Positions 1 to 64,000 of a stretch of DNA of 64,000 bases are shown here, piece after piece. The number at the start of each line of letters is the position of its first letter. The stretch's first letter is position 1. The notes beneath the pieces were generated by a model that was given only the letters and a program-made list of their open reading frames with translations, was not told where the DNA came from and made no database searches. The position numbers were made by a program, and so were the translations under genes. Origin of the DNA: Mycolicibacterium anyangense (GTDB taxonomy: Bacteria > Actinomycetota > Actinomycetes > Mycobacteriales > Mycobacteriaceae); the NCBI RefSeq assembly GCF_010731855.1, contig NZ_AP022620.1:868001-932000 (forward strand), given 5' to 3'.

Positions 1-617
1 TGCCGCTCGCCAAGACCCTGGCCACATTGGACCTGCTGTCGGGCGGTCGGTTCGAGTGGGGAACGGGCTACGGATGGAACCGATTGGAGCTGGTCAATCG
101 AGGCGTCGATCCCAGACACCGAATGTCCCGGTACGCCGAGGTGGTACGCGCGGTTCGCGATCTCTGGACATGCGAAATCGCCAGTGCCAAAGGCGATCAT
201 GTTCGGTTCAGCGAGAGCTGGTCGTGGCCCAAGCCGGTCCAGCAGCCACACCCGCCGATACTCCTGGGATGCCGCGCGGCGCCGCGAGCTTTCGGACAAC
301 TCGCAGCGTTCTGCGACGGCTGGATGCCCTCACTGACCCAGGCGGGGGAGGGGCTCGAAGCTGACGTCGCGGAGTTGCGCAACGCCTGGGATGCCGCAGG
401 GCGGGTTGGCGCACCCCGAATCACCCTGATCGACAGCGGATTCTGGGCGGACATCGACATGGATAAGTTCTATCGACGGATCACCAGGTTGTCCGAGCTT
501 GTTCCGCGACTGGCCGATCTCGGTGCAGAGCGGTTGATCGTCGGGATGCCGATGTTCCGCCTCGATGATGTCGAGCAGAAACTGGACGTCATCGCCGGAC
601 TCGTGCCCCGGAGTTAG
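1..617 (+). CDS. LLM-class (F420/flavin-dependent) oxidoreductase, 5' end outside window
   Basis: The frame is open from base 3 and continues off the left edge; the internal TTG at 27 is not a likely start. The 204 visible residues begin with the luciferase-like signature around 'LLSGGRFEWGTGYGW' and continue with a typical alpha/beta-barrel C-terminal half. Family members oxidise or reduce small organic substrates using F420 or reduced flavin; the cofactor cannot be settled without the N-terminus. The gene ends four bases inside the convergent thioesterase gene. It probably belongs to the front-end oxidation of the catabolic region. Family confident, substrate unknown. Confidence 0.85.
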   Translation, partial: PLAKTLATLDLLSGGRFEWGTGYGWNRLELVNRGVDPRHRMSRYAEVVRAVRDLWTCEIASAKGDHVRFSESWSWPKPVQQPHPPILLGCRAAPRAFGQLAAFCDGWMPSLTQAGEGLEADVAELRNAWDAAGRVGAPRITLIDSGFWADIDMDKFYRRITRLSELVPRLADLGAERLIVGMPMFRLDDVEQKLDVIAGLVPRS

Positions 618-1435
618 AGGCGACGCACTCGCAACGTCGCGGTCGCGATCAGTTCGCCGTTGGGCGTGTCCTGAACGAGGTCCGATCGGATCAAGATGGT
701 CGGTCCGTTCTGGCTGAGTATGCGCCCGCTGGCGCGCAGCGGTCCAGTCTTGCCGGCGCGGACGAGTCGCGCACTCAGTGACTCCACTTCGACCCCGGCG
801 GCGGCAGTCCCGACGGCCGCGAGGGCGGCCGCTTCCAGCGTCACGAGGATCGGTCCGTGATGCAAGACCGGGCCGCCCAGCTTCGGCGATATCTCGGCAA
901 TGGTGAATTCCGTCCCATCAGCAACGGCGCCATAGGCGGTGTGCAGTGGTGGGAGGGTGCCGGTGTCGGGAACTCCTGGCCCGGGGTCGACGTAGTCGAA
1001 ACCCGTTGCGGTCGGCCTGATCACAGTCCAGTCCGCGGTTCCGAAGCCAACCGTCGTATCGGGATCATCGGAGTCGACGAACCGGCACTCGGTGAACACC
1101 TGGCTGCGGGCCGCACGGGTCATCGACCCGTGTACCCCCAAGGTGGTCACCCCACGCGCGCCACCGACGAGGTTGATGTGCACGTGCGTCAACGCGAGTT
1201 GCCAGTGGCGGTCTATCGCGATGCCGGCGGTATCCAGCATGGCGATGGCGGCCGGCGCAGCCAATAGTGAGCCATTCGGGCGCATGTCGCTTCTCAGCGG
1301 CATACGCCCGGTGGCGTCGAATCCGTCGTGCAGCACCGAACGGCAGCCCAGATACCGGTAGCTGACCAGCTCGGCCAGGCTCTTCGCCCAGACCCCGTAG
1401 ATCGCGGCCTGGTCGGTGTCTCCTGCTGCGGTCAT
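614..1435 (-). CDS. Tandem-hotdog thioesterase/dehydratase-like protein
   Basis: A 273-residue protein with two hotdog-like halves. The first half carries 'RSDMRPNGSLLAAPAAIAMLD', the characteristic 'G.L...' start of the hotdog central helix; the second half has 'PKLGGPVLHHGPILVTLEAAA'. It is related in layout to the 275-residue protein at 12009-12836. Such proteins hydrolyse acyl-CoA thioesters or bind them. It follows the HSD10-like dehydrogenase by 8 bases in a minus-strand operon with the aldehyde dehydrogenase. Start ATG at 1435. Catalytic residues cannot be assigned, so hydrolase activity is inferred from the fold only. Confidence 0.65.
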   Translation of the reverse strand: MTAAGDTDQAAIYGVWAKSLAELVSYRYLGCRSVLHDGFDATGRMPLRSDMRPNGSLLAAPAAIAMLDTAGIAIDRHWQLALTHVHINLVGGARGVTTLGVHGSMTRAARSQVFTECRFVDSDDPDTTVGFGTADWTVIRPTATGFDYVDPGPGVPDTGTLPPLHTAYGAVADGTEFTIAEISPKLGGPVLHHGPILVTLEAAALAAVGTAAAGVEVESLSARLVRAGKTGPLRASGRILSQNGPTILIRSDLVQDTPNGELIATATLRVRRL

Positions 1436-1443
1436 GTCAGTGC

Positions 1444-2226
1444 CTAACGCGGTTGGAAGCGCTGAGCGCCGTCGAGGCGCAGCACTTCACCATTGACGTA
1501 GTGATTGCCCAGCAGGAAGCGGGCTGCGTCGGCGAACTCCGCGGGTTCACCCAACCGCTTGGGGAACGGGACACTCGCCGAGAATGCGGCCAGCGCCTCC
1601 TCGCCGACAGAGGCCATCATCGGGGTCAGCATGGTGCCAGGAGCGATGCTGTTGATCCGGATGCCCGCGGAGCTCAGATCGCGCGCCACGGCCAGGGTCA
1701 GGCCGATGATGCCCGCCTTGGCTGCGGCATAGGACGCCTGCCCGATCTGTCCCTCGTACCCCGCGATCGACGCCGTCATGACCAGTGCACCGCGTTCCCC
1801 ATCGGCTGGATCGTTCGCCGCGATGGCCGAGGCGGCCAGCCGGACCACGTTGTAGGTGGCGGTGAGGTAGATGTCGATGATGCTGGTGAATCCCTCGATG
1901 CTGGCCGGGCTGCCGTCGCGGTTGACAGTGCGCTCCGGCTTGCCGCCCAGCCCGCCGTGCGCGATGACGGCATACCGCAAAGTGCCCAGCTGCGCGGCTG
2001 CGTTGATGGCGGCGGTGACGCTGTCGGGATCGGTGACGTCGGTGTGGGCGAATACCGCGCCCTGGCCCAGTTCCTCGGCCAGGGCCTTGCCCTTGTCGTC
2101 GTTGACGTCCGCGATCACCACGCCGAGCCCCTCGGCGTGTAGACGGCGTACGGTCGCCTGGCCGAGACCACCGGTGCCGCCGGTGACCAGAGCGACCGAG
2201 CCGGTGGGGAATTCTGTTGCTGTCAT
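1444..2226 (-). CDS. HSD10-like short-chain 3-hydroxyacyl-CoA dehydrogenase
   Basis: A 260-residue classical SDR. The nucleotide-binding motif TGGTGGLG is at residues 15-22 and the catalytic Ser153, Tyr166 and Lys170 are present in 'TASIAGYEGQIGQASYAAAK'. That stretch and the C-terminal 'NGEVLRLDG' closely match the mitochondrial HSD10 / type II 3-hydroxyacyl-CoA dehydrogenase group, so NAD-dependent oxidation of a 3-hydroxyacyl-CoA or hydroxysteroid-like substrate is likely. The usual NNAG motif reads 'VIAHGG'. It lies between the aldehyde dehydrogenase, 95 bases upstream, and the thioesterase. A strong hairpin (2254-2285) precedes its start codon. Confidence 0.85.
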   Translation of the reverse strand: MTATEFPTGSVALVTGGTGGLGQATVRRLHAEGLGVVIADVNDDKGKALAEELGQGAVFAHTDVTDPDSVTAAINAAAQLGTLRYAVIAHGGLGGKPERTVNRDGSPASIEGFTSIIDIYLTATYNVVRLAASAIAANDPADGERGALVMTASIAGYEGQIGQASYAAAKAGIIGLTLAVARDLSSAGIRINSIAPGTMLTPMMASVGEEALAAFSASVPFPKRLGEPAEFADAARFLLGNHYVNGEVLRLDGAQRFQPR

Positions 2227-2253
2227 GAATCTCTCTATCTAGTCAGACGTGGA

Positions 2254-2285
2254 GTCGGCCCACCCCTGGGGAGGGGTGAGCCGAC
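2254..2285 (-). terminator. GC-rich hairpin between aldehyde dehydrogenase and SDR genes
   Basis: Arms GTCGGC-C-CACCCCT (2254-2267) and AGGGGTG-A-GCCGAC (2272-2285) pair with one mismatch around a four-base loop, and the stem can extend further into the flanking CGTGG/CACG with one bulged A. There is no T-tract on the minus strand after it, and the SDR start codon is only 27 bases beyond. It may attenuate read-through from the aldehyde dehydrogenase gene, stabilise mRNA, or act on translation. I cannot tell which from sequence. Confidence 0.45.
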
Positions 2286-2321
2286 CACGTGGTGTCGAGG
2301 ATGACCGATACCGCTGGCGCT

Positions 2322-3794
2322 TTACTTGCCAGGTGTCGAAATAGTCTTGACCTGCAGGTACTCCCGGAATCCTTCGATCCCGTGCTCGACGCCAAGGCCG
2401 CTGATACCCCACCCGCCGAAGGGGCTGTCGGCGCCGAGGTAGAACGAGGCGCCGATGTTGACCGTACCGGCCCGCAGCTTGTTTGCGACCCGGCGTGCCC
2501 GGTCCTCATCAGAGGATTGAATGTAGGAGGACAACCCATAGCGGGTGTTGTTGGCGATCCGCACCGCCTCGTCATCGTCGCCTTCGTAACGAATCACCGA
2601 CAGGACGGGTCCGAACACCTCGGTTTGGGCGATCTCGGCGTCCGGTGCGACGTCGACGATCAGCGTCGGCTTGTACCAGTTGGCTTTGCCATTGACCTCG
2701 CCGCGCTCGCCACCGACGAGGATCCTGGCGCCGGCCTCGCGTGCGCGGGCGACCAGTCCCTCCATCCGGACCAGTTGCTCCTGCCGAATGATCGGACCGA
2801 CTATGGTGCCGGGATCGGTCGGATCGCCCCACGGAATCATCCCGATGATCGCCTGAAGGCGTGCCACGACATCGTCGTAGACATCGGCGTGCACGATTGC
2901 GCGGGTGCCTAGCGCGCAGCCCTGTCCGCTGCTGGTCATGCACATCATGGTGGCCATACCGCAGGCCTGATCCAGGTCCGCGTCGGGCAGGATGATATTG
3001 GCGGACTTGCCGCCTAATTCCAGGACCACCTTGCGGATGCCATTCGCGGCACGCTCCATGATGCGCTGGCCCACGCCCGGTGAACCGGTGAAGTGGAACA
3101 GATCGATCCGCGGATCCGCAGTCATCGCGTCGCCGACGATGCCCTTGTCGGCGGAGCTGAGTGTGTTGAAGACGCCAGCTGGGATGTCTGTCTTCTCCGC
3201 GGCGATCTGTGCCATTTTCGCAGCGGTCAACGGTGTGTCCGGGGCGCTCTTGAGGACGACGGTGTTCCCCGTCGACATCGCATGGGTGACCTTCCAGATC
3301 GCGGTCATGAACGGCGCGTTCCACGGTGTGATCGCCCCGACGACACCGTAAGGCTGGTAGCGCACAGTCCGATCGCTGACCATCCCGAGCACCGTGTTGG
3401 GGCCCAGTTCGCGCTCCCATTCGAACGAGGTGGTCAGCTCGTTCCAGAAATCCATGCCGTCGATCATGAAGTCGACGTGAGTGGAGTGAATTCCCTTGGG
3501 AACACCGGATTCGGCAGTCAGGATGTCGCTGAACTCTGCCGCCTCTTCCCGCATCGCGGCCTGGAACTGCTCCAGACAATGCCGACGGAACTTGTGGTCG
3601 GTGCCCCAATCGGTGTCGTCGAAGGCTCGGCGGGCCGCGGTCACGGCATCGTCGACATCTTCGGGTCCCGCGTCGGCGGCCTGGGCCACCACCTGGTCGG
3701 TAGCGGGGTTGAGGATGTCATACCGCTTGCCGGACTTGGCTTCGCGGAATTCTCCATCGATGAACAAGCGGCCTTCGAGATCGGCTGACGGCAT
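2322..3794 (-). CDS. NAD(P)-dependent aldehyde dehydrogenase
   Basis: A 490-residue aldehyde dehydrogenase with all key elements: Asn159 in 'ITPWNAP', the nucleotide-fold 'FTGSPGVG', catalytic Glu259 in 'VVLELGGKSA' and catalytic Cys293 in 'SSGQGCALGTR'. It would oxidise an aldehyde to the acid, probably the product of an alcohol oxidase such as the GMC enzyme nearby. The ATG at 3794 is preferred over the longer frame to 3890 because it matches the family N-terminus and has AAAGG eight bases upstream. It is first in a minus-strand operon and divergent from the PaaI-like gene. Aldehyde substrate unknown. Confidence 0.92.
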   Translation of the reverse strand: MPSADLEGRLFIDGEFREAKSGKRYDILNPATDQVVAQAADAGPEDVDDAVTAARRAFDDTDWGTDHKFRRHCLEQFQAAMREEAAEFSDILTAESGVPKGIHSTHVDFMIDGMDFWNELTTSFEWERELGPNTVLGMVSDRTVRYQPYGVVGAITPWNAPFMTAIWKVTHAMSTGNTVVLKSAPDTPLTAAKMAQIAAEKTDIPAGVFNTLSSADKGIVGDAMTADPRIDLFHFTGSPGVGQRIMERAANGIRKVVLELGGKSANIILPDADLDQACGMATMMCMTSSGQGCALGTRAIVHADVYDDVVARLQAIIGMIPWGDPTDPGTIVGPIIRQEQLVRMEGLVARAREAGARILVGGERGEVNGKANWYKPTLIVDVAPDAEIAQTEVFGPVLSVIRYEGDDDEAVRIANNTRYGLSSYIQSSDEDRARRVANKLRAGTVNIGASFYLGADSPFGGWGISGLGVEHGIEGFREYLQVKTISTPGK

Positions 3795-3833
3795 GTGTGC
3801 GACCTTTTCTGCGTAAGGGACTGGCTGGTAGTG

Positions 3834-3849
3834 GCGCCCGACTGGGCGC
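3834..3849. promoter_or_regulatory. Inverted repeat in the aldehyde dehydrogenase / thioesterase divergent promoter
   Basis: GCGCCC and GGGCGC are separated by GACT in the 85-base divergent intergenic region. The spacing and position fit an operator, but a chance GC-rich repeat is possible. Confidence 0.3.
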
Positions 3850-3864
3850 GAGAAATGACGTCGC

Positions 3865-3875
3865 TTACACTGTAA
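3865..3875. promoter_or_regulatory. TTACA-C-TGTAA palindrome overlapping a probable leaderless promoter
   Basis: A perfect 11-base palindrome overlaps TACACT (3866-3871), a good actinobacterial -10 hexamer. Transcription would then start at about 3877-3880, on the GTG/ATG start itself, giving a leaderless mRNA. A sister palindrome ATACA-G-TGTAT lies at 22378-22388. The likely binder is a TetR- or GntR-type repressor. Confidence 0.45.
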
Positions 3876-3879
3876 CGTG

Positions 3880-4431
3880 ATGGCTAACACAGTTCAACAA
3901 TCTGACGGATTACCTGAGCGGCCGGCGTCATTGCAGCACGTCGATCCCACGTCGCCGCTGTATGTCGTCACATCTGACACGGGCGTCACGCTGTGCGGTG
4001 GCTGCCGTGCGGCGGCCCGTTGCAGGATGGGTCTGATGGCCGAGACCCTGCGTGATGATGGCGTCGTCTTCAGCGAGTTGTCCTGCCCGCGCAAAGACGA
4101 GGGTGGACGTAACGTGGCCCACGGCGGCTGGACCGCTGGCGTCCTCGACGAACTGGTAGGACACACGCTGTTGCTACGTGGCGAGTTCGCCGTCACCGGC
4201 ACCTTGACGGTGGTGTTCCACAAGCCGGTTCCCGTCGAGGTGCCGCTGATAGCTGAGACTCATGTGCTGCGCCGCGAGGGCAGACGTGTCTTTGTCTCCG
4301 CCGAGCTGAGGTTGGCTGAGACCCGCACCATCCTCGCCAGCGCTGAAGCGACGATGGTGAAGCGCCCAGAAGACCACTTCGACCGACATGACAAGTGGCT
4401 GGCCGAGGAGTTGAAGAGGCCAGCGGACTGA
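3880..4431 (+). CDS. PaaI-family hotdog acyl-CoA thioesterase with N-terminal cysteine cluster
   Basis: A 183-residue single hotdog protein. The central-helix motif 'VAHGGWTAGVLDELVGH' (about residues 80-96) contains the His-Gly-Gly and acidic residue typical of PaaI/YbgC-type thioesterases. The N-terminus has an unusual CGGC....RCRMG cluster, a variant of the C..C..GL motif seen in some PaaI relatives, and a further Cys at 'SCPRK'. ATG 3880 or GTG 3877 could start it; both fit leaderless transcription. Its stop codon directly abuts the stop codon of the convergent molybdopterin gene (TGA|TCA). It probably recycles CoA from dead-end thioesters. Confidence 0.75.
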   Translation: MANTVQQSDGLPERPASLQHVDPTSPLYVVTSDTGVTLCGGCRAAARCRMGLMAETLRDDGVVFSELSCPRKDEGGRNVAHGGWTAGVLDELVGHTLLLRGEFAVTGTLTVVFHKPVPVEVPLIAETHVLRREGRRVFVSAELRLAETRTILASAEATMVKRPEDHFDRHDKWLAEELKRPAD

Positions 4432-6516
4432 TCAGGCCGGCTCGACAGTTACCCAGGTCTCGTTGAACGCGGACATCAGCGACAACGGGTCTTCCTCGTT
4501 GGCGGCGGTCAAGAGATTGCGATTCACTCCGACCACGTCGGGCTCGGCTCGTCCCGCCGGGTCAAACACCCTTGATCCCCAGCCATGTTCGACGACAACA
4601 ACTCCCGGGCGAGGAGCATCGGTGACCACGGCAGTCAACTCGATAGATCCCACTGCAGACCGGACTCGCACGCGGTCGCCATCGACGATACCGAGACGAG
4701 CGGCATCGTCGTGATGCAACTCGGCGCGATTGCTTGCGACGATCTTGCGCGGGCCGGGCAGTTCGTTCAGGAATGAGTTCATCGAACTGAGTCGACGGCG
4801 GTTTCCCAATTGCAGTGCCAGGCCGGCCGGCGCAGCGGAGGGCTCGGTGGCCAACTGCCGACGCAGCTCGTCGACGAACCGCGACGGTGCCAGATTGATC
4901 CGGTGATCCGGGGTGCGCAGCATTGCGTGCGCGTTCCCGTACTCGCGGGGGCCCACGACCATGCCGTGTGGATGGTCAAGGAGTTCCTGCCAGGTGGCGT
5001 GACCAGCCCGCTCGAAGGCGGCCCGGCAAGCATCCATCAACGAGAATGGCTGTCCGGCTAGGTAACCGGGCAATCCCATTGCTACTCCCAGGCCGTGGAA
5101 GAAGTCGGTCTCCGGCAGGATCGAATCGGGCGGATCAACGGCGTGCGGGGTGAACTGGACGAAGGGGACATCGGTGGTCATGGACGCGAACGGGGCGAAC
5201 TCGTCGCGCTCCAGCCAGTGCGTGCCGGGGATCAACCAGTGCGCATGTCGGTGACTCTCCCGCTGCACGATGTCGACGGCCACCAGCAACTCCAGCTCGG
5301 CGAGTGCCGCGTCGAGTTGCTCACCTTGCGGGCCGGCCACTACCGGGTTTCCGCTCTGGATGAACAGCCCGCGCAACTGGCCAGGACCGGGAGTGCGGAT
5401 CTCACCCGGAAGTTCGGCAATGGAGAAACAACCTTCGATGGCGGGACGGCCGGCAATCCGTGACAGCGGGGGATTGTGATCGTAGGCCGGAAGTTTGGGA
5501 GTGATCGCGCCGCGTTGGAAGTGGCGGCCACCGCGGATGTCCCAGTTACCGGTGATGACTGTCAGAACTTCGGTCAGCCAGAGTGCCAGTGTGCCGCGAC
5601 TGGTTTGGGACACTCCGGTACGGGTGAGGGCGATCGCACTGCGGGCGGTGGCGAACCGCACTGCGACGTTCTCGATAACGGCAACAGTCAGCCCAGCGCG
5701 CCGTGCCAGATCGTCGAGATCGGCGCGAGCAACGAGTTTTTCGATGGCATCGAAGCCGACCTCGGCCGCACACGCTTCGGCATCGTGTAGACCCTGCTCG
5801 ATGATCACCTTGACGATGCCGAGCAGCAGTGCCCAGTCCTGTCCCGGTGCCACGGCCAGGTGCTGGGTGGCGGCCGCCGCGGTCTGGGTTCGGTACGGGT
5901 CGACCACAATGAGATCGGCGCCCTCGTCGACGCGAGTGAGCACTCGGCGCCAGCCGTCCGGGACCGAGCTGATCCACACCAGCTTGCTCTCGGCGGGATT
6001 GGTTCCGATGAACAGAAAGCAGTCGCAGTTGTCGACGTCGGGAATCATCGGAATCATGGTCACGCCGAACATTTCGCCACACACGACCGCTTTGGCGTTG
6101 GTGTCGACCGAGCCCCAGTTGTACACGCTGCGACTGCCCAGCGCCCGCATGAATTGGGTAAGGGCGCCCAGCGAACCTGGGTCATAACCTGCCGGGTTGC
6201 CGTAATAGCAGCCCACCGCGTCGGGGGAGTCGTGGCTGATGATGCTCGACAACGACGCACCGATCTCGGCCCAGGCCTCCTCGTAGCTGGTGGCGACATA
6301 GTGGTCACCCACGCGGCGCATCGGGGTTGTGATACGTCGCGGATGCTCGACGAGTTGATGAGCTGTTCGTCCCTTGACGCAGAAGTCGCGCCACGAGCAC
6401 GGATTCTGTTTATCGGGACCGATCCGGACCACGCGATTGTCGGCGACTGTGACCGCCAATCCGCAACGCGCACCACAGATCCGGCAATTCGTGAAGACTT
6501 CAGTGGGTTCACTCAT
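4432..6516 (-). CDS. Molybdopterin-dependent oxidoreductase, DMSO reductase superfamily
   Basis: About 694 residues. The N-terminal iron-sulfur motif is clear: 'CRICGARC' followed by 'PCSWRDFCVKGR', giving four cysteines for a [4Fe-4S] cluster. The middle follows the bis-molybdopterin fold, including 'NWGSVDTNAKA' near the active site, and the last ~110 residues form the beta-barrel 'molydop_binding' domain. No Tat signal is visible, so it is probably cytoplasmic. ATG 6516 has GTGAGG nine bases upstream; a GTG at 6531 would overlap the GMC gene by four bases and is the alternative. It shares an operon with a thiolase and a GMC oxidoreductase. Candidate reactions include hydroxylation, dehydrogenation or hydration; none can be chosen. 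Confidence 0.85.
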   Translation of the reverse strand: MSEPTEVFTNCRICGARCGLAVTVADNRVVRIGPDKQNPCSWRDFCVKGRTAHQLVEHPRRITTPMRRVGDHYVATSYEEAWAEIGASLSSIISHDSPDAVGCYYGNPAGYDPGSLGALTQFMRALGSRSVYNWGSVDTNAKAVVCGEMFGVTMIPMIPDVDNCDCFLFIGTNPAESKLVWISSVPDGWRRVLTRVDEGADLIVVDPYRTQTAAAATQHLAVAPGQDWALLLGIVKVIIEQGLHDAEACAAEVGFDAIEKLVARADLDDLARRAGLTVAVIENVAVRFATARSAIALTRTGVSQTSRGTLALWLTEVLTVITGNWDIRGGRHFQRGAITPKLPAYDHNPPLSRIAGRPAIEGCFSIAELPGEIRTPGPGQLRGLFIQSGNPVVAGPQGEQLDAALAELELLVAVDIVQRESHRHAHWLIPGTHWLERDEFAPFASMTTDVPFVQFTPHAVDPPDSILPETDFFHGLGVAMGLPGYLAGQPFSLMDACRAAFERAGHATWQELLDHPHGMVVGPREYGNAHAMLRTPDHRINLAPSRFVDELRRQLATEPSAAPAGLALQLGNRRRLSSMNSFLNELPGPRKIVASNRAELHHDDAARLGIVDGDRVRVRSAVGSIELTAVVTDAPRPGVVVVEHGWGSRVFDPAGRAEPDVVGVNRNLLTAANEEDPLSLMSAFNETWVTVEPA

Positions 6517-6527
6517 CACAATCGGCC

Positions 6528-8126
6528 TCACCGTTCCGCGAGAATGAGGTCGGCCGCTCGCCAGGCCATCGCCATGGCTGGACCGTTGAGGTTGCCCGAA
6601 ACCATCGTCGGCATCACCGAGCAGTCCATGATGCGCAGGTCATGCACCCCGCGCACTCGGAGCTGGGAGTCCACCACATCGGAGTCGGCGGGGCCCATGG
6701 CGCAGGTGCCGATCGCGTGGTAGCCGCAATAGCCCTGATCGAGTGCGGCGTCAATGATGGCGTCGTCAGTGGTGACATCGATTCCCGGACGCGTCTCGGC
6801 GACGATCTCGTCGGCGATCGGAGATTGCTCGAAGATGTTGCGCAACGTGCGGAACAGTCCTGATGCGATCCGTCGGTCATGTTCGGTATCAAAGAAATTC
6901 GGGTTGATGTCCAACTCCGAGTCCGGGTCTGACGAGGTGATGTTGACGAACCCTTCGCTGTCTGGGCGCAGGATGAAGCCGATTGCCTGAATTCCGGGCG
7001 CGTGTTCCACGCCGACGTCTTCGCCGGGTTCGAACGGTTTGGCCGAGAACGGGGCCATCAGCAGCTGGGCGTCGGGCCGCTGCAGATCGGGGTTGGTCTT
7101 GAAGAACCCGAGTACGTCGTAGGCCGAGGTGGCCATCGGTCCCTTGTGGGTGAGTAGGTAGCGGGCTCCGCTCTTGGCCTGTGCGAAGGGAGTGGCGAGA
7201 TCGCGGTTGTAACCGATATCGCGGGAGAGTCGGTATTGAACGGCAACGCAACGATGCTCCCGCATGCGTTGGCCGACATTGGGACTGTCGACGCGTACTT
7301 CGACACCGGCGTCTCGCAGCACCTCTGCCGGGCCGATGCCCGACTGTTGCAGGAGTTTTGGAGTAGCAATGCTGCCGAGGGAGAGGATGACCTCGGTTGC
7401 GGTGAAGGTTACCGGACCGGACTTGTTGCGGCCCGACACTCCGACAGCCTTATCGCCCTCGAATTCCACTCTGGTGATGGTGGTATCGGTGAGTACCGTC
7501 AAGTTGGCCCGATCACGAATGGGGCGCAGGAAGGCCCAGGCGGCGCTGACCCGGCGTCCGTTCTTGATCGTTCGTGTCGCCGGACCGACCCGGGGGGCGT
7601 CGGATTCATTGAGGTCACGTGTCGCCGCCATGCCGAGTCGGCTGGCCGAGTCGATGAATTGCCAGCAGAGTTCGGGCACGTCGTTGTCGACCGACACGTC
7701 CAGAGGGCCGCCGACGCCGCGCAACTCACCGGGGCCGAGTTCGTGATTCTCCATCTGTCGATAGATCGGCAGGATGTCGGCCCAGCCCCATTGCGGGTTG
7801 CCCAACTCGACCATCGCGTCGTAGTCGGCGGCGTTTCCGCGGTTGTAGACCATGCCGTTGATCGCACTGGACCCGCCGAGCATGCGTCCGCGGGTCCACT
7901 GCTCCACCAGTCGGGACGGACCGATGGGACGGACCGGGAAGTGCCACGCCAGGGTGGGGTGTCCCACGAGCTTGCCGAAGCCCTTGGGGATGCGGATCAG
8001 TGGATTGCGGTCCTTGGCGCCGGCTTCGATCAGCAGAACCCGATTGCGCGGGTCGGCGCTGAGCCGATTTGCGAGCACGCAGCCGGCCGAACCCGCGCCG
8101 ACGATCACATAGTCGAATTGTGCCAT
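6528..8126 (-). CDS. GMC-family FAD-dependent alcohol oxidoreductase (choline dehydrogenase-like)
   Basis: A 532-residue GMC flavoprotein. The FAD-binding 'VIVGAGSAGCVLANRLS' opens the protein, the GMC signature 'GRMLGGSSAINGMVYNRG' follows, and the active-site region 'YHAIGTCAMG' plus the C-terminal 'SGNLNGPAMAMAW' supply the His and Asn pair. It would oxidise an alcohol to the aldehyde or ketone. The gene sits 3 bases after the thiolase stop and runs into the molybdopterin gene, so the three are probably co-transcribed. The aldehyde dehydrogenase at 2322-3794 is a plausible next step. Confidence 0.9.
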   Translation of the reverse strand: MAQFDYVIVGAGSAGCVLANRLSADPRNRVLLIEAGAKDRNPLIRIPKGFGKLVGHPTLAWHFPVRPIGPSRLVEQWTRGRMLGGSSAINGMVYNRGNAADYDAMVELGNPQWGWADILPIYRQMENHELGPGELRGVGGPLDVSVDNDVPELCWQFIDSASRLGMAATRDLNESDAPRVGPATRTIKNGRRVSAAWAFLRPIRDRANLTVLTDTTITRVEFEGDKAVGVSGRNKSGPVTFTATEVILSLGSIATPKLLQQSGIGPAEVLRDAGVEVRVDSPNVGQRMREHRCVAVQYRLSRDIGYNRDLATPFAQAKSGARYLLTHKGPMATSAYDVLGFFKTNPDLQRPDAQLLMAPFSAKPFEPGEDVGVEHAPGIQAIGFILRPDSEGFVNITSSDPDSELDINPNFFDTEHDRRIASGLFRTLRNIFEQSPIADEIVAETRPGIDVTTDDAIIDAALDQGYCGYHAIGTCAMGPADSDVVDSQLRVRGVHDLRIMDCSVMPTMVSGNLNGPAMAMAWRAADLILAER

Positions 8127-8129
8127 GGC

Positions 8130-9317
8130 TCAGGCGACTTCGATGACGAGTGCGAAACCCATTCCGCCACCCGCGCACATCGACAGCACGCCGATTCCGC
8201 CGCCCCGCCGGCGCAGTTCGTAGATGGCCGAGGTGACCATGCGGGCACCGGACGCGGCAATCGGATGCCCAAGGCTGATACCGGAGCCATACACGTTGAC
8301 CAGCTCCTCATCGAGGCCCAATTGGCGGGTGCAGGCGATCGCCTGCGCGGCGAATGCCTCGTTGATCTCGAACAGCGCGACATCGCTCAGCGTGCGCCCG
8401 GCGCGTTCGAGCGCCTTGGGGATGGCGTAGATCGGGCCGCTACCGGTGCGCTTCGGCTCGACGCCGGCCGCGGCCCAGGACAGCACCGACGCCAGCGGAT
8501 CGGAGGTGGTTCCCGGCGCGGCCAGGGCCACCACCGCCGCAGCGTCATTGATCCCTGAGGAGTTGCCGGCTGTAACGGTGAAGCCCTCGATCTCGGGGTG
8601 CAGCACCTTCAAACCGCTGAGAATCTCGATGGAACTGTCTCGCCGCGGATGCTCGTCGATGCTGAACATCGCCGCGGAACCGTCGGCCTGGGGCACCGAG
8701 ATCGGGATGATCTCGTCGAGGAATGAACCCGAATCGATAGCCTTGACGGCGCGTTGGTGACTGCGCAACGACCACTCGTCCTGCTCCTGGCGGGAGATGC
8801 CGTACTCCACGGCACAGTTGTGGGCCACGGTGATCGACATGTCCACCGCAGGTGCATCCGCGGTCGGGCGATGCGAGTTCGGGAACCAGGGTTCGTAGTC
8901 CTCGGCGGATTTGCCGGTGGTGAAGGGCCGTCGCTTACGCAGCAGCGGGCTTGTCGAGATGGATTCCATGCCGCCGGCCAGCACCACACGATTCATCCCG
9001 GCGGCAATGTCACCGGCGCCGAAGGCGATCGCCGACAGGCTCGATGCGCACTGACGGTTGACCGCGATACCGGGCACGGCAGTCATCCCCAGATCGACGG
9101 CGATGTGCCGGGCGGTATCGCCGCCGCCCTGGAGTACCTCGGCCAGTACGAAATCGTCGACATCAGCCGCATCGACCCCCGAGCGCTCGACAACGGCTTG
9201 GACCACCGGTTTGGCAAGCTCGTCAGCCGGCATATTCGCCAGCGTTCCGCGCCGTGCGGTGCCGATCGCGGTGCGGGCGGCTGCGATGATGGACGCCTTG
9301 GGTGTTCCCGATGCCAT
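8130..9317 (-). CDS. Acetyl-CoA acyltransferase (thiolase)
   Basis: A 395-residue thiolase of the biosynthetic/degradative type. The acylated Cys90 ('NRQCASSLSA'), His351 ('GHPIAASG') and Cys381 ('SMCAGGGMG') are all present, so it should be active in cleaving 3-ketoacyl-CoA. ATG 9317 is preferred over the TTG at 9323 because CAGGAG lies about seven bases upstream. It is first in the minus operon thiolase-GMC-molybdopterin oxidoreductase and divergent from the LLM gene. Confidence 0.93.
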   Translation of the reverse strand: MASGTPKASIIAAARTAIGTARRGTLANMPADELAKPVVQAVVERSGVDAADVDDFVLAEVLQGGGDTARHIAVDLGMTAVPGIAVNRQCASSLSAIAFGAGDIAAGMNRVVLAGGMESISTSPLLRKRRPFTTGKSAEDYEPWFPNSHRPTADAPAVDMSITVAHNCAVEYGISRQEQDEWSLRSHQRAVKAIDSGSFLDEIIPISVPQADGSAAMFSIDEHPRRDSSIEILSGLKVLHPEIEGFTVTAGNSSGINDAAAVVALAAPGTTSDPLASVLSWAAAGVEPKRTGSGPIYAIPKALERAGRTLSDVALFEINEAFAAQAIACTRQLGLDEELVNVYGSGISLGHPIAASGARMVTSAIYELRRRGGGIGVLSMCAGGGMGFALVIEVA

Positions 9318-9405
9318 GTTCAACTCCTGGTTTCGCCTCGCGCCTTGCGCTTTGGGAAGTAATGGTTAGATCATATATCGGATTCGGGCAATGTTGGAAG
9401 AGCGC

Positions 9406-9421
9406 CCGCCCGGTCGGGCGG
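9406..9421. promoter_or_regulatory. CCGCCCG-GT-CGGGCGG inverted repeat upstream of LLM gene
   Basis: Perfect 7-base arms with a two-base spacer lie 28 bases before the LLM start codon, in the 132-base divergent region. It could be an operator or a short hairpin in the leader. An AT-rich patch at about 9370-9380 could hold the -10 of one of the promoters. Confidence 0.3.
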
Positions 9422-9449
9422 TGGCCACCGTTTTGGAAAGGTAGTGCTC

Positions 9450-10478
9450 ATGGTGGAGGCGACAGGAGCTGCGGGGCCGCAGTCCCGGCCGATCAGCGTC
9501 GGTGTCTACTTCGATCTGCGTAATCCCCAACAGTGGCGACAGGACCCGGCTCGGCTGTACGGCTTCACGCTGGAAGCCTGTGAAGAGGCCGAGCGTCTCG
9601 GTGCCGATTCGATCTGGTTTTCCGAGCACCATCTTTTCGATGACGACTACCTGGCCAGTCCACTGACTTTCGCGGCGGCGGCCGCAGCGCGGACGACCAG
9701 GGTGCGCCTGGGTACTGCCATTGTCATCGCGCCATTGCACCACCCTGCTGAACTGGCTGAGCAGTGTGCGGTGGTCGACCTGGTGTCCAATGGACGACTC
9801 GACCTGGGCCTTGGAACCGGATACCGCGTACCGGAGTTCGACCTCTACGACACGACTTTGGAACGCAAGTACGGACGCACCGATGGCACCGCACGGCGGC
9901 TGCGCGAACTGTGGGGGCCGGGTGGGGTGCGACCCGCTCCCGTTCAAGATCCGCCCCCGATCTGGATGGGGTACCAAGGGCCCAAGGGTGCCCGGCGGGC
10001 GGGGCTGCTGGGTGAAGGCCTCTTGAGTTCCGACGGGGCGCTGTGGGAACCGTATTCGTCCGGGCTGGCGGAGGCCGGACACCCGGTGGAATCCGGCCGA
10101 ATGGCGGGCGCGCTGCAGGCGTGGGCTTCCGAGGATCCCGAACGAGACTGGGCCGTGGTGTCCGAGCATCTGGCTCACCAGTTGAACTCCTACCGCGCGC
10201 ACATGGTGGAAGGCACCGATGCTCCGACGCCCAAGCCGGTCGACGTGAACAGACTCGTCAACAGTGATCGCCCGGGACCGCTTGGCTCATTCACCTACGG
10301 CACGCCGGAGTTCGTGGTCGATGCGGCACGCGGGAAGATCGGATCGGCACCAGTCGAGACCGTCTTCTTCTGGGCGTCGGTCGGCGGCATGTCCGAAGAG
10401 ATGGTGATGCGCAACATCAACACCATTTGCACCCGGGTGAAACCGCTGCTCGCTGGCGCCGAGGCGGTTGCCCGATGA
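9450..10478 (+). CDS. LLM-class flavin-dependent oxidoreductase
   Basis: A 342-residue bacterial-luciferase-like protein. 'ISVGVYFDLRN', 'GADSIWFSEHHLFDDDY' and 'RVRLGTAIVIAPLHHPAELAEQ' are typical of the alpha/beta-barrel with flavin or F420 bound at the C-terminal ends of the strands. ATG 9450 has GGAAAGG eight bases upstream, whereas GTG 9444 lies too close to it. Its stop overlaps the next ATG (ATGA), so it is co-translated with an unusual SDR. A monooxygenase role on the substrate or an early intermediate is the simplest guess. Confidence 0.88.
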   Translation: MVEATGAAGPQSRPISVGVYFDLRNPQQWRQDPARLYGFTLEACEEAERLGADSIWFSEHHLFDDDYLASPLTFAAAAAARTTRVRLGTAIVIAPLHHPAELAEQCAVVDLVSNGRLDLGLGTGYRVPEFDLYDTTLERKYGRTDGTARRLRELWGPGGVRPAPVQDPPPIWMGYQGPKGARRAGLLGEGLLSSDGALWEPYSSGLAEAGHPVESGRMAGALQAWASEDPERDWAVVSEHLAHQLNSYRAHMVEGTDAPTPKPVDVNRLVNSDRPGPLGSFTYGTPEFVVDAARGKIGSAPVETVFFWASVGGMSEEMVMRNINTICTRVKPLLAGAEAVAR

Positions 10479-11170
10479 CTACATCACATGTGCTCATCGT
10501 CGGTGCGGGTACTGGCTTGAGCCTGTCGACAGCGCGTCGATTCGGGCGCGAGGGCTGGACCGTTCACTTGATGGCCAGGTCCCCGGAGCGCCTTGGGGGG
10601 CTGGCCGAGTCGCTGGCCGCCGAGGGCGTGGCTGTACGTACCCACATCGGTGATGTCACCGACCATTCAGGCTTGAGCACCGTGGTGGCGGCGATCGACG
10701 ATGCCACACCACTGGATGCCTGCATCTTCCAGCCGCGCGGTTCCGAGGACATGGTGGATGTGTTACAGGCCAGCGTCGACAACGTGCGACCGCACCTGGA
10801 GATGCTGGTGCTCGGGGCAGTAGCAGTGGGATCGGTGCTGGGCCCGCGGATGGTGGAACGCCGCCGTGGCAGCTTGGTGTTCGTCGGCGGCGGTTCAGCC
10901 CGAACGCCGTTGCGGTTCTTCGGCAATCTCGGCATGGCGATGGCCGGATTGCGCAACTACGCCCTCATGCTGGCCTCGGCGCTGGCCAAGGCGGACGCGC
11001 ACGCGGCGTTCTACACCGCGGCCGGCATGATCGGGGCAGAAGGGGCGGTACAACCCGGACAGCTCGATCCTGTGCTCATGGCGGAGCGGATGTACACCCT
11101 GGTCTCCCAGCGTGACGGCAAGGAGGTTCTGATGACTCCTGACGGTGAAGTGGTGCCCAGCGGCAGGTAG
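10475..11170 (+). CDS. Atypical SDR-fold protein lacking the YxxxK motif
   Basis: 231 residues with an SDR Rossmann start ('VLIVGAGTGLSLSTARRF', with 'MARSPERL' after strand 2). Where classical SDRs have Tyr-x-x-x-Lys, this protein reads 'FFGNLGMAMAGLRNYA'; neither the Tyr nor the Lys is there. The Ser of 'GGGSART' may remain. It is therefore either a divergent reductase or a non-catalytic NAD(P)-binding partner. Co-translation with the LLM oxidoreductase by a 4-base overlap suggests supply or sensing of reductant for that enzyme, which is inference. Confidence 0.75.
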   Translation: MTTSHVLIVGAGTGLSLSTARRFGREGWTVHLMARSPERLGGLAESLAAEGVAVRTHIGDVTDHSGLSTVVAAIDDATPLDACIFQPRGSEDMVDVLQASVDNVRPHLEMLVLGAVAVGSVLGPRMVERRRGSLVFVGGGSARTPLRFFGNLGMAMAGLRNYALMLASALAKADAHAAFYTAAGMIGAEGAVQPGQLDPVLMAERMYTLVSQRDGKEVLMTPDGEVVPSGR

Positions 11171-11184
11171 ACCCGCCGCATTAG

Positions 11185-12000
11185 TCAGTCGCCCAGTAGG
11201 GAGTCGGGGTCGAAATCCGCAGCAAGGGAAGCGAAGTGCGGGGTACGGCGCTGCAGGAAAGAGTCGACACCTTCGCGGCAGTCCGGCCCCGCAGCCAGCG
11301 CAGTCAAGGCCAGATCGGCACGGTCGTAGGTCGCCTCGAAATCGCTGACCATATCCCTGTGAACCTGGCGTTTGATCACGGCCATGGCTGTGGGTGAGCA
11401 CTCGGCGGCCAGCATCTGCGCATACTGCCGAGCGTCGCTGAGCAACTTCTCCGGTGTGCTGAGTCGGCTCACGACACCGAGGGACAGTGCCTCCTCGGCG
11501 TCGAAAGTCCGGCCCGACAAGAGCAGATCTAAAGCGCGTTCAGGACCGATCAGCCGGGGGAGTAACCAGCTGATGCCACGCTCGGCGGGCAGTCCGCGGC
11601 GCGCGAACGAGGTCGCGAATCGAATTCCATGCGCGGCGAACCGCAGGTCGCACTGCAGTGCCAGCACCACACCGACTCCGGCGCAGGCTCCGTTGATCGC
11701 TGCAATCATCGGCTTACGTACGTCAAGGGGGCGGTGAAATGGCCGGCGGGCGCTGAGGTCCAACGGCTTACCGGCAGCTGCATCCATCCGCCCCGAATCC
11801 ACTCCAGGACAGAAAGTTTTTCCGGCGCCGGTCACCACGATGGCCCGCACGGTCTCATCGGCCTCCGCATCATCGAGTGCCTGGAAGTAGGCGTTCTCAA
11901 GGTCGGCATTCCAGCCGTTGCGCTGTTCGGGGCGATTCCACGTCAGTGTGAGGACACCGTCGGCGAAGTCCCGACGTACAAGTTCGTCCCTTGCTGCCAT
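11185..12000 (-). CDS. Enoyl-CoA hydratase/isomerase family protein
   Basis: A crotonase-fold protein of about 271 residues. The first oxyanion-hole loop is 'GAGKTFCPGVDSGRMD', the second 'MIAAINGACAGVGVV', and 'RRGLPAERGISWLLPRLIG' supplies a Glu in the catalytic helix region. It would hydrate, isomerise or cleave a CoA thioester. ATG 12000 has GAGAGGTG upstream; GTG 12012, overlapping the preceding gene by four bases, is the alternative. It is last in a five-gene minus operon behind three acyl-CoA dehydrogenases and a thioesterase-like protein. Confidence 0.88.
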   Translation of the reverse strand: MAARDELVRRDFADGVLTLTWNRPEQRNGWNADLENAYFQALDDAEADETVRAIVVTGAGKTFCPGVDSGRMDAAAGKPLDLSARRPFHRPLDVRKPMIAAINGACAGVGVVLALQCDLRFAAHGIRFATSFARRGLPAERGISWLLPRLIGPERALDLLLSGRTFDAEEALSLGVVSRLSTPEKLLSDARQYAQMLAAECSPTAMAVIKRQVHRDMVSDFEATYDRADLALTALAAGPDCREGVDSFLQRRTPHFASLAADFDPDSLLGD

Positions 12001-12008
12001 GGGTTGCT

Positions 12009-12836
12009 TCACCTCTCCGGCTCGGAATTGGTGGCGACATAGGTGGCGTCGAGGCTCAAGGCGACGCGCCCGTCGGGCGAAAGGAGTTCCGCACGCCCGA
12101 CCGCCAACGTTCGACCGCGATGCAGAATTGTTGCCCGGCCGCTGATGTCATTACCGTGAGCAGGTATTGACCGGGTGAAGACCGCGCGCACGTCAGCCAG
12201 CCGATACCCACTGCCCGCGGCGTTTTCCAGGGCCGCATCCAAGAATCGGACTCCGATCAGTGTGCCCAGACCGCCATGCAGATTCCGGTAGAGATTCGCC
12301 AGTGCGGTGTCCGCGCGGAAGCTCCCGCACACACCCTCGGGGGTGCTCGCCTCGATACGGATGCGCAGCAGTTCGTCCAGGTGCGCTGCGCCGGCTTTCA
12401 CGTCCAACGCTGAATCGTACAGTGTCGTGTGCTCGGGCCGCGGGACGAGCACCCCGCCCAAGGTGGCGTAGGCCAAGATGAGCCCGGCCGTATCGGCGAT
12501 CGTTGCCTCACCCAATCCGAACGTTTGGTCTACTGTGCGCGGCGCGGCAGTGCAGTGTGCTGTCACCAATTCACGCGGCAGTCGTCTCGGGAACTCCAGG
12601 TGCAGGTGTGTGGTGACCATGCCAGTGTCGAAGCCGGCTCCGGACATGACTGCCAACCCGAGACAGCCGTCCGCGACGGCGGCCAGGACGGCGGGGTTCA
12701 GGGCGCCGTCGCTACGGCGGAGGTGCGGTCCAACGGTCATGGCCGCGGTGATTCGACCGTCCTCGGCGACGGGGTCGTGCAGACCAGCTGTTATCCAGGC
12801 TGGAATGCGAAATCCACGCAAGGGACCCGAGGCCAT
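12009..12836 (-). CDS. Tandem-hotdog acyl-CoA thioesterase-like protein
   Basis: 275 residues in two hotdog halves ('LRRSDGALNPAVLAAVADG' in the first, 'LYRNLHGGLGTLIGVRF' in the second). The second half looks like the PaaI-type active helix. It parallels the protein at 614-1435. It begins 6 bases after the acyl-CoA dehydrogenase stop and overlaps or abuts the crotonase. It probably acts on the CoA intermediates of this operon; the exact activity is unassigned. Confidence 0.65.
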   Translation of the reverse strand: MASGPLRGFRIPAWITAGLHDPVAEDGRITAAMTVGPHLRRSDGALNPAVLAAVADGCLGLAVMSGAGFDTGMVTTHLHLEFPRRLPRELVTAHCTAAPRTVDQTFGLGEATIADTAGLILAYATLGGVLVPRPEHTTLYDSALDVKAGAAHLDELLRIRIEASTPEGVCGSFRADTALANLYRNLHGGLGTLIGVRFLDAALENAAGSGYRLADVRAVFTRSIPAHGNDISGRATILHRGRTLAVGRAELLSPDGRVALSLDATYVATNSEPER

Positions 12837-12842
12837 CGCCCC

Positions 12843-13985
12843 TCAGAAGCCCATCGCGCGGCCCATGAGATCCTTCATGATCTCCGTGGTGCCGGCGTAG
12901 AGCCGCTGCACCCGGGAGTCCCGCCACAGGCGTGCGATCTCGTATTCGTTGATGTAGCCGTAGCCGCCGTGCAACTGCAGGCAGCGATCCAGGATTTCCC
13001 ACTGCACTTCAGAGGTCCACCACTTCAGACCGGCAGCATCCTGGTCGCTCAGCGACCCGTTGTTGACGGCCAGAACACACTGATCCAGATAGCATTGCGC
13101 CGCGTCGAGTTTTGTCTGCATCTCGACAATGGCATGTCGATTGACCTGGAAGGTTCCGATGGGCTGGCCGAAGGCGGTTCGTTCCATGGCGTAGGTCTTG
13201 GTCAGCTCGAGTGCTCGGCGTGCCATCGGGAGCGCATAGCAGGCCACGCCGACCCGTTCGGCGGGCAGGTGCGAGACCAGGTGGTAGAAGCCGCGATTGA
13301 GTTCACCGACCAGGTTCTCCTTCGGGACCCGCACGTCCTCGAAGAACAGTTCGGCGGTGTCGGCGGAGTGCTGGCCGATCTTGTCGAGTTTGCGACCCCG
13401 GGTGAAACCGGGCATGCCGTCCTCGATCATCAACAAGCTGATGCCCTTGCGGCCCGCGGACGGATCGGTCTTCACCGCGGCCAGGACGAGCGAGGACAGC
13501 AAGCCGTTGCTGATGAATGTCTTCTGCCCGTTGACGATCCAGGCATCTCCATCGTCCCGGGCAGTGGTCTTGATACCGGCAAGGTCGGACCCGGCGGCGG
13601 GTTCGGACATCGCAATCGAACCGATGTACTCCCCGGAAATGAACTTCGGCAGCCAACGCTGCTTCTGTTCTTCGGTGGTCAGGTGGTTGAGATAGGTGAC
13701 CAGGATGTCGTTCTGCACTCCCAAGCCGATTCCGACTGATCCGCTGGCGAACATCTCCTCGGACAGGATCTGGTTGAACCGGAAGTCGTCGATGCCCAGA
13801 CCGCCGTACTCGGCCGGTAGCGCCCAACCGATCAGCCCGTGTTCGCCGGCCGCAAGCCACGCTTCCCGGCTGGCCTTGCCGTCCTTCTCCCATTTGTCGG
13901 CGTAGGGTGCGCATTCCTTGTCGAAGAAGGCTCGTGCAGTGGCACGGAATTCTTCGTGGATCGGTTCGAAAATGTTGGGGCGCAT
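12843..13985 (-). CDS. Acyl-CoA dehydrogenase (LCAD/IVD-like, FadE type)
   Basis: 380 residues with N-terminal helical, middle beta and C-terminal helical domains. The FAD/substrate loop 'AMSEPAAGSDLAGIKT' and the C-terminal 'YAGTTEIMKDLMGRAMGF' are present. The catalytic glutamate is probably the one in 'HLPAERVGV', as in LCAD-type enzymes, since the C-terminal site is Ala. ATG 13985 replaces a much longer frame reaching 14276; it matches the paralogue at 41427-42575 and has an AGAGAGAG ribosome site. It oxidises acyl-CoA to the 2-enoyl-CoA. Confidence 0.92.
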   Translation of the reverse strand: MRPNIFEPIHEEFRATARAFFDKECAPYADKWEKDGKASREAWLAAGEHGLIGWALPAEYGGLGIDDFRFNQILSEEMFASGSVGIGLGVQNDILVTYLNHLTTEEQKQRWLPKFISGEYIGSIAMSEPAAGSDLAGIKTTARDDGDAWIVNGQKTFISNGLLSSLVLAAVKTDPSAGRKGISLLMIEDGMPGFTRGRKLDKIGQHSADTAELFFEDVRVPKENLVGELNRGFYHLVSHLPAERVGVACYALPMARRALELTKTYAMERTAFGQPIGTFQVNRHAIVEMQTKLDAAQCYLDQCVLAVNNGSLSDQDAAGLKWWTSEVQWEILDRCLQLHGGYGYINEYEIARLWRDSRVQRLYAGTTEIMKDLMGRAMGF

Positions 13986-14008
13986 ATCGTCTCTCTCTCT
14001 TGAGGGTC

Positions 14009-14995
14009 TCAGCGGCTGGAAGCGATTGCCATCGGCAATCCGAGGTCGGCCGGGTAGGAATCGAACAGTCGGCGGGCTATCTGACTCTCGAGCTGGGCGG
14101 GTGACCCGCACAGCACGTTGAGCTGGAACCCGCGGCGTACGTATCGATGCAGATCGTGCTCGGCGGTCAGCCCGATAGCCCCGCACACCTGGAGCGCGAC
14201 GTCCGAGGCGGCCCGATGGGCTCGGCCCGCGGTTGCCTTCGCGGCGTGGGCGCCCATCGGCCCGCCGTACCGCCACGCCTCGCTCAGCAGCGCCCGCGCG
14301 CCTTCGACAGTGGCGAATGCGTGCGCCAAGGAGTGCCGTGGAGATTGCAGGGCGCCGATGTGGTTCCCGAATTGCTTTCTCACGCTGAGGTGTTCGGCAG
14401 CGAGCCGGATCACCTGGTCAGCAAGGGCAATGATCTCGGTCGCCACGGCACGCTGCGCCGCGGCGAGGGCGCGGGTCCACTGTGCGCCGATATCGGACGA
14501 CGCCGCAGTGGTGGTGCTGCCCATCGCGCGTAGGTGTGTCCACTGCACGGTTGGGTCGAATGTGTCCGCGGCGTGGGCTGCGAGGTCATCGACATCGACG
14601 ACAGAGGCGACGACTCCATCCTCGGTCTGTAGCGGGACCACCACGGTGCCGACTGCCGGGCCCAGGATCACGCCCCGGGCCCGCTCCGGTGGTGTGCTCG
14701 GATCAGAACCGGGCGCCGGTAGCAGCACGGCACTCGCCTCGCGCAGCTCTTTGGGAAGTTCGGCGAGCATCACTCGGTACAGGCAGTCCGTTTGCGCCAG
14801 CGAACGTCCCTGGGCGCGGAAGAGCAACTCCTCGGCCTCGACCGGGTACTCCTGCTCGATCTCGGCGAATCCCAACTCGGCGAGCTGGCTGTCGATGGCC
14901 GCGTAGGAATCGGTGGGCAGCTGATCGAACAGGCCGAAGACGGCCTCCTCCACCAGCTTCCACTCGGCATTGGTGTTCATCCCTGCCGTCGTCAC
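14009..14995 (-). CDS. Acyl-CoA dehydrogenase, non-catalytic/beta-type subunit
   Basis: 328 residues, short at the N-terminus. The C-terminal half is acyl-CoA-dehydrogenase-like ('VRKQFGNHIGALQSPRHSLA', 'QVCGAIGLTAEHDLHRYVRRG') but no base glutamate is evident. GTG 14995 is the likely start: AAGGAGA is seven bases upstream and it overlaps the preceding gene's stop (GTGA). This is the layout of mycobacterial alpha2beta2 dehydrogenases, in which one subunit carries the base and the other completes the FAD site. Its paralogue is 35999-36940, with the identical stretch 'QVCGAIGLTAEH'. Confidence 0.85.
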   Translation of the reverse strand: MTTAGMNTNAEWKLVEEAVFGLFDQLPTDSYAAIDSQLAELGFAEIEQEYPVEAEELLFRAQGRSLAQTDCLYRVMLAELPKELREASAVLLPAPGSDPSTPPERARGVILGPAVGTVVVPLQTEDGVVASVVDVDDLAAHAADTFDPTVQWTHLRAMGSTTTAASSDIGAQWTRALAAAQRAVATEIIALADQVIRLAAEHLSVRKQFGNHIGALQSPRHSLAHAFATVEGARALLSEAWRYGGPMGAHAAKATAGRAHRAASDVALQVCGAIGLTAEHDLHRYVRRGFQLNVLCGSPAQLESQIARRLFDSYPADLGLPMAIASSR

Positions 14996-16197
14996 CGCTT
15001 CTCCTTGGGTAGTCCGAGCAGATGGTCGGCGATGATGCCGCGCTGCACTTCCGCGGTTCCGCCCATGACGGTCGCGGCCCTGGAGTACCACCACTCGGCT
15101 CGGGCGAGGTTACGTTCGGCGGTGTGGTCGTCGTCGAGACCGCCGTTGAACAGCCAGTCCTGGCGGATCTCGAAGAGAAGGTCGAATGTCTCACGCTCGG
15201 CGTGGGAGGCGAGTAGTTTGTCGACGCTGCTGGCCGGTCCGACGTGGACACCGGCTGCCAGTGCGCGGACCGTGCCCGCGCATCGGGCCTGTGCGGCGGC
15301 GACGTTGAGATAGGTGCGAGCGAATCGGTCCCGTTCGGCTTGGGTCGAGCCGTTCGCAATCATCTCGACGCGTAGCCGGCCAAGCTCGGTCAAGGCCTTG
15401 GTCAGCGACGCGTAACCGTACATGCCGCGTTCGAACTGCATCAGGAACATGACCACCGACCAGCCCCCGTCGATATCACCGATCACTCGGTCAGGCCCGA
15501 CGTGGACGTCGTCGAAGAACACCTCGGCGAGTTCTTCACGCCCGCTGGCCAGTGCGATCGGACGAACGGTGACACCCGGTGCATCCGCCTCCACCATGAA
15601 GGTCGTCAGGCCTCGGTGCCGGGATTCCGGCGAACCGGTCCTGGCCAGCACCAGAAACCTGGAGGCGCCGGGGCCCTGGCTGGTCCAGATCTTCTGCCCG
15701 CTGATCACGTATCCGCCGTCGCTGTCGGTGACTGCCTTGGTACGCAGTGTCGCAAGGTCACTTCCGGCCTCGGGCTCGGAGAAGCACTGCCCCCACCACT
15801 GCGACCCGTCCAGATACTTCGGCAGATGTTGCTGGGCCAGCGTGGGCGCGATGTCCAGCAGAACCGGGGCCAGCACCTCGAGGGTCCACTGCTGGGCGGG
15901 AACCGGCAACATGGCGTAGGCGAGTTCCTCGTAGTACACGGCCCGGTGCAGCACGTCACCGCCGAGTCCGCCCGCCGCAACGGGCCACCCGTAGCGGTTC
16001 CAGCCGGCCGCGAACAGTCGCTGCAGAACAACGGCGTCGTGCCGCATGCCCTCGGCGGTCGAGGTGTTCGGCCGCCGCCATTCGTCAGCCCAATCGATGC
16101 CGGCGAGGTAGTTGCGGAACGCTTCTCGGTAGGCCGTCACATCATCGGCGTAGCGGCCTGGGGAGCCGACGACGGTGTCGGCGGTCGGTGCGGTCAC
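14992..16197 (-). CDS. Acyl-CoA dehydrogenase, catalytic/alpha-type subunit
   Basis: 401 residues. 'FSEPEAGSDLATLRTKAV', 'RPIALASGREELAEVFF' and a Glu in 'MQFERGMYGY' identify the catalytic partner of the downstream 14009-14995 gene, to which it is translationally coupled. The C-terminus 'GGTAEVQRGIIADHLLGLPKEK' is typical of FadE proteins. GTG 16197 is preceded by AAAAGGGGTC. It is first in a five-gene operon, with a candidate promoter in the 70 bases before it. Paralogue: 34830-35999. Confidence 0.9.
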   Translation of the reverse strand: MTAPTADTVVGSPGRYADDVTAYREAFRNYLAGIDWADEWRRPNTSTAEGMRHDAVVLQRLFAAGWNRYGWPVAAGGLGGDVLHRAVYYEELAYAMLPVPAQQWTLEVLAPVLLDIAPTLAQQHLPKYLDGSQWWGQCFSEPEAGSDLATLRTKAVTDSDGGYVISGQKIWTSQGPGASRFLVLARTGSPESRHRGLTTFMVEADAPGVTVRPIALASGREELAEVFFDDVHVGPDRVIGDIDGGWSVVMFLMQFERGMYGYASLTKALTELGRLRVEMIANGSTQAERDRFARTYLNVAAAQARCAGTVRALAAGVHVGPASSVDKLLASHAERETFDLLFEIRQDWLFNGGLDDDHTAERNLARAEWWYSRAATVMGGTAEVQRGIIADHLLGLPKEKR

Positions 16198-16230
16198 GAT
16201 CGACCCCTTTTCTACCGGGATGGTCTATAA

Positions 16231-16263
16231 ACCGTTGAATGAGTTAACCATATGGACAACGGT
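16231..16263. promoter_or_regulatory. ACCGTTG / CAACGGT inverted repeat upstream of the acyl-CoA dehydrogenase operon
   Basis: Perfect 7-base arms at 16231-16237 and 16257-16263 flank 19 AT-rich bases in the gap between the SDR stop and the dehydrogenase start. TCTATA at about 16224-16229 is also AT-rich. The arrangement fits an operator spanning a promoter for the 16197-to-11185 operon. It does not match a regulator motif I know. Confidence 0.35.
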
Positions 16264-16267
16264 ATTG

Positions 16268-17176
16268 CTAACGTGGAAGTGGCCCGGCGAGCCCGCGCGG
16301 CAGGGTGTCCCACAGCCAGCTTGCGGCCCTGCCGATCTCGTCGAATTCCAGAGATTCGCCGTTGCTGGCGAGATAGCGTCCCGGCGCTTCGGTGAATCCG
16401 GTGATGCGACTGAGCGTGGCACCGTTGACCCGGAGGATCTGGCCGGTGAGCCACCCCGATTCCGCGGACTGCAACCAGGCCACCACCGCCGAACTGCGGG
16501 CCGGGTCCAAGGCGGGATCCTGGGCGCGCTCCCCGGCAAAGAAATCCGCACTGATCCGGGTGACCGCCAGCGGTGAGATGGCGTTGGCGGTGACGCCGAA
16601 ACGCTGCCCCTCCATCGCCGTCACCACCGTCAGGTTGGCGATCGCGGCCTTGGCGGCGCCGTAGGCGCCCTGCCCGTAGTTGCCCCACAGGCCGGCGCCG
16701 GACACCGTGTTGACGATCCGACCGCCGATGACATTGCCGCCCTTGGCTTCCGAGCGCCAGTACTCGCAGGCGTGTTTGGACACGGCGAATGTGCCTTTGA
16801 GGTGAACCGCCATCACCGCATCCCATTCGGCTTCGGTGGCGTTGACGACGGTGGCGTCCCGCACGATGCCGGCGTTGTTCACCACACCGGTCAAGGTGCC
16901 GAACTCGGAGACCGCGGTAGCGACCATATCCGCGGTATCGGCCCAGTTGGAGACAGAGCCGGTGTGGGCGACCGCGCGCCCACCCGCGGCGACGATTTCC
17001 GCGACGACGTCGAAAGCGGGTCCGGCGCCGTCACCGACCTGTCCGTCCTTGCCCACGCCCGGGTCGTTCACGACCACAGCGGCGCCCTGGCGCGCGAGCT
17101 CGAGACAGTGCGCGCGGCCGATGCCGCGGCCGCCGCCGGTCACCAGTACGACGCGACCGTCAAGTGGTTTGGACAT
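16268..17176 (-). CDS. SDR, MFE2-like 3-hydroxyacyl-CoA dehydrogenase
   Basis: 302 residues. 'VTGGGRGIGRAH', 'AAVVVNDPGVG', 'VVNNAGIVRD' and 'GAYGAAKAA' place it with the dehydrogenase domains of peroxisomal multifunctional enzyme 2, which oxidise (R)-3-hydroxyacyl-CoA. A long C-terminal tail beyond the SDR core ends in 'LPRGLAGPLPR'. It is last in the minus operon that begins with the OB-fold protein and thiolase, 12 bases after the CoA-transferase. A close relative is 52960-53853. Confidence 0.87.
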   Translation of the reverse strand: MSKPLDGRVVLVTGGGRGIGRAHCLELARQGAAVVVNDPGVGKDGQVGDGAGPAFDVVAEIVAAGGRAVAHTGSVSNWADTADMVATAVSEFGTLTGVVNNAGIVRDATVVNATEAEWDAVMAVHLKGTFAVSKHACEYWRSEAKGGNVIGGRIVNTVSGAGLWGNYGQGAYGAAKAAIANLTVVTAMEGQRFGVTANAISPLAVTRISADFFAGERAQDPALDPARSSAVVAWLQSAESGWLTGQILRVNGATLSRITGFTEAPGRYLASNGESLEFDEIGRAASWLWDTLPRGLAGPLPR

Positions 17177-17188
17177 CGGGATGTCTCC

Positions 17189-18367
17189 TCAGCTGTCGAA
17201 CAATCGGGTGATGGATGCGCGGCGGGCCGGCCAATCGAGGCCGCGAAGATCCGCCGCACCGGATTCGGTAACGATGATGTCGACGTCATGGGCCGGTGTG
17301 GACGCCGGGCGGCTCAACGCCTCGACCAGCGGGGAGCGATCGTTGATTCGGGACTGGACTGCGATGATCGACAGGCCGTCGCGGCTGGCCCTGGCGGCTG
17401 CGCAGAAGTCGGGATGGCCCCCGATTCCGCCGACAATCTTCTCGCCGGCGCCTTCACAGTTGATCTGACCTACCGGGTCGATCTCGATCGCCGTGTTCAC
17501 CGCGATGAATGCCCGGTCCCGCAGCCGACTGATGTCGTGGGTGTATCCGATGCCGCGCAGGATCGACCGGCCGTCGGCCCAGCGGTAGAGGTCTGCGCTG
17601 CCCAGCAGGTAGGTGGCCGACGGCTCGCCAAGCAGAAGCCCCCGCCGTTCGAGTTCCATGACGCCATCGGTGAGCAGGCCGGTCTCGATGTGCACCGGCA
17701 CCGATACCCTCTGCAGCAGCGCGGTACCCAGTTGACCCGGTCCGTACTGCAGGCTGGCCCCGGCCGGGACGTACCGAAGCACATTATCGGCCAGCGCATC
17801 ATGGATTGGCTGCGGCGCTCGTCCGGGAACCTCGAGGGGACCGCGCGATGTGTGCCCGACGACGCGCAGCGCCCCGGCATCGATACCGAGTGCATCTGCG
17901 GCGCCCGCATGCTCGTCGACGACAGCAAGCACGGTAACCCCGTCATCGACCAGGGATCGCTGCCACGATACCTCCGTGCAGAATCGAAATATGCCGTCCC
18001 GCAGAGCAACCCGGGTCACGAGCGCATCCGGTCGCAGCACTGTGTGGAGGAGCGACTGGATGCCGGTGAGTGCCGTCGGAACAAAGCGCGTGCCAGGGCT
18101 CTTGAGGACCGCACGCATGCCCCAACCCGGCATCAACGCCACGACATCGGCAAATGCCGTTACGTCGAGCTCGGTCACGGCACCGGGCACCCAGCCCAGG
18201 ATCAGCCGTACTCCGCCGATGCGATGGGCGGCCTCGGTCAACACCGCTCCGACGGACGAGCCGTCGTCGAGGGTGGTGAGGGTCCCGACGCCGTCACCCA
18301 GGGCGATGGTCCCGCCCTGCGGAACTGCCGCGCACAGCGCGGCAGTCAGGTCTGCTGCGGTGATCAC
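17189..18367 (-). CDS. Acetyl-CoA hydrolase / 4-hydroxybutyrate CoA-transferase family protein
   Basis: 392 residues from GTG 18367. The C-terminal region 'FIAVNTAIEIDPVGQINCEG' and 'GGIGGHPDFCAAARAS' are hallmarks of family I CoA-transferases of the acetyl-CoA hydrolase type, and 'VTESGAADLRGL' near the end is also conserved. The usual catalytic glutamate is probably the one in 'IEIDPVGQ' or nearby. The upstream frame to 18490 overlaps the dehydrogenase gene and lacks family similarity, so it is not used. It would move CoA between acyl groups or hydrolyse a CoA ester. It lies 16 bases after the dehydrogenase stop. Confidence 0.82.
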   Translation of the reverse strand: MITAADLTAALCAAVPQGGTIALGDGVGTLTTLDDGSSVGAVLTEAAHRIGGVRLILGWVPGAVTELDVTAFADVVALMPGWGMRAVLKSPGTRFVPTALTGIQSLLHTVLRPDALVTRVALRDGIFRFCTEVSWQRSLVDDGVTVLAVVDEHAGAADALGIDAGALRVVGHTSRGPLEVPGRAPQPIHDALADNVLRYVPAGASLQYGPGQLGTALLQRVSVPVHIETGLLTDGVMELERRGLLLGEPSATYLLGSADLYRWADGRSILRGIGYTHDISRLRDRAFIAVNTAIEIDPVGQINCEGAGEKIVGGIGGHPDFCAAARASRDGLSIIAVQSRINDRSPLVEALSRPASTPAHDVDIIVTESGAADLRGLDWPARRASITRLFDS

Positions 18368-18383
18368 CGCGACGATCGGCCGG

Positions 18384-19526
18384 TCACCGCCGGTCCTTGG
18401 GCAGGCCGAGGAGCCGCTCGGCCAAGATGTTGCGCTGGATCTCGCTGGTGCCGCCGAGGATCGTCTGCGCCCGGCCGACCAGCATGGCACGGATCAACTC
18501 ACTGGATTCGGGTGTGGCACAGGCGTCGGTGCCGAGCACGTCGGTGGCCATGTCGCCGAGGTCGCGGTCGGTCTCCGACGTCATCAACTTCAACACCGAG
18601 AACGCCGGTGCGGTCAGGTCGCCGCCGGCCACCGCGCGTTGCCAGGTGGAGCGCAGCAACCACATTCTGGTCCACAGCTTGATCAATGACCGTCTGGTCA
18701 CCGGGTCCAGCCGGTCGCGCTGCGCCGCCGCGGCACTCATCTGCTCGAGCAGCTTGAACATCGACACGGCCTGTGAGCCCAGCGTCAGACGCTCACGCCC
18801 CAATGTGAGCATGGCGATCGTCCAGCCCTGTCCGGGCTCACCGACGATGGCTTCGGGTCCAAGTTGCACGTCATCGAGGAACACCTCGTTGAACTTGCAT
18901 TCCCCGTCGATCTGGCGGAGGGGGCGGACGGTCACACCGGGGGCGTCCATCGGTACCACGAACATCGACAGACCACGGTGGCTGTCGGCTCCCGTACGGG
19001 CCAACAGCAGCCCGTACTGAGCCGAATTCGCTGCCGAGCTCCAGACCTTCTGGCCGTTGATCTTCCAGCCGCCGTCGACAGGCTCGGCCTTGGTGCGAAC
19101 GCCGGCGAGATCCGAGCCCGCGCCCGGTTCGGAGAACAGCTGGGTCCAGATGTGATCGCCGAGGCGGATCGGCTCGAGGTAGGTACGCTTCTGTTCGGCG
19201 CTGCCGTAGGCAATGAGTACCGGCCCGACCAGATCGATAGCGGTGATACCGAGTTGACGGGGGACACCTGCGCGAGCGCACTCCTCGGCGAACACCGCCT
19301 GTAGAGCCACCGAAGCATCCGCGCCGCCATGCTCGACAGGCCAGTGCAAGCATGTATAGCCCTGTGCAGCAAGGTATTTGTGCCACTCCCGGCCGGGGCC
19401 GACGTCATCGGGTGTCGGTGTCGGGCCGTAGTTTCGCAGCCCGGCGGGACGGGGCGCGTTGGCGAGGAACTCGCGGATCTCCGCTCGGCGAGCGGCGATG
19501 TCCTCGTCAGCCACAATGGCTGTCAC
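18384..19526 (-). CDS. Acyl-CoA dehydrogenase, catalytic subunit of a pair
   Basis: 380 residues from GTG 19526, which has AGGAGG seven bases upstream and overlaps the previous stop by four bases (GTGA). 'FSEPGAGSDLAGVRTKAE', Glu in 'TLGRERLTL' and the C-terminal 'LGGTSEIQRNILAERLLGLP' are present. With the preceding 19523-20680 gene it forms a probable heteromeric dehydrogenase of the kind used for CoA thioesters of bulky ring or side-chain substrates. It sits between thiolase/OB-fold genes and a CoA-transferase. Confidence 0.9.
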   Translation of the reverse strand: MTAIVADEDIAARRAEIREFLANAPRPAGLRNYGPTPTPDDVGPGREWHKYLAAQGYTCLHWPVEHGGADASVALQAVFAEECARAGVPRQLGITAIDLVGPVLIAYGSAEQKRTYLEPIRLGDHIWTQLFSEPGAGSDLAGVRTKAEPVDGGWKINGQKVWSSAANSAQYGLLLARTGADSHRGLSMFVVPMDAPGVTVRPLRQIDGECKFNEVFLDDVQLGPEAIVGEPGQGWTIAMLTLGRERLTLGSQAVSMFKLLEQMSAAAAQRDRLDPVTRRSLIKLWTRMWLLRSTWQRAVAGGDLTAPAFSVLKLMTSETDRDLGDMATDVLGTDACATPESSELIRAMLVGRAQTILGGTSEIQRNILAERLLGLPKDRR

Positions 19527-20680
19527 GTCGTTGCCTCCTGAGTCAGAGCCGCGGCGTCGACGCCTGCGACCGTCGCCAGCACATCGAAGTGGGCGCCCGG
19601 TGATCCGAACAGCACTTCGTCGGTTCGGGCGCGCTTGAGGTACAGATGTGCGGCGTCTTCCCAGGTGAAGCCGATGCCGCCGTGGATCTGGATATTGGTG
19701 TGCGTGGCATCGCGAAGCGCTTCGGAACAGACCGCCTTGGCCATGCTCGCCGACCACGTCGCCTCGTCGCTACCCGCGTCCACGCGGTCGAGGGCGGCTT
19801 GGGCGGCGGAGCGGGACCATTCCAGATCGACCAGCATGTCCGCGCACTTGTGCTTGATCGCCTGGAAACTTCCGATGGGACGCCCGAATTGGTGACGGGT
19901 GCGGGCATACTCGGCGGCGATGTCGACCACCCGCTCGAGGGCTCCCACCTGTTCGGCCGCCAGCACCGCCAGAGTGCGGTCGACATTGCGATGGATGATG
20001 GGTTGGGCGTCGCCGGTACCGAGTCGAACTGCTGCGGCGCCGGTGAATTCGATGGTTGCCATCGGGCGGGTGCCGTCGAGGGTGTCTTCGGCCCGCTGGT
20101 GCACCTCGGAATCGCTCGCCTGGACGAAGAACAACCCGATGTCGCTGCCGACGGCCGCCGCCACCACGAAGTGGTCGGCTGCGGCTCCGTGCAGGACGTG
20201 GCGGGCTGTGCCGCGCACCGTCCAAGCGTCGCCTGCCACGCCGGCGCTGATCGCTACCGAGGCGGCTGACCACATGCCGTTGTCCGCGGTGAGGATGGTG
20301 GTTGCCGTGCGCGAGCCCGATGCCAGCGGTTCCAGGATGTCATCGAGCAGAGCTGGTGGCGCGGCGTCGAGCAGTAACCCAGTGGTCAGCACGTAGGAGA
20401 TGAACGGGACGGGCGCCAGTACCCGGCCGAGTTCGTGGGCCACCGCAGCCAGTGCGTCGGCACCGTAGCCTGCCCCGCCATACTCTTCCGGCAAGGCGAT
20501 CGCGCCAACGCCGATCTGCTCGCACAGGGCACGCCACAGCTCGGCATCGAAACCTCGTTGCGGCTCTTCGTTATCCACAGCGACCGCACGAAGACGATCG
20601 TCGGTGAGCATGCGCTCGCACACCGCCCGAACGGATGCCGCCAAGTCGGCCCGCTCGTCCGCCGAAAGATGTAGCACCAT
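19523..20680 (-). CDS. Acyl-CoA dehydrogenase, partner subunit
   Basis: 385 residues. Features are 'ALPEEYGGAGYGADAL', 'RHQFGRPIGSFQAIKHKCADM' and 'HGGIGFTWEDAAHLYLKRA', the pattern of the beta-type partner in paired FadE enzymes. ATG 20680 is used; a TTG six bases upstream (20686-20689) would overlap the thiolase stop. It is translationally coupled to the catalytic subunit downstream. Its closest relative in the window is 56754-57875. Confidence 0.88.
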   Translation of the reverse strand: MVLHLSADERADLAASVRAVCERMLTDDRLRAVAVDNEEPQRGFDAELWRALCEQIGVGAIALPEEYGGAGYGADALAAVAHELGRVLAPVPFISYVLTTGLLLDAAPPALLDDILEPLASGSRTATTILTADNGMWSAASVAISAGVAGDAWTVRGTARHVLHGAAADHFVVAAAVGSDIGLFFVQASDSEVHQRAEDTLDGTRPMATIEFTGAAAVRLGTGDAQPIIHRNVDRTLAVLAAEQVGALERVVDIAAEYARTRHQFGRPIGSFQAIKHKCADMLVDLEWSRSAAQAALDRVDAGSDEATWSASMAKAVCSEALRDATHTNIQIHGGIGFTWEDAAHLYLKRARTDEVLFGSPGAHFDVLATVAGVDAAALTQEATT

Positions 20681-20685
20681 GCGGC

Positions 20686-21840
20686 TCAACGGGACAGAAT
20701 GGCGACCGCGCCACTGCCCGGCGAACCGTACAGCTGGGCAAGCCCCACCGTGGGGCTGTTGGGAACCTGCCGGTCACCGGCGCTGCCCCGGAGCTGCTGC
20801 ACCAACTCGTAGACCTGACGAAGCCCGGACGCGCCGACCGGCTCACCGTTGGCCAGCAAGCCGCCGTCGGTATTGATCGGGATCCGGCCACCGATCTCGG
20901 TGTCGCCGTTGGCCAGCATGGCCTCCTGCTCGCCGTCCTTGCAGAGTCCGGTCTCGGCCATGTGGATGATCTCCGAACCGGAATCGGTGTCCTGCAGCTG
21001 CGCGACGTCCACATCCTCGGGTCCGATACCGGCCTGCTCGTAGACGGCCGCCGCCGCTGCCGCGGTGGCGCCCGGCACGATCGGTGTCTCGATGGAGGTG
21101 CGCAGCAGTTCGAAGGCGCCGTCCTGACGGCTACGAATTGCGCTGGCACGGATGTAGATCGGGGTATCGGTGTACTTCTTGGCGTCTTCGGCCCGGCACA
21201 CGACGACGGCGGCCGCACCCTCGTTGGGGTTGCAGTACATGAACTGGCGCAGCGGGTAATTGACCATCGGTGACTCGGCGATGGCCTCGAATGCCATCGG
21301 CTTGCGGCGCCACGCGTGCGGCGCGAGCGCACCGTTGTTGAAGTTCTTGACCGCCACTCGCGCCAGGGTGTCCTCGCTGATGCCATGGTCGTGCATGTAG
21401 CGGTTGATCTTGTGGCCGAAGTAGTGGGTGGTCAGAAACATCCCCTGGTCGCCGTACCACTGCGGCAGACCGGCGACTGCGGGCTCGGCCCCGAACGAGC
21501 CGCGCGGGTGCTTGTCGAGCCCGACGCCGACAGCGATCTCGGCCTGGCCCAGTAGTACCTCGCGTGCCGCCAGCGTCAGCAACGAGTTTCCGGTAGCGCA
21601 GCCGCTCAGGGTGGCTCGCGCTGGGATTCCCGTCATGCCGGCCAGCCCGGTGATCGCTTCGGGGTTGGCGACTTCGAGGCTGCCGGCGAACAAGCTGCCG
21701 ATCCGGTTCCAGGGGACACCGGCGTCCTTGAGTGCACGGTGGATCGCCACCGCACCCATCTCCAGGGCGGACCGATCGGGGTAGCGGCCGAACGGATGGA
21801 TCCCGACGCCGATGATGGCGATCTCAGGTGTGGTGCTCAT
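20686..21840 (-). CDS. Thiolase-fold protein (SCP-x/lipid-transfer type) with GEP in place of GHP
   Basis: 384 residues, SCP-x-type thiolase fold. Cys81 in 'LSGCATGNSL' is kept. The second active-site loop, normally GHP.GATG, reads 'NGEPVGASGLRQ' (Glu333), and the 'VHDCF' loop is replaced by 'LQDTDSGSE'. This departs from a canonical thiolase and resembles actinobacterial lipid-transfer-protein thiolases that work with DUF35 partners, some of which are retro-aldolases in sterol side-chain breakdown. The OB-fold gene 21916-22329 is directly upstream. Either C-C cleavage or a non-thiolase role is possible. Confidence 0.82.
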   Translation of the reverse strand: MSTTPEIAIIGVGIHPFGRYPDRSALEMGAVAIHRALKDAGVPWNRIGSLFAGSLEVANPEAITGLAGMTGIPARATLSGCATGNSLLTLAAREVLLGQAEIAVGVGLDKHPRGSFGAEPAVAGLPQWYGDQGMFLTTHYFGHKINRYMHDHGISEDTLARVAVKNFNNGALAPHAWRRKPMAFEAIAESPMVNYPLRQFMYCNPNEGAAAVVVCRAEDAKKYTDTPIYIRASAIRSRQDGAFELLRTSIETPIVPGATAAAAAAVYEQAGIGPEDVDVAQLQDTDSGSEIIHMAETGLCKDGEQEAMLANGDTEIGGRIPINTDGGLLANGEPVGASGLRQVYELVQQLRGSAGDRQVPNSPTVGLAQLYGSPGSGAVAILSR

Positions 21841-21855
21841 CGAATTCCTTCCCGT

Positions 21856-21880
21856 GCCGGCGCTTTCATGACAAGCCGGC
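21856..21880 (-). other. Imperfect hairpin between OB-fold and thiolase genes
   Basis: GCCGGC-gc-TT (21856-21865) pairs with AAGCCGGC (21873-21880) with two bulged bases in the 75-base gap. It may adjust expression of the thiolase relative to its OB-fold partner. No T-tract follows. Confidence 0.25.
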
Positions 21881-21915
21881 GTGTGCTGATGCTGTGAACG
21901 GAGTCGGGCCAGTGT

Positions 21916-22329
21916 TCAGGCGGGGGTGAAGGCGTACGTCAACAACGATTCGCCGTCGGCGGTCTGGAAGATCGTCGTGGTGGTGACCATCGGCTGACCG
22001 ATCTGCAGCTCCTCCGGTGCGGCGCCGACCACCAAGCCCTCGACCAGCAGCCCCTCCGGCAGTTCCACATAACCGACGGTGTAGCGGGCGAACGCCTCGG
22101 GGGAGCGGCTGCCCTTGTACGGGAGCGGCGGGATGAACTCCTGGGTGGTGAACGTGTACAGGGTGCCGTGGCTGGACAGGTCGATCTTCTCCAGCTCACC
22201 GTCGCCGTCGAGCAGGAAGTCGGCTTCGGCAGGGAACTTGACCGGGGCACCGGCACCGCGGCGGGATCCGATCAGCACGGTTCGCTCACCTTCGGTCCGG
22301 AAGAGTCCCTCAGCGATCATTTGCGTCAT
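21916..22329 (-). CDS. DUF35 OB-fold acyl-CoA-associated protein without zinc-ribbon cysteines
   Basis: 137 residues. 'GTLYTFTTQEFIPPLPYKG' and 'YTVGYVELPEGLLVEGLVVG' are the core of the DUF35 OB-fold family. The N-terminal rubredoxin-like zinc ribbon normally has four cysteines; this protein contains none ('VLIGSRRGAGAPVKFPAE'). DUF35 proteins partner thiolase-fold enzymes and help bind the CoA chain. The gene precedes the unusual thiolase 20686-21840, its obvious partner. ATG 22329 has GAGGTAAC just upstream. It is divergent from the MaoC gene. Confidence 0.85.
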   Translation of the reverse strand: MTQMIAEGLFRTEGERTVLIGSRRGAGAPVKFPAEADFLLDGDGELEKIDLSSHGTLYTFTTQEFIPPLPYKGSRSPEAFARYTVGYVELPEGLLVEGLVVGAAPEELQIGQPMVTTTTIFQTADGESLLTYAFTPA

Positions 22330-22377
22330 CTGTTACCTCGATCGGCACGTATGGGTCCGGAGTGATCCGGCTTGATA

Positions 22378-22388
22378 ATACAGTGTAT
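22378..22388. promoter_or_regulatory. ATACA-G-TGTAT palindrome in the OB-fold / MaoC divergent promoter
   Basis: A perfect 11-base palindrome runs directly into TATAGAT and the 8-base palindrome TAGATCTA (22386-22393), about 45-55 bases before the MaoC start. It shares the TACA-N-TGTA core with the site at 3865-3875. It could control both divergent operons. The regulator is unassigned; the TetR at 25823 is the nearest candidate. Confidence 0.45.
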
Positions 22389-22431
22389 AGATCTACCGGA
22401 ATAATTAACCAAAATCTACTTCGGAGGCAGG

Positions 22432-22890
22432 ATGAAAACCATGGACTCGATGGACGACGTGCTGGGATCGCTCGGCGCCGACCTCGGCACCAGCGATTGG
22501 GTGCGAATCGATCAGTCCAGGATCGACCTGTTCGCCGAGGCCACCGGAGATCACCAGTGGATTCACGTCGACGTCGAGCGGGCGAAGGCGGAGAGTCCCT
22601 TCGGATCGACCATCGCCCACGGATTCCTGACCCTGTCGATGATCCCCATCCTGAGCAAGGACCTCTTCGTGGTGCGCGGGGCCAAGATGGCCGTCAACTA
22701 CGGGCTGAACAAGGTTCGCTTCGTTTCACCGGTGCCTGTCGGGAGTCGAATCCGGCTGCATTCCGAAGTTGCGGCCGTGGATAAGACCGGTGACAACACG
22801 GTCAATCTGACCGTCCGTCACACCGTCCAGATCGAGGGCAACGACAAGCCGGCCGCGGTGGCGGAGCTGATCGCCCGCTACGTGTTCTGA
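22432..22890 (+). CDS. MaoC-like (R)-enoyl-CoA hydratase
   Basis: 152 residues, single hotdog. The hydratase motif is intact: 'FAEATGDHQWIHVD' with catalytic Asp and His, followed by 'PFGSTIAHGFLTLS'. It should hydrate a trans-2-enoyl-CoA to the (R)-3-hydroxyacyl-CoA, matching the MFE2-like dehydrogenases in the window. GGAGGCAGG lies just before ATG 22432. It is divergent from the OB-fold/thiolase operon and 115 bases upstream of the amidohydrolase. Confidence 0.9.
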   Translation: MKTMDSMDDVLGSLGADLGTSDWVRIDQSRIDLFAEATGDHQWIHVDVERAKAESPFGSTIAHGFLTLSMIPILSKDLFVVRGAKMAVNYGLNKVRFVSPVPVGSRIRLHSEVAAVDKTGDNTVNLTVRHTVQIEGNDKPAAVAELIARYVF

Positions 22891-22895
22891 GCAAG

Positions 22896-22914
22896 TTTCG
22901 GACCCTGTCCGAAA
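22896..22914 (+). terminator. TTTCGGAC-CCT-GTCCGAAA hairpin after MaoC gene
   Basis: Perfect 8-base arms around a three-base loop begin 6 bases after the MaoC stop. No T-tract follows, so this is either a weak terminator or an operator for the amidohydrolase promoter, whose TATAAA (22956-22961) lies 42 bases downstream. Confidence 0.45.
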
Positions 22915-23005
22915 TGTCTCGAACCGGCGGCTTCCGCAATAAAGTGCCAACATGGTATAAAACAGGTGAGGCGCATCCACCCACGCTTCTCGACAAGGAG
23001 TCTCC

Positions 23006-24217
23006 ATGGCACTCATTCAGGACACCGTCGGTCCGCTGCCATACCTGCTGACCGACTTCGACCAGCATTCCTACGAATCCACCGACTGCTTCACCCGGTT
23101 CATGCCGAAGGCCAAGTTGGATTCAGCGGTTCACCTGGTGGAGATGCCCAGCGGGCACAAGGCGTTGTTGGCCAACGACCGGCTCGTCACCGCTTTCGAG
23201 AAGGAACACGATTTGTCGAAGGCCTATGTCCCAGGGTCTTTGGTGGAGATGCTGACTCAGCGCGCATCGGGCAATGCCACTGACGCCGAGCGGTTCTTCG
23301 AACCTCTCCAGAAGGAATACCTCGACCGGGACGCGCGCCTGATTCAGCTCGGCGAGCAGCAGATCGAGAAAGCCATCATGTATCCCGGTGGCTGGGCGCT
23401 ACTGGCCGAGCCGTTTCTCAAGGACGACGTCGACGCGCTGTACGACAATTACGAGTCGTTCAACAAATGGATCAACGAAGACTGGGGCTTCAACTACCAG
23501 GACACGATCTACGCACCCGCGCTGCTCTCGCTGCGCGACCTCGACCGTGCTGTCGCCGAGCTGGACCGGGTTCTCGCGGCCGGTGCGAAGTTCGTCGTGC
23601 TGCCGTGTGGTCCGGTCTACGGGCGTAGCCCGGGCGATCCGTATTTCGACCCGTTCTGGGCTCGGCTCAACGAGGCCAAAGCGGTGGTGTGCTATCACAT
23701 CGCCGAGAACCATTATCAGGAACACGTTGCCTCGCAATGGGGATGGAAGATGGGACCACCGTTCCAGTTCTCGGCCTGGCAGTGGCAGAACACCTACGGC
23801 GAGCGCCCCATCACCGACACGCTGTCGGCGCTGATATTCGACAACATCTTCGGCCGGTTCCCGGACCTGCGTGTCGTGGTCAGCGAGTACGGCGCCTCCT
23901 GGATTCCGCACTTCATCAACCACATGGACAAGAGTCGCGGGATGGCTCGGCTGGGCCCGTGGCTGGGCGGTCAGCTGACCGAGCGTCCCAGTACGATCTT
24001 CAAGCGCCATGTCAACGTCGTGCCGTATCCCGAGGACGACACGGTGAAGATCGCCGATGAACTCGGCACCACCGAGTGCCTGGTGATGGGATCGGACTGG
24101 CCGCACGCCGAGGGGCTGCGCGAGCCGGCCGAGATGTACCTTCGGGTCGAAGGCCTCGGTGAAGAGCGCCGCAAGGCATTCACCCGTGACAACGGGATGG
24201 ACCTGTTCCTCAACTAG
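23006..24217 (+). CDS. Amidohydrolase-2 family protein (ACMSD-like metal-dependent hydrolase/decarboxylase)
   Basis: 403 residues. The TIM-barrel begins 'TDFDQHSYESTDCFTRF', where related enzymes have HxH; later 'CYHIAENHYQ' and 'VMGSDWPHAEGLREP' supply the His and Asp metal ligands. The family includes decarboxylases and C-C or C-N hydrolases. AAGGAG lies before ATG 23006. It is followed directly by an acyl-CoA ligase and a TetR gene. The protein at 37806-39014 is a close full-length paralogue in the same cassette order, so a conserved step before or after CoA activation is likely. Reaction unknown. Confidence 0.87.
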   Translation: MALIQDTVGPLPYLLTDFDQHSYESTDCFTRFMPKAKLDSAVHLVEMPSGHKALLANDRLVTAFEKEHDLSKAYVPGSLVEMLTQRASGNATDAERFFEPLQKEYLDRDARLIQLGEQQIEKAIMYPGGWALLAEPFLKDDVDALYDNYESFNKWINEDWGFNYQDTIYAPALLSLRDLDRAVAELDRVLAAGAKFVVLPCGPVYGRSPGDPYFDPFWARLNEAKAVVCYHIAENHYQEHVASQWGWKMGPPFQFSAWQWQNTYGERPITDTLSALIFDNIFGRFPDLRVVVSEYGASWIPHFINHMDKSRGMARLGPWLGGQLTERPSTIFKRHVNVVPYPEDDTVKIADELGTTECLVMGSDWPHAEGLREPAEMYLRVEGLGEERRKAFTRDNGMDLFLN

Positions 24218-24225
24218 GGGCTGCC

Positions 24226-25797
24226 ATGGCATCAAACACCGTTGGGGCCATGCTGCGTGCGGCCGCGCGGGCGCATCCCGCGCGGCCGGCGCTGCAGTGG
24301 TCAGCTGACGGCAGGTTGGCGAGCCTCACCTGGCGGGACGTGGTGGCACTGGCCGAGGCTGGCGCCACCGCACTACGCGCAGGGTCACCCCGTAATGCGC
24401 CTGTCGCGGTGTGGGGCGTGAACTCGCCGGCCTGGGTTGTGTTGTTCTACGCCGCGGCATTCTCGGGTCGTCCGCTCGTGCCGATCAATCCGAATCTGAC
24501 CGACGCTGAGGTTGGCGTCCTCCTCGCCGACAGCGGTGCCAGCACTGTTCTCGCCGACTCGGCTGGCGGCCTGCTCGACCGGGCCACGCAGTTGTGCGGA
24601 CGCGGCGGCAGCGAGATCGAGGTCACCGATCTGCAGGTGTGGTGTGACCGGCTCGCCACGGTGGACGCGGCGGCGGTGGACGCGGTTGCGACCGTGTCGG
24701 TTCGACCGTCTGATCCGTTCTTGATCCAATACACCTCGGGGACCACCGGCACTCCCAAAGGCGCGGTGCTCAGCCACCAGGCGTGTCTTGATGCCGCTTG
24801 TGCGATGACGGCACACTTGCGGGTCAATGAACATGAAATCTGGTGCAGCCCTTTGCCGCTGCATCACGTTGGGGGATCTGTCGCGCTGGCGTTAGGTCCG
24901 GCGACGCTGGCCGGAACCTACGTCATGGTCACCGATTTCACGGCCGAGAGCTTTGTTTCCTCGGCCGCGCTGTCGGGGGCGACCCTGCTCGGCGGCGTAC
25001 CGACGCTGTTCCTGCGAATCCTCGATGACCCCGAGTTGTCGACGGTGCAGTTACCCGCGCTGTCTGCGGTGATCGTCGGGGGAGCCTCGATCCCGCCCGA
25101 TCTGGTCGAGCGCCTGGAGCGACACTTCGGCGCGCCTGCGGCGGTGTTCTACGGCCAAAGTGAGGCCCCGGTCATCACCGCCACCGATCTCGACGACGCA
25201 CCTGCGGTGAAGGCGAGCACTATTGGCCGGCCGTTGCCGAACCGGCAGGTGCGCATCATTGATCCGTCCTCTGGCCTTCCGGTGTCGGTCGGGAAGACGG
25301 GGGAGATCGTCGTTCGAACACCCTCGGCGATGGCCGAATATCTCAATCGCCCCGAACAGACAGCGCAGGCGATCGACGATGACGGATGGTTGCATACCGG
25401 CGACCTCGGTTCGCTGGATCCTGCGGGTCGCCTGCACTTCCGCGGCCGGCTCAAGGAGATGATCGTGCGCGGGGGCGAGAACATCTACGCCGTCGAGGTG
25501 GAGAACGCCATCTTGTCGCATCCCGATGTCGGGCAGGTCGCCGTCGTGGGTCTACCCGACGCGCGCTGGGGAGAGATCGTCGCTGCGGCGGTGGTTCCCG
25601 TTCCGGGAACCGTCTTGTCAGCCGACCGGCTCGCGGCACACGTGAAAGCCGTGTTGGCGCCGTTCAAGAGGCCGGTGCGCTGGCAGATCGCGGGCCAGTT
25701 GCCCATGACGGCCTCGGGAAAGGTGCAGAAGTTCCGCATCGTCGAGGCCATGGCAGCGGACATGGTAGGGGACATCGGAGAAGGTAAAGCCCGGTGA
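24226..25797 (+). CDS. Acyl-CoA ligase (AMP-dependent synthetase)
   Basis: 523 residues. 'IQYTSGTTGTPKGAVLSHQ' is the ATP-binding P-loop, 'GQSEAPV' fills the A5 position, 'LHTGDLGSLDPAGRLHFRGRLKEM' gives the hinge, and 'MTASGKVQKF' contains the catalytic lysine. It activates a carboxylic acid to its CoA thioester through an acyl-adenylate. It starts 8 bases after the amidohydrolase stop and is followed after 25 bases by a TetR gene. Substrate unknown. Confidence 0.93.
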   Translation: MASNTVGAMLRAAARAHPARPALQWSADGRLASLTWRDVVALAEAGATALRAGSPRNAPVAVWGVNSPAWVVLFYAAAFSGRPLVPINPNLTDAEVGVLLADSGASTVLADSAGGLLDRATQLCGRGGSEIEVTDLQVWCDRLATVDAAAVDAVATVSVRPSDPFLIQYTSGTTGTPKGAVLSHQACLDAACAMTAHLRVNEHEIWCSPLPLHHVGGSVALALGPATLAGTYVMVTDFTAESFVSSAALSGATLLGGVPTLFLRILDDPELSTVQLPALSAVIVGGASIPPDLVERLERHFGAPAAVFYGQSEAPVITATDLDDAPAVKASTIGRPLPNRQVRIIDPSSGLPVSVGKTGEIVVRTPSAMAEYLNRPEQTAQAIDDDGWLHTGDLGSLDPAGRLHFRGRLKEMIVRGGENIYAVEVENAILSHPDVGQVAVVGLPDARWGEIVAAAVVPVPGTVLSADRLAAHVKAVLAPFKRPVRWQIAGQLPMTASGKVQKFRIVEAMAADMVGDIGEGKAR

Positions 25798-25822
25798 CCA
25801 CCGCGCCGGTAGTCTGTCGCGG

Positions 25823-26428
25823 GTGACCAGCACGCCGATGACCGACGCGGGCGGCCCGGGGCGGCCACGGGATCCCTCGGTGGAGGCACGGGTGATCGAG
25901 GCCGCCAAGGAAGAGTTGGCCGAGCGCGGATTCGAGGCATTCAGTATGCGCAGTGTCGCGCGCCGTGCCGGGGTGTCGCGTCCCAGTCTGGCTCTACGCT
26001 GGCCGGACCGTGACGCCCTGATCATCGACACTCTCGATCGACTGACCCAATGGCCGATGCCCGACCCCAGCGCCAGCGTGCGCGCAGAGATCGACGTCAT
26101 CATCGCGCACGTCGCGTCGCTGATGAACCCGTCGATGCTGGGAATTCAGCTCCGGCTGATCGCCGATGCCCCCCGTCACCCGCAACTGTTCAAGGCGTTT
26201 CGCGATCAGGTCATGGCCAAAGCCGGCGTCCGGTTGACGACATTGCTCGACCGAGCCGTCGCAGAGGGCGAATTGCCGCCTGATATCGACACCCATTGGT
26301 ACGCGGATGCGCTCATCGGTGTGGTGTTCATGCGGACGTTGCGATCCGCCGGGCTCAAGCCGCCGTCCCCGGAAGCGCAGCGCCGCATCGTTGATGCCAT
26401 GTGGTCGACGGCTACGCAGCGGCAGTGA
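25823..26428 (+). CDS. TetR/AcrR-family transcriptional regulator
   Basis: 201 residues. The N-terminal helix-turn-helix 'GFEAFSMRSVARRAGVSRPSLALRWPDRDAL' (written here in part: recognition helix 'RPSLALRWP') is clear, and the C-terminal domain is helical and ligand-binding. GTG 25823 follows the ligase by 25 bases; an ATG is available a few codons in. As last gene of the amidohydrolase-ligase cassette it probably represses the cassette and perhaps the divergent promoter at 22378. The inducer is presumably an acyl-CoA or acid. Confidence 0.88.
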   Translation: MTSTPMTDAGGPGRPRDPSVEARVIEAAKEELAERGFEAFSMRSVARRAGVSRPSLALRWPDRDALIIDTLDRLTQWPMPDPSASVRAEIDVIIAHVASLMNPSMLGIQLRLIADAPRHPQLFKAFRDQVMAKAGVRLTTLLDRAVAEGELPPDIDTHWYADALIGVVFMRTLRSAGLKPPSPEAQRRIVDAMWSTATQRQ

Positions 26429-26432
26429 TTGC

Positions 26433-27254
26433 TCAGCGTGCCGAAAAGCCGGCGTCGACCGGCAGGGCCACTCCGGTGACATACCGGCCGGTGTCGCTGA
26501 CAAGGTAGAGGACGGCGTTCGAGATGTCCTCCGGCTCCACCCAGGGGATCGGCAACAGGTTCTTCGTGCTCTCGAACAGACTGGGATCTGCGGCGGCGAA
26601 GAAGCTCTCCATCACCTCGTTCTGGATCATCGGCGTCGCCACCCCGGTGGGGTGGATAGTGTTCACCCGAATACCTTGGGGACCAAGCCAATTCGCGAGA
26701 TTACGCATCATGCCGACCAGGGCGTGCTTGGCGCAGGTGTAGCCCAGACTGGCGCCGGTGCCCTGGCCACCAGTGCCTTTGAGGCCCTGGGTGGAACTCA
26801 CCAGCACGATCGACCCCGATCCCTTGGCGATCAGGCTGTCGACCGCCGCCGTGACGGTGTTGTAGACGCCGACGAGGTTGACGCCGATGACGTCATTGAA
26901 CTGCCTGACGGAGTCCTGATCGGGTAATCCCACGGGCGCGATGCCTGCATTCGCGAGGATGATGTCGACGGAACCCAGCTGGTTCTCGGCATCGGCGATC
27001 ACCGTCCGCAGCGCGTCGAGGTCGCGGACGTCGGCTTCCGCGGCGACGATCCGGCCACCTACTCCGCGGACCTGTGCCACCGTCTCGGCCAGGTCGTCGG
27101 GGGTCGCCATCGGATACTCGACGGACGGGATCTGGGCGCAGATGTCGATGGCGATCACCGCGGCACCCTCGCGGGCCAACGCTACGGCGTGACTGCGGCC
27201 CTGGCCTCGAGCTGCGCCGGTGACGACGGCGACCTTGCCGTCCAATGCGCCCAC
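26433..27254 (-). CDS. Mycofactocin-coupled SDR oxidoreductase
   Basis: 273 residues from GTG 27254 ('MGALDGKVAVVTGAARGQG', with GGAGGT just upstream); ATG 27266 is the alternative. The long insertion after strand 2, 'DICAQIPSVEYPMATPDDL', is the signature of SDRs that keep NAD bound and pass electrons to mycofactocin. The catalytic 'STQGLKG' and Tyr/Lys in 'LGYTCAKHALVG' are present. It would oxidise an alcohol. No mycofactocin biosynthesis gene is in the window. It is convergent with the TetR gene and divergent from the thiolase operon. Confidence 0.9.
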   Translation of the reverse strand: MGALDGKVAVVTGAARGQGRSHAVALAREGAAVIAIDICAQIPSVEYPMATPDDLAETVAQVRGVGGRIVAAEADVRDLDALRTVIADAENQLGSVDIILANAGIAPVGLPDQDSVRQFNDVIGVNLVGVYNTVTAAVDSLIAKGSGSIVLVSSTQGLKGTGGQGTGASLGYTCAKHALVGMMRNLANWLGPQGIRVNTIHPTGVATPMIQNEVMESFFAAADPSLFESTKNLLPIPWVEPEDISNAVLYLVSDTGRYVTGVALPVDAGFSAR

Positions 27255-27343
27255 AGAGACCTCCATGCGTCGACGGTTAGAGATGGATTATTACACTAAC
27301 TGATGAGGGCGTTGCGGATCTTTTCGAGGCCTACCGCTGACAC

Positions 27344-27371
27344 TTGACTAATTAGCTTAATAATGTAACTC
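27344..27371 (+). promoter_or_regulatory. Candidate sigma70-type promoter for the 27409 operon
   Basis: TTGACT (27344-27349) and TAACTC (27366-27371) are separated by 16 bases within the 154-base divergent region, the longest gene-free stretch in the window. The 8-base palindrome CTAATTAG (27348-27355) overlaps the -35. Matches are imperfect, so the exact promoter is uncertain. Confidence 0.35.
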
Positions 27372-27408
27372 TATTGCCATTCGTGGACGCCTGAGGACAG
27401 GGGCATTG

Positions 27409-28644
27409 ATGGCGGCGATCAGCGCAGTCGGCACATATCTTCCACCGTGGATAGTGGGCAAACGTCGGGTCGCCGGACCGGACGAGGACGCCCTCACCAT
27501 GGCCGTAGCTGCAGGGCGGGCGGCGGACGCCAGCGCGACCGCGAGCCGGGTGGTCCTGGTATCGCGCGACTTCCCGCTGCTCGAAGGTGGCAATGCCGCG
27601 GTATTGCTGGCCGGTCTGTCGCTGAGTCCGGCGACAGCGGTTGCCGAGGTGCTCGGCGGCGCCGCGGCCGTTGTCGATCAGATCGCGCTGGCCGAGCCGG
27701 GGACGCTGGTCATCGCCGCCGACCACAACGACCGCAGCTGCGGCGCCGGTGCAGTCCTCACCGGTAGTTCTGACGGGACGCCCCAGCTCTCGCCGGTCTC
27801 CCGCAACGCTCGAAGCCTGCCGTTGACCGCTCGCGGAGCCGATGGGCGGCGCCACGAGTACGTGGACCCCCGTCTGCTGCGCGAGGTCGGCATGTCGCAG
27901 ACGCTGGCCCGCCTCGAGGTGGCCGGTGACGACACCGCGGTGAGTGTGCTGGCCGGGGTGGGGGCAGCGCAGTTGGGCGACCGATTCGACACCGCTGCTG
28001 CAGCGGCGGATTCGACTGAGTCCGCGGCCGCTGTCATCCGACTCCTTGCGCAGGCATTGGAAAGCGACCACAGCGGTTTGGTCATCGGTTTCGACCAGTC
28101 GACGGCGGTGGTGGCCCGCCTGGACGTCGGCACGGTAAGCGCGAGGATCACCCGCGACGAAACGGACCCGGCCGAGCTTCCCAAGACGAAGGTCGCCGAC
28201 GGCAACGGCATTCCGATCTCGCTGCCGGCCTACAGCCGCGCCTTCGAGCCGAAACTCTACTGGGAAGCTGCGGTGTTCGAGGAGGGCAAGGGCGTCGACT
28301 CGACACCGGTCTTCCCGCCACGGATGCGCACCGACGATGCCGGCACGCTGTTGTCGGACCACACCAGGGTGCCTCTGCCGCGCAGTGGATCGGTCTACAC
28401 GGTGTCCACCGTTCGTATCCCGGTTCCCGATCTGCCGAGTCCGTACTCGTTGGCGATCGTTGCCCTGGACGACAGCCCGGTTCGGGTATTGCTCAAGGTG
28501 ACCGGGGTGCCTGCCGGCGAGGTCGAGATCGGCCAGTCCGGCGCCGTGGTGTTGCGGCGCATCGCGCTGAGATCGGGCATCCCCGATTACGGATACATGT
28601 TCTGGCCGGGCAAGGTGCTCGCGACGCAGGAGGTACTCGCATGA
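27409..28644 (+). CDS. HMG-CoA-synthase-like thiolase fold fused to a DUF35 OB domain, catalytic Cys lost
   Basis: 411 residues. Residues 1 to ~280 follow the HMG-CoA synthase/KASIII fold: 'ISAVGTYLPPWIV' at the start, 'AEVLGGAAAVVDQI' where the catalytic Cys-x-Gly-Gly normally lies (Cys replaced by Val), and 'GAGAVLTG'. The C-terminal ~110 residues are DUF35-like: 'FPPRMR', 'SGSVYTVSTVRIPVPDL', 'PYSLAIVALDD', but without zinc cysteines. It overlaps the thiolase 28641-29801 by ATGA. In archaea, HMG-CoA synthase, thiolase and DUF35 form one channelling complex; here two parts are fused and one is inactive, so a scaffold for the thiolase is likely. Confidence 0.75.
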   Translation: MAAISAVGTYLPPWIVGKRRVAGPDEDALTMAVAAGRAADASATASRVVLVSRDFPLLEGGNAAVLLAGLSLSPATAVAEVLGGAAAVVDQIALAEPGTLVIAADHNDRSCGAGAVLTGSSDGTPQLSPVSRNARSLPLTARGADGRRHEYVDPRLLREVGMSQTLARLEVAGDDTAVSVLAGVGAAQLGDRFDTAAAAADSTESAAAVIRLLAQALESDHSGLVIGFDQSTAVVARLDVGTVSARITRDETDPAELPKTKVADGNGIPISLPAYSRAFEPKLYWEAAVFEEGKGVDSTPVFPPRMRTDDAGTLLSDHTRVPLPRSGSVYTVSTVRIPVPDLPSPYSLAIVALDDSPVRVLLKVTGVPAGEVEIGQSGAVVLRRIALRSGIPDYGYMFWPGKVLATQEVLA

Positions 28645-29801
28645 GGAACGTCGCCATCGTCGGTGCCGGAATGACCTCGTTTGGTGAGCATTTCGGTCTG
28701 GGTATCAAGGACCTGGTTCCGATGGCCTACGCTGCCGCGGCCGCGCATGTCGACAAGGGCATCGACAAGAGCGACATCGAGGCAGCCTGGTTCGGCGAAC
28801 TGTCCACCACCGACGGCTTTCCGTCCGGAATCCTCGCCGACACCCTCGATCTGGTCGACATCCCCGTCACACGTGTCGAGAATGCCTGTGCCACAGGCAA
28901 TGACGCCGTCCGCAATGCGACGCTGGCGATCGCTTCCGGTGCGTATGACGTGGCCTTGGTAGTGGGTGCGGACAAGGTACGTGAGACCGCGACGAACGTC
29001 ACGTTCTGGGAATGGGCGGCGTTCACTCGCGACAGCGCCTGGGATTACCCCCTCGGGCTGGTCGCGCCGGCGAACTTTGCCCTGCATGTCAACCGCTACC
29101 TGCACGAATCGCCGGCCACCAAGGAACACATGGCGATGGTCGCGGTGAAGAACCATTTCCATGCGCTGACCAACCCCCACGCGCAACTGCGCTACGAGAT
29201 CACCGTGGAGCAGGCACTCGCGGCTCCACTGGTGGTCGATCCGTTCGGTCTGTACGACTGCACGCCACAGAGTGACGGCGCAGCCGCATTGTTCCTGGCA
29301 GCCGAGGATGTCGTCGACCGATACACCGACCGGCCGGTCTGGGTACGCGGCGTCGGACTGGGTCTGGACCGCGTCATGCACCAGCACAAAGCGGACATGA
29401 CGACATTTCCGCCCACCGTTCGGGCTGCCAAAGCAGCGATGAAGATGGCGGGCGTCACCCCGAACGACATCGACGTCGCCGAGGTGCACGACTGCTTCAC
29501 CGGTGTCGAGCTGATCAGCTATGAGGACCTCGGCTTCGCTGACCGATTCCAGGCGTACAAACTCGTCGAGTCTCGCGACAACTACGTGGGTGGGTCCATC
29601 CCGATCAATCCCAGTGGCGGTCTGAAGGCCAAGGGGCATCCGCCGGGTGCCACCGGTGTCGCGCAATGCTACGAGCTGTTCAACCAACTGCGCGGCGAGG
29701 CTGAAAACCAGGTCGACGGAGCCCGGGTGGGCCTGGCGCACAACATCGGTGGACCTACCGCCGTCTCGGCCGTCACCGTCCTATCCTCGGACAAGAACTA
29801 A
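28641..29801 (+). CDS. SCP-x-type thiolase
   Basis: 386 residues. Cys83 in 'ENACATGNDAV', 'VHDCFTGVELISYEDLGF' and His333 in 'GHPPGATGVAQC' are all present, so unlike the 20686-21840 protein this one keeps the catalytic set. 'GGSIPINPSGGLKAKGH' is typical of the SCP-x group, which cleaves branched or sterol-type 3-ketoacyl-CoAs. It is translationally coupled to the thiolase-fold/OB fusion, with a crotonase next. It probably works as a complex with the fusion protein. Confidence 0.9.
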   Translation: MRNVAIVGAGMTSFGEHFGLGIKDLVPMAYAAAAAHVDKGIDKSDIEAAWFGELSTTDGFPSGILADTLDLVDIPVTRVENACATGNDAVRNATLAIASGAYDVALVVGADKVRETATNVTFWEWAAFTRDSAWDYPLGLVAPANFALHVNRYLHESPATKEHMAMVAVKNHFHALTNPHAQLRYEITVEQALAAPLVVDPFGLYDCTPQSDGAAALFLAAEDVVDRYTDRPVWVRGVGLGLDRVMHQHKADMTTFPPTVRAAKAAMKMAGVTPNDIDVAEVHDCFTGVELISYEDLGFADRFQAYKLVESRDNYVGGSIPINPSGGLKAKGHPPGATGVAQCYELFNQLRGEAENQVDGARVGLAHNIGGPTAVSAVTVLSSDKN

Positions 29802-29812
29802 CAGGGAGCATC

Positions 29813-30619
29813 ATGACCACCACTGAAATCTCTACCCTGGCCGGCTACGAAGCCTTCGCCCCATCACTTCTGGTCGAGAAGGTCGGTGCGGTTCACGTCG
29901 TGCGGATCAACCGGCCCCAGGCGTTCAATGCGGTCGACGAGGCGCTGCATCACGCGATGACGAAGATCTGGCGCGTGCTGCTCAACGATGACGATGTCAG
30001 GGCCGTGGTCATCACCGGCTCCGGAAAGGCCTTCTCCGCCGGTGGCGACATGGTCATGTTCGGTCGGCTCATCGAGGATCCGGTTGCCCGCGCGCACCAG
30101 ATCGCCGAGGCGCGGGTGGTCTTCACCGAGGTGATCAATTTCGGCAAACCACTGGTGTCGGCGGTCAATGGCCCGGCAGTCGGGCTCGGTTGCTCGATCG
30201 CGCTGCTGTCCGACCTGGTGATCATGGGTGAGAACGCGTACCTGGCCGATCCGCATGTCGCGGTCGGGCTGACCGCCGGTGACGGCGGTGCTGCCATGCT
30301 GCCGCTGCTGATCGGTCTGACCAAGGCCAAGCAGTATGTGATGCTGGGTGACCGGATCACCGCCAAAGACGCTGAGCAGCTCGGTTTGGCCATCGAGGTC
30401 GTTGCCGACGACGCGGTGCTCGACAAGGCCCTGGCGCTCGGCGAGCGCCTGGCGGCGCTGCCGGCCCAGGCGCTGCGGTCGACCAAGATCGCGATGAACA
30501 TGCATCTGAGCCGTGCGGCCCTCGGCGTCCTCGAATACGCGCTCGCCGAAGAATTCGTCTCGTTTTCCACGCCGGAATTCCAGGAGCGAGTTGCCGCCTT
30601 CCGGGCCAAGGCGAAGTAG
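29813..30619 (+). CDS. Enoyl-CoA hydratase/isomerase family protein
   Basis: 268 residues, crotonase fold. Oxyanion loops are 'GSGKAFSAGGDM' and 'LVSAVNGPAVGLGCSIA', and 'ADPHVAVGLTAGDGGAAMLP' matches the helix that usually carries an acidic residue, here Asp. The same variant occurs in the protein at 32163-32948. It would hydrate or isomerise an enoyl-CoA in the operon with the thiolase-OB fusion, thiolase and ligase. ATG 29813 follows the thiolase stop by 11 bases. Confidence 0.88.
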   Translation: MTTTEISTLAGYEAFAPSLLVEKVGAVHVVRINRPQAFNAVDEALHHAMTKIWRVLLNDDDVRAVVITGSGKAFSAGGDMVMFGRLIEDPVARAHQIAEARVVFTEVINFGKPLVSAVNGPAVGLGCSIALLSDLVIMGENAYLADPHVAVGLTAGDGGAAMLPLLIGLTKAKQYVMLGDRITAKDAEQLGLAIEVVADDAVLDKALALGERLAALPAQALRSTKIAMNMHLSRAALGVLEYALAEEFVSFSTPEFQERVAAFRAKAK

Positions 30620-30637
30620 CCACCGCGAGTATCGCCG

Positions 30638-32161
30638 ATGTCGCGCCTCCCAGCGGCTACCCTCGGTGATCTGATCGAGGCCAACGCGCAACGATTTCCG
30701 GATGCGGTTGCTTATCGTGCAGCTGGCAGTTCGATCACACATTCCGAGTTATCCTCCCGGGCAACGCGATTGGCGTCGGCGCTGGCTAGGTCTGGAGTCC
30801 GGCGGCAGGATCGCGTGGTCCTGTTCGGGCAGAACAGCATCCCGTTCTGTGAGGTGCTCGCTGCCGGTCAGCTCAGCGGAGTGATCATTGCGACGCCCAA
30901 CTGGCGATGGTCGCTGGCCGAAGTGCGGGCTGCCATCGAGCAGGTCGACCCCGCTATCGTGTTCTGCGATCCGGAATTCACCGAGCTGATCACCGCTGCC
31001 GTCGAGGGTGTCTCGCTGCCTGGCGGAATCGTGTCCTTCGGAGCCGAGTACAACAGCTTTCTGACTGCCGGCGATGACCAACTGCCCTACGCTGCGCGGC
31101 CCGATGACATTGCGTTGCTGTTGTTCACCAGTGGCACCACCGGCGGAGCCAAGTGCTGCATCGAAGGGCAGCAGGAGTTCCTCGGCGTCCTGCACACCAT
31201 GAACAACACCATGCGCACCGGTAATGCCGACCGGGTGCTGATCAACATGCCGATGTGCCACATCGGGGCGATGGCGATTGCCGGGGGAGTTCATGCAGGT
31301 GGCGGAACAGTGGTGCTGCAGCGGCAATTCGATATCGCCGATTCGCTGATACTTGCCGCGCAGCAGAACATCACGGTGCTGCACCTCGCCCCGGTGATGT
31401 TGCAACGGCTTCTCGACGTGCCCAGTGCTGCTGCGGATCTGGCCACTGTGCGGACGGTCGTGTATGCCGCCGCGCCCATCACGGTCCCGCTGCTGAGGCG
31501 AGCATTGCAGACCCTGCCGGACGCGCAGTTCGTCAACATGTACGGCCAGACCGAGGGCATCGTATCCGGGCTGCCGCCCGAACTGCATAGGGTCGACTCC
31601 GCCCTCGAGCTCGGTTCGGTCGGATTCCCGTTTCATGGGGTGGACGTCCGTGTGGTCGACGAGGACGGAAACGACGCATCCCCCGGCGTCCCAGGCGAAG
31701 TCATCGTGCGGTCCCCGACCATGTTCCGGGGCTACTGGAATGATCACGTGGCGACGTTGGCCGCGGTTCGGGACGGCTGGTATCACACTGGTGACATCGG
31801 GCGCTTCGATGCGCGCGGATTGCTCTACCTGATCGATCGTAAGAAGGACGTCATCGTCAGCGGCGGCGAGAACGTGTATTCGCCCGAGGTCGAGAACGCT
31901 CTTTGTGCTGTCCCCGGCATCAGCGAGTGTGCAGTGGTCGGGACGCCGGATGAACGTTTCGGGGAGACAGTGTGCGCAGTCGTGGTCTGCGGGCCCGACG
32001 CTGTCGTCACACTCGAGTCGATCGCTGTGCAGCTCACCGACCGGATCGCCCGCTACAAGATTCCCCGTCGACTCGTGATCGTGGACGCCTTGCCGCGCTT
32101 GGGCAGTGGCAAGGTCGACAAGAAGCGTCTGCGCGCCCAGCTGGCGGCCCAATCCGACTGA
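30638..32161 (+). CDS. Acyl-CoA ligase with altered ATP-binding loop
   Basis: 507 residues, AMP-forming ligase fold. The P-loop reads 'FTSGTTGGAKCC' at about residues 164-175: the lysine is kept but the usual Pro-Lys-Gly is Ala-Lys-Cys. Other motifs are normal: 'NMYGQTEG', 'YHTGDIGRFDARGL', 'DRKKDVIVSGGENVYSPEVE' and the catalytic lysine in 'GSGKVDKKRL'. It closes the operon 27409-32161 and its stop is one base from the convergent crotonase stop. Activity is likely but the loop change deserves testing. Confidence 0.9.
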   Translation: MSRLPAATLGDLIEANAQRFPDAVAYRAAGSSITHSELSSRATRLASALARSGVRRQDRVVLFGQNSIPFCEVLAAGQLSGVIIATPNWRWSLAEVRAAIEQVDPAIVFCDPEFTELITAAVEGVSLPGGIVSFGAEYNSFLTAGDDQLPYAARPDDIALLLFTSGTTGGAKCCIEGQQEFLGVLHTMNNTMRTGNADRVLINMPMCHIGAMAIAGGVHAGGGTVVLQRQFDIADSLILAAQQNITVLHLAPVMLQRLLDVPSAAADLATVRTVVYAAAPITVPLLRRALQTLPDAQFVNMYGQTEGIVSGLPPELHRVDSALELGSVGFPFHGVDVRVVDEDGNDASPGVPGEVIVRSPTMFRGYWNDHVATLAAVRDGWYHTGDIGRFDARGLLYLIDRKKDVIVSGGENVYSPEVENALCAVPGISECAVVGTPDERFGETVCAVVVCGPDAVVTLESIAVQLTDRIARYKIPRRLVIVDALPRLGSGKVDKKRLRAQLAAQSD

Positions 32162-32162
32162 A

Positions 32163-32948
32163 TCAGGACTTGGCCCGGGCCGCTGCCACCGCGTCCCGGT
32201 GCTCGGGCGAATGCATACTGCGCAGCTCGGCCTGCAGCGCGGACTCGTATGCGCGGTCGAGTTGCACATCGAGGTAGCTGTTCAGTGCCAGTTTGGTCGA
32301 CTGCAGGGCATCCGCAGGCACTCCGGCGAGGCGGTATGCCAGCTCGACACTCTGCTGCATCAGATCGTCATGGGCCACCACCCGGGAGGCCAGGCCGAGT
32401 TCGACGGCCTTCTCCGGGGTGATCCGTCCGCCGAGGAACAGGAACTCTTTGGCCCGACCCAACCCGATCAACGCCGGCCATGTCATTCCGCCGTCGCCCG
32501 GGGCGAGACCCATGCGTAGGTGCGGGTCGGCCAGGAAAGACCGATCGGACAACACGGCCAGGTCTGCCAAGACGGCCAGGCTCGCGCCCAGCCCCACCGC
32601 AGGGCCGTTGACGGCAGCGACGACCGGCAGCGGGCAGCGGATCATGCCGGTGATGATCGCCCTGGCCTCGTCGATGGTCTGTGCGCGCATCTGCGCGTCG
32701 TCGACGTTCTCCTGCATGTAGTCGAAATCGCCACCCGCGCTGAAGAAGTCGCCTCGTGCGGTCAATACCACTGCGCGGGCCCCGGCGTCGCGGCCGAGAA
32801 GATCCCACACCCGCGCCAGCGACTGGTGCAGAGCGCGGTTGACGCCGTTGCGCTGCTGCGGCCGATTGAGGGTGACGATCCTGACAGGTCCGTCGCTGCT
32901 GACCAGAAGTTCATCGGGCAAGTCGTATCCGGTGGCCGGGGTCGTCAT
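32163..32948 (-). CDS. Enoyl-CoA hydratase/isomerase family protein
   Basis: 261 residues from ATG 32948; the longer frame to 33014 starts in the promoter region. Oxyanion loops are 'ARGDFFSAGGDFD' and 'PVVAAVNGPAVGLGASL'; 'ADPHLRMGLAPGDGGMTWP' parallels the crotonase 29813-30619, of which it looks like a paralogue. It is a single minus-strand gene, convergent with the ligase, and has a palindrome (32995-33010) in its promoter that resembles the sites at 37756 and 51192. Confidence 0.88.
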   Translation of the reverse strand: MTTPATGYDLPDELLVSSDGPVRIVTLNRPQQRNGVNRALHQSLARVWDLLGRDAGARAVVLTARGDFFSAGGDFDYMQENVDDAQMRAQTIDEARAIITGMIRCPLPVVAAVNGPAVGLGASLAVLADLAVLSDRSFLADPHLRMGLAPGDGGMTWPALIGLGRAKEFLFLGGRITPEKAVELGLASRVVAHDDLMQQSVELAYRLAGVPADALQSTKLALNSYLDVQLDRAYESALQAELRSMHSPEHRDAVAAARAKS

Positions 32949-32994
32949 TGCTGTGGGTTTCCCTACTTCCGAGCGAAAGCGAACATCGCCCCAA

Positions 32995-33010
32995 ATCGTA
33001 CATGTACAGT
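32995..33010. promoter_or_regulatory. Degenerate member of the ACTATAC..GTATAGT palindrome family
   Basis: ATCGTACATGTACAGT agrees with the 37756-37771 site at 10 of 16 positions, all differences being transitions, and has the 10-base palindromic core GTACATGTAC. On the minus strand both this site and the 51192 site are preceded by CATTGCACT, so they share more than the palindrome. It lies just upstream of the crotonase 32163-32948. Confidence 0.4.
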
Positions 33011-33018
33011 GCAATGAT

Positions 33019-33624
33019 TCAGCTATCAGCCTTGCCGTAGGAGTTCAGCAGGGCTTCGAGTGCGTTGATGAAGGTGGACTCGCGATGCAGTACGGCGATG
33101 TAGTCATGGATCTCGTCGACGGCATGTGCGGTGGAACTGAGTCGGAAATTGGCGCTGTCGGCGATCAGCAGTCGGCCGATGAAGAGTTGATGCACGCCCG
33201 CATAGGCCTCCCGGGCGGCGGCTGGGTCCAGGCCCGCACGCTCGAACTGATGAAGACTGAACAACAACTGGGCCTTGGCGTTGGGCAACAGCTTGCTGGT
33301 CAACACGACGCCGCTGATGCCTGGGACGCTCTGCAGGGCGCGATAGGCATGCGTGACGACGTAGATGATCTGCGCACGCCAGTCCATGGCCAGCGGGTCG
33401 GGCAGCACGACGCGCCCCAGTACCTCGTCACCCACCATGCGCAGAACGTCGTCCTTGTCTTCGACATGGTGATAAAGCGCCATCGCCGAGACGCCGAGCC
33501 GGCTTGCCAGGCTGCGCATCGTCACTGCTTCAACTCCGCCCTCGGTGAGCAGCGCGGTGGCGGCCGCGGTGATCGCGGCGCGATCCACCGGCGCGCGAGT
33601 GGGCCGCGATTGACGAGGTGGCAT
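33019..33624 (-). CDS. TetR-family transcriptional regulator
   Basis: 201 residues from ATG 33624, with GGAGG five bases upstream. A much longer open frame to 34827 is antisense to the next gene and is not real. The helix-turn-helix 'VTMRSLASRLGVSAMALYHHV' is canonical and the C-terminal part resembles the Tet-repressor C-terminal family ('VLRMVGDEVLGRVVLP', 'AYAGVHQLFIGRLL'). It is divergent from the beta-lactamase-fold/acyl-CoA dehydrogenase operon, its most likely target. No clear palindrome is visible in the 84-base gap. Confidence 0.9.
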   Translation of the reverse strand: MPPRQSRPTRAPVDRAAITAAATALLTEGGVEAVTMRSLASRLGVSAMALYHHVEDKDDVLRMVGDEVLGRVVLPDPLAMDWRAQIIYVVTHAYRALQSVPGISGVVLTSKLLPNAKAQLLFSLHQFERAGLDPAAAREAYAGVHQLFIGRLLIADSANFRLSSTAHAVDEIHDYIAVLHRESTFINALEALLNSYGKADS

Positions 33625-33708
33625 TGGCGCCTCCAACGGTTGACGAGCAGATGACCACGCAGCGAAGACCATACGCCCAGCGCCGATCATCGACGGATTG
33701 GAGAGTGC

Positions 33709-34833
33709 ATGTCCGATGACGCCCCTGACCCACGCCGGGTCGAGCTCCTGCTGGAGCGGTGTCGCCTGGAGGTGGCTGACGGCACCTTGCCGTCCGCGCA
33801 GGTCGCCGTGCACCATCGCGGCCGCGAGTACGCCTGCGAAACCTTTGGTGACGCCACACCATCCACCCGGTACGTGCTGCAGTCGGCTGGTCGCACCATC
33901 ATCGCCGGGGTGGTGTGGAAGCTGATCTCCGATGGTCTTCTCGATATCACCCGCACGGTGGCCTCCTACATTCCGGAGTTTGCGACCAACGGCAAGGAGG
34001 TCGTGACCGTCGAACACGTCCTCACCCACGTTGCGGGATTTCCGTTGGCGCCGTTGGCCTATCCGCAGATGCTGGATCGCGGACAGCGACTGGCGGCGTT
34101 CGCCAAGTGGCGCCTGGTGTACCCGCCGGGCACCGAGTTGCAATATCACCTCACCTCGGCGGCGTGGGTCATCGGCGAGCTTTGCGAACGGATCACCGGT
34201 TCGTCCATCGCCGACTACCTGCGCAACGTGCTGTCCGGACCATTGGGGCTGGACAGCATCGAGATCGGTCCGCCGGTGGAGCGTCAGGGCGACGTGGCAC
34301 CATTCGTCCAGATCGACGACGACATCGACGCTGAACCCAACCCGTGGGGTCCGTGGTATCTGTCCCGCCCAGAGATCCTGGCGGCGGGGGAGCCCAGCCA
34401 CTCGCTGGTGTCGACGGCGAGCGACCTCGCCGGCTGGTATCAAGCGCTGATGGCATCGCCGCTGTGGCGGCCCGATGTGGTGGCCGACGCGACGCGAGTC
34501 AGGGTCACGCTTGCGGTCACCGGGGAGCGCGGGGGCACCGCCAGCGTGCCTGCCAACCAGGCGCTGTTCGTCTCGGTCGCCGGTGACGACGGACTGTCCC
34601 GGGCCTTTCTGCCGACTACCGGCAGTCCCGCGGTGTTCGGCCATGGTGGTGCGCCATGTCAGATCGGCTTCGCCGACCCCGACACCGGACTGTCGGTCGC
34701 CTTCCTGACCAACGGCTATCCCACGACCGGCTACGAGCAGAGCCGCATCGGTCGCAACCGCATCGTCAACATCGCCAACCTGGCCGCTGACGTGTTCAGC
34801 ACGCCGCGGCGGCCGGAAAGAGGACACCGATGA
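33709..34833 (+). CDS. Beta-lactamase-fold serine hydrolase-like protein with SxxR
   Basis: 374 residues, class C beta-lactamase/EstB fold. The catalytic SxxK motif reads S59-A-G-R62 in 'RYVLQSAGRTIIAGVVWKL': the lysine is replaced by arginine. The Tyr146 motif ('LQYHLTSAAWV') and the late 'FGHGGAP' loop are kept. No signal peptide is apparent, so it is cytoplasmic and unlikely to act on peptidoglycan. ATG 33709 has GGAGAG upstream. It overlaps the acyl-CoA dehydrogenase (ATGA), implying a role in the same pathway, perhaps a lactonase/esterase or a CoA-ester binder. Activity uncertain. Confidence 0.82.
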   Translation: MSDDAPDPRRVELLLERCRLEVADGTLPSAQVAVHHRGREYACETFGDATPSTRYVLQSAGRTIIAGVVWKLISDGLLDITRTVASYIPEFATNGKEVVTVEHVLTHVAGFPLAPLAYPQMLDRGQRLAAFAKWRLVYPPGTELQYHLTSAAWVIGELCERITGSSIADYLRNVLSGPLGLDSIEIGPPVERQGDVAPFVQIDDDIDAEPNPWGPWYLSRPEILAAGEPSHSLVSTASDLAGWYQALMASPLWRPDVVADATRVRVTLAVTGERGGTASVPANQALFVSVAGDDGLSRAFLPTTGSPAVFGHGGAPCQIGFADPDTGLSVAFLTNGYPTTGYEQSRIGRNRIVNIANLAADVFSTPRRPERGHR

Positions 34834-35999
34834 GCGATTCTGCTAGCACCCTTGATGCTGGGATTGCTGCGATACTAGGCGATTTCGACAAAGCCCTGGA
34901 CGACGCCGAGGGCGAACTGTCACATCTGCGGGACACCCCCGAAGACATGTCCGCCGAGCTGGAGCAGTCGGCAACGCTGATGCGCTGGCTCTACGACGGA
35001 GGCTGGACGCGGCACGGCTGGAGCGCCGATGTGGGCGGAAGCGGAGGCTCGGCTCTGGTGCGCTGCCAGATCCTGGAGCGACTGGCCCTGCGCGGCTACC
35101 CACTCCCGAACCACCTTCTGGTGTTGGAAGTGGTCGGGCCGGCCGTGGCCAAGCATGCGCCCGACCTGGCTGCACGCGTTCTGCCCGCCGCCTTGCGCGG
35201 TGACGAGCTGTGGTCGCAGGGCTTCTCCGAACCGGAAGCGGGAAGCGATCTTGCCGCATTGCGGACCGTGGCGGTCCCCGGTGCGGATGGCACCTTCACC
35301 GTGAACGGGCAGAAAATCTGGACCTCCTACGGCTGGCGTGCCGACCGCATGGTGCTGCTCGCCCGCACCGGCAGCGTGGCCGATCGGCATCGCGGACTGG
35401 TGATGCTGCTCGTCGATCTGGACACCCCCGGCGTGCACACCCGGCCGATCGCCTTGGCCAGCGGCCGCGAGGAACTCGCCGAGGTGTTCTTCACCGATGT
35501 CCGGGTGCCTGCGGACAGGGTGATCGGGCAGATCGGTTCCGGCTGGGCAGTGGCCATGGATCTTCTGCAGTATGAGCGCGGTACCTACGCCTGGATGCGG
35601 ATGGCGACTGCGACCAGCAGCCTGCGCCGCATTGTCGGTGCGGTCTCGGACAGTCCGCCGGTCGCGGCAGCCGAAGTCCTCGGATCGGCGTACCTCGGGG
35701 TGGCTGCATTGCGGGCACGCGCCGCCACCACGCTGCGCCGGCTGGACGCGGCCGAGGTGGTCGGGGCGGAAACCAGTATCGACAAACTCCTGCTATCCGT
35801 CGCTGAACAGGACGTTCTGGATGCGGCTGCCCGGTTGATGGCCGATGACTTCTTATTCGGCGATGACAGCGACGCACGCCGCTGGCGCGACGACTGGTGG
35901 TACTCCCGAGCTGCCTCGATCTATGGCGGCGCCCGTGAGATCCAGCACGGCATCGTCGCCGACCGACTCCTGAAGCTGCCCAGGGAAGGAGGACGCTGA
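34830..35999 (+). CDS. Acyl-CoA dehydrogenase, catalytic/alpha-type subunit
   Basis: 389 residues. 'FSEPEAGSDLAALRTVAV', 'RPIALASGREELAEVFF' and Glu in 'LQYERGTYAW' make it the paralogue of 14992-16197. The C-terminus 'YGGAREIQHGIVADRLLKLP' fits the family. ATG 34830 overlaps the previous stop and its own stop overlaps the next start (TGATG), so three proteins are translationally coupled. Probably half of an alpha2beta2 enzyme. Confidence 0.9.
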   Translation: MSDSASTLDAGIAAILGDFDKALDDAEGELSHLRDTPEDMSAELEQSATLMRWLYDGGWTRHGWSADVGGSGGSALVRCQILERLALRGYPLPNHLLVLEVVGPAVAKHAPDLAARVLPAALRGDELWSQGFSEPEAGSDLAALRTVAVPGADGTFTVNGQKIWTSYGWRADRMVLLARTGSVADRHRGLVMLLVDLDTPGVHTRPIALASGREELAEVFFTDVRVPADRVIGQIGSGWAVAMDLLQYERGTYAWMRMATATSSLRRIVGAVSDSPPVAAAEVLGSAYLGVAALRARAATTLRRLDAAEVVGAETSIDKLLLSVAEQDVLDAAARLMADDFLFGDDSDARRWRDDWWYSRAASIYGGAREIQHGIVADRLLKLPREGGR

Positions 36000-36940
36000 T
36001 GAACCAGCTGATCGACCCCGACACGGAGCGATTGCTCAGCGATTCCCTTCGGGACATGCTCGCTGGCGGCGGGGACGTGGCTTCTGGGCTGCATGAGATG
36101 GGCTGGAGCGACGTCACCGAGATCGACGCGCCTGCGGCGAGCCGGCTGCTGTTCACCGAGCTCGGCAGGTCAGGTCGTGCCTCGGCGCAGCTGGACAACA
36201 TCTGCACAGCGGCAGCCGGATTGCCGCAGTCCCGCGTCATCCGGGTGGTCCACCCGCTGCGCGATACCTCGACCCCGGGCGTCATCGAGGGAGTGTTGCT
36301 CTCGCCACTGGACTCATGCGAGGTGGTGATCGGTGTCGTTGCCGGAACCCCGGCGACCGCCGTGCGTATCGACACGTCTGCCGCGGTGGCGTCGCTGCGG
36401 CCGGTGGGCGGATTCGATGCCGGTTCGGCCCTGGCGCACATCAGCATTCCGGCGGAGAAGATCAATACTGCTCCGGCAGAGGGGGATTGGGAGCGAGCGG
36501 TGAGTCGGGCCCGAGTGGCCCTGTCCTGGGAGCTGATTGGGAACGCCGAGGCCATGCTGGCGCTGGCGACAGCTCAGATATCCCAGCGCCAGCAGTTCGG
36601 CCGGCCCATTGGCAGCAATCAGTCGCCTCGCCACCGCATGGCGGAGGCTCACACCAAGATCGTCGCGTCGCGGGAACTGGCGGTGGCGGCGCAACAGGCC
36701 GATGACGGCTGGACAGCATTGACGGCAAAGGCCTATGCGGGCATGGCCTGGGACACCGTGATGCGGGGCTGCCTGCAGGTCTGCGGGGCCATCGGCTTGA
36801 CGGCCGAGCACCCACTCGGTGCGCTGGTCCGGCGCGGTACCGTCCTTGAATCGCTTTATGGGAACTGGCGCGACCTGACCGCCCGGATCGGTTCTGATCT
36901 GCTGAGCAGCCGCACGATTCCGATCGGAGTGGCGCTGTGA
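35999..36940 (+). CDS. Acyl-CoA dehydrogenase, non-catalytic/beta-type subunit
   Basis: 313 residues, shortened N-terminal domain. 'QRQQFGRPIGSNQSPRHRMA' and 'LQVCGAIGLTAEHPLGALVRRG' match the beta-type protein 14009-14995. No catalytic glutamate is evident. ATG 35999 is embedded in the stop of the catalytic subunit. The gene order and coupling repeat the arrangement on the opposite strand 20 kb away. It should complete the FAD site of its partner. Confidence 0.87.
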   Translation: MNQLIDPDTERLLSDSLRDMLAGGGDVASGLHEMGWSDVTEIDAPAASRLLFTELGRSGRASAQLDNICTAAAGLPQSRVIRVVHPLRDTSTPGVIEGVLLSPLDSCEVVIGVVAGTPATAVRIDTSAAVASLRPVGGFDAGSALAHISIPAEKINTAPAEGDWERAVSRARVALSWELIGNAEAMLALATAQISQRQQFGRPIGSNQSPRHRMAEAHTKIVASRELAVAAQQADDGWTALTAKAYAGMAWDTVMRGCLQVCGAIGLTAEHPLGALVRRGTVLESLYGNWRDLTARIGSDLLSSRTIPIGVAL

Positions 36941-37740
36941 ACGACCACGCACATGCCCTCGTCGATGATCCTTACCCGGGGGCCTTGCGGATCACGCTGA
37001 ACCGCCCAGAACGGCTCGGCGCCTACACGCCGGCCATGTGTGAGCAGATGTTGGCCGCGCTGAGACAAGCCCGGCTCGACGACGAAGTCCGGGTGGTGAT
37101 CCTCACCGGTAAGGGCCGGGGGTTCTGCACCGGCGGGGATGTATCGCCCGGCGCGGGCTTCGACGAGGCGCTGTCGCACCAGATGGGGCGGGCGCGCGAA
37201 CTGCGCGAGGATGCGCATGCCGTCATCACCGCGATTCACCACCTGGACAAACCGGTGATCTGCGCCGTCAACGGTATCGCCGTCAACGGCGGGCTGGCCT
37301 TCGCGCTGGCCTGCGACCTGCGGGTGGTGGCGCGCAGCGCCAAGCTGGGCGACACCAGTGCCCGGGTGGGTCTGTTGCCGGACGAGGGCGGTGCGTGGTT
37401 GTTCCCCCGAACAATGGGGTACGACAGAGCGTTTCGCATGGTCTCGTTGTCCGAGACCTACAGTGCGGCAGAAGCTTTGGATCTTGGTCTGGCCACCGAG
37501 GTGGTCGACGACGACCAGCTGGAACCGCGCGTCGCCGACCTCGCGCGGCGGTTCGTCCAGGCTGCCCCGCTGGCGTTGCGGGCGGTCAAGTTCATGATGC
37601 GCCGCGGACTGGAATCGACGTTGGACAGTTCGCTCGGCGATGCCCGCCAGGCGGTGCTGTGGGTCGGGCCGAGCTCAGACGCCCAGGAGGGCAAGGCGGC
37701 GTTCCTCGAGCGGCGGGCGCCCCGGTTCCGCGGCCAGTAG
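36937..37740 (+). CDS. Enoyl-CoA hydratase/isomerase family protein
   Basis: 267 residues, GTG start overlapping the dehydrogenase stop by four bases. Oxyanion loops are 'GKGRGFCTGGDVSPG' and 'PVICAVNGIAVNGGLAFA'; 'GLLPDEGGAWLFPRTMGYD' supplies an acidic residue. It ends the operon of beta-lactamase-fold protein, dehydrogenase pair and crotonase, giving a short module: desaturate, then hydrate or isomerise. The next gene has its own promoter with a strong operator-like palindrome. Confidence 0.9.
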   Translation: MNDHAHALVDDPYPGALRITLNRPERLGAYTPAMCEQMLAALRQARLDDEVRVVILTGKGRGFCTGGDVSPGAGFDEALSHQMGRARELREDAHAVITAIHHLDKPVICAVNGIAVNGGLAFALACDLRVVARSAKLGDTSARVGLLPDEGGAWLFPRTMGYDRAFRMVSLSETYSAAEALDLGLATEVVDDDQLEPRVADLARRFVQAAPLALRAVKFMMRRGLESTLDSSLGDARQAVLWVGPSSDAQEGKAAFLERRAPRFRGQ

Positions 37741-37755
37741 GGTTGCCACCGCATT

Positions 37756-37771
37756 ACTATACGCGTATAGT
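37756..37771. promoter_or_regulatory. 16-bp perfect palindrome ACTATACGCGTATAGT, operator candidate
   Basis: A perfect 16-base palindrome lies 35 bases before the amidohydrolase start, next to the AT-rich TTATATTATT. The same sequence with one change occurs at 51192-51207 in another promoter. The operon it controls ends in a GntR gene (40650-41399), suggesting autoregulation. Its size and symmetry fit a dimeric GntR or TetR repressor. Confidence 0.7.
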
Positions 37772-37805
37772 TATATTATTGTTCTAGTTGGAAGGATTGT
37801 CGAAC

Positions 37806-39014
37806 ATGGCCCTTATCGAGAACACGGTCGGCGAACTGCCGTATCGGCTCACCGACTTCGATCAGCACAGCTACGAAGCGGAGGACTGCTTCACCCGCTT
37901 CATGCCCACGGCCAAGCAGGACACCGCTGTCAGGACGGTCATCGCGCCATCGGGACGCAAGATCCTGCTGGCGAACGACCGCATCGTGACCGCGTTGGAG
38001 AACGATCTCAACAACGCCTACGTGCCCGGCTCCCTGGTCGAGATGCTCAAGCAGCGAGCGTCGGGCGACGCCGCCGATGCCGAGCGCTTCTACGAGCCCA
38101 TTCAGATCGAGTACCGCGACCGCGACGCCCGGCTCAAGCAGCTCGACGAACAGCAGATCGAACGGACCATCATGTATCCCGGAGGCTGGGCGCTGATGGC
38201 CGAGCAGTACCTCGACGGTATCGATCCTCTCTACGACAACATCGAGGCGTTCAACCGGTGGATCAACGAAGACTGGGGCTTCAACTACCGCAACCGCATC
38301 TATGCCCCGGCCCTGCTATCCCTGCGCGATCTGGACCGAGCCTGCGCCGAGTTGGACCGGGTCCTGGCCGCCGGTGCGCGATTCATCTATCTGCCTGCCG
38401 GCCCGGCGTACGGCCGCTCGCCCGGCGACCCGTACTTCGACCCGTTCTGGTCCCGCGTCAACGAGGCGCGAGCGGTGGTGTGCTTCCACATCGCCGAGTT
38501 CTACTACCAGAACAACGTCGCCGCCGACTGGGGCTGGGGGTTGACGCCGCCGTTCCAATTCTCGGCATGGCAGTGGCAGAACACCTATGGGGAACGTCCG
38601 ATCACCGACACCCTGTCGGCCCTCATCTTCGACAACCTGTTCGGCCGCTACCCCAACATCAAGGTATTGGTCAGCGAGTTCGGTGCGGAATGGGTGCCAC
38701 ACTTCATCCGGCACATGGACAAGAGCCGCGGCATGGCACGGCTGGGCCGCTGGCTCGGCGGGCCGCTCACCGAACGTCCCAGCACGATCTTCAAGCAGCA
38801 CGTCCGAGTCGTGCCGTACCCCGAAGACGACACCGTCGAGATGATCGAGAAGCTCGGCACCGATCAGACCTTGCTCATGGGCTCGGACTGGCCCCATGCC
38901 GAGGGGCTGCGCGAACCCGCCGACTTCTACGACAAGGTCGCCGGGCTCGATGAGACCAAACGGCGCAATTTCCTCCGGGAGAACGGAATGAAGCTGACCG
39001 ACGGCCTCAACTGA
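37806..39014 (+). CDS. Amidohydrolase-2 family protein, paralogue of 23006-24217
   Basis: 402 residues from ATG 37806; the frame opens 18 bases earlier but that part lies in the leader. Nearly every motif of the 23006-24217 protein recurs: 'TDFDQHSYEAEDCFTRF', 'INEDWGFNYRNRIYAPALLS', 'CFHIAEFYYQ', 'GSDWPHAEGLREP'. The HxH metal motif is DQH in both. It is followed by an acyl-CoA ligase and a GntR gene, again an amidohydrolase-ligase-regulator cassette. A decarboxylase or hydrolase acting on a close analogue of the first substrate is likely. Confidence 0.87.
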   Translation: MALIENTVGELPYRLTDFDQHSYEAEDCFTRFMPTAKQDTAVRTVIAPSGRKILLANDRIVTALENDLNNAYVPGSLVEMLKQRASGDAADAERFYEPIQIEYRDRDARLKQLDEQQIERTIMYPGGWALMAEQYLDGIDPLYDNIEAFNRWINEDWGFNYRNRIYAPALLSLRDLDRACAELDRVLAAGARFIYLPAGPAYGRSPGDPYFDPFWSRVNEARAVVCFHIAEFYYQNNVAADWGWGLTPPFQFSAWQWQNTYGERPITDTLSALIFDNLFGRYPNIKVLVSEFGAEWVPHFIRHMDKSRGMARLGRWLGGPLTERPSTIFKQHVRVVPYPEDDTVEMIEKLGTDQTLLMGSDWPHAEGLREPADFYDKVAGLDETKRRNFLRENGMKLTDGLN

Positions 39015-39023
39015 GCCGCCGAC

Positions 39024-40640
39024 GTGCTCGATTCGGCTGTTCCGAACCTGCTTGTTGACGGGTTCCGGAATTGGGCTGCGTCGGAACCGGATTCGACAGC
39101 TCTCGTCTACTTCGATACGCCGATGTCGGTGGCCGCACTCGATGCGGCCACCGACGCACTGGCTGTTGGCCTGGCGGCCAACGGCTTACGTTCCGGGGAT
39201 CGGGTTGCCCTCTATCTGCAGAACGTCCCGCAGTATGTGATGGGGCTGCTGGGGATCTGGAAGGCGGGCGGAATCGCCGTCGCGATAAACCCGATACTCA
39301 CCCCGGCCGAGGTCGGAAAGCTCCTTGCCGATTGCGCGCCCCGGTTCGTCATCGCGCTCGACGAGCTGTGTTCGGCAGAGTGCATGGGCGTATTCGCGGC
39401 CGCGGGAGTTGACATGGTGCTGTCGACGAGCCCGTTCGACTGGGCGCATGCCGTCGACGAGCGAGTACTTGGCGGCGACCGTCGCGCCATCCCACCCGGT
39501 TCAGTGGATCTCCTGGATTTCCTCCGACGTTGGATGGGCGAAGGTCCGAATCCGGTCCTGATCGATCCGTACGGTGTCGCCGTGATCACCTACACCTCGG
39601 GAACCACCGGAGTGCCCAAGGGCGCACTGAACACGCACCGAAACATCGCCTGTGGCGCAGCGACTTACGTACGTGCATTTGAGCTCGCTGGCCGTGACAC
39701 CATCCTGGGCATCGCTCCGCTGTTCCACGTCACCGGACTCAGCGGGCACATCGGCTGTGCGCTCGCAGCCCGGGCGCCATTGGTGCTGTGCTATCGGTTC
39801 CAGCCCCAGCTGGTTCTCGAGCTGATCCGGCGCCATCAGGTCACCTTCACCGTCGCCGCCCTCACAGTGTTCATCGCCCTGACCGAAGCGATGGCAGAGG
39901 CTGGTTCGGGTGGGACGATGTCCACCCTGACCAAGGTGGCCTCCGGTGGTGCGCCGGTGGCGGCGGCTGTCGTCGAGCGATTCGAAGCGACGTTCGGGCC
40001 CTACATTCGAAACGTCTACGGCATGACCGAAACCACCGCACCGGTTTTCGTGGTTCCGGATCGCACCCGCGCGCCGCAGGAACCGCATACCGGCGCGCTA
40101 TCGGTGGGCACGGCCGTCGAAGGTGTACAGGCCCGCGTCCTTGACGAAGACGGTCAGGACGTGCCAAGCGGTGTGGTAGGGGAGATCGCTGTTCGCGGGC
40201 CGCAGATCGTCCCGGGCTACTGGCGTAACCCGGACGCCACAACAGCCGCCTTTCGCGACGGCTGGCTGCTGACCGGCGATGTGGGATATATCGACGACGA
40301 GGGTTGGTTCTTCCTCGTGGATCGCAAGAAGGACATGATCATCGCCTCGGGTTACAAGGTGTGGCCACGAGAGGTTGAGGACGTGCTGTATGAGCATGAG
40401 GCCGTGCTCGAGGCGGCCGTGGTGGGCCGGCCCGACCCCTACCGGGGGGAGACGGTGGCCGCCTTTGTCTCCCTGCGAGCCGGCAAACATGTCGAACCGG
40501 AGGACCTTGTGGCGTTCTGTCGCCAGCGCCTGGCGGCCTACAAAATCCCGCGCCTCGTGCAGATCGTCGGGAGCGTGCCCAAGACGGCGACCGGAAAAGT
40601 GATGCGCCGGATACTGCGTAATGATCCACCTAGTAGCTAG
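39024..40640 (+). CDS. Acyl-CoA ligase (AMP-dependent synthetase)
   Basis: 538 residues, GTG start 9 bases after the amidohydrolase. 'ITYTSGTTGVPKGALNTHRN' (P-loop), 'NVYGMTETTAPV', 'LLTGDVGYIDDEGWFFLVDRKKDM', 'YKVWPREVEDVLYEH' and the catalytic lysine in 'ATGKVMRRIL' are all standard. It activates an acid to its CoA thioester. Middle gene of the cassette controlled by the 37756 palindrome. Substrate unknown. Confidence 0.93.
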   Translation: MLDSAVPNLLVDGFRNWAASEPDSTALVYFDTPMSVAALDAATDALAVGLAANGLRSGDRVALYLQNVPQYVMGLLGIWKAGGIAVAINPILTPAEVGKLLADCAPRFVIALDELCSAECMGVFAAAGVDMVLSTSPFDWAHAVDERVLGGDRRAIPPGSVDLLDFLRRWMGEGPNPVLIDPYGVAVITYTSGTTGVPKGALNTHRNIACGAATYVRAFELAGRDTILGIAPLFHVTGLSGHIGCALAARAPLVLCYRFQPQLVLELIRRHQVTFTVAALTVFIALTEAMAEAGSGGTMSTLTKVASGGAPVAAAVVERFEATFGPYIRNVYGMTETTAPVFVVPDRTRAPQEPHTGALSVGTAVEGVQARVLDEDGQDVPSGVVGEIAVRGPQIVPGYWRNPDATTAAFRDGWLLTGDVGYIDDEGWFFLVDRKKDMIIASGYKVWPREVEDVLYEHEAVLEAAVVGRPDPYRGETVAAFVSLRAGKHVEPEDLVAFCRQRLAAYKIPRLVQIVGSVPKTATGKVMRRILRNDPPSS

Positions 40641-40649
40641 GCTTACCCG

Positions 40650-41399
40650 ATGCCGGTAACGAGCAAGGAACCGCAGACCACTCGCGCAGCCAGTGTGATC
40701 GCCGACAATCTGCGGCGGCGCATCATCCGGGGTGAGCTGCAAGAGGGTGATGCATTGCCCAGTGAGCAGGATCTGCTCGTCGAGTTCGGCGTGTCGCGTC
40801 CCACGCTGCGGGAAGCCATCCGGGTACTCGAGTCGGAGTCCTTGGTGGTGGTCAAACGCGGATCCCGTGGTGGTATCGAGGTCAGTGTGCCACGCACCGA
40901 AACCGCGGCACACTACGCGGGGCTGGTGCTCGAATACCAGCGAGCCACCCTCGCCGATGTCTTCCAGGCCGCCGCCGCGATAGAGGCACCCTGCGCCGGA
41001 ATGCTGGCACGGTCACACACTGCGGAAGACATCGACCGGCTGCGCGCCGCAGTCGATGCTGAACACGATGCCGCGGACGACCGGTTCGCCGTCCTCGGAC
41101 ACCAGAACGACTTTCATCGACTGCTCATCGAACTGACCGGCAACTCCACGCTGCGAGCGCTCAGTGACGTGCTGCGTCACATCATCGAGGTGGCGACCCA
41201 GCGGTACACGGACATGCGCCCCGAGGAACGGCCGCAATCCCATGAGGCCGGTACCCGGACCCACGCTAAGCTCGTGACGCTGATCGAGGCCGGTGACGCC
41301 GACGCCGCGGAGTCGCTGTGGCGTCGGCACATCTCCGAGACCGGAGCGCGCCTTCGCAAGGCCGGCATCGCGGACTCGGTCCTCGACCTGCTCGAGTGA
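40650..41399 (+). CDS. GntR-family regulator, FCD (FadR-type) subfamily
   Basis: 249 residues. The winged helix has 'LPSEQDLLVEFGVSRPTLREAI' (recognition helix 'SRPTLREAIRVLESES') followed by the wing 'VKRGSRGG'. The C-terminal FCD domain keeps 'FHRLLIELTGN' and 'HAKLVTLIEAGD..AA', the usual metal/ligand-binding histidines. It ends the operon headed by the 37756 palindrome. The regulator at 58865 has an almost identical recognition helix, so the two may share operator sequences. The effector is probably an acid or acyl-CoA of this pathway. Confidence 0.9.
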   Translation: MPVTSKEPQTTRAASVIADNLRRRIIRGELQEGDALPSEQDLLVEFGVSRPTLREAIRVLESESLVVVKRGSRGGIEVSVPRTETAAHYAGLVLEYQRATLADVFQAAAAIEAPCAGMLARSHTAEDIDRLRAAVDAEHDAADDRFAVLGHQNDFHRLLIELTGNSTLRALSDVLRHIIEVATQRYTDMRPEERPQSHEAGTRTHAKLVTLIEAGDADAAESLWRRHISETGARLRKAGIADSVLDLLE

Positions 41400-41426
41400 C
41401 GGCGTCGAGGACCGAGCAGCCGTGGG

Positions 41427-42575
41427 TCAGAAACCCATCCCGCGGCCGACGATGTCGAGCATGATCTCGTTGGTGCCGCCGTAGATGCGCTGAACCCTCG
41501 CGTCGCGCCACAGCCGGGCGATCTCGTATTCATTGATGTAGCCGTAACCGCCGTGCAGCTGCAGGCAGCGATCGATGATGCGCCACTGGGTCTCGGTGCT
41601 CCACCACTTGGCGCCCGCCGCCTCGTCGGCAGTCAGCTCACCGGAGTTGACCGCCATGATGCACTTGTCGATGTACACCTGCATGATGTCCAGCTCGGTG
41701 CGCATCTGCGCCAATGCGTGCCGATTGACCTGAAAGGTTCCGATGGCTTGACCGAAAGCCTTGCGGTCGCCGGCGTAAGCGGTCGTCAGGTCTACGGCGC
41801 GCCGAGCCGATGCCGCGGCGTGGATGCCGATGCCCAACCGCTCGGCCGGCAGATTGCGCATCAAGTGGTAGAAGCCGCGGTTCTCCTCGCCGAGGAGGTT
41901 TCTCGCCGGAACGCGAACGTCCTCGAACACCAATTCCGCGGTGTCGGCGGAATGCTGACCGATCTTGTCGAGCTTGCGGCCACGGCTGAAACCAGGCATC
42001 CCGGTCTCGACGACGATCAGGCTGATGCCCTTGTGCGGCTTATCCGCGTTCGGGTCGGTGCGGCAGGCCACCACCACGAGGTCCGCCAACAGGCCATTGG
42101 AGATGAACGTCTTGGCGCCGTTGACGATGTAGTCGTCACCGTCGCGCCGGGCTGAGGTCTTGATATTGGCCAAGTCGGAGCCGGCACCGGGTTCCGACAT
42201 CGCGATCGCGGTGATCAGTTCGCCGGAAACATAGCCGGGCAGCCAGCGTTCCTTCTGCTCGTCGGTGGTGAGCTCGGCGAAATAACCTGCCAGGATGTCG
42301 TTCTGCACGCCGAGGCCCAGTCCCACCGCGCCGGTGAGCCAGAACTCTTCATTGACGATCGCGTTGAGCCGGAAATCCTTGATGCCCGCGCCGCCGTATT
42401 CCTCGGGCATCTCCCACCCGATCAGGCCCAGCTTGCCCGCTTCCAGCCACGGTTCGCGGTCGGTGTACCCGCGCTTCTCCCACTCCTCGGCGTGGGGGAC
42501 GCAGACGGTTTCGAAGAATGAACGGGCAGTGGCGCGAAACTCGTCGTGCTCGGGTTCGAAGATATCTCTGCGCAT
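41427..42575 (-). CDS. Acyl-CoA dehydrogenase (FadE type), paralogue of 12843-13985
   Basis: 382 residues from ATG 42575; the ten upstream codons lie in the leader. 'EPEHDEFRATARSFF', 'LGLGVQNDILAGYF', 'AMSEPGAGSDLANIKT', 'RGRKLDKIGQHSADTAEL' and 'LPAERLGIG' run parallel to 12843-13985 through the whole length. The Glu in 'LPAERL' is the likely base. An AGAAAGAGAAG ribosome site precedes it. It is separated by 118 bases, with its own inverted repeat, from the two dehydrogenases upstream. Confidence 0.92.
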   Translation of the reverse strand: MRRDIFEPEHDEFRATARSFFETVCVPHAEEWEKRGYTDREPWLEAGKLGLIGWEMPEEYGGAGIKDFRLNAIVNEEFWLTGAVGLGLGVQNDILAGYFAELTTDEQKERWLPGYVSGELITAIAMSEPGAGSDLANIKTSARRDGDDYIVNGAKTFISNGLLADLVVVACRTDPNADKPHKGISLIVVETGMPGFSRGRKLDKIGQHSADTAELVFEDVRVPARNLLGEENRGFYHLMRNLPAERLGIGIHAAASARRAVDLTTAYAGDRKAFGQAIGTFQVNRHALAQMRTELDIMQVYIDKCIMAVNSGELTADEAAGAKWWSTETQWRIIDRCLQLHGGYGYINEYEIARLWRDARVQRIYGGTNEIMLDIVGRGMGF

Positions 42576-42597
42576 CGAAGCTTCTCTTTCTGATGTG

Positions 42598-42615
42598 CTG
42601 TTCACCTGCGAACAG
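42598..42615. promoter_or_regulatory. CTGTTC-ACCTGC-GAACAG inverted repeat upstream of the 42575 dehydrogenase
   Basis: Perfect 6-base arms with a six-base spacer lie 23 bases before the start codon; AT-rich ATAATGATCAAACTATATAT follows, and could hold a minus-strand -10. A plausible operator placed between promoter and start. Confidence 0.35.
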
Positions 42616-42693
42616 AATAATGATCAAACTATATATGGCGAGAAGTCTGTGTGGCGACCGCCCCGCACTGGGACGGGTCCGACTCGGCCGGGT

Positions 42694-43767
42694 TCAGGAA
42701 CTGCTGCTGTACGTGCTGACGAATTCCCATGCACTGTAACCGGATTCGAGGACCGATTCGCCAAGTCGACGTTGCCACTCCCGGATGCCGCCGAACTCCG
42801 AGCGCCATGCCAAAGCTCGGCCGGTGAAATGCCGCAATCGGTGGTCGAGGGTGAACCCGATGGCTCCGTGCGCCTGATGAGTGTTGCGCGATACGACGGT
42901 GGCCGCCCGGCTCGCCTCGATCTTGGCGACAGCGACGGCGAAACGTGCCTGCTCGGAGGCGAACCCGTGTGCCTGTGCCATGTCCACCGCGAAATCGCTT
43001 GCCGACCGTGCCAGGCATAACGCGCTGGCGCTAGTGGCGACCAGGTTCTGGACGGCCTGGAACTTGGCCAGTGGTCGTCCGAACTGCACTCGTTCGCTGA
43101 CGTGGCGGACGGTCATCTCCACTGCGCGGTCCAGCGCACCGCACGTCTGCAGCGCCCGGGCCAAGGCCCCGCGGTCCCGGAATTCGCCAGCCAGATCAGT
43201 ATCGACCGCGGCGAAAGTATCGGCAGCCACGGTCATGTCGACCGTCACGTGGTCGCACGGCTGAGCCGCGATGTCATCGTTCGGTGAAATCGTCAGCGCA
43301 GTGGATGGGACCGCTGCCACAAATCCCGGGCCCGCGATCACGACGGTGTCGGCGTGGCGCGCCCAGGGCACCGAGTTCACCGTGCCTTGCAGTCGACCGT
43401 CGCGGGTGTGCAGTTCGCCGAATGCTGCCGTCATGACACCGGTGCGGACCGATAATCCGGCGGTTCGCAGCAACCAGGACGCCAGCAGATCGTTCTCGGC
43501 GATCGGGGCCGGCGCAGCGTGATAACCGATTTGCTCCAAGACGACCGCGAGTTCCACCAGCCCGGCACCGCTTCCACCCTGCTCCTCGGGCGTGGACAGC
43601 CGCGTCAGGCCCGCCTCGTCGAGATGGGACCACAGTCTCGGGTTGAACGCGACGTCGCGTTGCTGGAGATCCAGCACGGGCTCGGTGGCAGCACCGCAGA
43701 TATCGCCGGCAAGACTGCGTAATTCGGCGAGTTCGTCAGAGCTCGCGGGGGCACTGGTCATGGTCAT
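42694..43767 (-). CDS. Acyl-CoA dehydrogenase, partner subunit
   Basis: 357 residues. 'RVQFGRPLAKFQAVQNLVA' and 'HGAIGFTLDHRLRHFTGRALAW' identify the C-terminal dehydrogenase domain; the usual 'TSEIQR' tail and base glutamate are missing, as in beta-type partners. ATG 43767 overlaps the stop of 43764-44933 (ATGA). The two form one of five paired dehydrogenases in the window. Confidence 0.85.
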   Translation of the reverse strand: MTMTSAPASSDELAELRSLAGDICGAATEPVLDLQQRDVAFNPRLWSHLDEAGLTRLSTPEEQGGSGAGLVELAVVLEQIGYHAAPAPIAENDLLASWLLRTAGLSVRTGVMTAAFGELHTRDGRLQGTVNSVPWARHADTVVIAGPGFVAAVPSTALTISPNDDIAAQPCDHVTVDMTVAADTFAAVDTDLAGEFRDRGALARALQTCGALDRAVEMTVRHVSERVQFGRPLAKFQAVQNLVATSASALCLARSASDFAVDMAQAHGFASEQARFAVAVAKIEASRAATVVSRNTHQAHGAIGFTLDHRLRHFTGRALAWRSEFGGIREWQRRLGESVLESGYSAWEFVSTYSSSS

Positions 43768-44933
43768 CGCAATCCCAATCCGCGGGCCACCACGCCGCTC
43801 AGAATCTCGTTCGTACCACCGCGCAAGGTGAAACCCGGTGCATGCAGGATCGCCTCACCGAGGAGGCGGGCGAAGGAATCTGTGGCGTCGACCGACGGTA
43901 TCGCCGAGCTCAGGGCCGCCGCGGTGTCGACAACTGCCGATTCATAGCGCGTGCCCAGATCTTTGACCACGGCTGCGGCTACGTCGACCGATTCGTTGGC
44001 TGACAATGCTGTCGCCAGCGATGCCGACAGTTGGCGCAGCGCCGCCAGTTGGGACACCAGATCTCCGATGTCGCCGGCGGCGCCCGCCCGGTCTTCGCCG
44101 TCGTCGTCGGCGCGCGTGGTGGTGACCAGACTGTCGAGCAGGGGTTGGGTCGACAGGATGCGTTCTGGCCCGCTGCGTTCGAATCCCAGCTCGGAGGTGA
44201 CCTGTCGCCAGCCGCCACCGATATCACCCAGCACCATGTCGTCGGGGACGAACACCTTGTCCAGTACCACTTCGTTGAAGTGATGGCCGCCGGTCAACAA
44301 CCGGATGGGACGAATCTCCAGGCCGGGGCTGTCCAGTGGCACCACGAACTGGCTGAGCCCCTCGTGGCGCTTGCCGTCCTCCACCGGTGCCGTACGGGTC
44401 AGCACGAAGAAGGCGTGGGCATGGTGGGCGCCCGAGGTCCAGACCTTCGTGCCGGACAGCTGCCAGCCGCCCTCGACTCGCACACCACGCGTCTGCACGC
44501 TGGCCAGATCAGACCCTGACTCGGGCTCACTCATCCCGATGGCGAAGTAGCATTCACCGGCGGCAATGGCGGGAAGGTAGCGCTGGCGCAGGTGCTCGTT
44601 GCCATGTTTGAGCAGCGACGGCGCAGCCTGCCGGTCGGCTACCCAGTGCGCGGCGATCGGCGCGCCGGCGGCCAGCAGTTCCTCGATCACCACGAAACGT
44701 TCGATATGGCTGGCACCGCGCCCGCCGTACTGCTCGGGAATGGTCATCCCCAGGAAGCCGTGCTGGGCGAGTCGGCGGCTGAATGCCGGGTCCCAGGACG
44801 AGATCCAGGAATCGACCCGGGGTACCCAGCCGAAAGCGGATCGGTCTTCGGTCAGGAACTCCCGCACTGTGGCGCGTAGTCCTCCGGTCGTGGAGGGAAG
44901 CGGCCGGTATGGCGGCACCAGGGCCACGGACAA
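43764..44933 (-). CDS. Acyl-CoA dehydrogenase, catalytic subunit
   Basis: 389 residues. 'TIPEQYGGRGAS', 'GMSEPESGSDLASVQTRGV', Glu in 'ELGFERSGPE' and the C-terminal 'RGGTNEILSGVVARGLG' are present. TTG 44933 is chosen because GAGGAGAT lies six bases upstream; GTG 44927 is possible. It is first of three minus-strand dehydrogenase genes and divergent from a thiolase. Confidence 0.88.
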   Translation of the reverse strand: MSVALVPPYRPLPSTTGGLRATVREFLTEDRSAFGWVPRVDSWISSWDPAFSRRLAQHGFLGMTIPEQYGGRGASHIERFVVIEELLAAGAPIAAHWVADRQAAPSLLKHGNEHLRQRYLPAIAAGECYFAIGMSEPESGSDLASVQTRGVRVEGGWQLSGTKVWTSGAHHAHAFFVLTRTAPVEDGKRHEGLSQFVVPLDSPGLEIRPIRLLTGGHHFNEVVLDKVFVPDDMVLGDIGGGWRQVTSELGFERSGPERILSTQPLLDSLVTTTRADDDGEDRAGAAGDIGDLVSQLAALRQLSASLATALSANESVDVAAAVVKDLGTRYESAVVDTAAALSSAIPSVDATDSFARLLGEAILHAPGFTLRGGTNEILSGVVARGLGLR

Positions 44934-45021
44934 GGGTTGATCTCCTCGGATCGATGACGGCCCCGGGATGGGTGCCGTACAGCAATAGCGCTAATATATT
45001 CAACTGATTCGTCTCAATCAA

Positions 45022-45033
45022 CGAGGATCCTCG
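45022..45033. promoter_or_regulatory. CGAGGATCCTCG palindrome in the dehydrogenase/thiolase divergent promoter
   Basis: A perfect 12-base palindrome lies 25 bases before the thiolase start, in the 125-base divergent region that also has an AT-rich patch (AATATATT, 44993-45000). It is placed to block or activate the thiolase promoter. Confidence 0.35.
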
Positions 45034-45058
45034 ATACGGATGAAAAGAGAGTGTGAAC

Positions 45059-46231
45059 ATGCGTGACGCCGTTATCACCGCTGCAGTCCGGACTCCAATC
45101 GGCAAGCGCAACGGGGGACTGGCTGCGGTACATGCCGCCGACCTGTCCGCCATGGTGCTCAATGAGCTGATCGCCCGTGCCGGAATTGCTCCCGAGGTCG
45201 TCGAAGACGTGCACTGGGGCAACGTCATCAGCTTGGGTCAGCAGTCGGGCAACGTCGGCCGGATGGCCGTCCTGGCTGCCGGTTGGCCCGAGTCGATTCC
45301 CGGGTTCACGATCGACCGGCAATGTGGGTCCTCGCAGCAGGCCATCTCCACAGCCGCCGCCACCGTGGTGTCCGGCCAGGCCGACGTGATCATCGCCGGC
45401 GGCGTCGAAATGATGTCGGCGGTGCCCATGGGTGCGGCCGTCGTTCCGGGTACGGGTGAGATGGGCGGTGGCGCGGTGACCCGCTACGCCGACCGACTGG
45501 CCGATACCCCGGGATTCCATGGTCGGTTCAACCAGGGCGCAGGTGCCGAACTGATCGCCGACGATCATGGCTTCACCCGTACTCAACTCGACGAGTATTC
45601 GGCGCTCTCGCATGAACGTGCCGCCGCAGCACAGGATTCCGGTGCGTTCGCCGACGAGATCATGGCGGTGACAACCGAGGGCGGTGTCATCGACGCAGAC
45701 GAGGGTATCCGTCGCGGGACCACGGTGGAAAAGCTCGCCGGACTGAAGGCGCCGTTCCTGGAGGGCGGCAAGATCACCGCGGGTAACGCGTCGCAGATCT
45801 CTGACGGCGCCGCCGCATTGCTGATCACCACCAGCGAACGGGCCGCAGAACTAGGTATGACGCCGTTGGCGCGGATCCATACCGCGGTGGTCTCCGGCGA
45901 TGACCCGGTGCGGATGCTGACCGGGCCCATCCCGGCGACGCACCTGGCGCTCAAGCGTTCCGGGCTCGCCATCGACGACATCGGCGCCTTCGAGATCAAC
46001 GAAGCCTTCGCCCCGGTTCCGATGGCCTGGCAGGTCGCCACCGGCGCTCCGATCGAGAAGCTGAATCCGCTCGGCGGCGCGATCGCGCTCGGCCACCCAC
46101 TGGGATGTTCCGGGGCGCGGCTGGCCACCACCCTGGTCCACCACATGCGGCACAACGGGATCCGTTACGGCCTGCAGTCGATGTGTGAAGGTGGCGGGAC
46201 CGCGAACGCCACGATCTACGAGCTCGTCTGA
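45059..46231 (+). CDS. Acetyl-CoA acyltransferase (thiolase)
   Basis: 390 residues. Cys89 ('DRQCGSSQQA'), His346 ('GHPLGCSGARL') and Cys376 ('SMCEGGGTAN') form a complete thiolase active site. It cleaves 3-ketoacyl-CoA to acetyl- or propionyl-CoA. ATG 45059 is used; GTG codons at 45051 and 45053 are closer to the AAAAGAGAG site but lack family support. It stands alone on the plus strand, between the dehydrogenase trio and a convergent ligase. Confidence 0.93.
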   Translation: MRDAVITAAVRTPIGKRNGGLAAVHAADLSAMVLNELIARAGIAPEVVEDVHWGNVISLGQQSGNVGRMAVLAAGWPESIPGFTIDRQCGSSQQAISTAAATVVSGQADVIIAGGVEMMSAVPMGAAVVPGTGEMGGGAVTRYADRLADTPGFHGRFNQGAGAELIADDHGFTRTQLDEYSALSHERAAAAQDSGAFADEIMAVTTEGGVIDADEGIRRGTTVEKLAGLKAPFLEGGKITAGNASQISDGAAALLITTSERAAELGMTPLARIHTAVVSGDDPVRMLTGPIPATHLALKRSGLAIDDIGAFEINEAFAPVPMAWQVATGAPIEKLNPLGGAIALGHPLGCSGARLATTLVHHMRHNGIRYGLQSMCEGGGTANATIYELV

Positions 46232-46238
46232 CCGGCCG

Positions 46239-47681
46239 CTAGGTGGGGGATGTCGGGCGGCGTAGCTGAGCTCTGCGCAGCTTGCCGACCGATGTCCGGG
46301 GTAGCTCGTCGACGAAGACATATCGGGTAGGCCGCTTGTAGGTGGCCAGTCTGTGGCGCAGCCAGTCATCGAGCTCCTCGCGCCCAGCCGAGCTAACGAC
46401 GTAGGCCACCGGGGTCTCGCCGGTGCGCTCGTCGGGTTCGCCGATCACCGCGGCCTCGGTGACCTGGGGGTGCGCCAGCAACGCGTTCTCCACCTCGGTG
46501 GGTGCCACCTGGAACCCGGATACTTTCAGGACGTCCTTGAGGCGGTCGAAGATCCACACCCGGCCGTCGTCGTCGAGGTGACCGATATCCCCCGTCGCGA
46601 ACCAGCCATCGTCGAACGCCTCCGAATCGGTCCCGCTGTACCCCGCAGCGACGCTGGGACCGCGGACCAGAAGTTCACCCGAAGGGGAGACCCGGATCTC
46701 GGTGCCCGCGGTCGGGTAGCCGGGGGAGTCCAGTCGCCAGCGCGATGGGTCCTTGATCGGGTTGAACGCCACCATCATGGCCTCAGTCATGCCGTATGAG
46801 CACAGGAATGGGACGCCCGTTCGTTCGGTGAGATCGGCGGCGAGGTCGGCCGGCACCGCACTGCCGCCCCACATGAAGAAGCGCAGTGACGAGAAGTCTT
46901 GGCGGCGAAGGCCGTCCCGGTTCGCCAGTCGGTAGGCGACGGCACCGGCTATCGGCCAGACCGTCACACCGGCGGTCCGGATGTGGTCGAGGGCTTCGTC
47001 GAGGTCGAACCGCCGAAACAGCGTGAGTTCGGCACCCACGCTGATGGCCGCGGCGGCCATGGTCGCCCCGAAGATGTGGCACAGCGGTAGTGCGAGCGCG
47101 AGCCGGTCGCGTTCGGTCAGTCCGGTGTGGTGTCGGAGCTGCTCGACTCCACCGCACAGGCTCGCCGTGGTGTGCACCACGCCCTTGGGAAGTCCGGTGG
47201 TCCCCGATGAGAACGGAATATACTGCGGTGCAGTCGGTTCGGTGCGGGTGGCCGGCACGCGGGGTGCGTCAGCGTCGAGCAGTGTGGCGATATCGATGGC
47301 GATCGACACACCGTCCGGAACCGACCGGCTCGCATCGAACACCGCTGCGGTGGCCGCCGAAGCGGTGATCCCGTGGTCGAGTTCCACCGGAGTCCAGTAC
47401 GGATTCGGAGTGACGAAGACGGCGCCGATATGAGCCAGGGCGAACTGCGCGATCAGATACTCGGGACAGTTCTCGGCCAGGATCAACACCCGGGTACCCG
47501 GGCACACTCCGCATTCGGTCAGGCGGCCGGCGGCCGACTGGACCGCACGGTGAAGTTCGTAGTACGTCCACGCCGTCGACTCGAACCGCAAGCCCACCCG
47601 GCCCGGCCAGCGGGCGGCGGCAGCGGACAGATAGCCCGCGTAGCCGCCCGCGGCCGGTGCGTCAGAGCCGCTTTTCACCAT
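46239..47681 (-). CDS. Acyl-CoA ligase (4-coumarate-CoA-ligase-like)
   Basis: 480 residues. 'IPFSSGTTGLPKGVVHTTAS', 'CSYGMTEAMMV', 'GWFATGDIGHLDDDGRVWIFDRLKD' and the catalytic lysine in 'TSVGKLRRAQL' are present; the P-loop form is closest to 4-coumarate:CoA-ligase-type enzymes. Start ATG 47681 lies inside the preceding gene (20-base overlap). It is last in a minus operon with an acyl-CoA dehydrogenase, a class III CoA-transferase and an unknown protein. Confidence 0.9.
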   Translation of the reverse strand: MVKSGSDAPAAGGYAGYLSAAAARWPGRVGLRFESTAWTYYELHRAVQSAAGRLTECGVCPGTRVLILAENCPEYLIAQFALAHIGAVFVTPNPYWTPVELDHGITASAATAAVFDASRSVPDGVSIAIDIATLLDADAPRVPATRTEPTAPQYIPFSSGTTGLPKGVVHTTASLCGGVEQLRHHTGLTERDRLALALPLCHIFGATMAAAAISVGAELTLFRRFDLDEALDHIRTAGVTVWPIAGAVAYRLANRDGLRRQDFSSLRFFMWGGSAVPADLAADLTERTGVPFLCSYGMTEAMMVAFNPIKDPSRWRLDSPGYPTAGTEIRVSPSGELLVRGPSVAAGYSGTDSEAFDDGWFATGDIGHLDDDGRVWIFDRLKDVLKVSGFQVAPTEVENALLAHPQVTEAAVIGEPDERTGETPVAYVVSSAGREELDDWLRHRLATYKRPTRYVFVDELPRTSVGKLRRAQLRRPTSPT

Positions 47682-48690
47682 TGGCCGGAACCGACTCGCC
47701 CCACGCCATCCAGACGTCCGGTGTGCGGGTGTCGGACACCCGATGCATGTGGCCCTCCTGCTGCGGATTGGGCATCGGACCGAGCTTCATGTGGCCCTGC
47801 GGGTCTGGATCACATCGCCACCCCACTCCGTCGATCTCGTAGTTGATGCCATCGTGCCAGTAGCCGTCGGCGGCCCGCTCGATCACCGCATCCATGGTGT
47901 GCGCAGAGGTCACGGTGCCGTCGCTGTGAGCGACCACGCCAACGTGAAAACCGCGCTGCCCGAACAGGAAGTGCCCAACCTCGGCAGTGCCGTCCGCCCA
48001 GTGATTCGCCCAGGAGTACCAAGTGGTGTACGCGGCGTCGTGCAGTGGATCCTTGTCGCGGTAGAGTCGGCCGCCGGGGGGCATCCAGGCTTCTTCCCAG
48101 AACAGGAAGCCCCGTGCGGGTCGGCCCAGGATCTCAGCCTCGACCAACCACGTTTGAGTGATGTACAGCAAGCTGGAGTCCCGGCCGGGGACGTACCACT
48201 GCAGGGGCGGCACCACCAGTGTGCCCGTTGCCTCGAGGGTGCCGGCTTCCCGATAGCGGAAGTTGTCGGCATCCAGGATCAGCTCCATCGGCTCGCCTGC
48301 GGCACCCGGAATCGAGGCAATGGTGACGGTGTTGTCTCCCGTCAGCGTCGTAGTGAGTGCGGCGCTGTCGACCGCGTAGCGCGCCTGCTTACGCATCGTC
48401 AGGCCGTCGCCTTCGCCGCTGCCGAGCAGAATATGCTTGCCGCCCAACGACTGTCGGCCATCTGTAGTGGCTTCCGGCGGGGTGGCAGCGATGCGCCGCA
48501 TGGTGCTGTACAGGGTGCCCTCGTCGTCGCGCAACGTTCCCCAGATGTAGCCGCCCTCGCGCTGCAGACCCAGGATCGGGTCGTCGGAGACGAAGTCGCG
48601 TGCGTCGAAGGTGCGCCTCGATGCCAGCGCTTGACAGTCGAATGTGCCGGTGCGGTTGGGCGAGGCGATCAGGGTATCCGTGGTCGTCAT
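47662..48690 (-). CDS. Protein of unknown function, beta-rich
   Basis: 342 residues from ATG 48690, which has AAAGGAAGAG directly upstream; the frame open to 49035 is not used. It has no motif I can assign. It is rich in Trp, Tyr and Gly and looks like a beta-structure protein: 'REGGYIWGTLRDDEGTLYS', 'GFLFWEEAWMPPGGRLY', 'WYSWANHWADGTAEVGH', 'QRGFHVGVVAHSDG'. A lipocalin-like, AttH/CrtC-like hydratase fold is one possibility, with low confidence. Between a CoA-transferase and a ligase, it may bind or modify the pathway substrate. Confidence 0.75.
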   Translation of the reverse strand: MTTTDTLIASPNRTGTFDCQALASRRTFDARDFVSDDPILGLQREGGYIWGTLRDDEGTLYSTMRRIAATPPEATTDGRQSLGGKHILLGSGEGDGLTMRKQARYAVDSAALTTTLTGDNTVTIASIPGAAGEPMELILDADNFRYREAGTLEATGTLVVPPLQWYVPGRDSSLLYITQTWLVEAEILGRPARGFLFWEEAWMPPGGRLYRDKDPLHDAAYTTWYSWANHWADGTAEVGHFLFGQRGFHVGVVAHSDGTVTSAHTMDAVIERAADGYWHDGINYEIDGVGWRCDPDPQGHMKLGPMPNPQQEGHMHRVSDTRTPDVWMAWGESVPANGEKRL

Positions 48691-48746
48691 CTCTTCCTTT
48701 CGGTCATCGTCGGGCGCCGGTCGTTGTTGGGCGTTGCCTGGGTCGG

Positions 48747-49967
48747 TCAGAGCACTCCGCGCTCGCGCAAGTCCCGGATCTCGGTATCGGACTTGTGCAG
48801 CAGTTCGGCCAGGACTTCGTCGGTGTTCTCGCCGAGCCTGGGTGGGCGCCGATAGTCCTGGATGGGTGTCTCGGAATAGCGAATCGGGTTGGCCAGCAGG
48901 TCCATCGCCCGGCCGTCGAGATCGTCGACACGCTTCCGCATGTCCCGGTGACGGATCTGCGGGTTGGCGAACACGCCGTCCATGGTGTTCACCGGGCTGA
49001 CCGGTACGTCGGCCTCTTCGAGTCGGCGCACCCATTCCGCGGCGGTGTATTCGGCGAAGATCGCATCCAGTGTCTCCAGAACCAGGTCCCGATTGGCGAT
49101 GCGTGCCGAGACGGTGGCGAAGCGGGGGTCATCGGCCAATTCCGGCCTGCCTACCGCCTTGGCGAGCCCGGACCACTGGCCGGGAGTCGAAGCCACCACG
49201 AAGATGTCGGCATCGCGGCACCGGAACGCCTGGGAAGGAATACCACCGAAACCGCCGTTGCCGCGGCGTGGGGCCGGCTGACCCGAGACCAGGTAATTCT
49301 GCGCGTAGTGCGACAACGCTGCCAGCCCGCAATCCAGGAGCGCAAGGTCGATGTGCTGCCCGCCACCGCCGCCGTCGCGGTGATGAAGTGCGGCCAGGAT
49401 CGCCGAGCTGGCGTAGAGACCGGTGAGCACGTCGACCATCGAGACTCCGACCTTCATCGGGCCCGCGCCAGGTTCCCCGTCGGGGATCCCTGAGACACTC
49501 ATCATCCCCGACATCGCCTGGAAGACACCGTCATAGCCAGCCCGCTGCGCGTAGGGCCCGTCCTGGCCGAAGCCGGTGACCGAGCAATAGATCAGGTTCG
49601 GGTTGCCGGTGTGCAGGCTCGGGTAGTCCAGACCGTACTTTGCCAGCACACCGGTGCGGAAGTTCTCGATGAGCACATCGGACTGCATCGCGAGTTCGGC
49701 GATCAGGGCCGCTCCGTCCGGCTGCGAATGATCCACCGTGATGGACCGCTTGTTGCGGTTCGCACTGAGGTAGAAGCCGGACTGGTTGTCAGTGGCGGCA
49801 CCGAAGAACGGCGGACCGTACTGCCGGGAGTCATCGCCGGCGCCGGGGCGTTCCACCTTGATCACATCGGCGCCCAAGTCCCCGAGCAACTGTGCGGTCA
49901 ACGGCGCGGCCAGGATCCGGCTCAGGTCGAGCACCCGCACGCCGGCCAGTGGCCCATGTCCGGTCAT
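48747..49967 (-). CDS. Family III CoA-transferase (CaiB/BaiF type)
   Basis: 406 residues. 'GVRVLDLSRILAAPLTAQLLGDLGADVIKVE' (family opening, quoted here in part as 'LDLSRILAAP' and 'GADVIKVE'), 'SANRNKRSITVD' and the catalytic Asp in 'GYDGVFQAMSGMMSVSG' are present. It swaps CoA between a product thioester and a substrate acid without ATP. It overlaps the acyl-CoA dehydrogenase stop (ATGA) and precedes the unknown protein by 56 bases. With a ligase in the same operon the substrate can be activated in two ways. Confidence 0.92.
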   Translation of the reverse strand: MTGHGPLAGVRVLDLSRILAAPLTAQLLGDLGADVIKVERPGAGDDSRQYGPPFFGAATDNQSGFYLSANRNKRSITVDHSQPDGAALIAELAMQSDVLIENFRTGVLAKYGLDYPSLHTGNPNLIYCSVTGFGQDGPYAQRAGYDGVFQAMSGMMSVSGIPDGEPGAGPMKVGVSMVDVLTGLYASSAILAALHHRDGGGGGQHIDLALLDCGLAALSHYAQNYLVSGQPAPRRGNGGFGGIPSQAFRCRDADIFVVASTPGQWSGLAKAVGRPELADDPRFATVSARIANRDLVLETLDAIFAEYTAAEWVRRLEEADVPVSPVNTMDGVFANPQIRHRDMRKRVDDLDGRAMDLLANPIRYSETPIQDYRRPPRLGENTDEVLAELLHKSDTEIRDLRERGVL

Positions 49968-51196
49968 GCGCCGACCTTCGGTTCGCGGGGAAGGCCCAGC
50001 ACGCGCTCGCTGATGATGTTTCTCTGGACCTCGCTGGTGCCGGCGTAGATCGTCTCCGCGCGCGCCCGGATGAAGGATCGCCGGATCGCTTCATGATCCT
50101 GACCGTCGGGCTCGGGGCCGGACCCCCATTCCGTTCCCAGCAGGGCGTCGGGACCGAGCACATCCATGGCCAGTTCGGTGAACTGCTGATGCCAGCGCGA
50201 CCAGTAGTACTTGCCGATCGATGCCTCCGGACCGAATCGGCCGTCACGCAGCGCCGCGGACAACGTCCGCATGTTGTTGTGCGCCATGATCTGCAGTCCG
50301 ATGTAGCTGTCGACCAGCCGGTGGCGCAGCACCGGATCGTCGGCCGCACCGCGCCGCGCCGCGACCGCCCGCAGCTGATCCATCTCGCGGACGAACGAGA
50401 ACTGGTAGTTGAGCACCGAGGTGGCACGTTCGTGACCAAGGGTGGTCATCGCCGCGTTCCACCCATCGCCCTCGGCGCCGAGAACGTTGTCGACCGAGGT
50501 GTGCGCGTCGTCGAAGAACACCTCATTGAACCCGCTGTCGCCGAGCATGGTGCGAATGGGAACCACCGTCACACCTGGTTGATCGAGCGGGATCAGCATG
50601 TAGGACAGCCCGGCGTGGCGGGACGTGCCCGGCTGGGTGCGGACGATGGCGAAGATCCATGAGGCGTGTTGCGCGAACGTCGTCCAGATCTTCTGGCCGT
50701 TGACCACCCACCGGTCGCCGTCCCGTTCGGCGCGGGTATTGATCGCGGCCAGGTCTGAACCCGCGCCAGGCTCGGAGTAGCCCTGGCACCACACCACCTC
50801 ACCTCGCGCCATCGGTGGCAGTAGGCGCTGCTTCTGAGCCTCGGTGCCATGCGTCAGGGCTGTCGGCGCCATCAACGTCTCGCCGTGGAACGCCGCTCGC
50901 GGTGGCGTCTGCGCGCGGGCGCACTCCATCGCGAAGATGATCTCCTGAGTCATCGTCGCGCCCCGGCCGCCGTACTCGCGAGGCCACGACAAGCCTAGCC
51001 AATTACCCGCGCCCAGCTCGTGTTCCCAGGCGCGTCGGAGCTCCCAATTGTCGTCGTCATCGGGGCCACCGCGGTCCGCGGTGCCCACGAAATCACCTTT
51101 CAGATGTTCTCCCAGCCACGTGCGCACCTCGTCACGGAAGTCGCGATCGGCTCGGCTCAGCGCAATTTGACCAACCTCGTCCACGTCAGACACCAT
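49964..51196 (-). CDS. Acyl-CoA dehydrogenase (FadE type)
   Basis: 410 residues from ATG 51196. 'SWPREYGGRGATMTQE', 'YSEPGAGSDLAAINTRAE', Glu in 'TLGHERATSV' and 'YAGTSEVQRNIISERVLGLPRE' are present. It resembles the catalytic subunit 55492-56688. The 51192 palindrome covers the start codon itself: its CAT is the ATG on this strand. With the -10 in the same place the mRNA is probably leaderless, so a bound repressor would block initiation. A longer start at 51211 would sit upstream of the likely promoter and is rejected. Confidence 0.9.
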   Translation of the reverse strand: MVSDVDEVGQIALSRADRDFRDEVRTWLGEHLKGDFVGTADRGGPDDDDNWELRRAWEHELGAGNWLGLSWPREYGGRGATMTQEIIFAMECARAQTPPRAAFHGETLMAPTALTHGTEAQKQRLLPPMARGEVVWCQGYSEPGAGSDLAAINTRAERDGDRWVVNGQKIWTTFAQHASWIFAIVRTQPGTSRHAGLSYMLIPLDQPGVTVVPIRTMLGDSGFNEVFFDDAHTSVDNVLGAEGDGWNAAMTTLGHERATSVLNYQFSFVREMDQLRAVAARRGAADDPVLRHRLVDSYIGLQIMAHNNMRTLSAALRDGRFGPEASIGKYYWSRWHQQFTELAMDVLGPDALLGTEWGSGPEPDGQDHEAIRRSFIRARAETIYAGTSEVQRNIISERVLGLPREPKVGA

Positions 51197-51207
51197 ACGC
51201 GTATAGT
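51192..51207. promoter_or_regulatory. ACCATACGCGTATAGT, second copy of the 16-bp palindrome
   Basis: 15 of 16 bases match 37756-37771. It sits in the 56-base divergent region between the minus operon (49964) and the plus operon (51253) and includes the minus-strand start codon. The single mismatch is the base that creates that ATG. Confidence 0.65.
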
Positions 51208-51212
51208 GCAAT

Positions 51213-51226
51213 GAATTACCTAATTC
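51213..51226. promoter_or_regulatory. GAATTA-CC-TAATTC inverted repeat beside the 51192 palindrome
   Basis: Perfect 6-base arms, centred 20 bases (about two helical turns) from the centre of the 51192-51207 palindrome. It could be a second operator on the same DNA face, or part of the plus-strand promoter. Confidence 0.4.
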
Positions 51227-51252
51227 GGCGGAATGTGTGAGGAGATCAGCGA

Positions 51253-52044
51253 GTGGACGACCTGCTGTGGTCGGTCGAGGACGGCGTGGGGACCATCACC
51301 CTCAACCGCCCGGAGGCCCGCAACGCCTTCACGTTCGACATGATCAGGCGATGGGCGGACCTGCTGCGCCAGGCCAAGAACGATGACCAGGTGCGCGTGG
51401 TCGTCCTCACCGGGGCTGGCGACAAGGCGTTCTGCTCGGGAGTGGATCTGTCCTCGATCTCCAATGCCAACCCCGACCTGACGCCGCTGCAGCGCAAGAG
51501 TCAACTGCACGACGAGGTACACCAGGTTGCACACGCCGTGGCCGACCTCGACAAGCCGTTGATCGCCGCCATCAACGGAGTGGCGGTCGGCGCCGGACTC
51601 GACATGGCGCTGATGTGCGATATGCGCATCATGTCGACAGAGGCCCGGGTGTCGGAGGGCTACGTCAGGGTCGGTCTGACACCCGGTGATGGCGGGGCGT
51701 ACTACCTGCCGCGGCTGGTCGGCACCGCCAAGGCACTCGAGTTGCTGCTCACCGGTGACTTCATCGACGCGCCCGAGGCCCTGCGGATCGGGCTGGTCAA
51801 TAGGCTGGCCGAGCCGGCCGAGTTGCAGGCCAAGGCCGCCGAGTTCGCCAGGGCCATCGCGGCACACCCGCCGGTGTCGGTGCGGATGATCAAGCGCGCC
51901 ACCTACCAGTCCGCCAACACCGATCTGCGCACGGCGCTCGACCTGATCTCGTCGCACTTCGCCGTGGTCGCCGCCACCGAGGATGCCGCCGAAGCGCTGG
52001 CGGCGATGAAGGAGAAGAGGGAGCCCCGCTATGCCGGCCGCTGA
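51253..52044 (+). CDS. Enoyl-CoA hydratase/isomerase family protein
   Basis: 263 residues, GTG start with AGGAGA eight bases upstream. Oxyanion loops are 'GAGDKAFCSGVDLSS' and 'LIAAINGVAVGAGLDMA'; 'GLTPGDGGAYYLPRLVG' carries Asp rather than Glu in the catalytic helix. It is the first of eight plus-strand genes ending at 58785 and overlaps the small amidohydrolase by 14 bases. It may be a hydratase or a ring- or chain-cleaving crotonase. Confidence 0.9.
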   Translation: MDDLLWSVEDGVGTITLNRPEARNAFTFDMIRRWADLLRQAKNDDQVRVVVLTGAGDKAFCSGVDLSSISNANPDLTPLQRKSQLHDEVHQVAHAVADLDKPLIAAINGVAVGAGLDMALMCDMRIMSTEARVSEGYVRVGLTPGDGGAYYLPRLVGTAKALELLLTGDFIDAPEALRIGLVNRLAEPAELQAKAAEFARAIAAHPPVSVRMIKRATYQSANTDLRTALDLISSHFAVVAATEDAAEALAAMKEKREPRYAGR

Positions 52045-52909
52045 CGGTTCACCGGGTCTGTACGACGCCTGGATCAACCTGCCCTATCTGCCCGGCGAGG
52101 TGGTGCCCGACCCGTCGGTCGTAGCCCGCTTCAAACGGGGCAACAGTGCCTATGAGGGTGGCGAGACGATGACCGACGTCATCGCCGAGATGGACCGCCT
52201 CGGCATCGCCTCGGGAGTGTTGTCCAAAGCCCCCCGCGACATCACCCCGCCGTACGTGCATGGGACGAAGACCGGGGAGCTGGTGCTGCGGGAAACCTGC
52301 GAGCGGCTCGCCGGCATTGCCGGTGACTACCCCGGGCGGTTCGTGACCTCCGTCGGAATCGACCCCCGGCTGGGCTATGAAGCGGCCAAGCATGTCCGGA
52401 TCGCCGTGCGGGAGTACGGCATTCGGTGCTTCCGGATCATCCCGATGTTCACCGGTATTGCGATCGACGACAAGCTGGCGTACCCGCTCTACACCGCGGC
52501 CTGTGACGAAGGTGCGGTCGTGTCGATCAACGTGGGCGTCCCCGGGCCGATGAAGCCGGCCAAGCTCCAGCGCACCATCCTCATCGACGAGGTCGCACTG
52601 GCGTTTCCGGAATTGAAGATCGTGATGAGTCACCTGGGTGATCCGTGGATCAGCGAGACCGTCGCCATGCTCCTCAAGCATCCCAACGTGTTCGCCATGA
52701 CCGCAGGATGGGCACCGAAATACATCCCCGAGGACATCCTGCGGTTTGCGGAGCGGCGCAATCCCACCAAGCTGATGTGGGCGTCGGACTACCCGATCCT
52801 GCCGTTGGATCGGACTGCTGTCGAGGGCAGAAGTGTTCCGCTGACCGGTGCTTCACTCGCCGGATACCTGGGCGGCAACGCGCGGGCAGTATTCGGCGAT
52901 CCGGCCTGA
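52031..52909 (+). CDS. Small amidohydrolase-2 family protein with altered metal site
   Basis: 292 residues, TIM-barrel amidohydrolase. It begins 'LYDAWINLPYLPGE', where family members have an HxH metal motif; HxH is absent. 'IVMSHLGDPWISE' and 'LMWASDYPILPLD' keep the later His and Asp. It is shorter than, and only distantly related to, the 400-residue amidohydrolases at 23006 and 37806. ATG 52031 overlaps the crotonase by 14 bases. In an operon with three crotonases and an SDR, a hydrolase or decarboxylase acting after ring opening is one guess. Confidence 0.8.
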   Translation: MPAADGSPGLYDAWINLPYLPGEVVPDPSVVARFKRGNSAYEGGETMTDVIAEMDRLGIASGVLSKAPRDITPPYVHGTKTGELVLRETCERLAGIAGDYPGRFVTSVGIDPRLGYEAAKHVRIAVREYGIRCFRIIPMFTGIAIDDKLAYPLYTAACDEGAVVSINVGVPGPMKPAKLQRTILIDEVALAFPELKIVMSHLGDPWISETVAMLLKHPNVFAMTAGWAPKYIPEDILRFAERRNPTKLMWASDYPILPLDRTAVEGRSVPLTGASLAGYLGGNARAVFGDPA

Positions 52910-52937
52910 CCAACTACACCTGGCCTGACCAACTACA
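52903..52937 (+). repeat. Tandem duplication across a stop codon
   Basis: GGCCTGACCAACTACA occurs at 52903-52918 and again at 52922-52937, with a 19-base period. The first copy contains the amidohydrolase's last codons and TGA. It probably arose by replication slippage and adds 19 bases to the intergenic gap. Confidence 0.8.
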
Positions 52938-52959
52938 GAACAACCAAGGAGACCATTCC

Positions 52960-53853
52960 ATGGGTTTGCATGACGGACGCGTCGTCATCGTCACCGGTGC
53001 CGCAGGCGGAATCGGGCGCGAGCACGCACTGGAGTTCGCCCGTCAGGGCGCAAAAGTGGTGGTGAACGATCTCGGTCCGGCCGGTGAGGTGGCCGACGAA
53101 ATCACCCGACTCGGCGGCCAGGCGATAGCCAACTCCGACGACATCTCGGACTGGGAGGGTGCGGGCCGGCTGATCCAGTCAGCCCTGGACACCTTCGGTG
53201 ACCTGCACGTTTTGGTCAACAACGCCGGTATCCTGCGGGACAAGATGTTCGTGAACATGGACATCGACATGTGGGACGCCGTCATCAAGGTCCACATGCG
53301 GGGCACCTTCGCGCCGACGAAGCACGCGGTCGCCTATTGGCGGGACAAGCACAAGGCCGGCGATCCGGTGTCACACCCGCGCATCATCAACACCTCGTCT
53401 CCTTCGGGTCTGTATGGCAATGTCGGCCAGTCCAACTACGGGGCGGCGAAGGCAGGTATTGCCGCGTTCACGGTGATCCTGGCCGACGAGCTTGCCCGGC
53501 TGGGCATCACGGTCAATGCAATCGCACCCAGCGCGCTGACCCAGATGACGCAGGGACTCGACAATTACGTCGCGGCGATGGCCGAGATCAAGGAGCGCAC
53601 CGGATTCGATGCGGGCTCGCCGGCCAATATCTCGCCGATCGTGGTGTGGTTGGCCTCCGCCGAAGCCGAAACCGTGACGGGTCGCGTCTTCAACGTCAAG
53701 GGCGGCTCGATCTCGGTGGCCGAAACGTGGCAGGCCGGACCCGGTGTCAGCCGCGAATCACGCTGGGATCCAGCCGAACTCGGCGAGGTGATCCCGAGCC
53801 TGCTGGCACAGGCGCGGCCGAACTCCGACGGATCGGGTAAACCGCGTGCCTGA
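52960..53853 (+). CDS. SDR, MFE2-like 3-hydroxyacyl-CoA dehydrogenase
   Basis: 297 residues from ATG 52960, with AAGGAGA nine bases upstream. 'VTGAAGGIGREHALEF', 'AKVVVNDLGPAG', 'LVNNAGILRDKMF' and 'QSNYGAAKAGIAAF' place it with MFE2-type dehydrogenases, like 16268-17176. It oxidises a 3-hydroxyacyl-CoA to the 3-keto form. The next crotonase overlaps it by 8 bases. Confidence 0.88.
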   Translation: MGLHDGRVVIVTGAAGGIGREHALEFARQGAKVVVNDLGPAGEVADEITRLGGQAIANSDDISDWEGAGRLIQSALDTFGDLHVLVNNAGILRDKMFVNMDIDMWDAVIKVHMRGTFAPTKHAVAYWRDKHKAGDPVSHPRIINTSSPSGLYGNVGQSNYGAAKAGIAAFTVILADELARLGITVNAIAPSALTQMTQGLDNYVAAMAEIKERTGFDAGSPANISPIVVWLASAEAETVTGRVFNVKGGSISVAETWQAGPGVSRESRWDPAELGEVIPSLLAQARPNSDGSGKPRA

Positions 53854-54694
53854 CCCCGCGCTCGTCGTCGACGGGATTCGCAGCGAGCACGACGGTCAGG
53901 TCGGTGTGATCTGGTTGGCCCGGCCCGACCGTGGCAACGGGTTCACCTCGGCGATGCAGGTCGAACTGCACCGACGGCTGGCCGAATTCGACCAGCGCGA
54001 GGATGTCCGCGCCATCGTCGTCACCGGCGAGGGAAAGCTGTTCTCGGCTGGCGCGGACATGGAGCCCGGCGGCGCCAACTTCGCGTTCGACCAGAAGCGG
54101 CACCGCGAGGCGAAGGCCGAGATCGCGAACCGGCCGCGTCCGTGGCGGATGCGCACCCCGATCATCGGAGCGCTCAACGGTTCGGCGGTGGGCCTGGGGC
54201 TGACGTTCCCGCTGCAGTGGGACATCCGGATCGTCAACGAATCCGCCAAGTACGGGTTTGTCTTCACTCGCCGTGGCCTGATCCCCGAGCAGAACTCGCT
54301 GTGGCTGTTGCCGCGACTGGTGGGGCTGTCAGCCGCTACCGAACTGCTGCTGACGGGGCGACTGTTCAGCGGTGCCGAGGCAGCCCGGATGGGGTTGGCC
54401 ACTGAAGCCGTACCCGGTGGCCAGGTGCTGGACAGAGCGCTGGCGATTGCGCATGACATCGCTGCGAACACCGCGCCCTCAGCCGTCGGGGTGACCAAGC
54501 AGTTGCTCTACGAGATGCTGGCCCAGACCGACCGTGAGATCGCATTCGGCACCGAGTGGGAAGTGTTCCGGTGGATGGGCCGGCAGCCCGATTCTGCCGA
54601 GGGAGTGGCCTCGTTCCTGGCCAAGCGTCCCCCGAACTTCGTTGTGCCCAAAGATGTCCCGCTGCCCAACGAGCTGAACGGATGGGAGGTCTGA
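53846..54694 (+). CDS. Enoyl-CoA hydratase/isomerase family protein
   Basis: 282 residues, GTG start inside the SDR gene. 'GEGKLFSAGADMEPG' and 'IIGALNGSAVGLGLTFP' are the oxyanion loops, and 'RRGLIPEQNSLWLLPRLVG' carries a Glu. The C-terminus extends to 'LPNELNGWEV' and its TGA is shared with the next ATG (TGATG), so it is coupled to a second crotonase. The pair 53846/54694 could work as a complex or on successive steps. Confidence 0.9.
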   Translation: MPDPALVVDGIRSEHDGQVGVIWLARPDRGNGFTSAMQVELHRRLAEFDQREDVRAIVVTGEGKLFSAGADMEPGGANFAFDQKRHREAKAEIANRPRPWRMRTPIIGALNGSAVGLGLTFPLQWDIRIVNESAKYGFVFTRRGLIPEQNSLWLLPRLVGLSAATELLLTGRLFSGAEAARMGLATEAVPGGQVLDRALAIAHDIAANTAPSAVGVTKQLLYEMLAQTDREIAFGTEWEVFRWMGRQPDSAEGVASFLAKRPPNFVVPKDVPLPNELNGWEV

Positions 54695-55485
54695 TGGCCG
54701 AGCCGACAGTGCTCTACGAGGTTGACGACCAGGGCGCGGTGGTGCTGACCCTGCACCGGCCGGACCGGCGAAACATGTGGACCGCGCAGCTGGAACACGA
54801 GTTCTACGAGGCGCTCGACCGGGCCGCAGCCGACGACCGAGTGCGAGTGATCGTGGTCACCGGCGCAGGTGATTCATTCGTTCCGGGGCTTGATCCGGAG
54901 GTCCTCGCCGGGGTGGCCGGGGGCCAGGCCTACACCAGCAACCGGCGGCCCCAGACCTACGCAACAACCATCCCGAAGCCGATCATCGGGGCGATCAACG
55001 GCGCCTGCGCAGGCATCGGGCTCGCCCAGGCGCTCAATTTCGACTACCGATTCGCGGTGGCCGGTGCCAAGTTCAGCACGGCCTTCGCCAAACGTGGCCT
55101 GCCTGCCGAGGACGCCAGCGCCTGGATGTTGATTCGGCTCGCCGGCCCGGCGCATGCCTTCGATCTGCTGGCCTCGGCTCGGGTGTTCCTCGCCGAGGAG
55201 GCGTTGACTCTCGGTGTGATCCAGCGTGTTTCGTCACCAGGGCAGGTGCTGTCCGATGCCTTGGAGTATGCCCACCAGCTGGCTGCGACGGTGTCACCGG
55301 TGGCGATGGCCATGGTCAAGTCGCAGATCTGGCGGGATTGTGAGCAGAGCATGGATGCCGCCAGGGTGCGGGCTCAACACCTGCTCACGCTGGCCAAGGC
55401 GCAACCGGATTTCGTCGAGGGCGTGGCTAGCTTACGGGAGCGCCGCGCACCCGCTTTCAGCCCCTACTCGTCGCTGTACCTCTGA
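54694..55485 (+). CDS. Enoyl-CoA hydratase/isomerase family protein
   Basis: 263 residues from ATG 54694, GGGAGGT upstream; the longer frame to 54556 lies inside the previous gene. 'GAGDSFVPGLDPEVL' and 'IIGAINGACAGIGLAQA' form the oxyanion hole and 'KRGLPAEDASAWMLIRLAG' gives the acidic helix. It resembles the crotonase 11185-12000 ('RRGLPAERGISWLLP'). Third crotonase in this operon, directly before a dehydrogenase pair. Confidence 0.9.
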   Translation: MAEPTVLYEVDDQGAVVLTLHRPDRRNMWTAQLEHEFYEALDRAAADDRVRVIVVTGAGDSFVPGLDPEVLAGVAGGQAYTSNRRPQTYATTIPKPIIGAINGACAGIGLAQALNFDYRFAVAGAKFSTAFAKRGLPAEDASAWMLIRLAGPAHAFDLLASARVFLAEEALTLGVIQRVSSPGQVLSDALEYAHQLAATVSPVAMAMVKSQIWRDCEQSMDAARVRAQHLLTLAKAQPDFVEGVASLRERRAPAFSPYSSLYL

Positions 55486-55491
55486 GGAATC

Positions 55492-56688
55492 ATGGAATTC
55501 GACATCACCGACCTGGTACCCGGAACATCGCAATTCCGTGACGAGGTACGCACCTGGCTGGACGAACATCTCGTCGGCGAGTTCGCCGCCCACCGGGGCG
55601 TGGGCAGTCCCACCGACGACACGGCGTGGGAGGTTCGCACAGCGTGGGAGCGCGAGTTGTCGGCCGGCAACTGGCTGGGCCTGACCTGGCCGCGCGAATA
55701 CGGCGGTCGCGGGCTCGGTCTGGTCGAGGAGATCATCTTCGAGTACGAGTACGCCCGGGCAGCGGCCCCCGCCCGGGTCAACACCCAGGCGCTCGAGTTG
55801 CTCGGGCCCACGTTGCTGGCCTTCGGCACTGACGAACAGAAGCAGCGATTCCTCCCGAAGATCCTCTCGGTCGAAGAGATGTGGGGTCAGGGTTTCTCTG
55901 AACCCGGTGCCGGTTCCGACCTGGCCTCGGTGCGCACACGAGCGGCCTTCGACGGTGAGCAGTGGCACGTCGACGGCCAGAAGGTCTGGACGACCTTCGG
56001 GCAACACGCTGACTGGCTGTACGTGCTCTGCCGCACCGACCCCGACGCCACCCTGCGCCACCGCGGCCTGTCACTCCTGCTGGTCGACGTGGCGCAGCCT
56101 GGAGTGGAGGTGCGACCAATCGAAAACCTCTACCGCTCAACCGAGTTCAGCGAGTGCTTTTTCAGCGACGCGCTGACCGGAGCCGACATGGTGGTCGGCG
56201 GCGTGGGCAACGGCTGGAAGGTCGTGATGACCACCCTCGGCATGGAGCGCGGCAGCGCGCTGATGCCCATGCAGTTGGCGATGCAGCGCGAAGTCATGGA
56301 CCTGGTCGAGGAAGCCAAACGTAGCGGTGCCGTCGATGATGCGCTGGTCCGTCAGGAGCTCGTCGACGCCGTCATCGGTGTTCAGTTGATGCGCTCCACC
56401 AACCTGCGCATCGTGGTCGACCTGCTGCGCCAGTCCGGTGGTGAGCCGGGGGCGGCTACCGAGGCCGCGGCCACGGTGAGCAAGCTGTTCGCCTCCATAC
56501 ATCATCAGCGCATCGGCGAGCTGGCCGTCGACCTCCTCGGTCCCGACGCCGTGTTCGCCAAGGTGCACCAGCGTGCCGAAGAGGCGCGCAAACTGTTCCT
56601 CCTCTCGCGCGCGGAGACGATCTACGGCGGAACTTCGGAGATTCAACGCAACATCATCGCCGAGCGTCTGCTGGGCCTGCCCAGATGA
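55492..56688 (+). CDS. Acyl-CoA dehydrogenase, catalytic subunit
   Basis: 398 residues. 'TWPREYGGRGLGLVEE', 'FSEPGAGSDLASVRTRAA', Glu in 'TLGMERGSAL' and 'YGGTSEIQRNIIAERLLGLPR' are complete. GAGGAA precedes ATG 55492. It pairs with 56754-57875, although the 65 bases between them (with a TTGACA at 56704-56709) could hold an internal promoter. Close relative of 49964-51196 in the divergent operon. Confidence 0.9.
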   Translation: MEFDITDLVPGTSQFRDEVRTWLDEHLVGEFAAHRGVGSPTDDTAWEVRTAWERELSAGNWLGLTWPREYGGRGLGLVEEIIFEYEYARAAAPARVNTQALELLGPTLLAFGTDEQKQRFLPKILSVEEMWGQGFSEPGAGSDLASVRTRAAFDGEQWHVDGQKVWTTFGQHADWLYVLCRTDPDATLRHRGLSLLLVDVAQPGVEVRPIENLYRSTEFSECFFSDALTGADMVVGGVGNGWKVVMTTLGMERGSALMPMQLAMQREVMDLVEEAKRSGAVDDALVRQELVDAVIGVQLMRSTNLRIVVDLLRQSGGEPGAATEAAATVSKLFASIHHQRIGELAVDLLGPDAVFAKVHQRAEEARKLFLLSRAETIYGGTSEIQRNIIAERLLGLPR

Positions 56689-56753
56689 CGACCGGCCTTT
56701 CCCTTGACATCCACCTGCTGTTCTGGCATTTCCACTGGAGGATCTGACACCCC

Positions 56754-57875
56754 ATGGCACTGATACCCACCGAAGAGCACGACGCCCTTCGCGATGTGAT
56801 GCACGCTTTCCTGGGTAAGCATTCGACGGAAGCCGCCGTGCGCGCCGAACTCGACAGCGAACTGGGTTACGACGAATCAGCCTGGCGCACCGCGGCCGAG
56901 CAGATCGGGCTGCCGGCACTGGCCATACCGGAGGAATTCGGCGGCGCCGGTTATGGTTTCGACGAGCTGGCAATCGTCATGGAGGAGACGGGCCGGTCTC
57001 TTTACACCGGACCCGTCTTGTCCACGATCGTGCTGGCAACAAGTGCCCTTCTGGGCGCACAGGACAGGGCCGCGTGCGAGCGCTATCTGCCCGCGATCGC
57101 GGCGGGGGAGTTGATCGCGACCGTGGCGGTCAACGAGAACGCCACTCACTGGGACCCGGCTGATATCACCGTGACCGCTCGGCCCAGCGGCAACGGTTGG
57201 GTGCTCGACGGGATCAAGCCTTTCGTTCTCGATGGAGCCAGGGCAGGACTCCTCGTCGTCGCCGCACGCACCTCGGCGGGCGTGTCGTTGTTCTGCGTCG
57301 AAGTGACCGCTGAGGGTCCGCTCATCGAGGCCCGCGAGGTGCTCGATCTGAGTCGGCGTTTCGCCGCCGTCACGTTCGATGCGACCCCAGGTACCCTACT
57401 GGGCGAGGATGGTGGCGGCTGGCCCGTGCTCGCCGACGTATTCGACCGGGCGATCGTGGCGCTGGCCTGCGAACAGGTCGGCGGCGCGGCCGCGGTCTTG
57501 GACGCCACCGTGGACTATCTCAAGGTCCGGCACCAGTTCGGCCGGCCGATCGGATCCTTCCAGGCCCTCAAACACCGGTGCGCCGACATGCTCGTCGAAC
57601 TCGAATCCGCCCGCTCCGCAGCGGCTTACGCTGCGACAGCGGTGGCCACTTCGGCCGCCGATACCTCGACGGCGGCGTCGATTGCAAAGACCTACTGCTC
57701 GAAGGCCTTCTACCACGTCGCCGCGGAGAGCATCCAGATGCACGGCGGCATCGGATTCACCTGGGAGCACCCGGCACACCTCTACTTCAAGCGGGCGAAG
57801 TCCTCGGAAGTCCTGTTCGGTTCCCCGAGCTGGCACCGCGAACGGCTGGCCCACCTGATCGGTCTGGTCTCGTGA
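56754..57875 (+). CDS. Acyl-CoA dehydrogenase, partner subunit
   Basis: 373 residues. 'AIPEEFGGAGYGFDEL', 'RHQFGRPIGSFQALKHRCADM' and 'HGGIGFTWEHPAHLYFKRAKSSE' are shared with 19523-20680, which is its paralogue in the other operon. The tail lacks the 'TSEIQR' motif. It would form the second half of a heteromeric dehydrogenase with 55492-56688. Confidence 0.88.
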   Translation: MALIPTEEHDALRDVMHAFLGKHSTEAAVRAELDSELGYDESAWRTAAEQIGLPALAIPEEFGGAGYGFDELAIVMEETGRSLYTGPVLSTIVLATSALLGAQDRAACERYLPAIAAGELIATVAVNENATHWDPADITVTARPSGNGWVLDGIKPFVLDGARAGLLVVAARTSAGVSLFCVEVTAEGPLIEAREVLDLSRRFAAVTFDATPGTLLGEDGGGWPVLADVFDRAIVALACEQVGGAAAVLDATVDYLKVRHQFGRPIGSFQALKHRCADMLVELESARSAAAYAATAVATSAADTSTAASIAKTYCSKAFYHVAAESIQMHGGIGFTWEHPAHLYFKRAKSSEVLFGSPSWHRERLAHLIGLVS

Positions 57876-57891
57876 CGAGGGGAGGCCGGCA

Positions 57892-58785
57892 GTGGCCGGT
57901 ACCGCCGCTGAACTGATCGACCTCCTGACATCTCGGGCGGACGGGCCGGACACCTATACCGCGTCGGCCGAAAAGCTGCCCGCCGGGCCGCTATTCGGTG
58001 GACACGTCGTCGGTCAGGCCCTGATGTCAGCGGCGCGTACCGTATCCGACGAGCGCCTACCCCATTCGGTGCATTGCGTCTTCGTGGCATCGGGCCGCTC
58101 CGAACTGCCGATCGAGTACCGGGTGACGCGCGTCGGTGACAGCCGGGCGTTCTCTCGCCGGCAGGTGACGGCCAGCCAGGCCGGCGCCGACATCTTCGTC
58201 ATGCAGGCGTCGTTCCACATCGGCGAGGATGGTCTGATCCATGACCGCGAACCGCCGACTGCGCCGGATCCGGATTCCTGCACGCCCTTGACGGGTTCGT
58301 CCGCGGATGCTGAGCGGTGGCCGGACATGTATCGACACTGGGGGGCGATCGACGTCAGGATCGCAGCCCAGCCGCCCGTGCTGCCCAGGCCGACCAGTAC
58401 CGGTCAGACACCCGGTGCACAGGTGTGGCTGCGGACCCGGGAGACGGTGGCAGGGCCTCAGGTCCTGCACAGCGCCATTCTGGCGTGTGTGTCCGATATG
58501 ACCCTCCTCGGTGCGGCCCTCGCACCGCACGGCATCTCACATCGGCACCCCGGCTACCGGATCGCATCCCTTGACCACTGCCTGTGGATCCATGCTCCGT
58601 TCCATGCCGACCGGTGGATGCTGTATCACCAGATCTCGCCTGTCGCCGCGGCCGGCCGCGGCTTCTGCAGAGGAGAGATCTATCAAGCCGGCCGGCACGT
58701 GGCAACGGTGGTGCAGGAAGGGTTGATCCGTCCGGTAGCCGCGGCGCCACGTGATAATGCGCCGACGCGCGGGATCGCAAGCTAA
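57892..58785 (+). CDS. Acyl-CoA thioesterase II (TesB-like)
   Basis: 297 residues, double hotdog. 'LFGGHVVGQALMSAARTV' opens the first hotdog, 'LPHSVHCVFVASG' replaces the usual LHS.H.YF motif, and 'SLDHCLWIHAPFHADRWMLY' with 'VVQEGLIRP' closes the second. It hydrolyses acyl-CoA to free acid and CoA. GTG 57892 follows the dehydrogenase by 16 bases and it ends the eight-gene operon. It probably relieves CoA sequestration. Confidence 0.88.
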   Translation: MAGTAAELIDLLTSRADGPDTYTASAEKLPAGPLFGGHVVGQALMSAARTVSDERLPHSVHCVFVASGRSELPIEYRVTRVGDSRAFSRRQVTASQAGADIFVMQASFHIGEDGLIHDREPPTAPDPDSCTPLTGSSADAERWPDMYRHWGAIDVRIAAQPPVLPRPTSTGQTPGAQVWLRTRETVAGPQVLHSAILACVSDMTLLGAALAPHGISHRHPGYRIASLDHCLWIHAPFHADRWMLYHQISPVAAAGRGFCRGEIYQAGRHVATVVQEGLIRPVAAAPRDNAPTRGIAS

Positions 58786-58864
58786 GACGGCGAATCATTC
58801 AGACGGTTAGAATGCTCGTTCAAGCACTGCGCACTACCTGGACGAGAGGATCAAGGCCATCACC

Positions 58865-59611
58865 GTGGCGAAGTCGATGCTGGTGAAAGTGCCCAAAGCC
58901 AGCGAGCTGGTGGCAGCCAATCTCCGGCGCCGAATCATCACCGGGGAGCTCGGTTCGGGGGACCTGCTGCCCAGCGAAGTCGTCCTGATGCAGGAGTTCG
59001 GCGTATCGCGTCCGACACTGCGTGAAGCGTTCCGGATCCTGGAATCGGAATCCATCATCACCGTGCAGCGGGGTGCTCGCGGCGGCGGCCGGGTTCTTCA
59101 ACCCGACGGTGCAGTGGCAGCCCGCTACATGGGAATCCTCCTGCAATATCAGGGCGTCCCACTCAGCGACCTCTACCAGGCGCGTACCGAGATCGAGGTG
59201 TCGGCCGTCGGCATGATCGGCGCGAGCCGACGAAAAGCAGTGCTTCGCGACCTCGAATCCAGGCTTGAGGAGGGCCAGCAGTTCCTGACGAGCCCGGACG
59301 AGGAAAAATTCGCGGAGTTCAGTGTCGGATTCCACCTTGCGGTCGTGAACGCCCCAGGCAGCACCACGCTGAGCCTGCTGGGCGCGATGCTGTTCGAGAT
59401 CATCGACGCTCACAACAAGATCTTCATGGCCACCCATGAGGTCGGATTGCCAGTCAACAGGGTCGCCATGAAGGCCTACAGCAAGTTGGTCGCGCTGTTG
59501 GCAGCGGGCGATACCGAGGGTGCTCAACGGCATTGGCGCAAACACCTCGGCAACGTCGAGCAGTACATGGTCGGCGATGCCGATTCCACCTTGGTCGAGG
59601 TGCTCTCCTAG
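58865..59611 (+). CDS. GntR-family regulator, FCD subfamily, paralogue of 40650-41399
   Basis: 248 residues. 'LPSEVVLMQEFGVSRPTLREAF' with 'RILESES' is nearly identical in the recognition helix to the regulator at 40650 and the wing is 'VQRGARGGG'. The FCD domain keeps 'FHLAVVNAPG' but has 'YSKLVALLAAGD' where the other has a histidine, so the effector may differ. GTG 58865 is 79 bases after the TesB gene, with a TAGAAT -10 candidate in the gap. Probable regulator of the 51253-58785 and 51196-46239 operons. Confidence 0.9.
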   Translation: MAKSMLVKVPKASELVAANLRRRIITGELGSGDLLPSEVVLMQEFGVSRPTLREAFRILESESIITVQRGARGGGRVLQPDGAVAARYMGILLQYQGVPLSDLYQARTEIEVSAVGMIGASRRKAVLRDLESRLEEGQQFLTSPDEEKFAEFSVGFHLAVVNAPGSTTLSLLGAMLFEIIDAHNKIFMATHEVGLPVNRVAMKAYSKLVALLAAGDTEGAQRHWRKHLGNVEQYMVGDADSTLVEVLS

Positions 59612-59647
59612 CCGGCCTGCCAGCTGCTCTTCCGCCAAAGAACTTAA

Positions 59648-59666
59648 TCATCTATCTTATTGATGA
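59648..59666. promoter_or_regulatory. Imperfect palindrome upstream of SDR 59698
   Basis: TCATC (59648-59652) and GATGA (59662-59666) flank nine AT-rich bases; 7 of 9 base pairs over the 19-base site are symmetrical. It overlaps TATCTT, a -10 candidate. It may bind the GntR encoded just upstream. Confidence 0.35.
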
Positions 59667-59697
59667 GAGACTTCGGTGGAGACGGGCGAGGAGCGGC

Positions 59698-60471
59698 ATG
59701 GCGGCCGATGGTGAATTCAGTGGACGGGTAGCCCTTGTGACGGCGGCCGCCGGCCGCGGTATCGGGCGCGAGATCGCCACCCGGCTCGCGCGCGACGGTG
59801 CCACGGTGGTTGTCACCGATTACCACCCGGGACGCACCGAGCAGGTGGCAGCCGATCTCACCGCCCAGCTCGGCCGGCCGGTGTTCGGTCGTCCGCTCGA
59901 TGTCGGCGTCCGCGAGCAGGTCGAAGACGTGTGTGCCTGGGTGGCTCGCGAAGTCGGACCGATCACCATCCTGGTCAACAACGCTGCGCAGAACGTTCTC
60001 GGCTCGATCTTCGACTACGACCCCGACGACTGGGACCGCATCATGGCCGTCAACCTCGACGGGCCGTGGATGCTGTCCAAGTTGGCGATGACGCAGATGC
60101 GCGACGCCGGGACGGGGGGTGTCATCCTCAATGTGTCCAGCTATGCACCCGATGTCGGGGGTGCGGGCATGGAGACGCCATACGCGGTGTCCAAGGGTGG
60201 GCTCAATGTCCTGACCCGGTGCTGCGCTCACGAGGGTGGTCCCTTCGGGATTCGGGCCAACACGTTGACGATGGGCGTGGTGACCGGGACCCGGTTCATC
60301 GACGAGCTCCACCCGGAACTCCTCGATCTCGAATTGCCCAAGTCGCCGCTGGGACGGGTGGCAGACGTCCAGGACATCGTGGAAGCAGCGGTGTACCTAC
60401 TGTCCGATCGATCCCGTGCGACGACCGGCGAGGTGCTGAATGTGGCCGCCGGAACCCATATGCGGTACTGA
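59698..60471 (+). CDS. SDR-family oxidoreductase
   Basis: 257 residues from ATG 59698 with GAGGAG upstream; the frame open from 59533 is inside the GntR gene. 'TAAAGRGIGREIATRL', 'LVNNAAQNV' and 'TPYAVSKGGLNVL' give the nucleotide and catalytic motifs. It oxidises a hydroxy group or reduces a ketone on an unknown intermediate. It heads a short run of two SDRs and a SnoaL-like protein. Confidence 0.87.
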   Translation: MAADGEFSGRVALVTAAAGRGIGREIATRLARDGATVVVTDYHPGRTEQVAADLTAQLGRPVFGRPLDVGVREQVEDVCAWVAREVGPITILVNNAAQNVLGSIFDYDPDDWDRIMAVNLDGPWMLSKLAMTQMRDAGTGGVILNVSSYAPDVGGAGMETPYAVSKGGLNVLTRCCAHEGGPFGIRANTLTMGVVTGTRFIDELHPELLDLELPKSPLGRVADVQDIVEAAVYLLSDRSRATTGEVLNVAAGTHMRY

Positions 60472-60504
60472 AACTGACGATCACCTAACCGATCAGGGGA
60501 GAAA

Positions 60505-61314
60505 ATGGCGGACCTGCAAGGAAAAGTCTCCATCGTCACCGGTGCGGGCAGCGGTATCGGCGCAGTCGCCGCGGAGATGTTCGCCGCCGAGGGGTCTGCC
60601 GTGGTCGTCGCCGACCTCAACGACGTTGCTGCCCACACAGTTGCCGAGTCGATTCGGGCCAATGGTGGGCAGGCGATTGGCGTGGGTTTCGACTTGGCGG
60701 ACGTGGACTCGATCGAAGCGCTGATGGCATCGGCCGAGGCTGCCTTCGGCGGAATCGACGTGTTGTTCAACAATGCAGCCGCAACGCATCTGGCCGCCGA
60801 ACGTGACCTGCCGATCGCCCTGGCCGATCACCATGTCTGGAACGAATCGCTTCGCATCAACGTCACCGGCACCATGGCCTGTATCCGGGCCGGGGTGCCG
60901 CGCCTCATCGAACGAGGTGGCGGAGCGATCGTCAACACCGCTTCCGGAGCCGGGCTGACCGGTGACATCGGCCATCCCGCCTATGGCGCATCGAAAGCGG
61001 CGATCATCCGGATGACCACCTACGCCGCTCTCGAGTTCGGCTCCCGGGGCGTGCGGTGCAATGCGATCGCTCCCGGGCTCATCGTCACCCCGGCAACCGA
61101 ACAGACGTGGGCGGCCGGCCCGATGCGCGACATCATGGTTCGCCAGCATGTCACGGGACGTCTCGGTACTCCCCAGGACATCGCCAACGCCGCGGTGTTC
61201 CTGGCCTCGGAGAAGTCCTCCTTCATCACCGGTCAGGTGCTCTGCGTCGACGGCGGCATACTGTCGCATGCTCCGTACGCCGCCGATGTGGCCGAACTGA
61301 TGGCCCACGGCTGA
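60505..61314 (+). CDS. SDR-family oxidoreductase
   Basis: 269 residues, GGGGAGA before ATG 60505. 'VTGAGSGIGAVAAEMF', 'LFNNAAATH', 'NTASGAGLTG' and 'PAYGASKAAIIRM' are typical classical SDR motifs; the end 'GQVLCVDGGIL' is the usual dinucleotide-fold close. It follows the previous SDR by 33 bases. Substrate unknown. Confidence 0.88.
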   Translation: MADLQGKVSIVTGAGSGIGAVAAEMFAAEGSAVVVADLNDVAAHTVAESIRANGGQAIGVGFDLADVDSIEALMASAEAAFGGIDVLFNNAAATHLAAERDLPIALADHHVWNESLRINVTGTMACIRAGVPRLIERGGGAIVNTASGAGLTGDIGHPAYGASKAAIIRMTTYAALEFGSRGVRCNAIAPGLIVTPATEQTWAAGPMRDIMVRQHVTGRLGTPQDIANAAVFLASEKSSFITGQVLCVDGGILSHAPYAADVAELMAHG

Positions 61315-61340
61315 TCGTGTCGTAGTTCCAAGGAGAACGG

Positions 61341-61889
61341 ATGCCCCAGGACGACATAGTTTCCCGCCTCACCGCGATCGAGGACCGGCTCGCTATCGGG
61401 CAGCTGCCGATCCGGTATGCGCTCGCTGTCGACGGGCGCGACATCGACGCCTGGGTGGGATTGTTCGTTCCCGATGTCGACTGCGGCAGGCATGGCCGCG
61501 GGCGGGAAGCGTTGCGCGAGTTCATCACTCCTCAAGTGAAGACCTTCTATCGCTCGATACACCTGATCTGTGGCCATCGGATCGAACTGATCGACGACAG
61601 AACGGCCCGCGGCAAGACGTATTGCCGAGCCGAGCATGAGGTCGGCGACAAGTGGGAGGTCATGGCGATCTGCTATGACGACCGCTACGCCAAGATCGAC
61701 GGGCAGTGGTTCTTCCAGCGACGTCTCGAACAGCACTGGTACACCGCCGACCAGCTCAGCCGGCCGCAGGAGGCGCAGGGCTTCGTGGACTGGCATCGCG
61801 ACGTCAAACCCGCCCTGCCGCATGCGTTCCCGACCTGGGGAAGTTTCTGGTCGGACACCGACACCGAATCGGTGACTGCGCAACGCTGA
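61341..61889 (+). CDS. SnoaL/NTF2-like protein
   Basis: 182 residues. 'LAIGQLPIRYALAVDGRDIDAWVGLF' (quoted in part: 'RYALAVDGRDIDAW') and 'KIDGQWFFQRRLEQHWY' are the start and end of a SnoaL_4-type cone fold. Such proteins can be small dehydratases, isomerases or hydratases, and several occur in steroid and polyketide pathways. AAGGAGAACGG precedes ATG 61341. It completes a three-gene group with two SDRs. Confidence 0.8.
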   Translation: MPQDDIVSRLTAIEDRLAIGQLPIRYALAVDGRDIDAWVGLFVPDVDCGRHGRGREALREFITPQVKTFYRSIHLICGHRIELIDDRTARGKTYCRAEHEVGDKWEVMAICYDDRYAKIDGQWFFQRRLEQHWYTADQLSRPQEAQGFVDWHRDVKPALPHAFPTWGSFWSDTDTESVTAQR

Positions 61890-61920
61890 GCGGCCGGCCG
61901 TCCCGACTGAGGCGGGTAAT

Positions 61921-61945
61921 TAGTACCCTAACTATTAGGGTACTA
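61921..61945. promoter_or_regulatory. 11-base-arm inverted repeat, MarR operator
   Basis: TAGTACCCTAA (61921-61931) and TTAGGGTACTA (61935-61945) are perfect inverted arms around CTA. The second arm contains TACTAT (61941-61946), a -10 hexamer placed so that transcription would begin at about the GTG start 61954, a leaderless message. The site is therefore a strong candidate for autoregulation by the MarR protein directly downstream. Confidence 0.75.
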
Positions 61946-61953
61946 TCTTTCGT

Positions 61954-62436
61954 GTGACTAACACGCCGGCCGATCCGCTGGCGCTCGAGCAGCAGGTCTG
62001 CTTCGCGCTGGCGGTGACAAACCGGGCCGTCCTGGCGGTGTACCGGCCGATCCTGGAACCGCTCGGCCTGACCCATCCGCAGTACCTGGTCATGTTGGCC
62101 CTCTGGGATCACGTCCGTGATCCGGTTGCGGCAGAGGACCTTTCTGTCAAAGAAATCGCCTCGGCCCTGCAGCTGGAATCGGCGACACTCTCGCCCATGC
62201 TCAAACGGCTGGAGGCCATGGGACTGGTTCGGCGGCAACGCAGTGCCGTCGATGAGCGCGCCACCGTGATCACGCTGACCGACGAGGGCCGGGCCCTGCG
62301 ACAGCGTGCGCTGGCCGTCCCGGCAGCAGTGGTCGAACGCCTGGGCGTGGATCTCGCCGAATTGGAGAACCTGCGCGATGTGCTGCACCGGATCAATGCG
62401 GCGGCACTAGCCGCCGGCGCCCTTCCCGAGGTGTGA
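61954..62436 (+). CDS. MarR-family transcriptional regulator
   Basis: 160 residues. The winged helix 'LSVKEIASALQLESATLSPMLKRLEAMGLV' (key part 'ATLSPMLKRLEA') and wing 'RRQRSAVDERATVITLT' are canonical. The 'CFALA' N-terminal cysteine is reminiscent of peroxide-sensing OhrR-type MarR proteins, whose motif is 'CFALY', though nothing else in the window supports a peroxide role. GTG 61954 lies 8 bases after a perfect operator. It probably represses itself and perhaps the small membrane gene downstream. Confidence 0.9.
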   Translation: MTNTPADPLALEQQVCFALAVTNRAVLAVYRPILEPLGLTHPQYLVMLALWDHVRDPVAAEDLSVKEIASALQLESATLSPMLKRLEAMGLVRRQRSAVDERATVITLTDEGRALRQRALAVPAAVVERLGVDLAELENLRDVLHRINAAALAAGALPEV

Positions 62437-62484
62437 CATTCGACGGTTGCGCCGGCATGCCCGGCGGACAGAGATGGATGAACA

Positions 62485-62883
62485 ATGTTGATGAGTGACA
62501 AGTCATTTCAACGCCCGGATCCGGTGCGGTGGTTGTGGTACGCCTACGGGGGCACACTCGGGCCGCGCTATCAGCAGTGGGTGCTGCACGACGTGACCGC
62601 ACGCAGTCGGTGGTGGCGACAGGCTGCCAGAACCCTGATGACCCTGCTGCCCCTGGCGGTGTGCGGTCTGCTGTTCACCAGACCCGCCTGGATTGCGGCG
62701 ACGGCTGTTCTCGGCGGCGCCTGCATCGCGATGATCTATGCCGCGGCCTACATCGACCAGAGCGCCGAACATCGACTGCGCAAGCACGGGTATCCGCCGG
62801 GCACGCTGGAGCGCGTTATGGCCGAGCGAGACCAGGTGACGGACGCACGGCGCCGACGCAGCTACGACGCCAGGTACCGGTAG
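62485..62883 (+). CDS. DUF5313-like small membrane protein
   Basis: 132 residues. '[20 protein letters not shown]' at the start is typical of the DUF5313 family of actinobacteria. Two hydrophobic segments, about residues 51-66 and 70-90, predict two membrane helices. The charged C-terminus ends in an Arg-rich tail. Function unknown. ATG 62485 or 62491 may be used. It marks the return to core-genome-like content. Confidence 0.75.
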
Positions 62884-63011
62884 CCGCCCAGATTTCCCGC
62901 TGGCATACCTGCGCCCGGGGCCGGCGTGCCGGACGCGCCGCGGATGCCCAGGTGTGCGGGCCAGTAGACTCGTCGGGTTACGGCAGAACTCGAACTACGG
63001 AGAAGATCCCG

Positions 63012-63767
63012 ATGAGCGGCCATTCCAAGTGGGCCACCACCAAGCACAAGAAAGCCGTCATCGACGCCAAACGCGGCAAGATGTTCGCAAAGTTGATCAA
63101 GAACATCGAGGTCGCCGCCCGCGTCGGCGGAGGGGACCCGGCCGGCAATCCGACCCTCTATGACGCCATCCAGAAGGCGAAGAAGTCCTCGGTGCCCAAC
63201 GACAACATCGAGCGGGCTCGCAAACGCGGCGCCGGTGAAGAGGCCGGTGGCGCCGACTGGCAGAACATCACCTACGAGGGGTACGGACCCAACGGTGTCG
63301 CGGTGCTCATCGAGTGCCTGACCGATAACCGGAACCGCGCCGCAGGTGAGGTGCGGGTGGCGATGACCCGCAACGGCGGCAACATGGCCGACCCGGGCTC
63401 GGTGTCCTACCTGTTTTCCCGCAAGGGTGTGGTGACGCTGGAGAAGAACGGTCTGACCGAGGACGACGTCCTGCTGGCGGTCCTCGAGGCCGGGGCCGAG
63501 GAGGTCAATGACCTCGGTGACAGCTTCGAGATCATCTCCGAACCCACCGACCTGGTGGCCGTGCGCACTGCGCTGCAGGACGCCGGCATCGACTACGACT
63601 CGGCGGAGGCCAGCTTCCAGCCATCGGTGACCGTGCCCGTCGACCTCGAAGCCGCCCGCAAGGTGTTCAAGCTCGTCGATGCGCTCGAGGACAGCGACGA
63701 CGTTCAGGATGTCTACACCAACATCGACATCCCCGACGACGTCGCGGCCCAGCTCGAAGAGGACTGA
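63012..63767 (+). CDS. yebC: YebC/PmpR-family protein (TACO1-like)
   Basis: 251 residues. The opening '[20 protein letters not shown]' and the body '[19 protein letters not shown]', '[14 protein letters not shown]' and '[15 protein letters not shown]' leave little doubt. YebC proteins bind DNA or relieve ribosome stalling on polyproline and are conserved in almost all bacteria. TAGACT at 62965-62970 is a likely -10. Core genome marker and right-hand boundary of the catabolic region. Confidence 0.97.
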
Positions 63768-63775
63768 CGACTGCG

Positions 63776-64000
63776 ATGCCCGCGGTCCGCGATGCCACCA
63801 ACACCCGGTGGACGGTTCGTCGCGTCTGGTGGCCGTTCGGCACGTGGTTGCTCGAGTTGCCCGAATGGGGCGGACTGTTCGCGCTGGGCATGCTGCTGAC
63901 CCTGCCCCTGGTCGTGGTCTGGCCGTTCTGGGTGCTCGCCCGATTTCTCGGCGCGCCGTGGACCATCGTGGTCAAACGCAAGGGTGACGAGATCCACCGG
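63776..64000 (+). CDS. Membrane protein, unknown, 3' end outside window
   Basis: The frame opens at ATG 63776 and runs off the right edge, giving 75 visible residues. 'RRVWWPFGTWLLELPEWGG' is followed by a long hydrophobic helix 'LFALGMLLTLPLVVVWPFW' and then a basic 'VVKRKGDEIHR', the layout of a small membrane protein with one or two helices. It begins 8 bases after yebC and may be co-transcribed. Function unknown. Confidence 0.7.
   Translation, partial: MPAVRDATNTRWTVRRVWWPFGTWLLELPEWGGLFALGMLLTLPLVVVWPFWVLARFLGAPWTIVVKRKGDEIHR

Follow-up and report, generated by a model that had tools for sequence, protein, structure and literature searches.

KstR is a TetR-family repressor of cholesterol catabolism in mycobacteria. 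MftR of Mycolicibacterium smegmatis, also of the TetR family, is a repressor that acts at a palindromic operator (T-N2-GGCA-N5-TGCC-N2-A) and is released by acyl-CoA (PMC8728441), and in E. coli the TetR-family repressor AcrR acts at the bidirectional PacrA/acrR promoter, where the -10 region serves both directions (PMC12825309). Sites of the FadR subfamily of GntR regulators are built from TKGT/ACMA boxes, in which GT stands before AC at a distance of 2-3 nt (PMC4494728), and the GntR1 and GntR2 proteins of Corynebacterium glutamicum form a paralog pair with shared targets (PMC2230225).

In the present study a 16-bp palindrome was analysed in a catabolic island of Mycolicibacterium anyangense, within a 64,000-nt stretch of DNA (the window), and it is proposed to be the operator of a TetR-family regulator encoded in that island. 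As with AcrR, a candidate TetR-family repressor would act at a promoter with a putative two-way -10 region; in contrast to AcrR, which in the account cited acts at one promoter beside its own gene, the palindrome recurs here at several operons of the island, and the -10 boxes appear to consist of the operator arms themselves. As with MftR, a mycobacterial TetR-family protein is paired with a palindromic candidate operator and the window protein matches the MftR2 model (NF038211) weakly, at 67.7 bits against a cut-off of 285, but by letter comparison the palindrome does not follow the MftR operator pattern given in that report; a literature search on MftR2 returned nothing. The likeness to KstR lies in a TetR-family protein proposed to repress a CoA-based catabolic regulon, although the curated KstR model (NF033703) scores the window protein at only 17.5 bits against a cut-off of 280. 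The window also encodes two FCD-GntR proteins (here GntR1 and GntR2), which recalls the FadR subfamily; unlike the FCD-GntR systems as described in the reports cited, the palindrome lacks the order GT before AC and does not track the GntR genes across genomes. When the palindrome was sought in the literature, no bacterial regulator with such an operator was found among the titles and abstract openings listed in those searches.

Palindromic sites in the window and the genome

Operator A (ACTATACGCGTATAGT, positions 37756-37771) is a perfect palindrome (16/16 positions) and lies upstream of genes on the plus strand for an amidohydrolase (37806-39014; Amidohydro_2, 54.8 bits), an acyl-CoA ligase (39024-40640) and GntR1 (40650-41399). 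Operator B (ACCATACGCGTATAGT, 51192-51207), which agrees with the palindrome at 15 of 16 positions, is located between divergent genes for an acyl-CoA dehydrogenase (49964-51196, minus strand), its leftward target, and an enoyl-CoA hydratase (51253-52044, plus strand), the first gene of the rightward operon; GntR2 is encoded at 58865-59611 (plus strand). Operator C (ATCGTACATGTACAGT, 32995-33010), a 10/16 relative, lies between the gene for the TetR-family regulator (33019-33624, minus strand) and its own target, a further enoyl-CoA hydratase gene (32163-32948, minus strand, with the ATG start picked by eye). All three sites had been reported in a preliminary description of this DNA, together with their gene surroundings and the proposal of divergent control at 51192, and the sequence bears out each of these points.

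Operators A and B were the sole matches in the window at up to 3 mismatches, while 100 shuffles of the window gave a mean of 0.03 matches and two matches in none (0/100). Throughout the genome (5,696,751 bp) the motif is rare, with A and B the only matches within 2 mismatches; allowing 3 added one match at 3518193, and a reversed control pattern likewise gave one match at up to 3 mismatches. By mismatch count operator C is indistinguishable from chance, as approximately 2.2 four-mismatch sites are expected per 64 kb (15 shuffles). A scoring matrix trained on 50 sites taken from other genomes gave 28.4 for operator A, 23.6 for B and 13.6 for C, the last exceeding the maxima of 20 out of 20 shuffles (1.9 to 10.2), and the next-best score in the window was 2.4. 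The consensus is ACTATACRYGTATAGT, and the layout is TATAC-NN-GTATA, in which AC precedes GT. Six positions, the central TAC-RY-GTA core, carry the identical base across all 50 training sites, a conservation that is partly by construction because only sites with at most 2 mismatches to the consensus were picked.

A chance origin of the palindromes was ruled out by the window shuffles, the genome scan and the comparison of matrix scores with shuffles. The copies are a real local regulon, as the preliminary description had suggested, with no further genomic match within 2 mismatches and a matrix that also recovers the weak copy.

Co-occurrence of the palindrome with a TetR-family gene

The TetR protein is 201 amino acids in length; its TetR_N domain scored 39.8 bits (cut-off 24) inside the longer open frame 33019-34827, and PF00440 is listed for the protein itself. 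Homologs are listed under the names Gordonia and Rhodococcus. The occurrence of the motif, with one mismatch allowed, was compared with that of a TetR ortholog (E at most 1e-45) across 396 genomes of the genus, that of M. anyangense included, which comprised a first set of 198 and a further 198 added. Both were found in the same 6 genomes of the first set (hypergeometric P = 1.3e-11); the added genomes alone gave 6 with the motif, 6 with TetR and 5 with both (P = 1.5e-8), and the full survey 12, 12 and 11 (P = 1.8e-19), values which overstate the association because the genomes are related. There were 34 motif matches in the 12 TetR-bearing genomes compared to one in the other 384, 33 of the 34 lying no more than 30 kb from the TetR gene on the same contig; the reversed control motif gave 6 single matches. 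The site in genome G114, one of five other genomes matched, was dismissed as chance (no homolog beside it), and L074-L077, whose contigs equal in length those of G158, G067, G413 and G314, were not counted as independent of them. The two exceptions to the overlap were G247, where TetR is present and all sites have 2 mismatches, and G389, where one palindrome stands in a homologous cluster and no TetR was found at E at most 1e-20 in an assembly that is 98% complete in 640 contigs.

The sites also keep their places. A site scoring at least 22.1 was observed upstream of the amidohydrolase ortholog in 12/12 TetR-bearing genomes, whereas in G145, which is without TetR, no operator was found upstream of that ortholog (best matrix score -12.9). 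A counterpart of operator C, scoring at least 16.6, lies upstream of the same enoyl-CoA hydratase gene in 9 relatives (6.9 in G247); the equivalent scan in the window gave -11.8 despite operator C, having used a wrong start (TTG at 33014). Homologs cover 62% of the sequence, and of 54 sites in the 12 genomes 49 fall outside this portion; relatives' genes without a homolog in the window were not seen, because placement relied on tblastn with window proteins only. The palindromes thus stand, at the level of sequence, in promoters of genes linked to TetR.

The TetR gene was the sole window regulator present in the stretches examined from all 12 genomes, and the recognition helix VSAMALYHHV of its product is unchanged in 12/12. 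Two further window regulators were rejected as binders on a comparison of best non-overlapping matches in stretches of 10 to 100 kb from the 11 TetR-bearing relatives: a second TetR (25823-26428) was matched only in G318 (90%) and G340 (one match of 25%), and a MarR (61954-62436) only in G247 (35%). These findings make it probable (at roughly 0.85) that the palindrome is the operator of the TetR encoded at 33019-33624, which would bind as a dimer over -10 boxes supplied by the arms and repress until released by a pathway intermediate. The co-occurrence could instead reflect a cluster inherited whole among related genomes. One such explanation, that a regulator encoded elsewhere was co-inherited with the cluster and binds the palindrome, is consistent with G389 (a site and no TetR) and with a comparison that covered window regulators only; it is the least probable of those considered, barely to be expected given that TetR alone among window regulators recurs in the examined stretches of all 12 genomes and that palindromes lie next to the TetR gene in many of these genomes.

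An operator in the promoter of the gene itself is frequent in the TetR family, although not obligatory. TetR promoter sites scored at least 12.7 in 7 of the 12 genomes and 3.2 to 8.6 in three, and the matrix scan found no good operator in that promoter in the window (-10.6) or in G318 (-4.3). The window sequence at this point, ACCATACGCCCAGCGC (33668-33683; the -10.6 site), may be an operator remnant of which the left half only is left, and the half-site is present in G318 too.

The FCD-GntR regulators

The preliminary description had assigned the palindrome to GntR1 and GntR2, which were suggested to compete for the same sites while answering different effectors. Both are encoded in the island, not far from operators A and B, and GntR1 orthologs were found in 7 of the 12 TetR-bearing genomes, the boundary between ortholog (48%, G116) and paralog (47%, G340) being set by synteny with GntR2. 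The closest named relative of both proteins is NanR, and NanR-type repeats are an exception within the FadR-subfamily operators. The (GGTATA)3 operator of NanR does contain the GTATA unit of the arms (PMC8012715), but the palindrome departs from the subfamily consensus in having AC-NN-GT and not GT before AC. In G055, G111, G314, G340 and G358 the best GntR1 match was 41-47%, no better than for other paralogs, yet each genome carries TetR and 2 to 7 palindromes (GntR2 was searched genome-wide in the first 198 genomes, and within 40-60 kb stretches in G314, G340 and G358). Conversely, TetR and palindrome are both absent from G145, a genome with GntR1 and GntR2 (60% each) as well as the two target operons.

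GntR1 and GntR2 are 39% identical, and the differing FCD motifs (HAKLV in GntR1, YSKLV in GntR2) are as had been stated. The near-identity of their recognition helices also held, although not as a property of the pair: it is not specific, because an almost identical helix occurs in a third paralog, encoded at 4.32 Mb. As the palindrome follows the TetR gene in its distribution and differs in symmetry from the sites reported for their subfamily, GntR1 and GntR2 were set aside as cognate binders and are not proposed to bind the palindrome; their binding and competition under different effectors is considered very unlikely, the competition having gained no positive support in these comparisons, and the palindrome was probably assigned to the wrong regulator in the preliminary description. 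A second, GntR-like motif was also seen, with scores that overlap the shuffle range too far to claim.

Promoter elements within the operators

The mycobacterial -10 consensus is TANNNT (PMC3898074), and the arms of the palindrome match it, in support of the earlier suggestion that the operators overlap promoters. The right arm of operator A provides a candidate -10 box (TATAGT, 37766-37771, plus strand), as does that of operator B for the rightward operon from 51253 (TATAGT, 51202-51207, plus strand), where G145 reads TATCGT. This second box is overlapped by a candidate leftward -10, CACTAT (51203-51208, minus strand), 6 nt upstream of an ATG (51194-51196, minus strand) that lies within operator B and may start a leaderless mRNA. 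CACTAT is without the first T of TANNNT; by eye, its counterparts are CACTAT in G318, TACGAT in G145 and, in G067 and G158, TACTAT, which fits the consensus. An alternative leftward -10, TATGGT (51192-51197, minus strand), stands 7 nt upstream of a GTG, a spacing that, by eye, is kept in G318 (GTG) and G158 (ATG) and is absent from G067 and G145. The start codon inside operator B had been noted before, and it is upheld by an RTG that occupies one and the same alignment column, within the operator or at the matching place, in 5/5 genomes with the gene pair (ATG in the window, G318, G067 and G158, GTG in G145; by eye). Operator B occupies the same position in G318, G067 and G158, with the same T-to-C change. 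The predicted spacing of divergent starts at operator B is about 18 bp, and in bidirectional promoters with a shared -10 region such starts are commonly 18 bp apart (PMC12825309).

Arms ending in T, which completes TANNNT, were more frequent when facing a gene start (58/81) than when facing a gene end (8/25; P = 7e-4), in a test devised after the sites were seen, restricted to arms that have a homolog no more than 150 bp away, treating related genomes as independent and including some poor sites (e.g. GCTATAACTATATAGC). The fit of the arms to the -10 consensus, and the position of 27 of the 54 sites between divergent genes, would also be expected if the palindrome were no more than a symmetric promoter firing in both directions (TATAGT on either strand) and had no protein dedicated to binding it. 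This we regard as highly improbable: the invariant part is the TAC-RY-GTA centre, needless for a -10 box (even if its invariance is partly due to site choice), the presence of the motif tracks one regulator gene, and G145 retains TATAGT upstream of the amidohydrolase with the palindrome gone.

Proposed mechanism

With TetR as the binder, three copies in the island (A at 37756, B at 51192 and C at 32995) would be available to it. A dimer on the palindrome would cover the -10 boxes made by the arms (outward TATAGT), and RNA polymerase would therefore be excluded; release would come from a pathway intermediate, which may be a CoA thioester. At operator B, where the two candidate divergent -10 hexamers overlap, the leftward start codon inside the operator would yield a leaderless mRNA.

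A more far-reaching reading, to which we give somewhat less than even odds, is that the 16-bp unit combines a TetR operator with a two-way core promoter as a portable module that has spread over the island. As the arms would be outward -10 boxes, one direction could be lost through the outermost base alone with the repressor site intact, and with a start codon set in the bases of operator B, repressor, polymerase and ribosome would share one short sequence. The proposed arrangement of operator and promoter is unusually compact.

The analysis puts a TetR candidate in the place of regulators that were plausible but probably the wrong ones. For this uncharacterised island of CoA-based catabolism, whose TetR occurs in 12 of the 396 genomes surveyed in the genus, it supplies a candidate regulator together with its operator consensus and a list of targets. 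It also provides an instance, open to comparison between genomes, of an operator and a -10 box that appear to occupy the same bases, and in which the outermost base of an arm seems to mark the direction in which the promoter fires.

GntR1 has a candidate -10 box of its own (TAGGCT, 40638-40643, plus strand), 6 nt upstream of its ATG. Six upstream sequences were inspected by eye; apart from G116, which has no TANNNT-N6-ATG at GntR1, this candidate leaderless promoter was present in the window, G318, G145, G067 and G158.

The palindrome in the window and in relatives

Operator A (ACTATACGCGTATAGT, 37756-37771) is a palindrome and operator B (51192-51207) is a 15/16 copy of it, as the preliminary description had claimed; a scan allowing up to 3 mismatches found no other match in the window, and none of 100 shuffled sequences had two matches. 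Only one extra match was found in the whole 5.70-Mb genome (3518193, 3 mismatches), where a reversed control pattern also gave one. The motif is therefore rare and restricted to this island, contrary to the frequent, promoter-unrelated occurrence that had been named earlier as speaking against a shared regulation.

When 198 genomes of the genus, the own genome among them, were searched (up to 2 mismatches), matches appeared in the own genome and five others, in four of which they adjoined homologues of window genes; the match in G114, with no homologue near it, looks like chance. Comparison with the relatives gave the consensus ACTATACRYGTATAGT. The homologous clusters in the stretches fetched around matches carried additional copies, giving 54 sites (up to 2 mismatches) in 12 genomes. 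Of these, 49 lay outside homologue-covered sequence, though such sequence makes up 62% of the stretches, and 27 lay between divergent genes; operator B accounted for four of the five overlapping sites. In the closest relative found (G318:C1, L127; TetR 90% identical) operator A is present as GGTATACATGTATAGT, and no homologues of window genes 34830-37740 lie between the 33709 homologue and the amidohydrolase.

Co-occurrence with a TetR gene

One regulator gene of the window was common to the clusters, a TetR gene (33019-33624, minus strand) that had gone unmentioned in the preliminary description. It occupies only the end (201 amino acids) of a 602-codon open frame (33019-34827, minus strand) opposite the 33709 gene, in which automatic annotation could mask it. 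Curated model scores ruled out its being MftR2 or KstR.

The motif (up to 1 mismatch) and TetR orthologues (E<=1e-45) were searched separately, the own genome being counted. In the first 198 genomes each occurred in 6, and the two sets of 6 were identical (hypergeometric P = 1.3e-11); among 396 including the first 198 each occurred in 12, 11 of them shared (P = 1.8e-19), and among the 198 added genomes alone each occurred in 6, 5 shared (P = 1.5e-8). These values overstate the case, because related genomes were compared and a cluster is passed on as a unit. There were 34 motif matches in the 12 TetR-bearing genomes against 1 in the other 384, while the reversed control gave six single matches, none in a TetR-bearing genome. 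All but one of the 34 (33) lay within 30 kb of the TetR gene on the same contig; the remaining match was in G111, a fragmented assembly, on a different contig from the TetR gene. There were two exceptions: G247 has the TetR and sites with 2 mismatches only (upstream of the TetR gene, the amidohydrolase and the 34830/33709 homologues), and G389, a 98%-complete, 640-contig assembly, has a one-mismatch palindrome within a homologous cluster (G389:C212:1409-1424) and no TetR orthologue at E<=1e-20.

A matrix was built from 50 sites of ten genomes, with the window and its sister G318 left out; TAC and GTA were invariant, partly by construction, as sites were picked by similarity. Scores in the window were 28.4 (37756), 23.6 (51192) and 13.6 (32995-33010, operator C), the next being 2.4, while maxima in 20 shuffles ranged from 1.9 to 10.2; the degenerate copy noted earlier at 32995 is thus probably genuine. 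It lies between the TetR gene and a hydratase gene (32163-32948), upstream of which nine relatives have a site scoring at least 16.6 and G247 one of 6.9; G318 has no close hydratase orthologue beside its TetR and no site at that place. The amidohydrolase gene (37806-39014) has an upstream site of at least 22.1 in 12/12 TetR-bearing genomes. Its paralogue at 23006-24217 (plus strand) has no palindrome upstream.

GntR regulators as candidate binders

The palindrome had been tentatively assigned to two FCD-GntR regulators able to compete for it, GntR1 (40650-41399, plus strand) and GntR2 (58865-59611, plus strand). In favour of this, the nearest named relative of both is NanR, whose operator of GGTATA repeats (PMC8012715) resembles the GTATA units of the palindrome. 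However, GntR1 orthologues (at least 48% identity) occur in only 7/12 TetR-bearing genomes (own genome G000, G318, G413, G247, G158, G067 and G116), a narrow cut between G116 (48%) and G340 (47%) that rests on GntR2 (58%) lying beside GntR1 in G116. In G055, G111, G314, G340 and G358 the best GntR1 match is 41-47%, yet these genomes carry 3, 2, 7, 6 and 5 motif matches, respectively. GntR2 was searched genome-wide in the first 198 genomes, where its best match in G055 and G111 was 39-40%, and in fetched stretches of 40-60 kb for G314, G340 and G358.

G145 is the reverse case: GntR1 and GntR2 (60% each) are adjacent and the targets are kept (amidohydrolase 84-86%, the divergent acyl-CoA dehydrogenase/enoyl-CoA hydratase pair 49964/51253 75% and 80%, hydratase 64%), but no TetR was found at E<=1e-20 and no palindrome, the matrix reaching at best -0.9 over 40 kb and giving -12.9 upstream of the amidohydrolase. 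The palindrome also reads AC before GT, whereas GT precedes AC in FadR-subfamily sites (PMC4494728). The recognition helices of the two GntRs are indeed nearly identical, as described previously, but the likeness extends to a third paralogue at 4.32 Mb. Taken with the distribution across genomes, this argues against either GntR as the binder.

The third paralogue (G000:C1:4317825-4318535, outside the window) is 46% identical to GntR1, closer than GntR2 is. The GntR genes are adjacent in G145, G067, G158 and G116 and apart in G318 and in the window (17.5 kb), which suggests a rearrangement. A second A/T-rich element, roughly ATATCGTYWACYGATAT, was observed at promoter B and between the GntR genes of G145, G067 and G158. 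It could be a GntR operator, though this is unproven because its window scores (19.1 at 16237, 18.4 at 9360, 15.9 at 42618 and 13.6 at 44994) overlap shuffle maxima (9.3 to 18.0).

Probable overlap of operator and promoter

The mycobacterial -10 element has the form TANNNT, with its centre 7-12 bp before the start (M. tuberculosis; PMC3898074), and both arms of the palindrome read TATAGT outward. Among arms that have a homologous gene no more than 150 bp away, the outermost base was T in 58/81 facing a gene start against 8/25 facing a gene end (Fisher P = 7e-4), in a test devised after the sites were seen and on related, non-independent genomes. This bias would be expected if the base serves RNA polymerase rather than the TetR. 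TATAGT is still present ahead of the amidohydrolase in TetR-less G145, where the palindrome is gone. By eye, GntR1 has its own TANNNT-N6-ATG in the window, G318, G145, G067 and G158; this was not seen ahead of GntR1 in G116.

At operator B (minus strand) an ATG lies inside the operator in the window, G318, G067 and G158, with GTG in the same column in G145, followed in all five by four codons and then GAC (by eye). The hexamer 6 nt upstream is CACTAT (window, G318; in the window without the first T of TANNNT), TACTAT (G067, G158) or TACGAT (G145). Start codon and hexamer in five genomes support the leaderless start proposed earlier, as a prediction from sequence. An alternative start four codons later, TATGGT-N7-GTG, fits the window, G318 and G158 and misfits G067 (CTC) and G145 (CTG). 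The divergent transcripts are predicted to begin about 18 bp from each other, which is the spacing most often found at bidirectional promoters (PMC12825309).

TetR repressors acting on palindromes in catabolic islands are of a familiar kind. Here, TetR dimers on operators A, B and C would cover the -10 boxes and so shut the operons, and repression might be lifted by an intermediate of the pathway, possibly a CoA ester in view of the ligases, dehydrogenases and hydratases nearby. The TetR gene's own promoter has a good site in 7/12 genomes, a weak one (3.2 to 8.6) in three and none in the window and G318, so the repressor may not control itself here. A literature search for this operator found no paper reporting it. 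What makes the system of interest is that operator and candidate -10 box appear to share bases; the nearest parallel found for this promoter design was AcrR at PacrA/acrR (PMC12825309).
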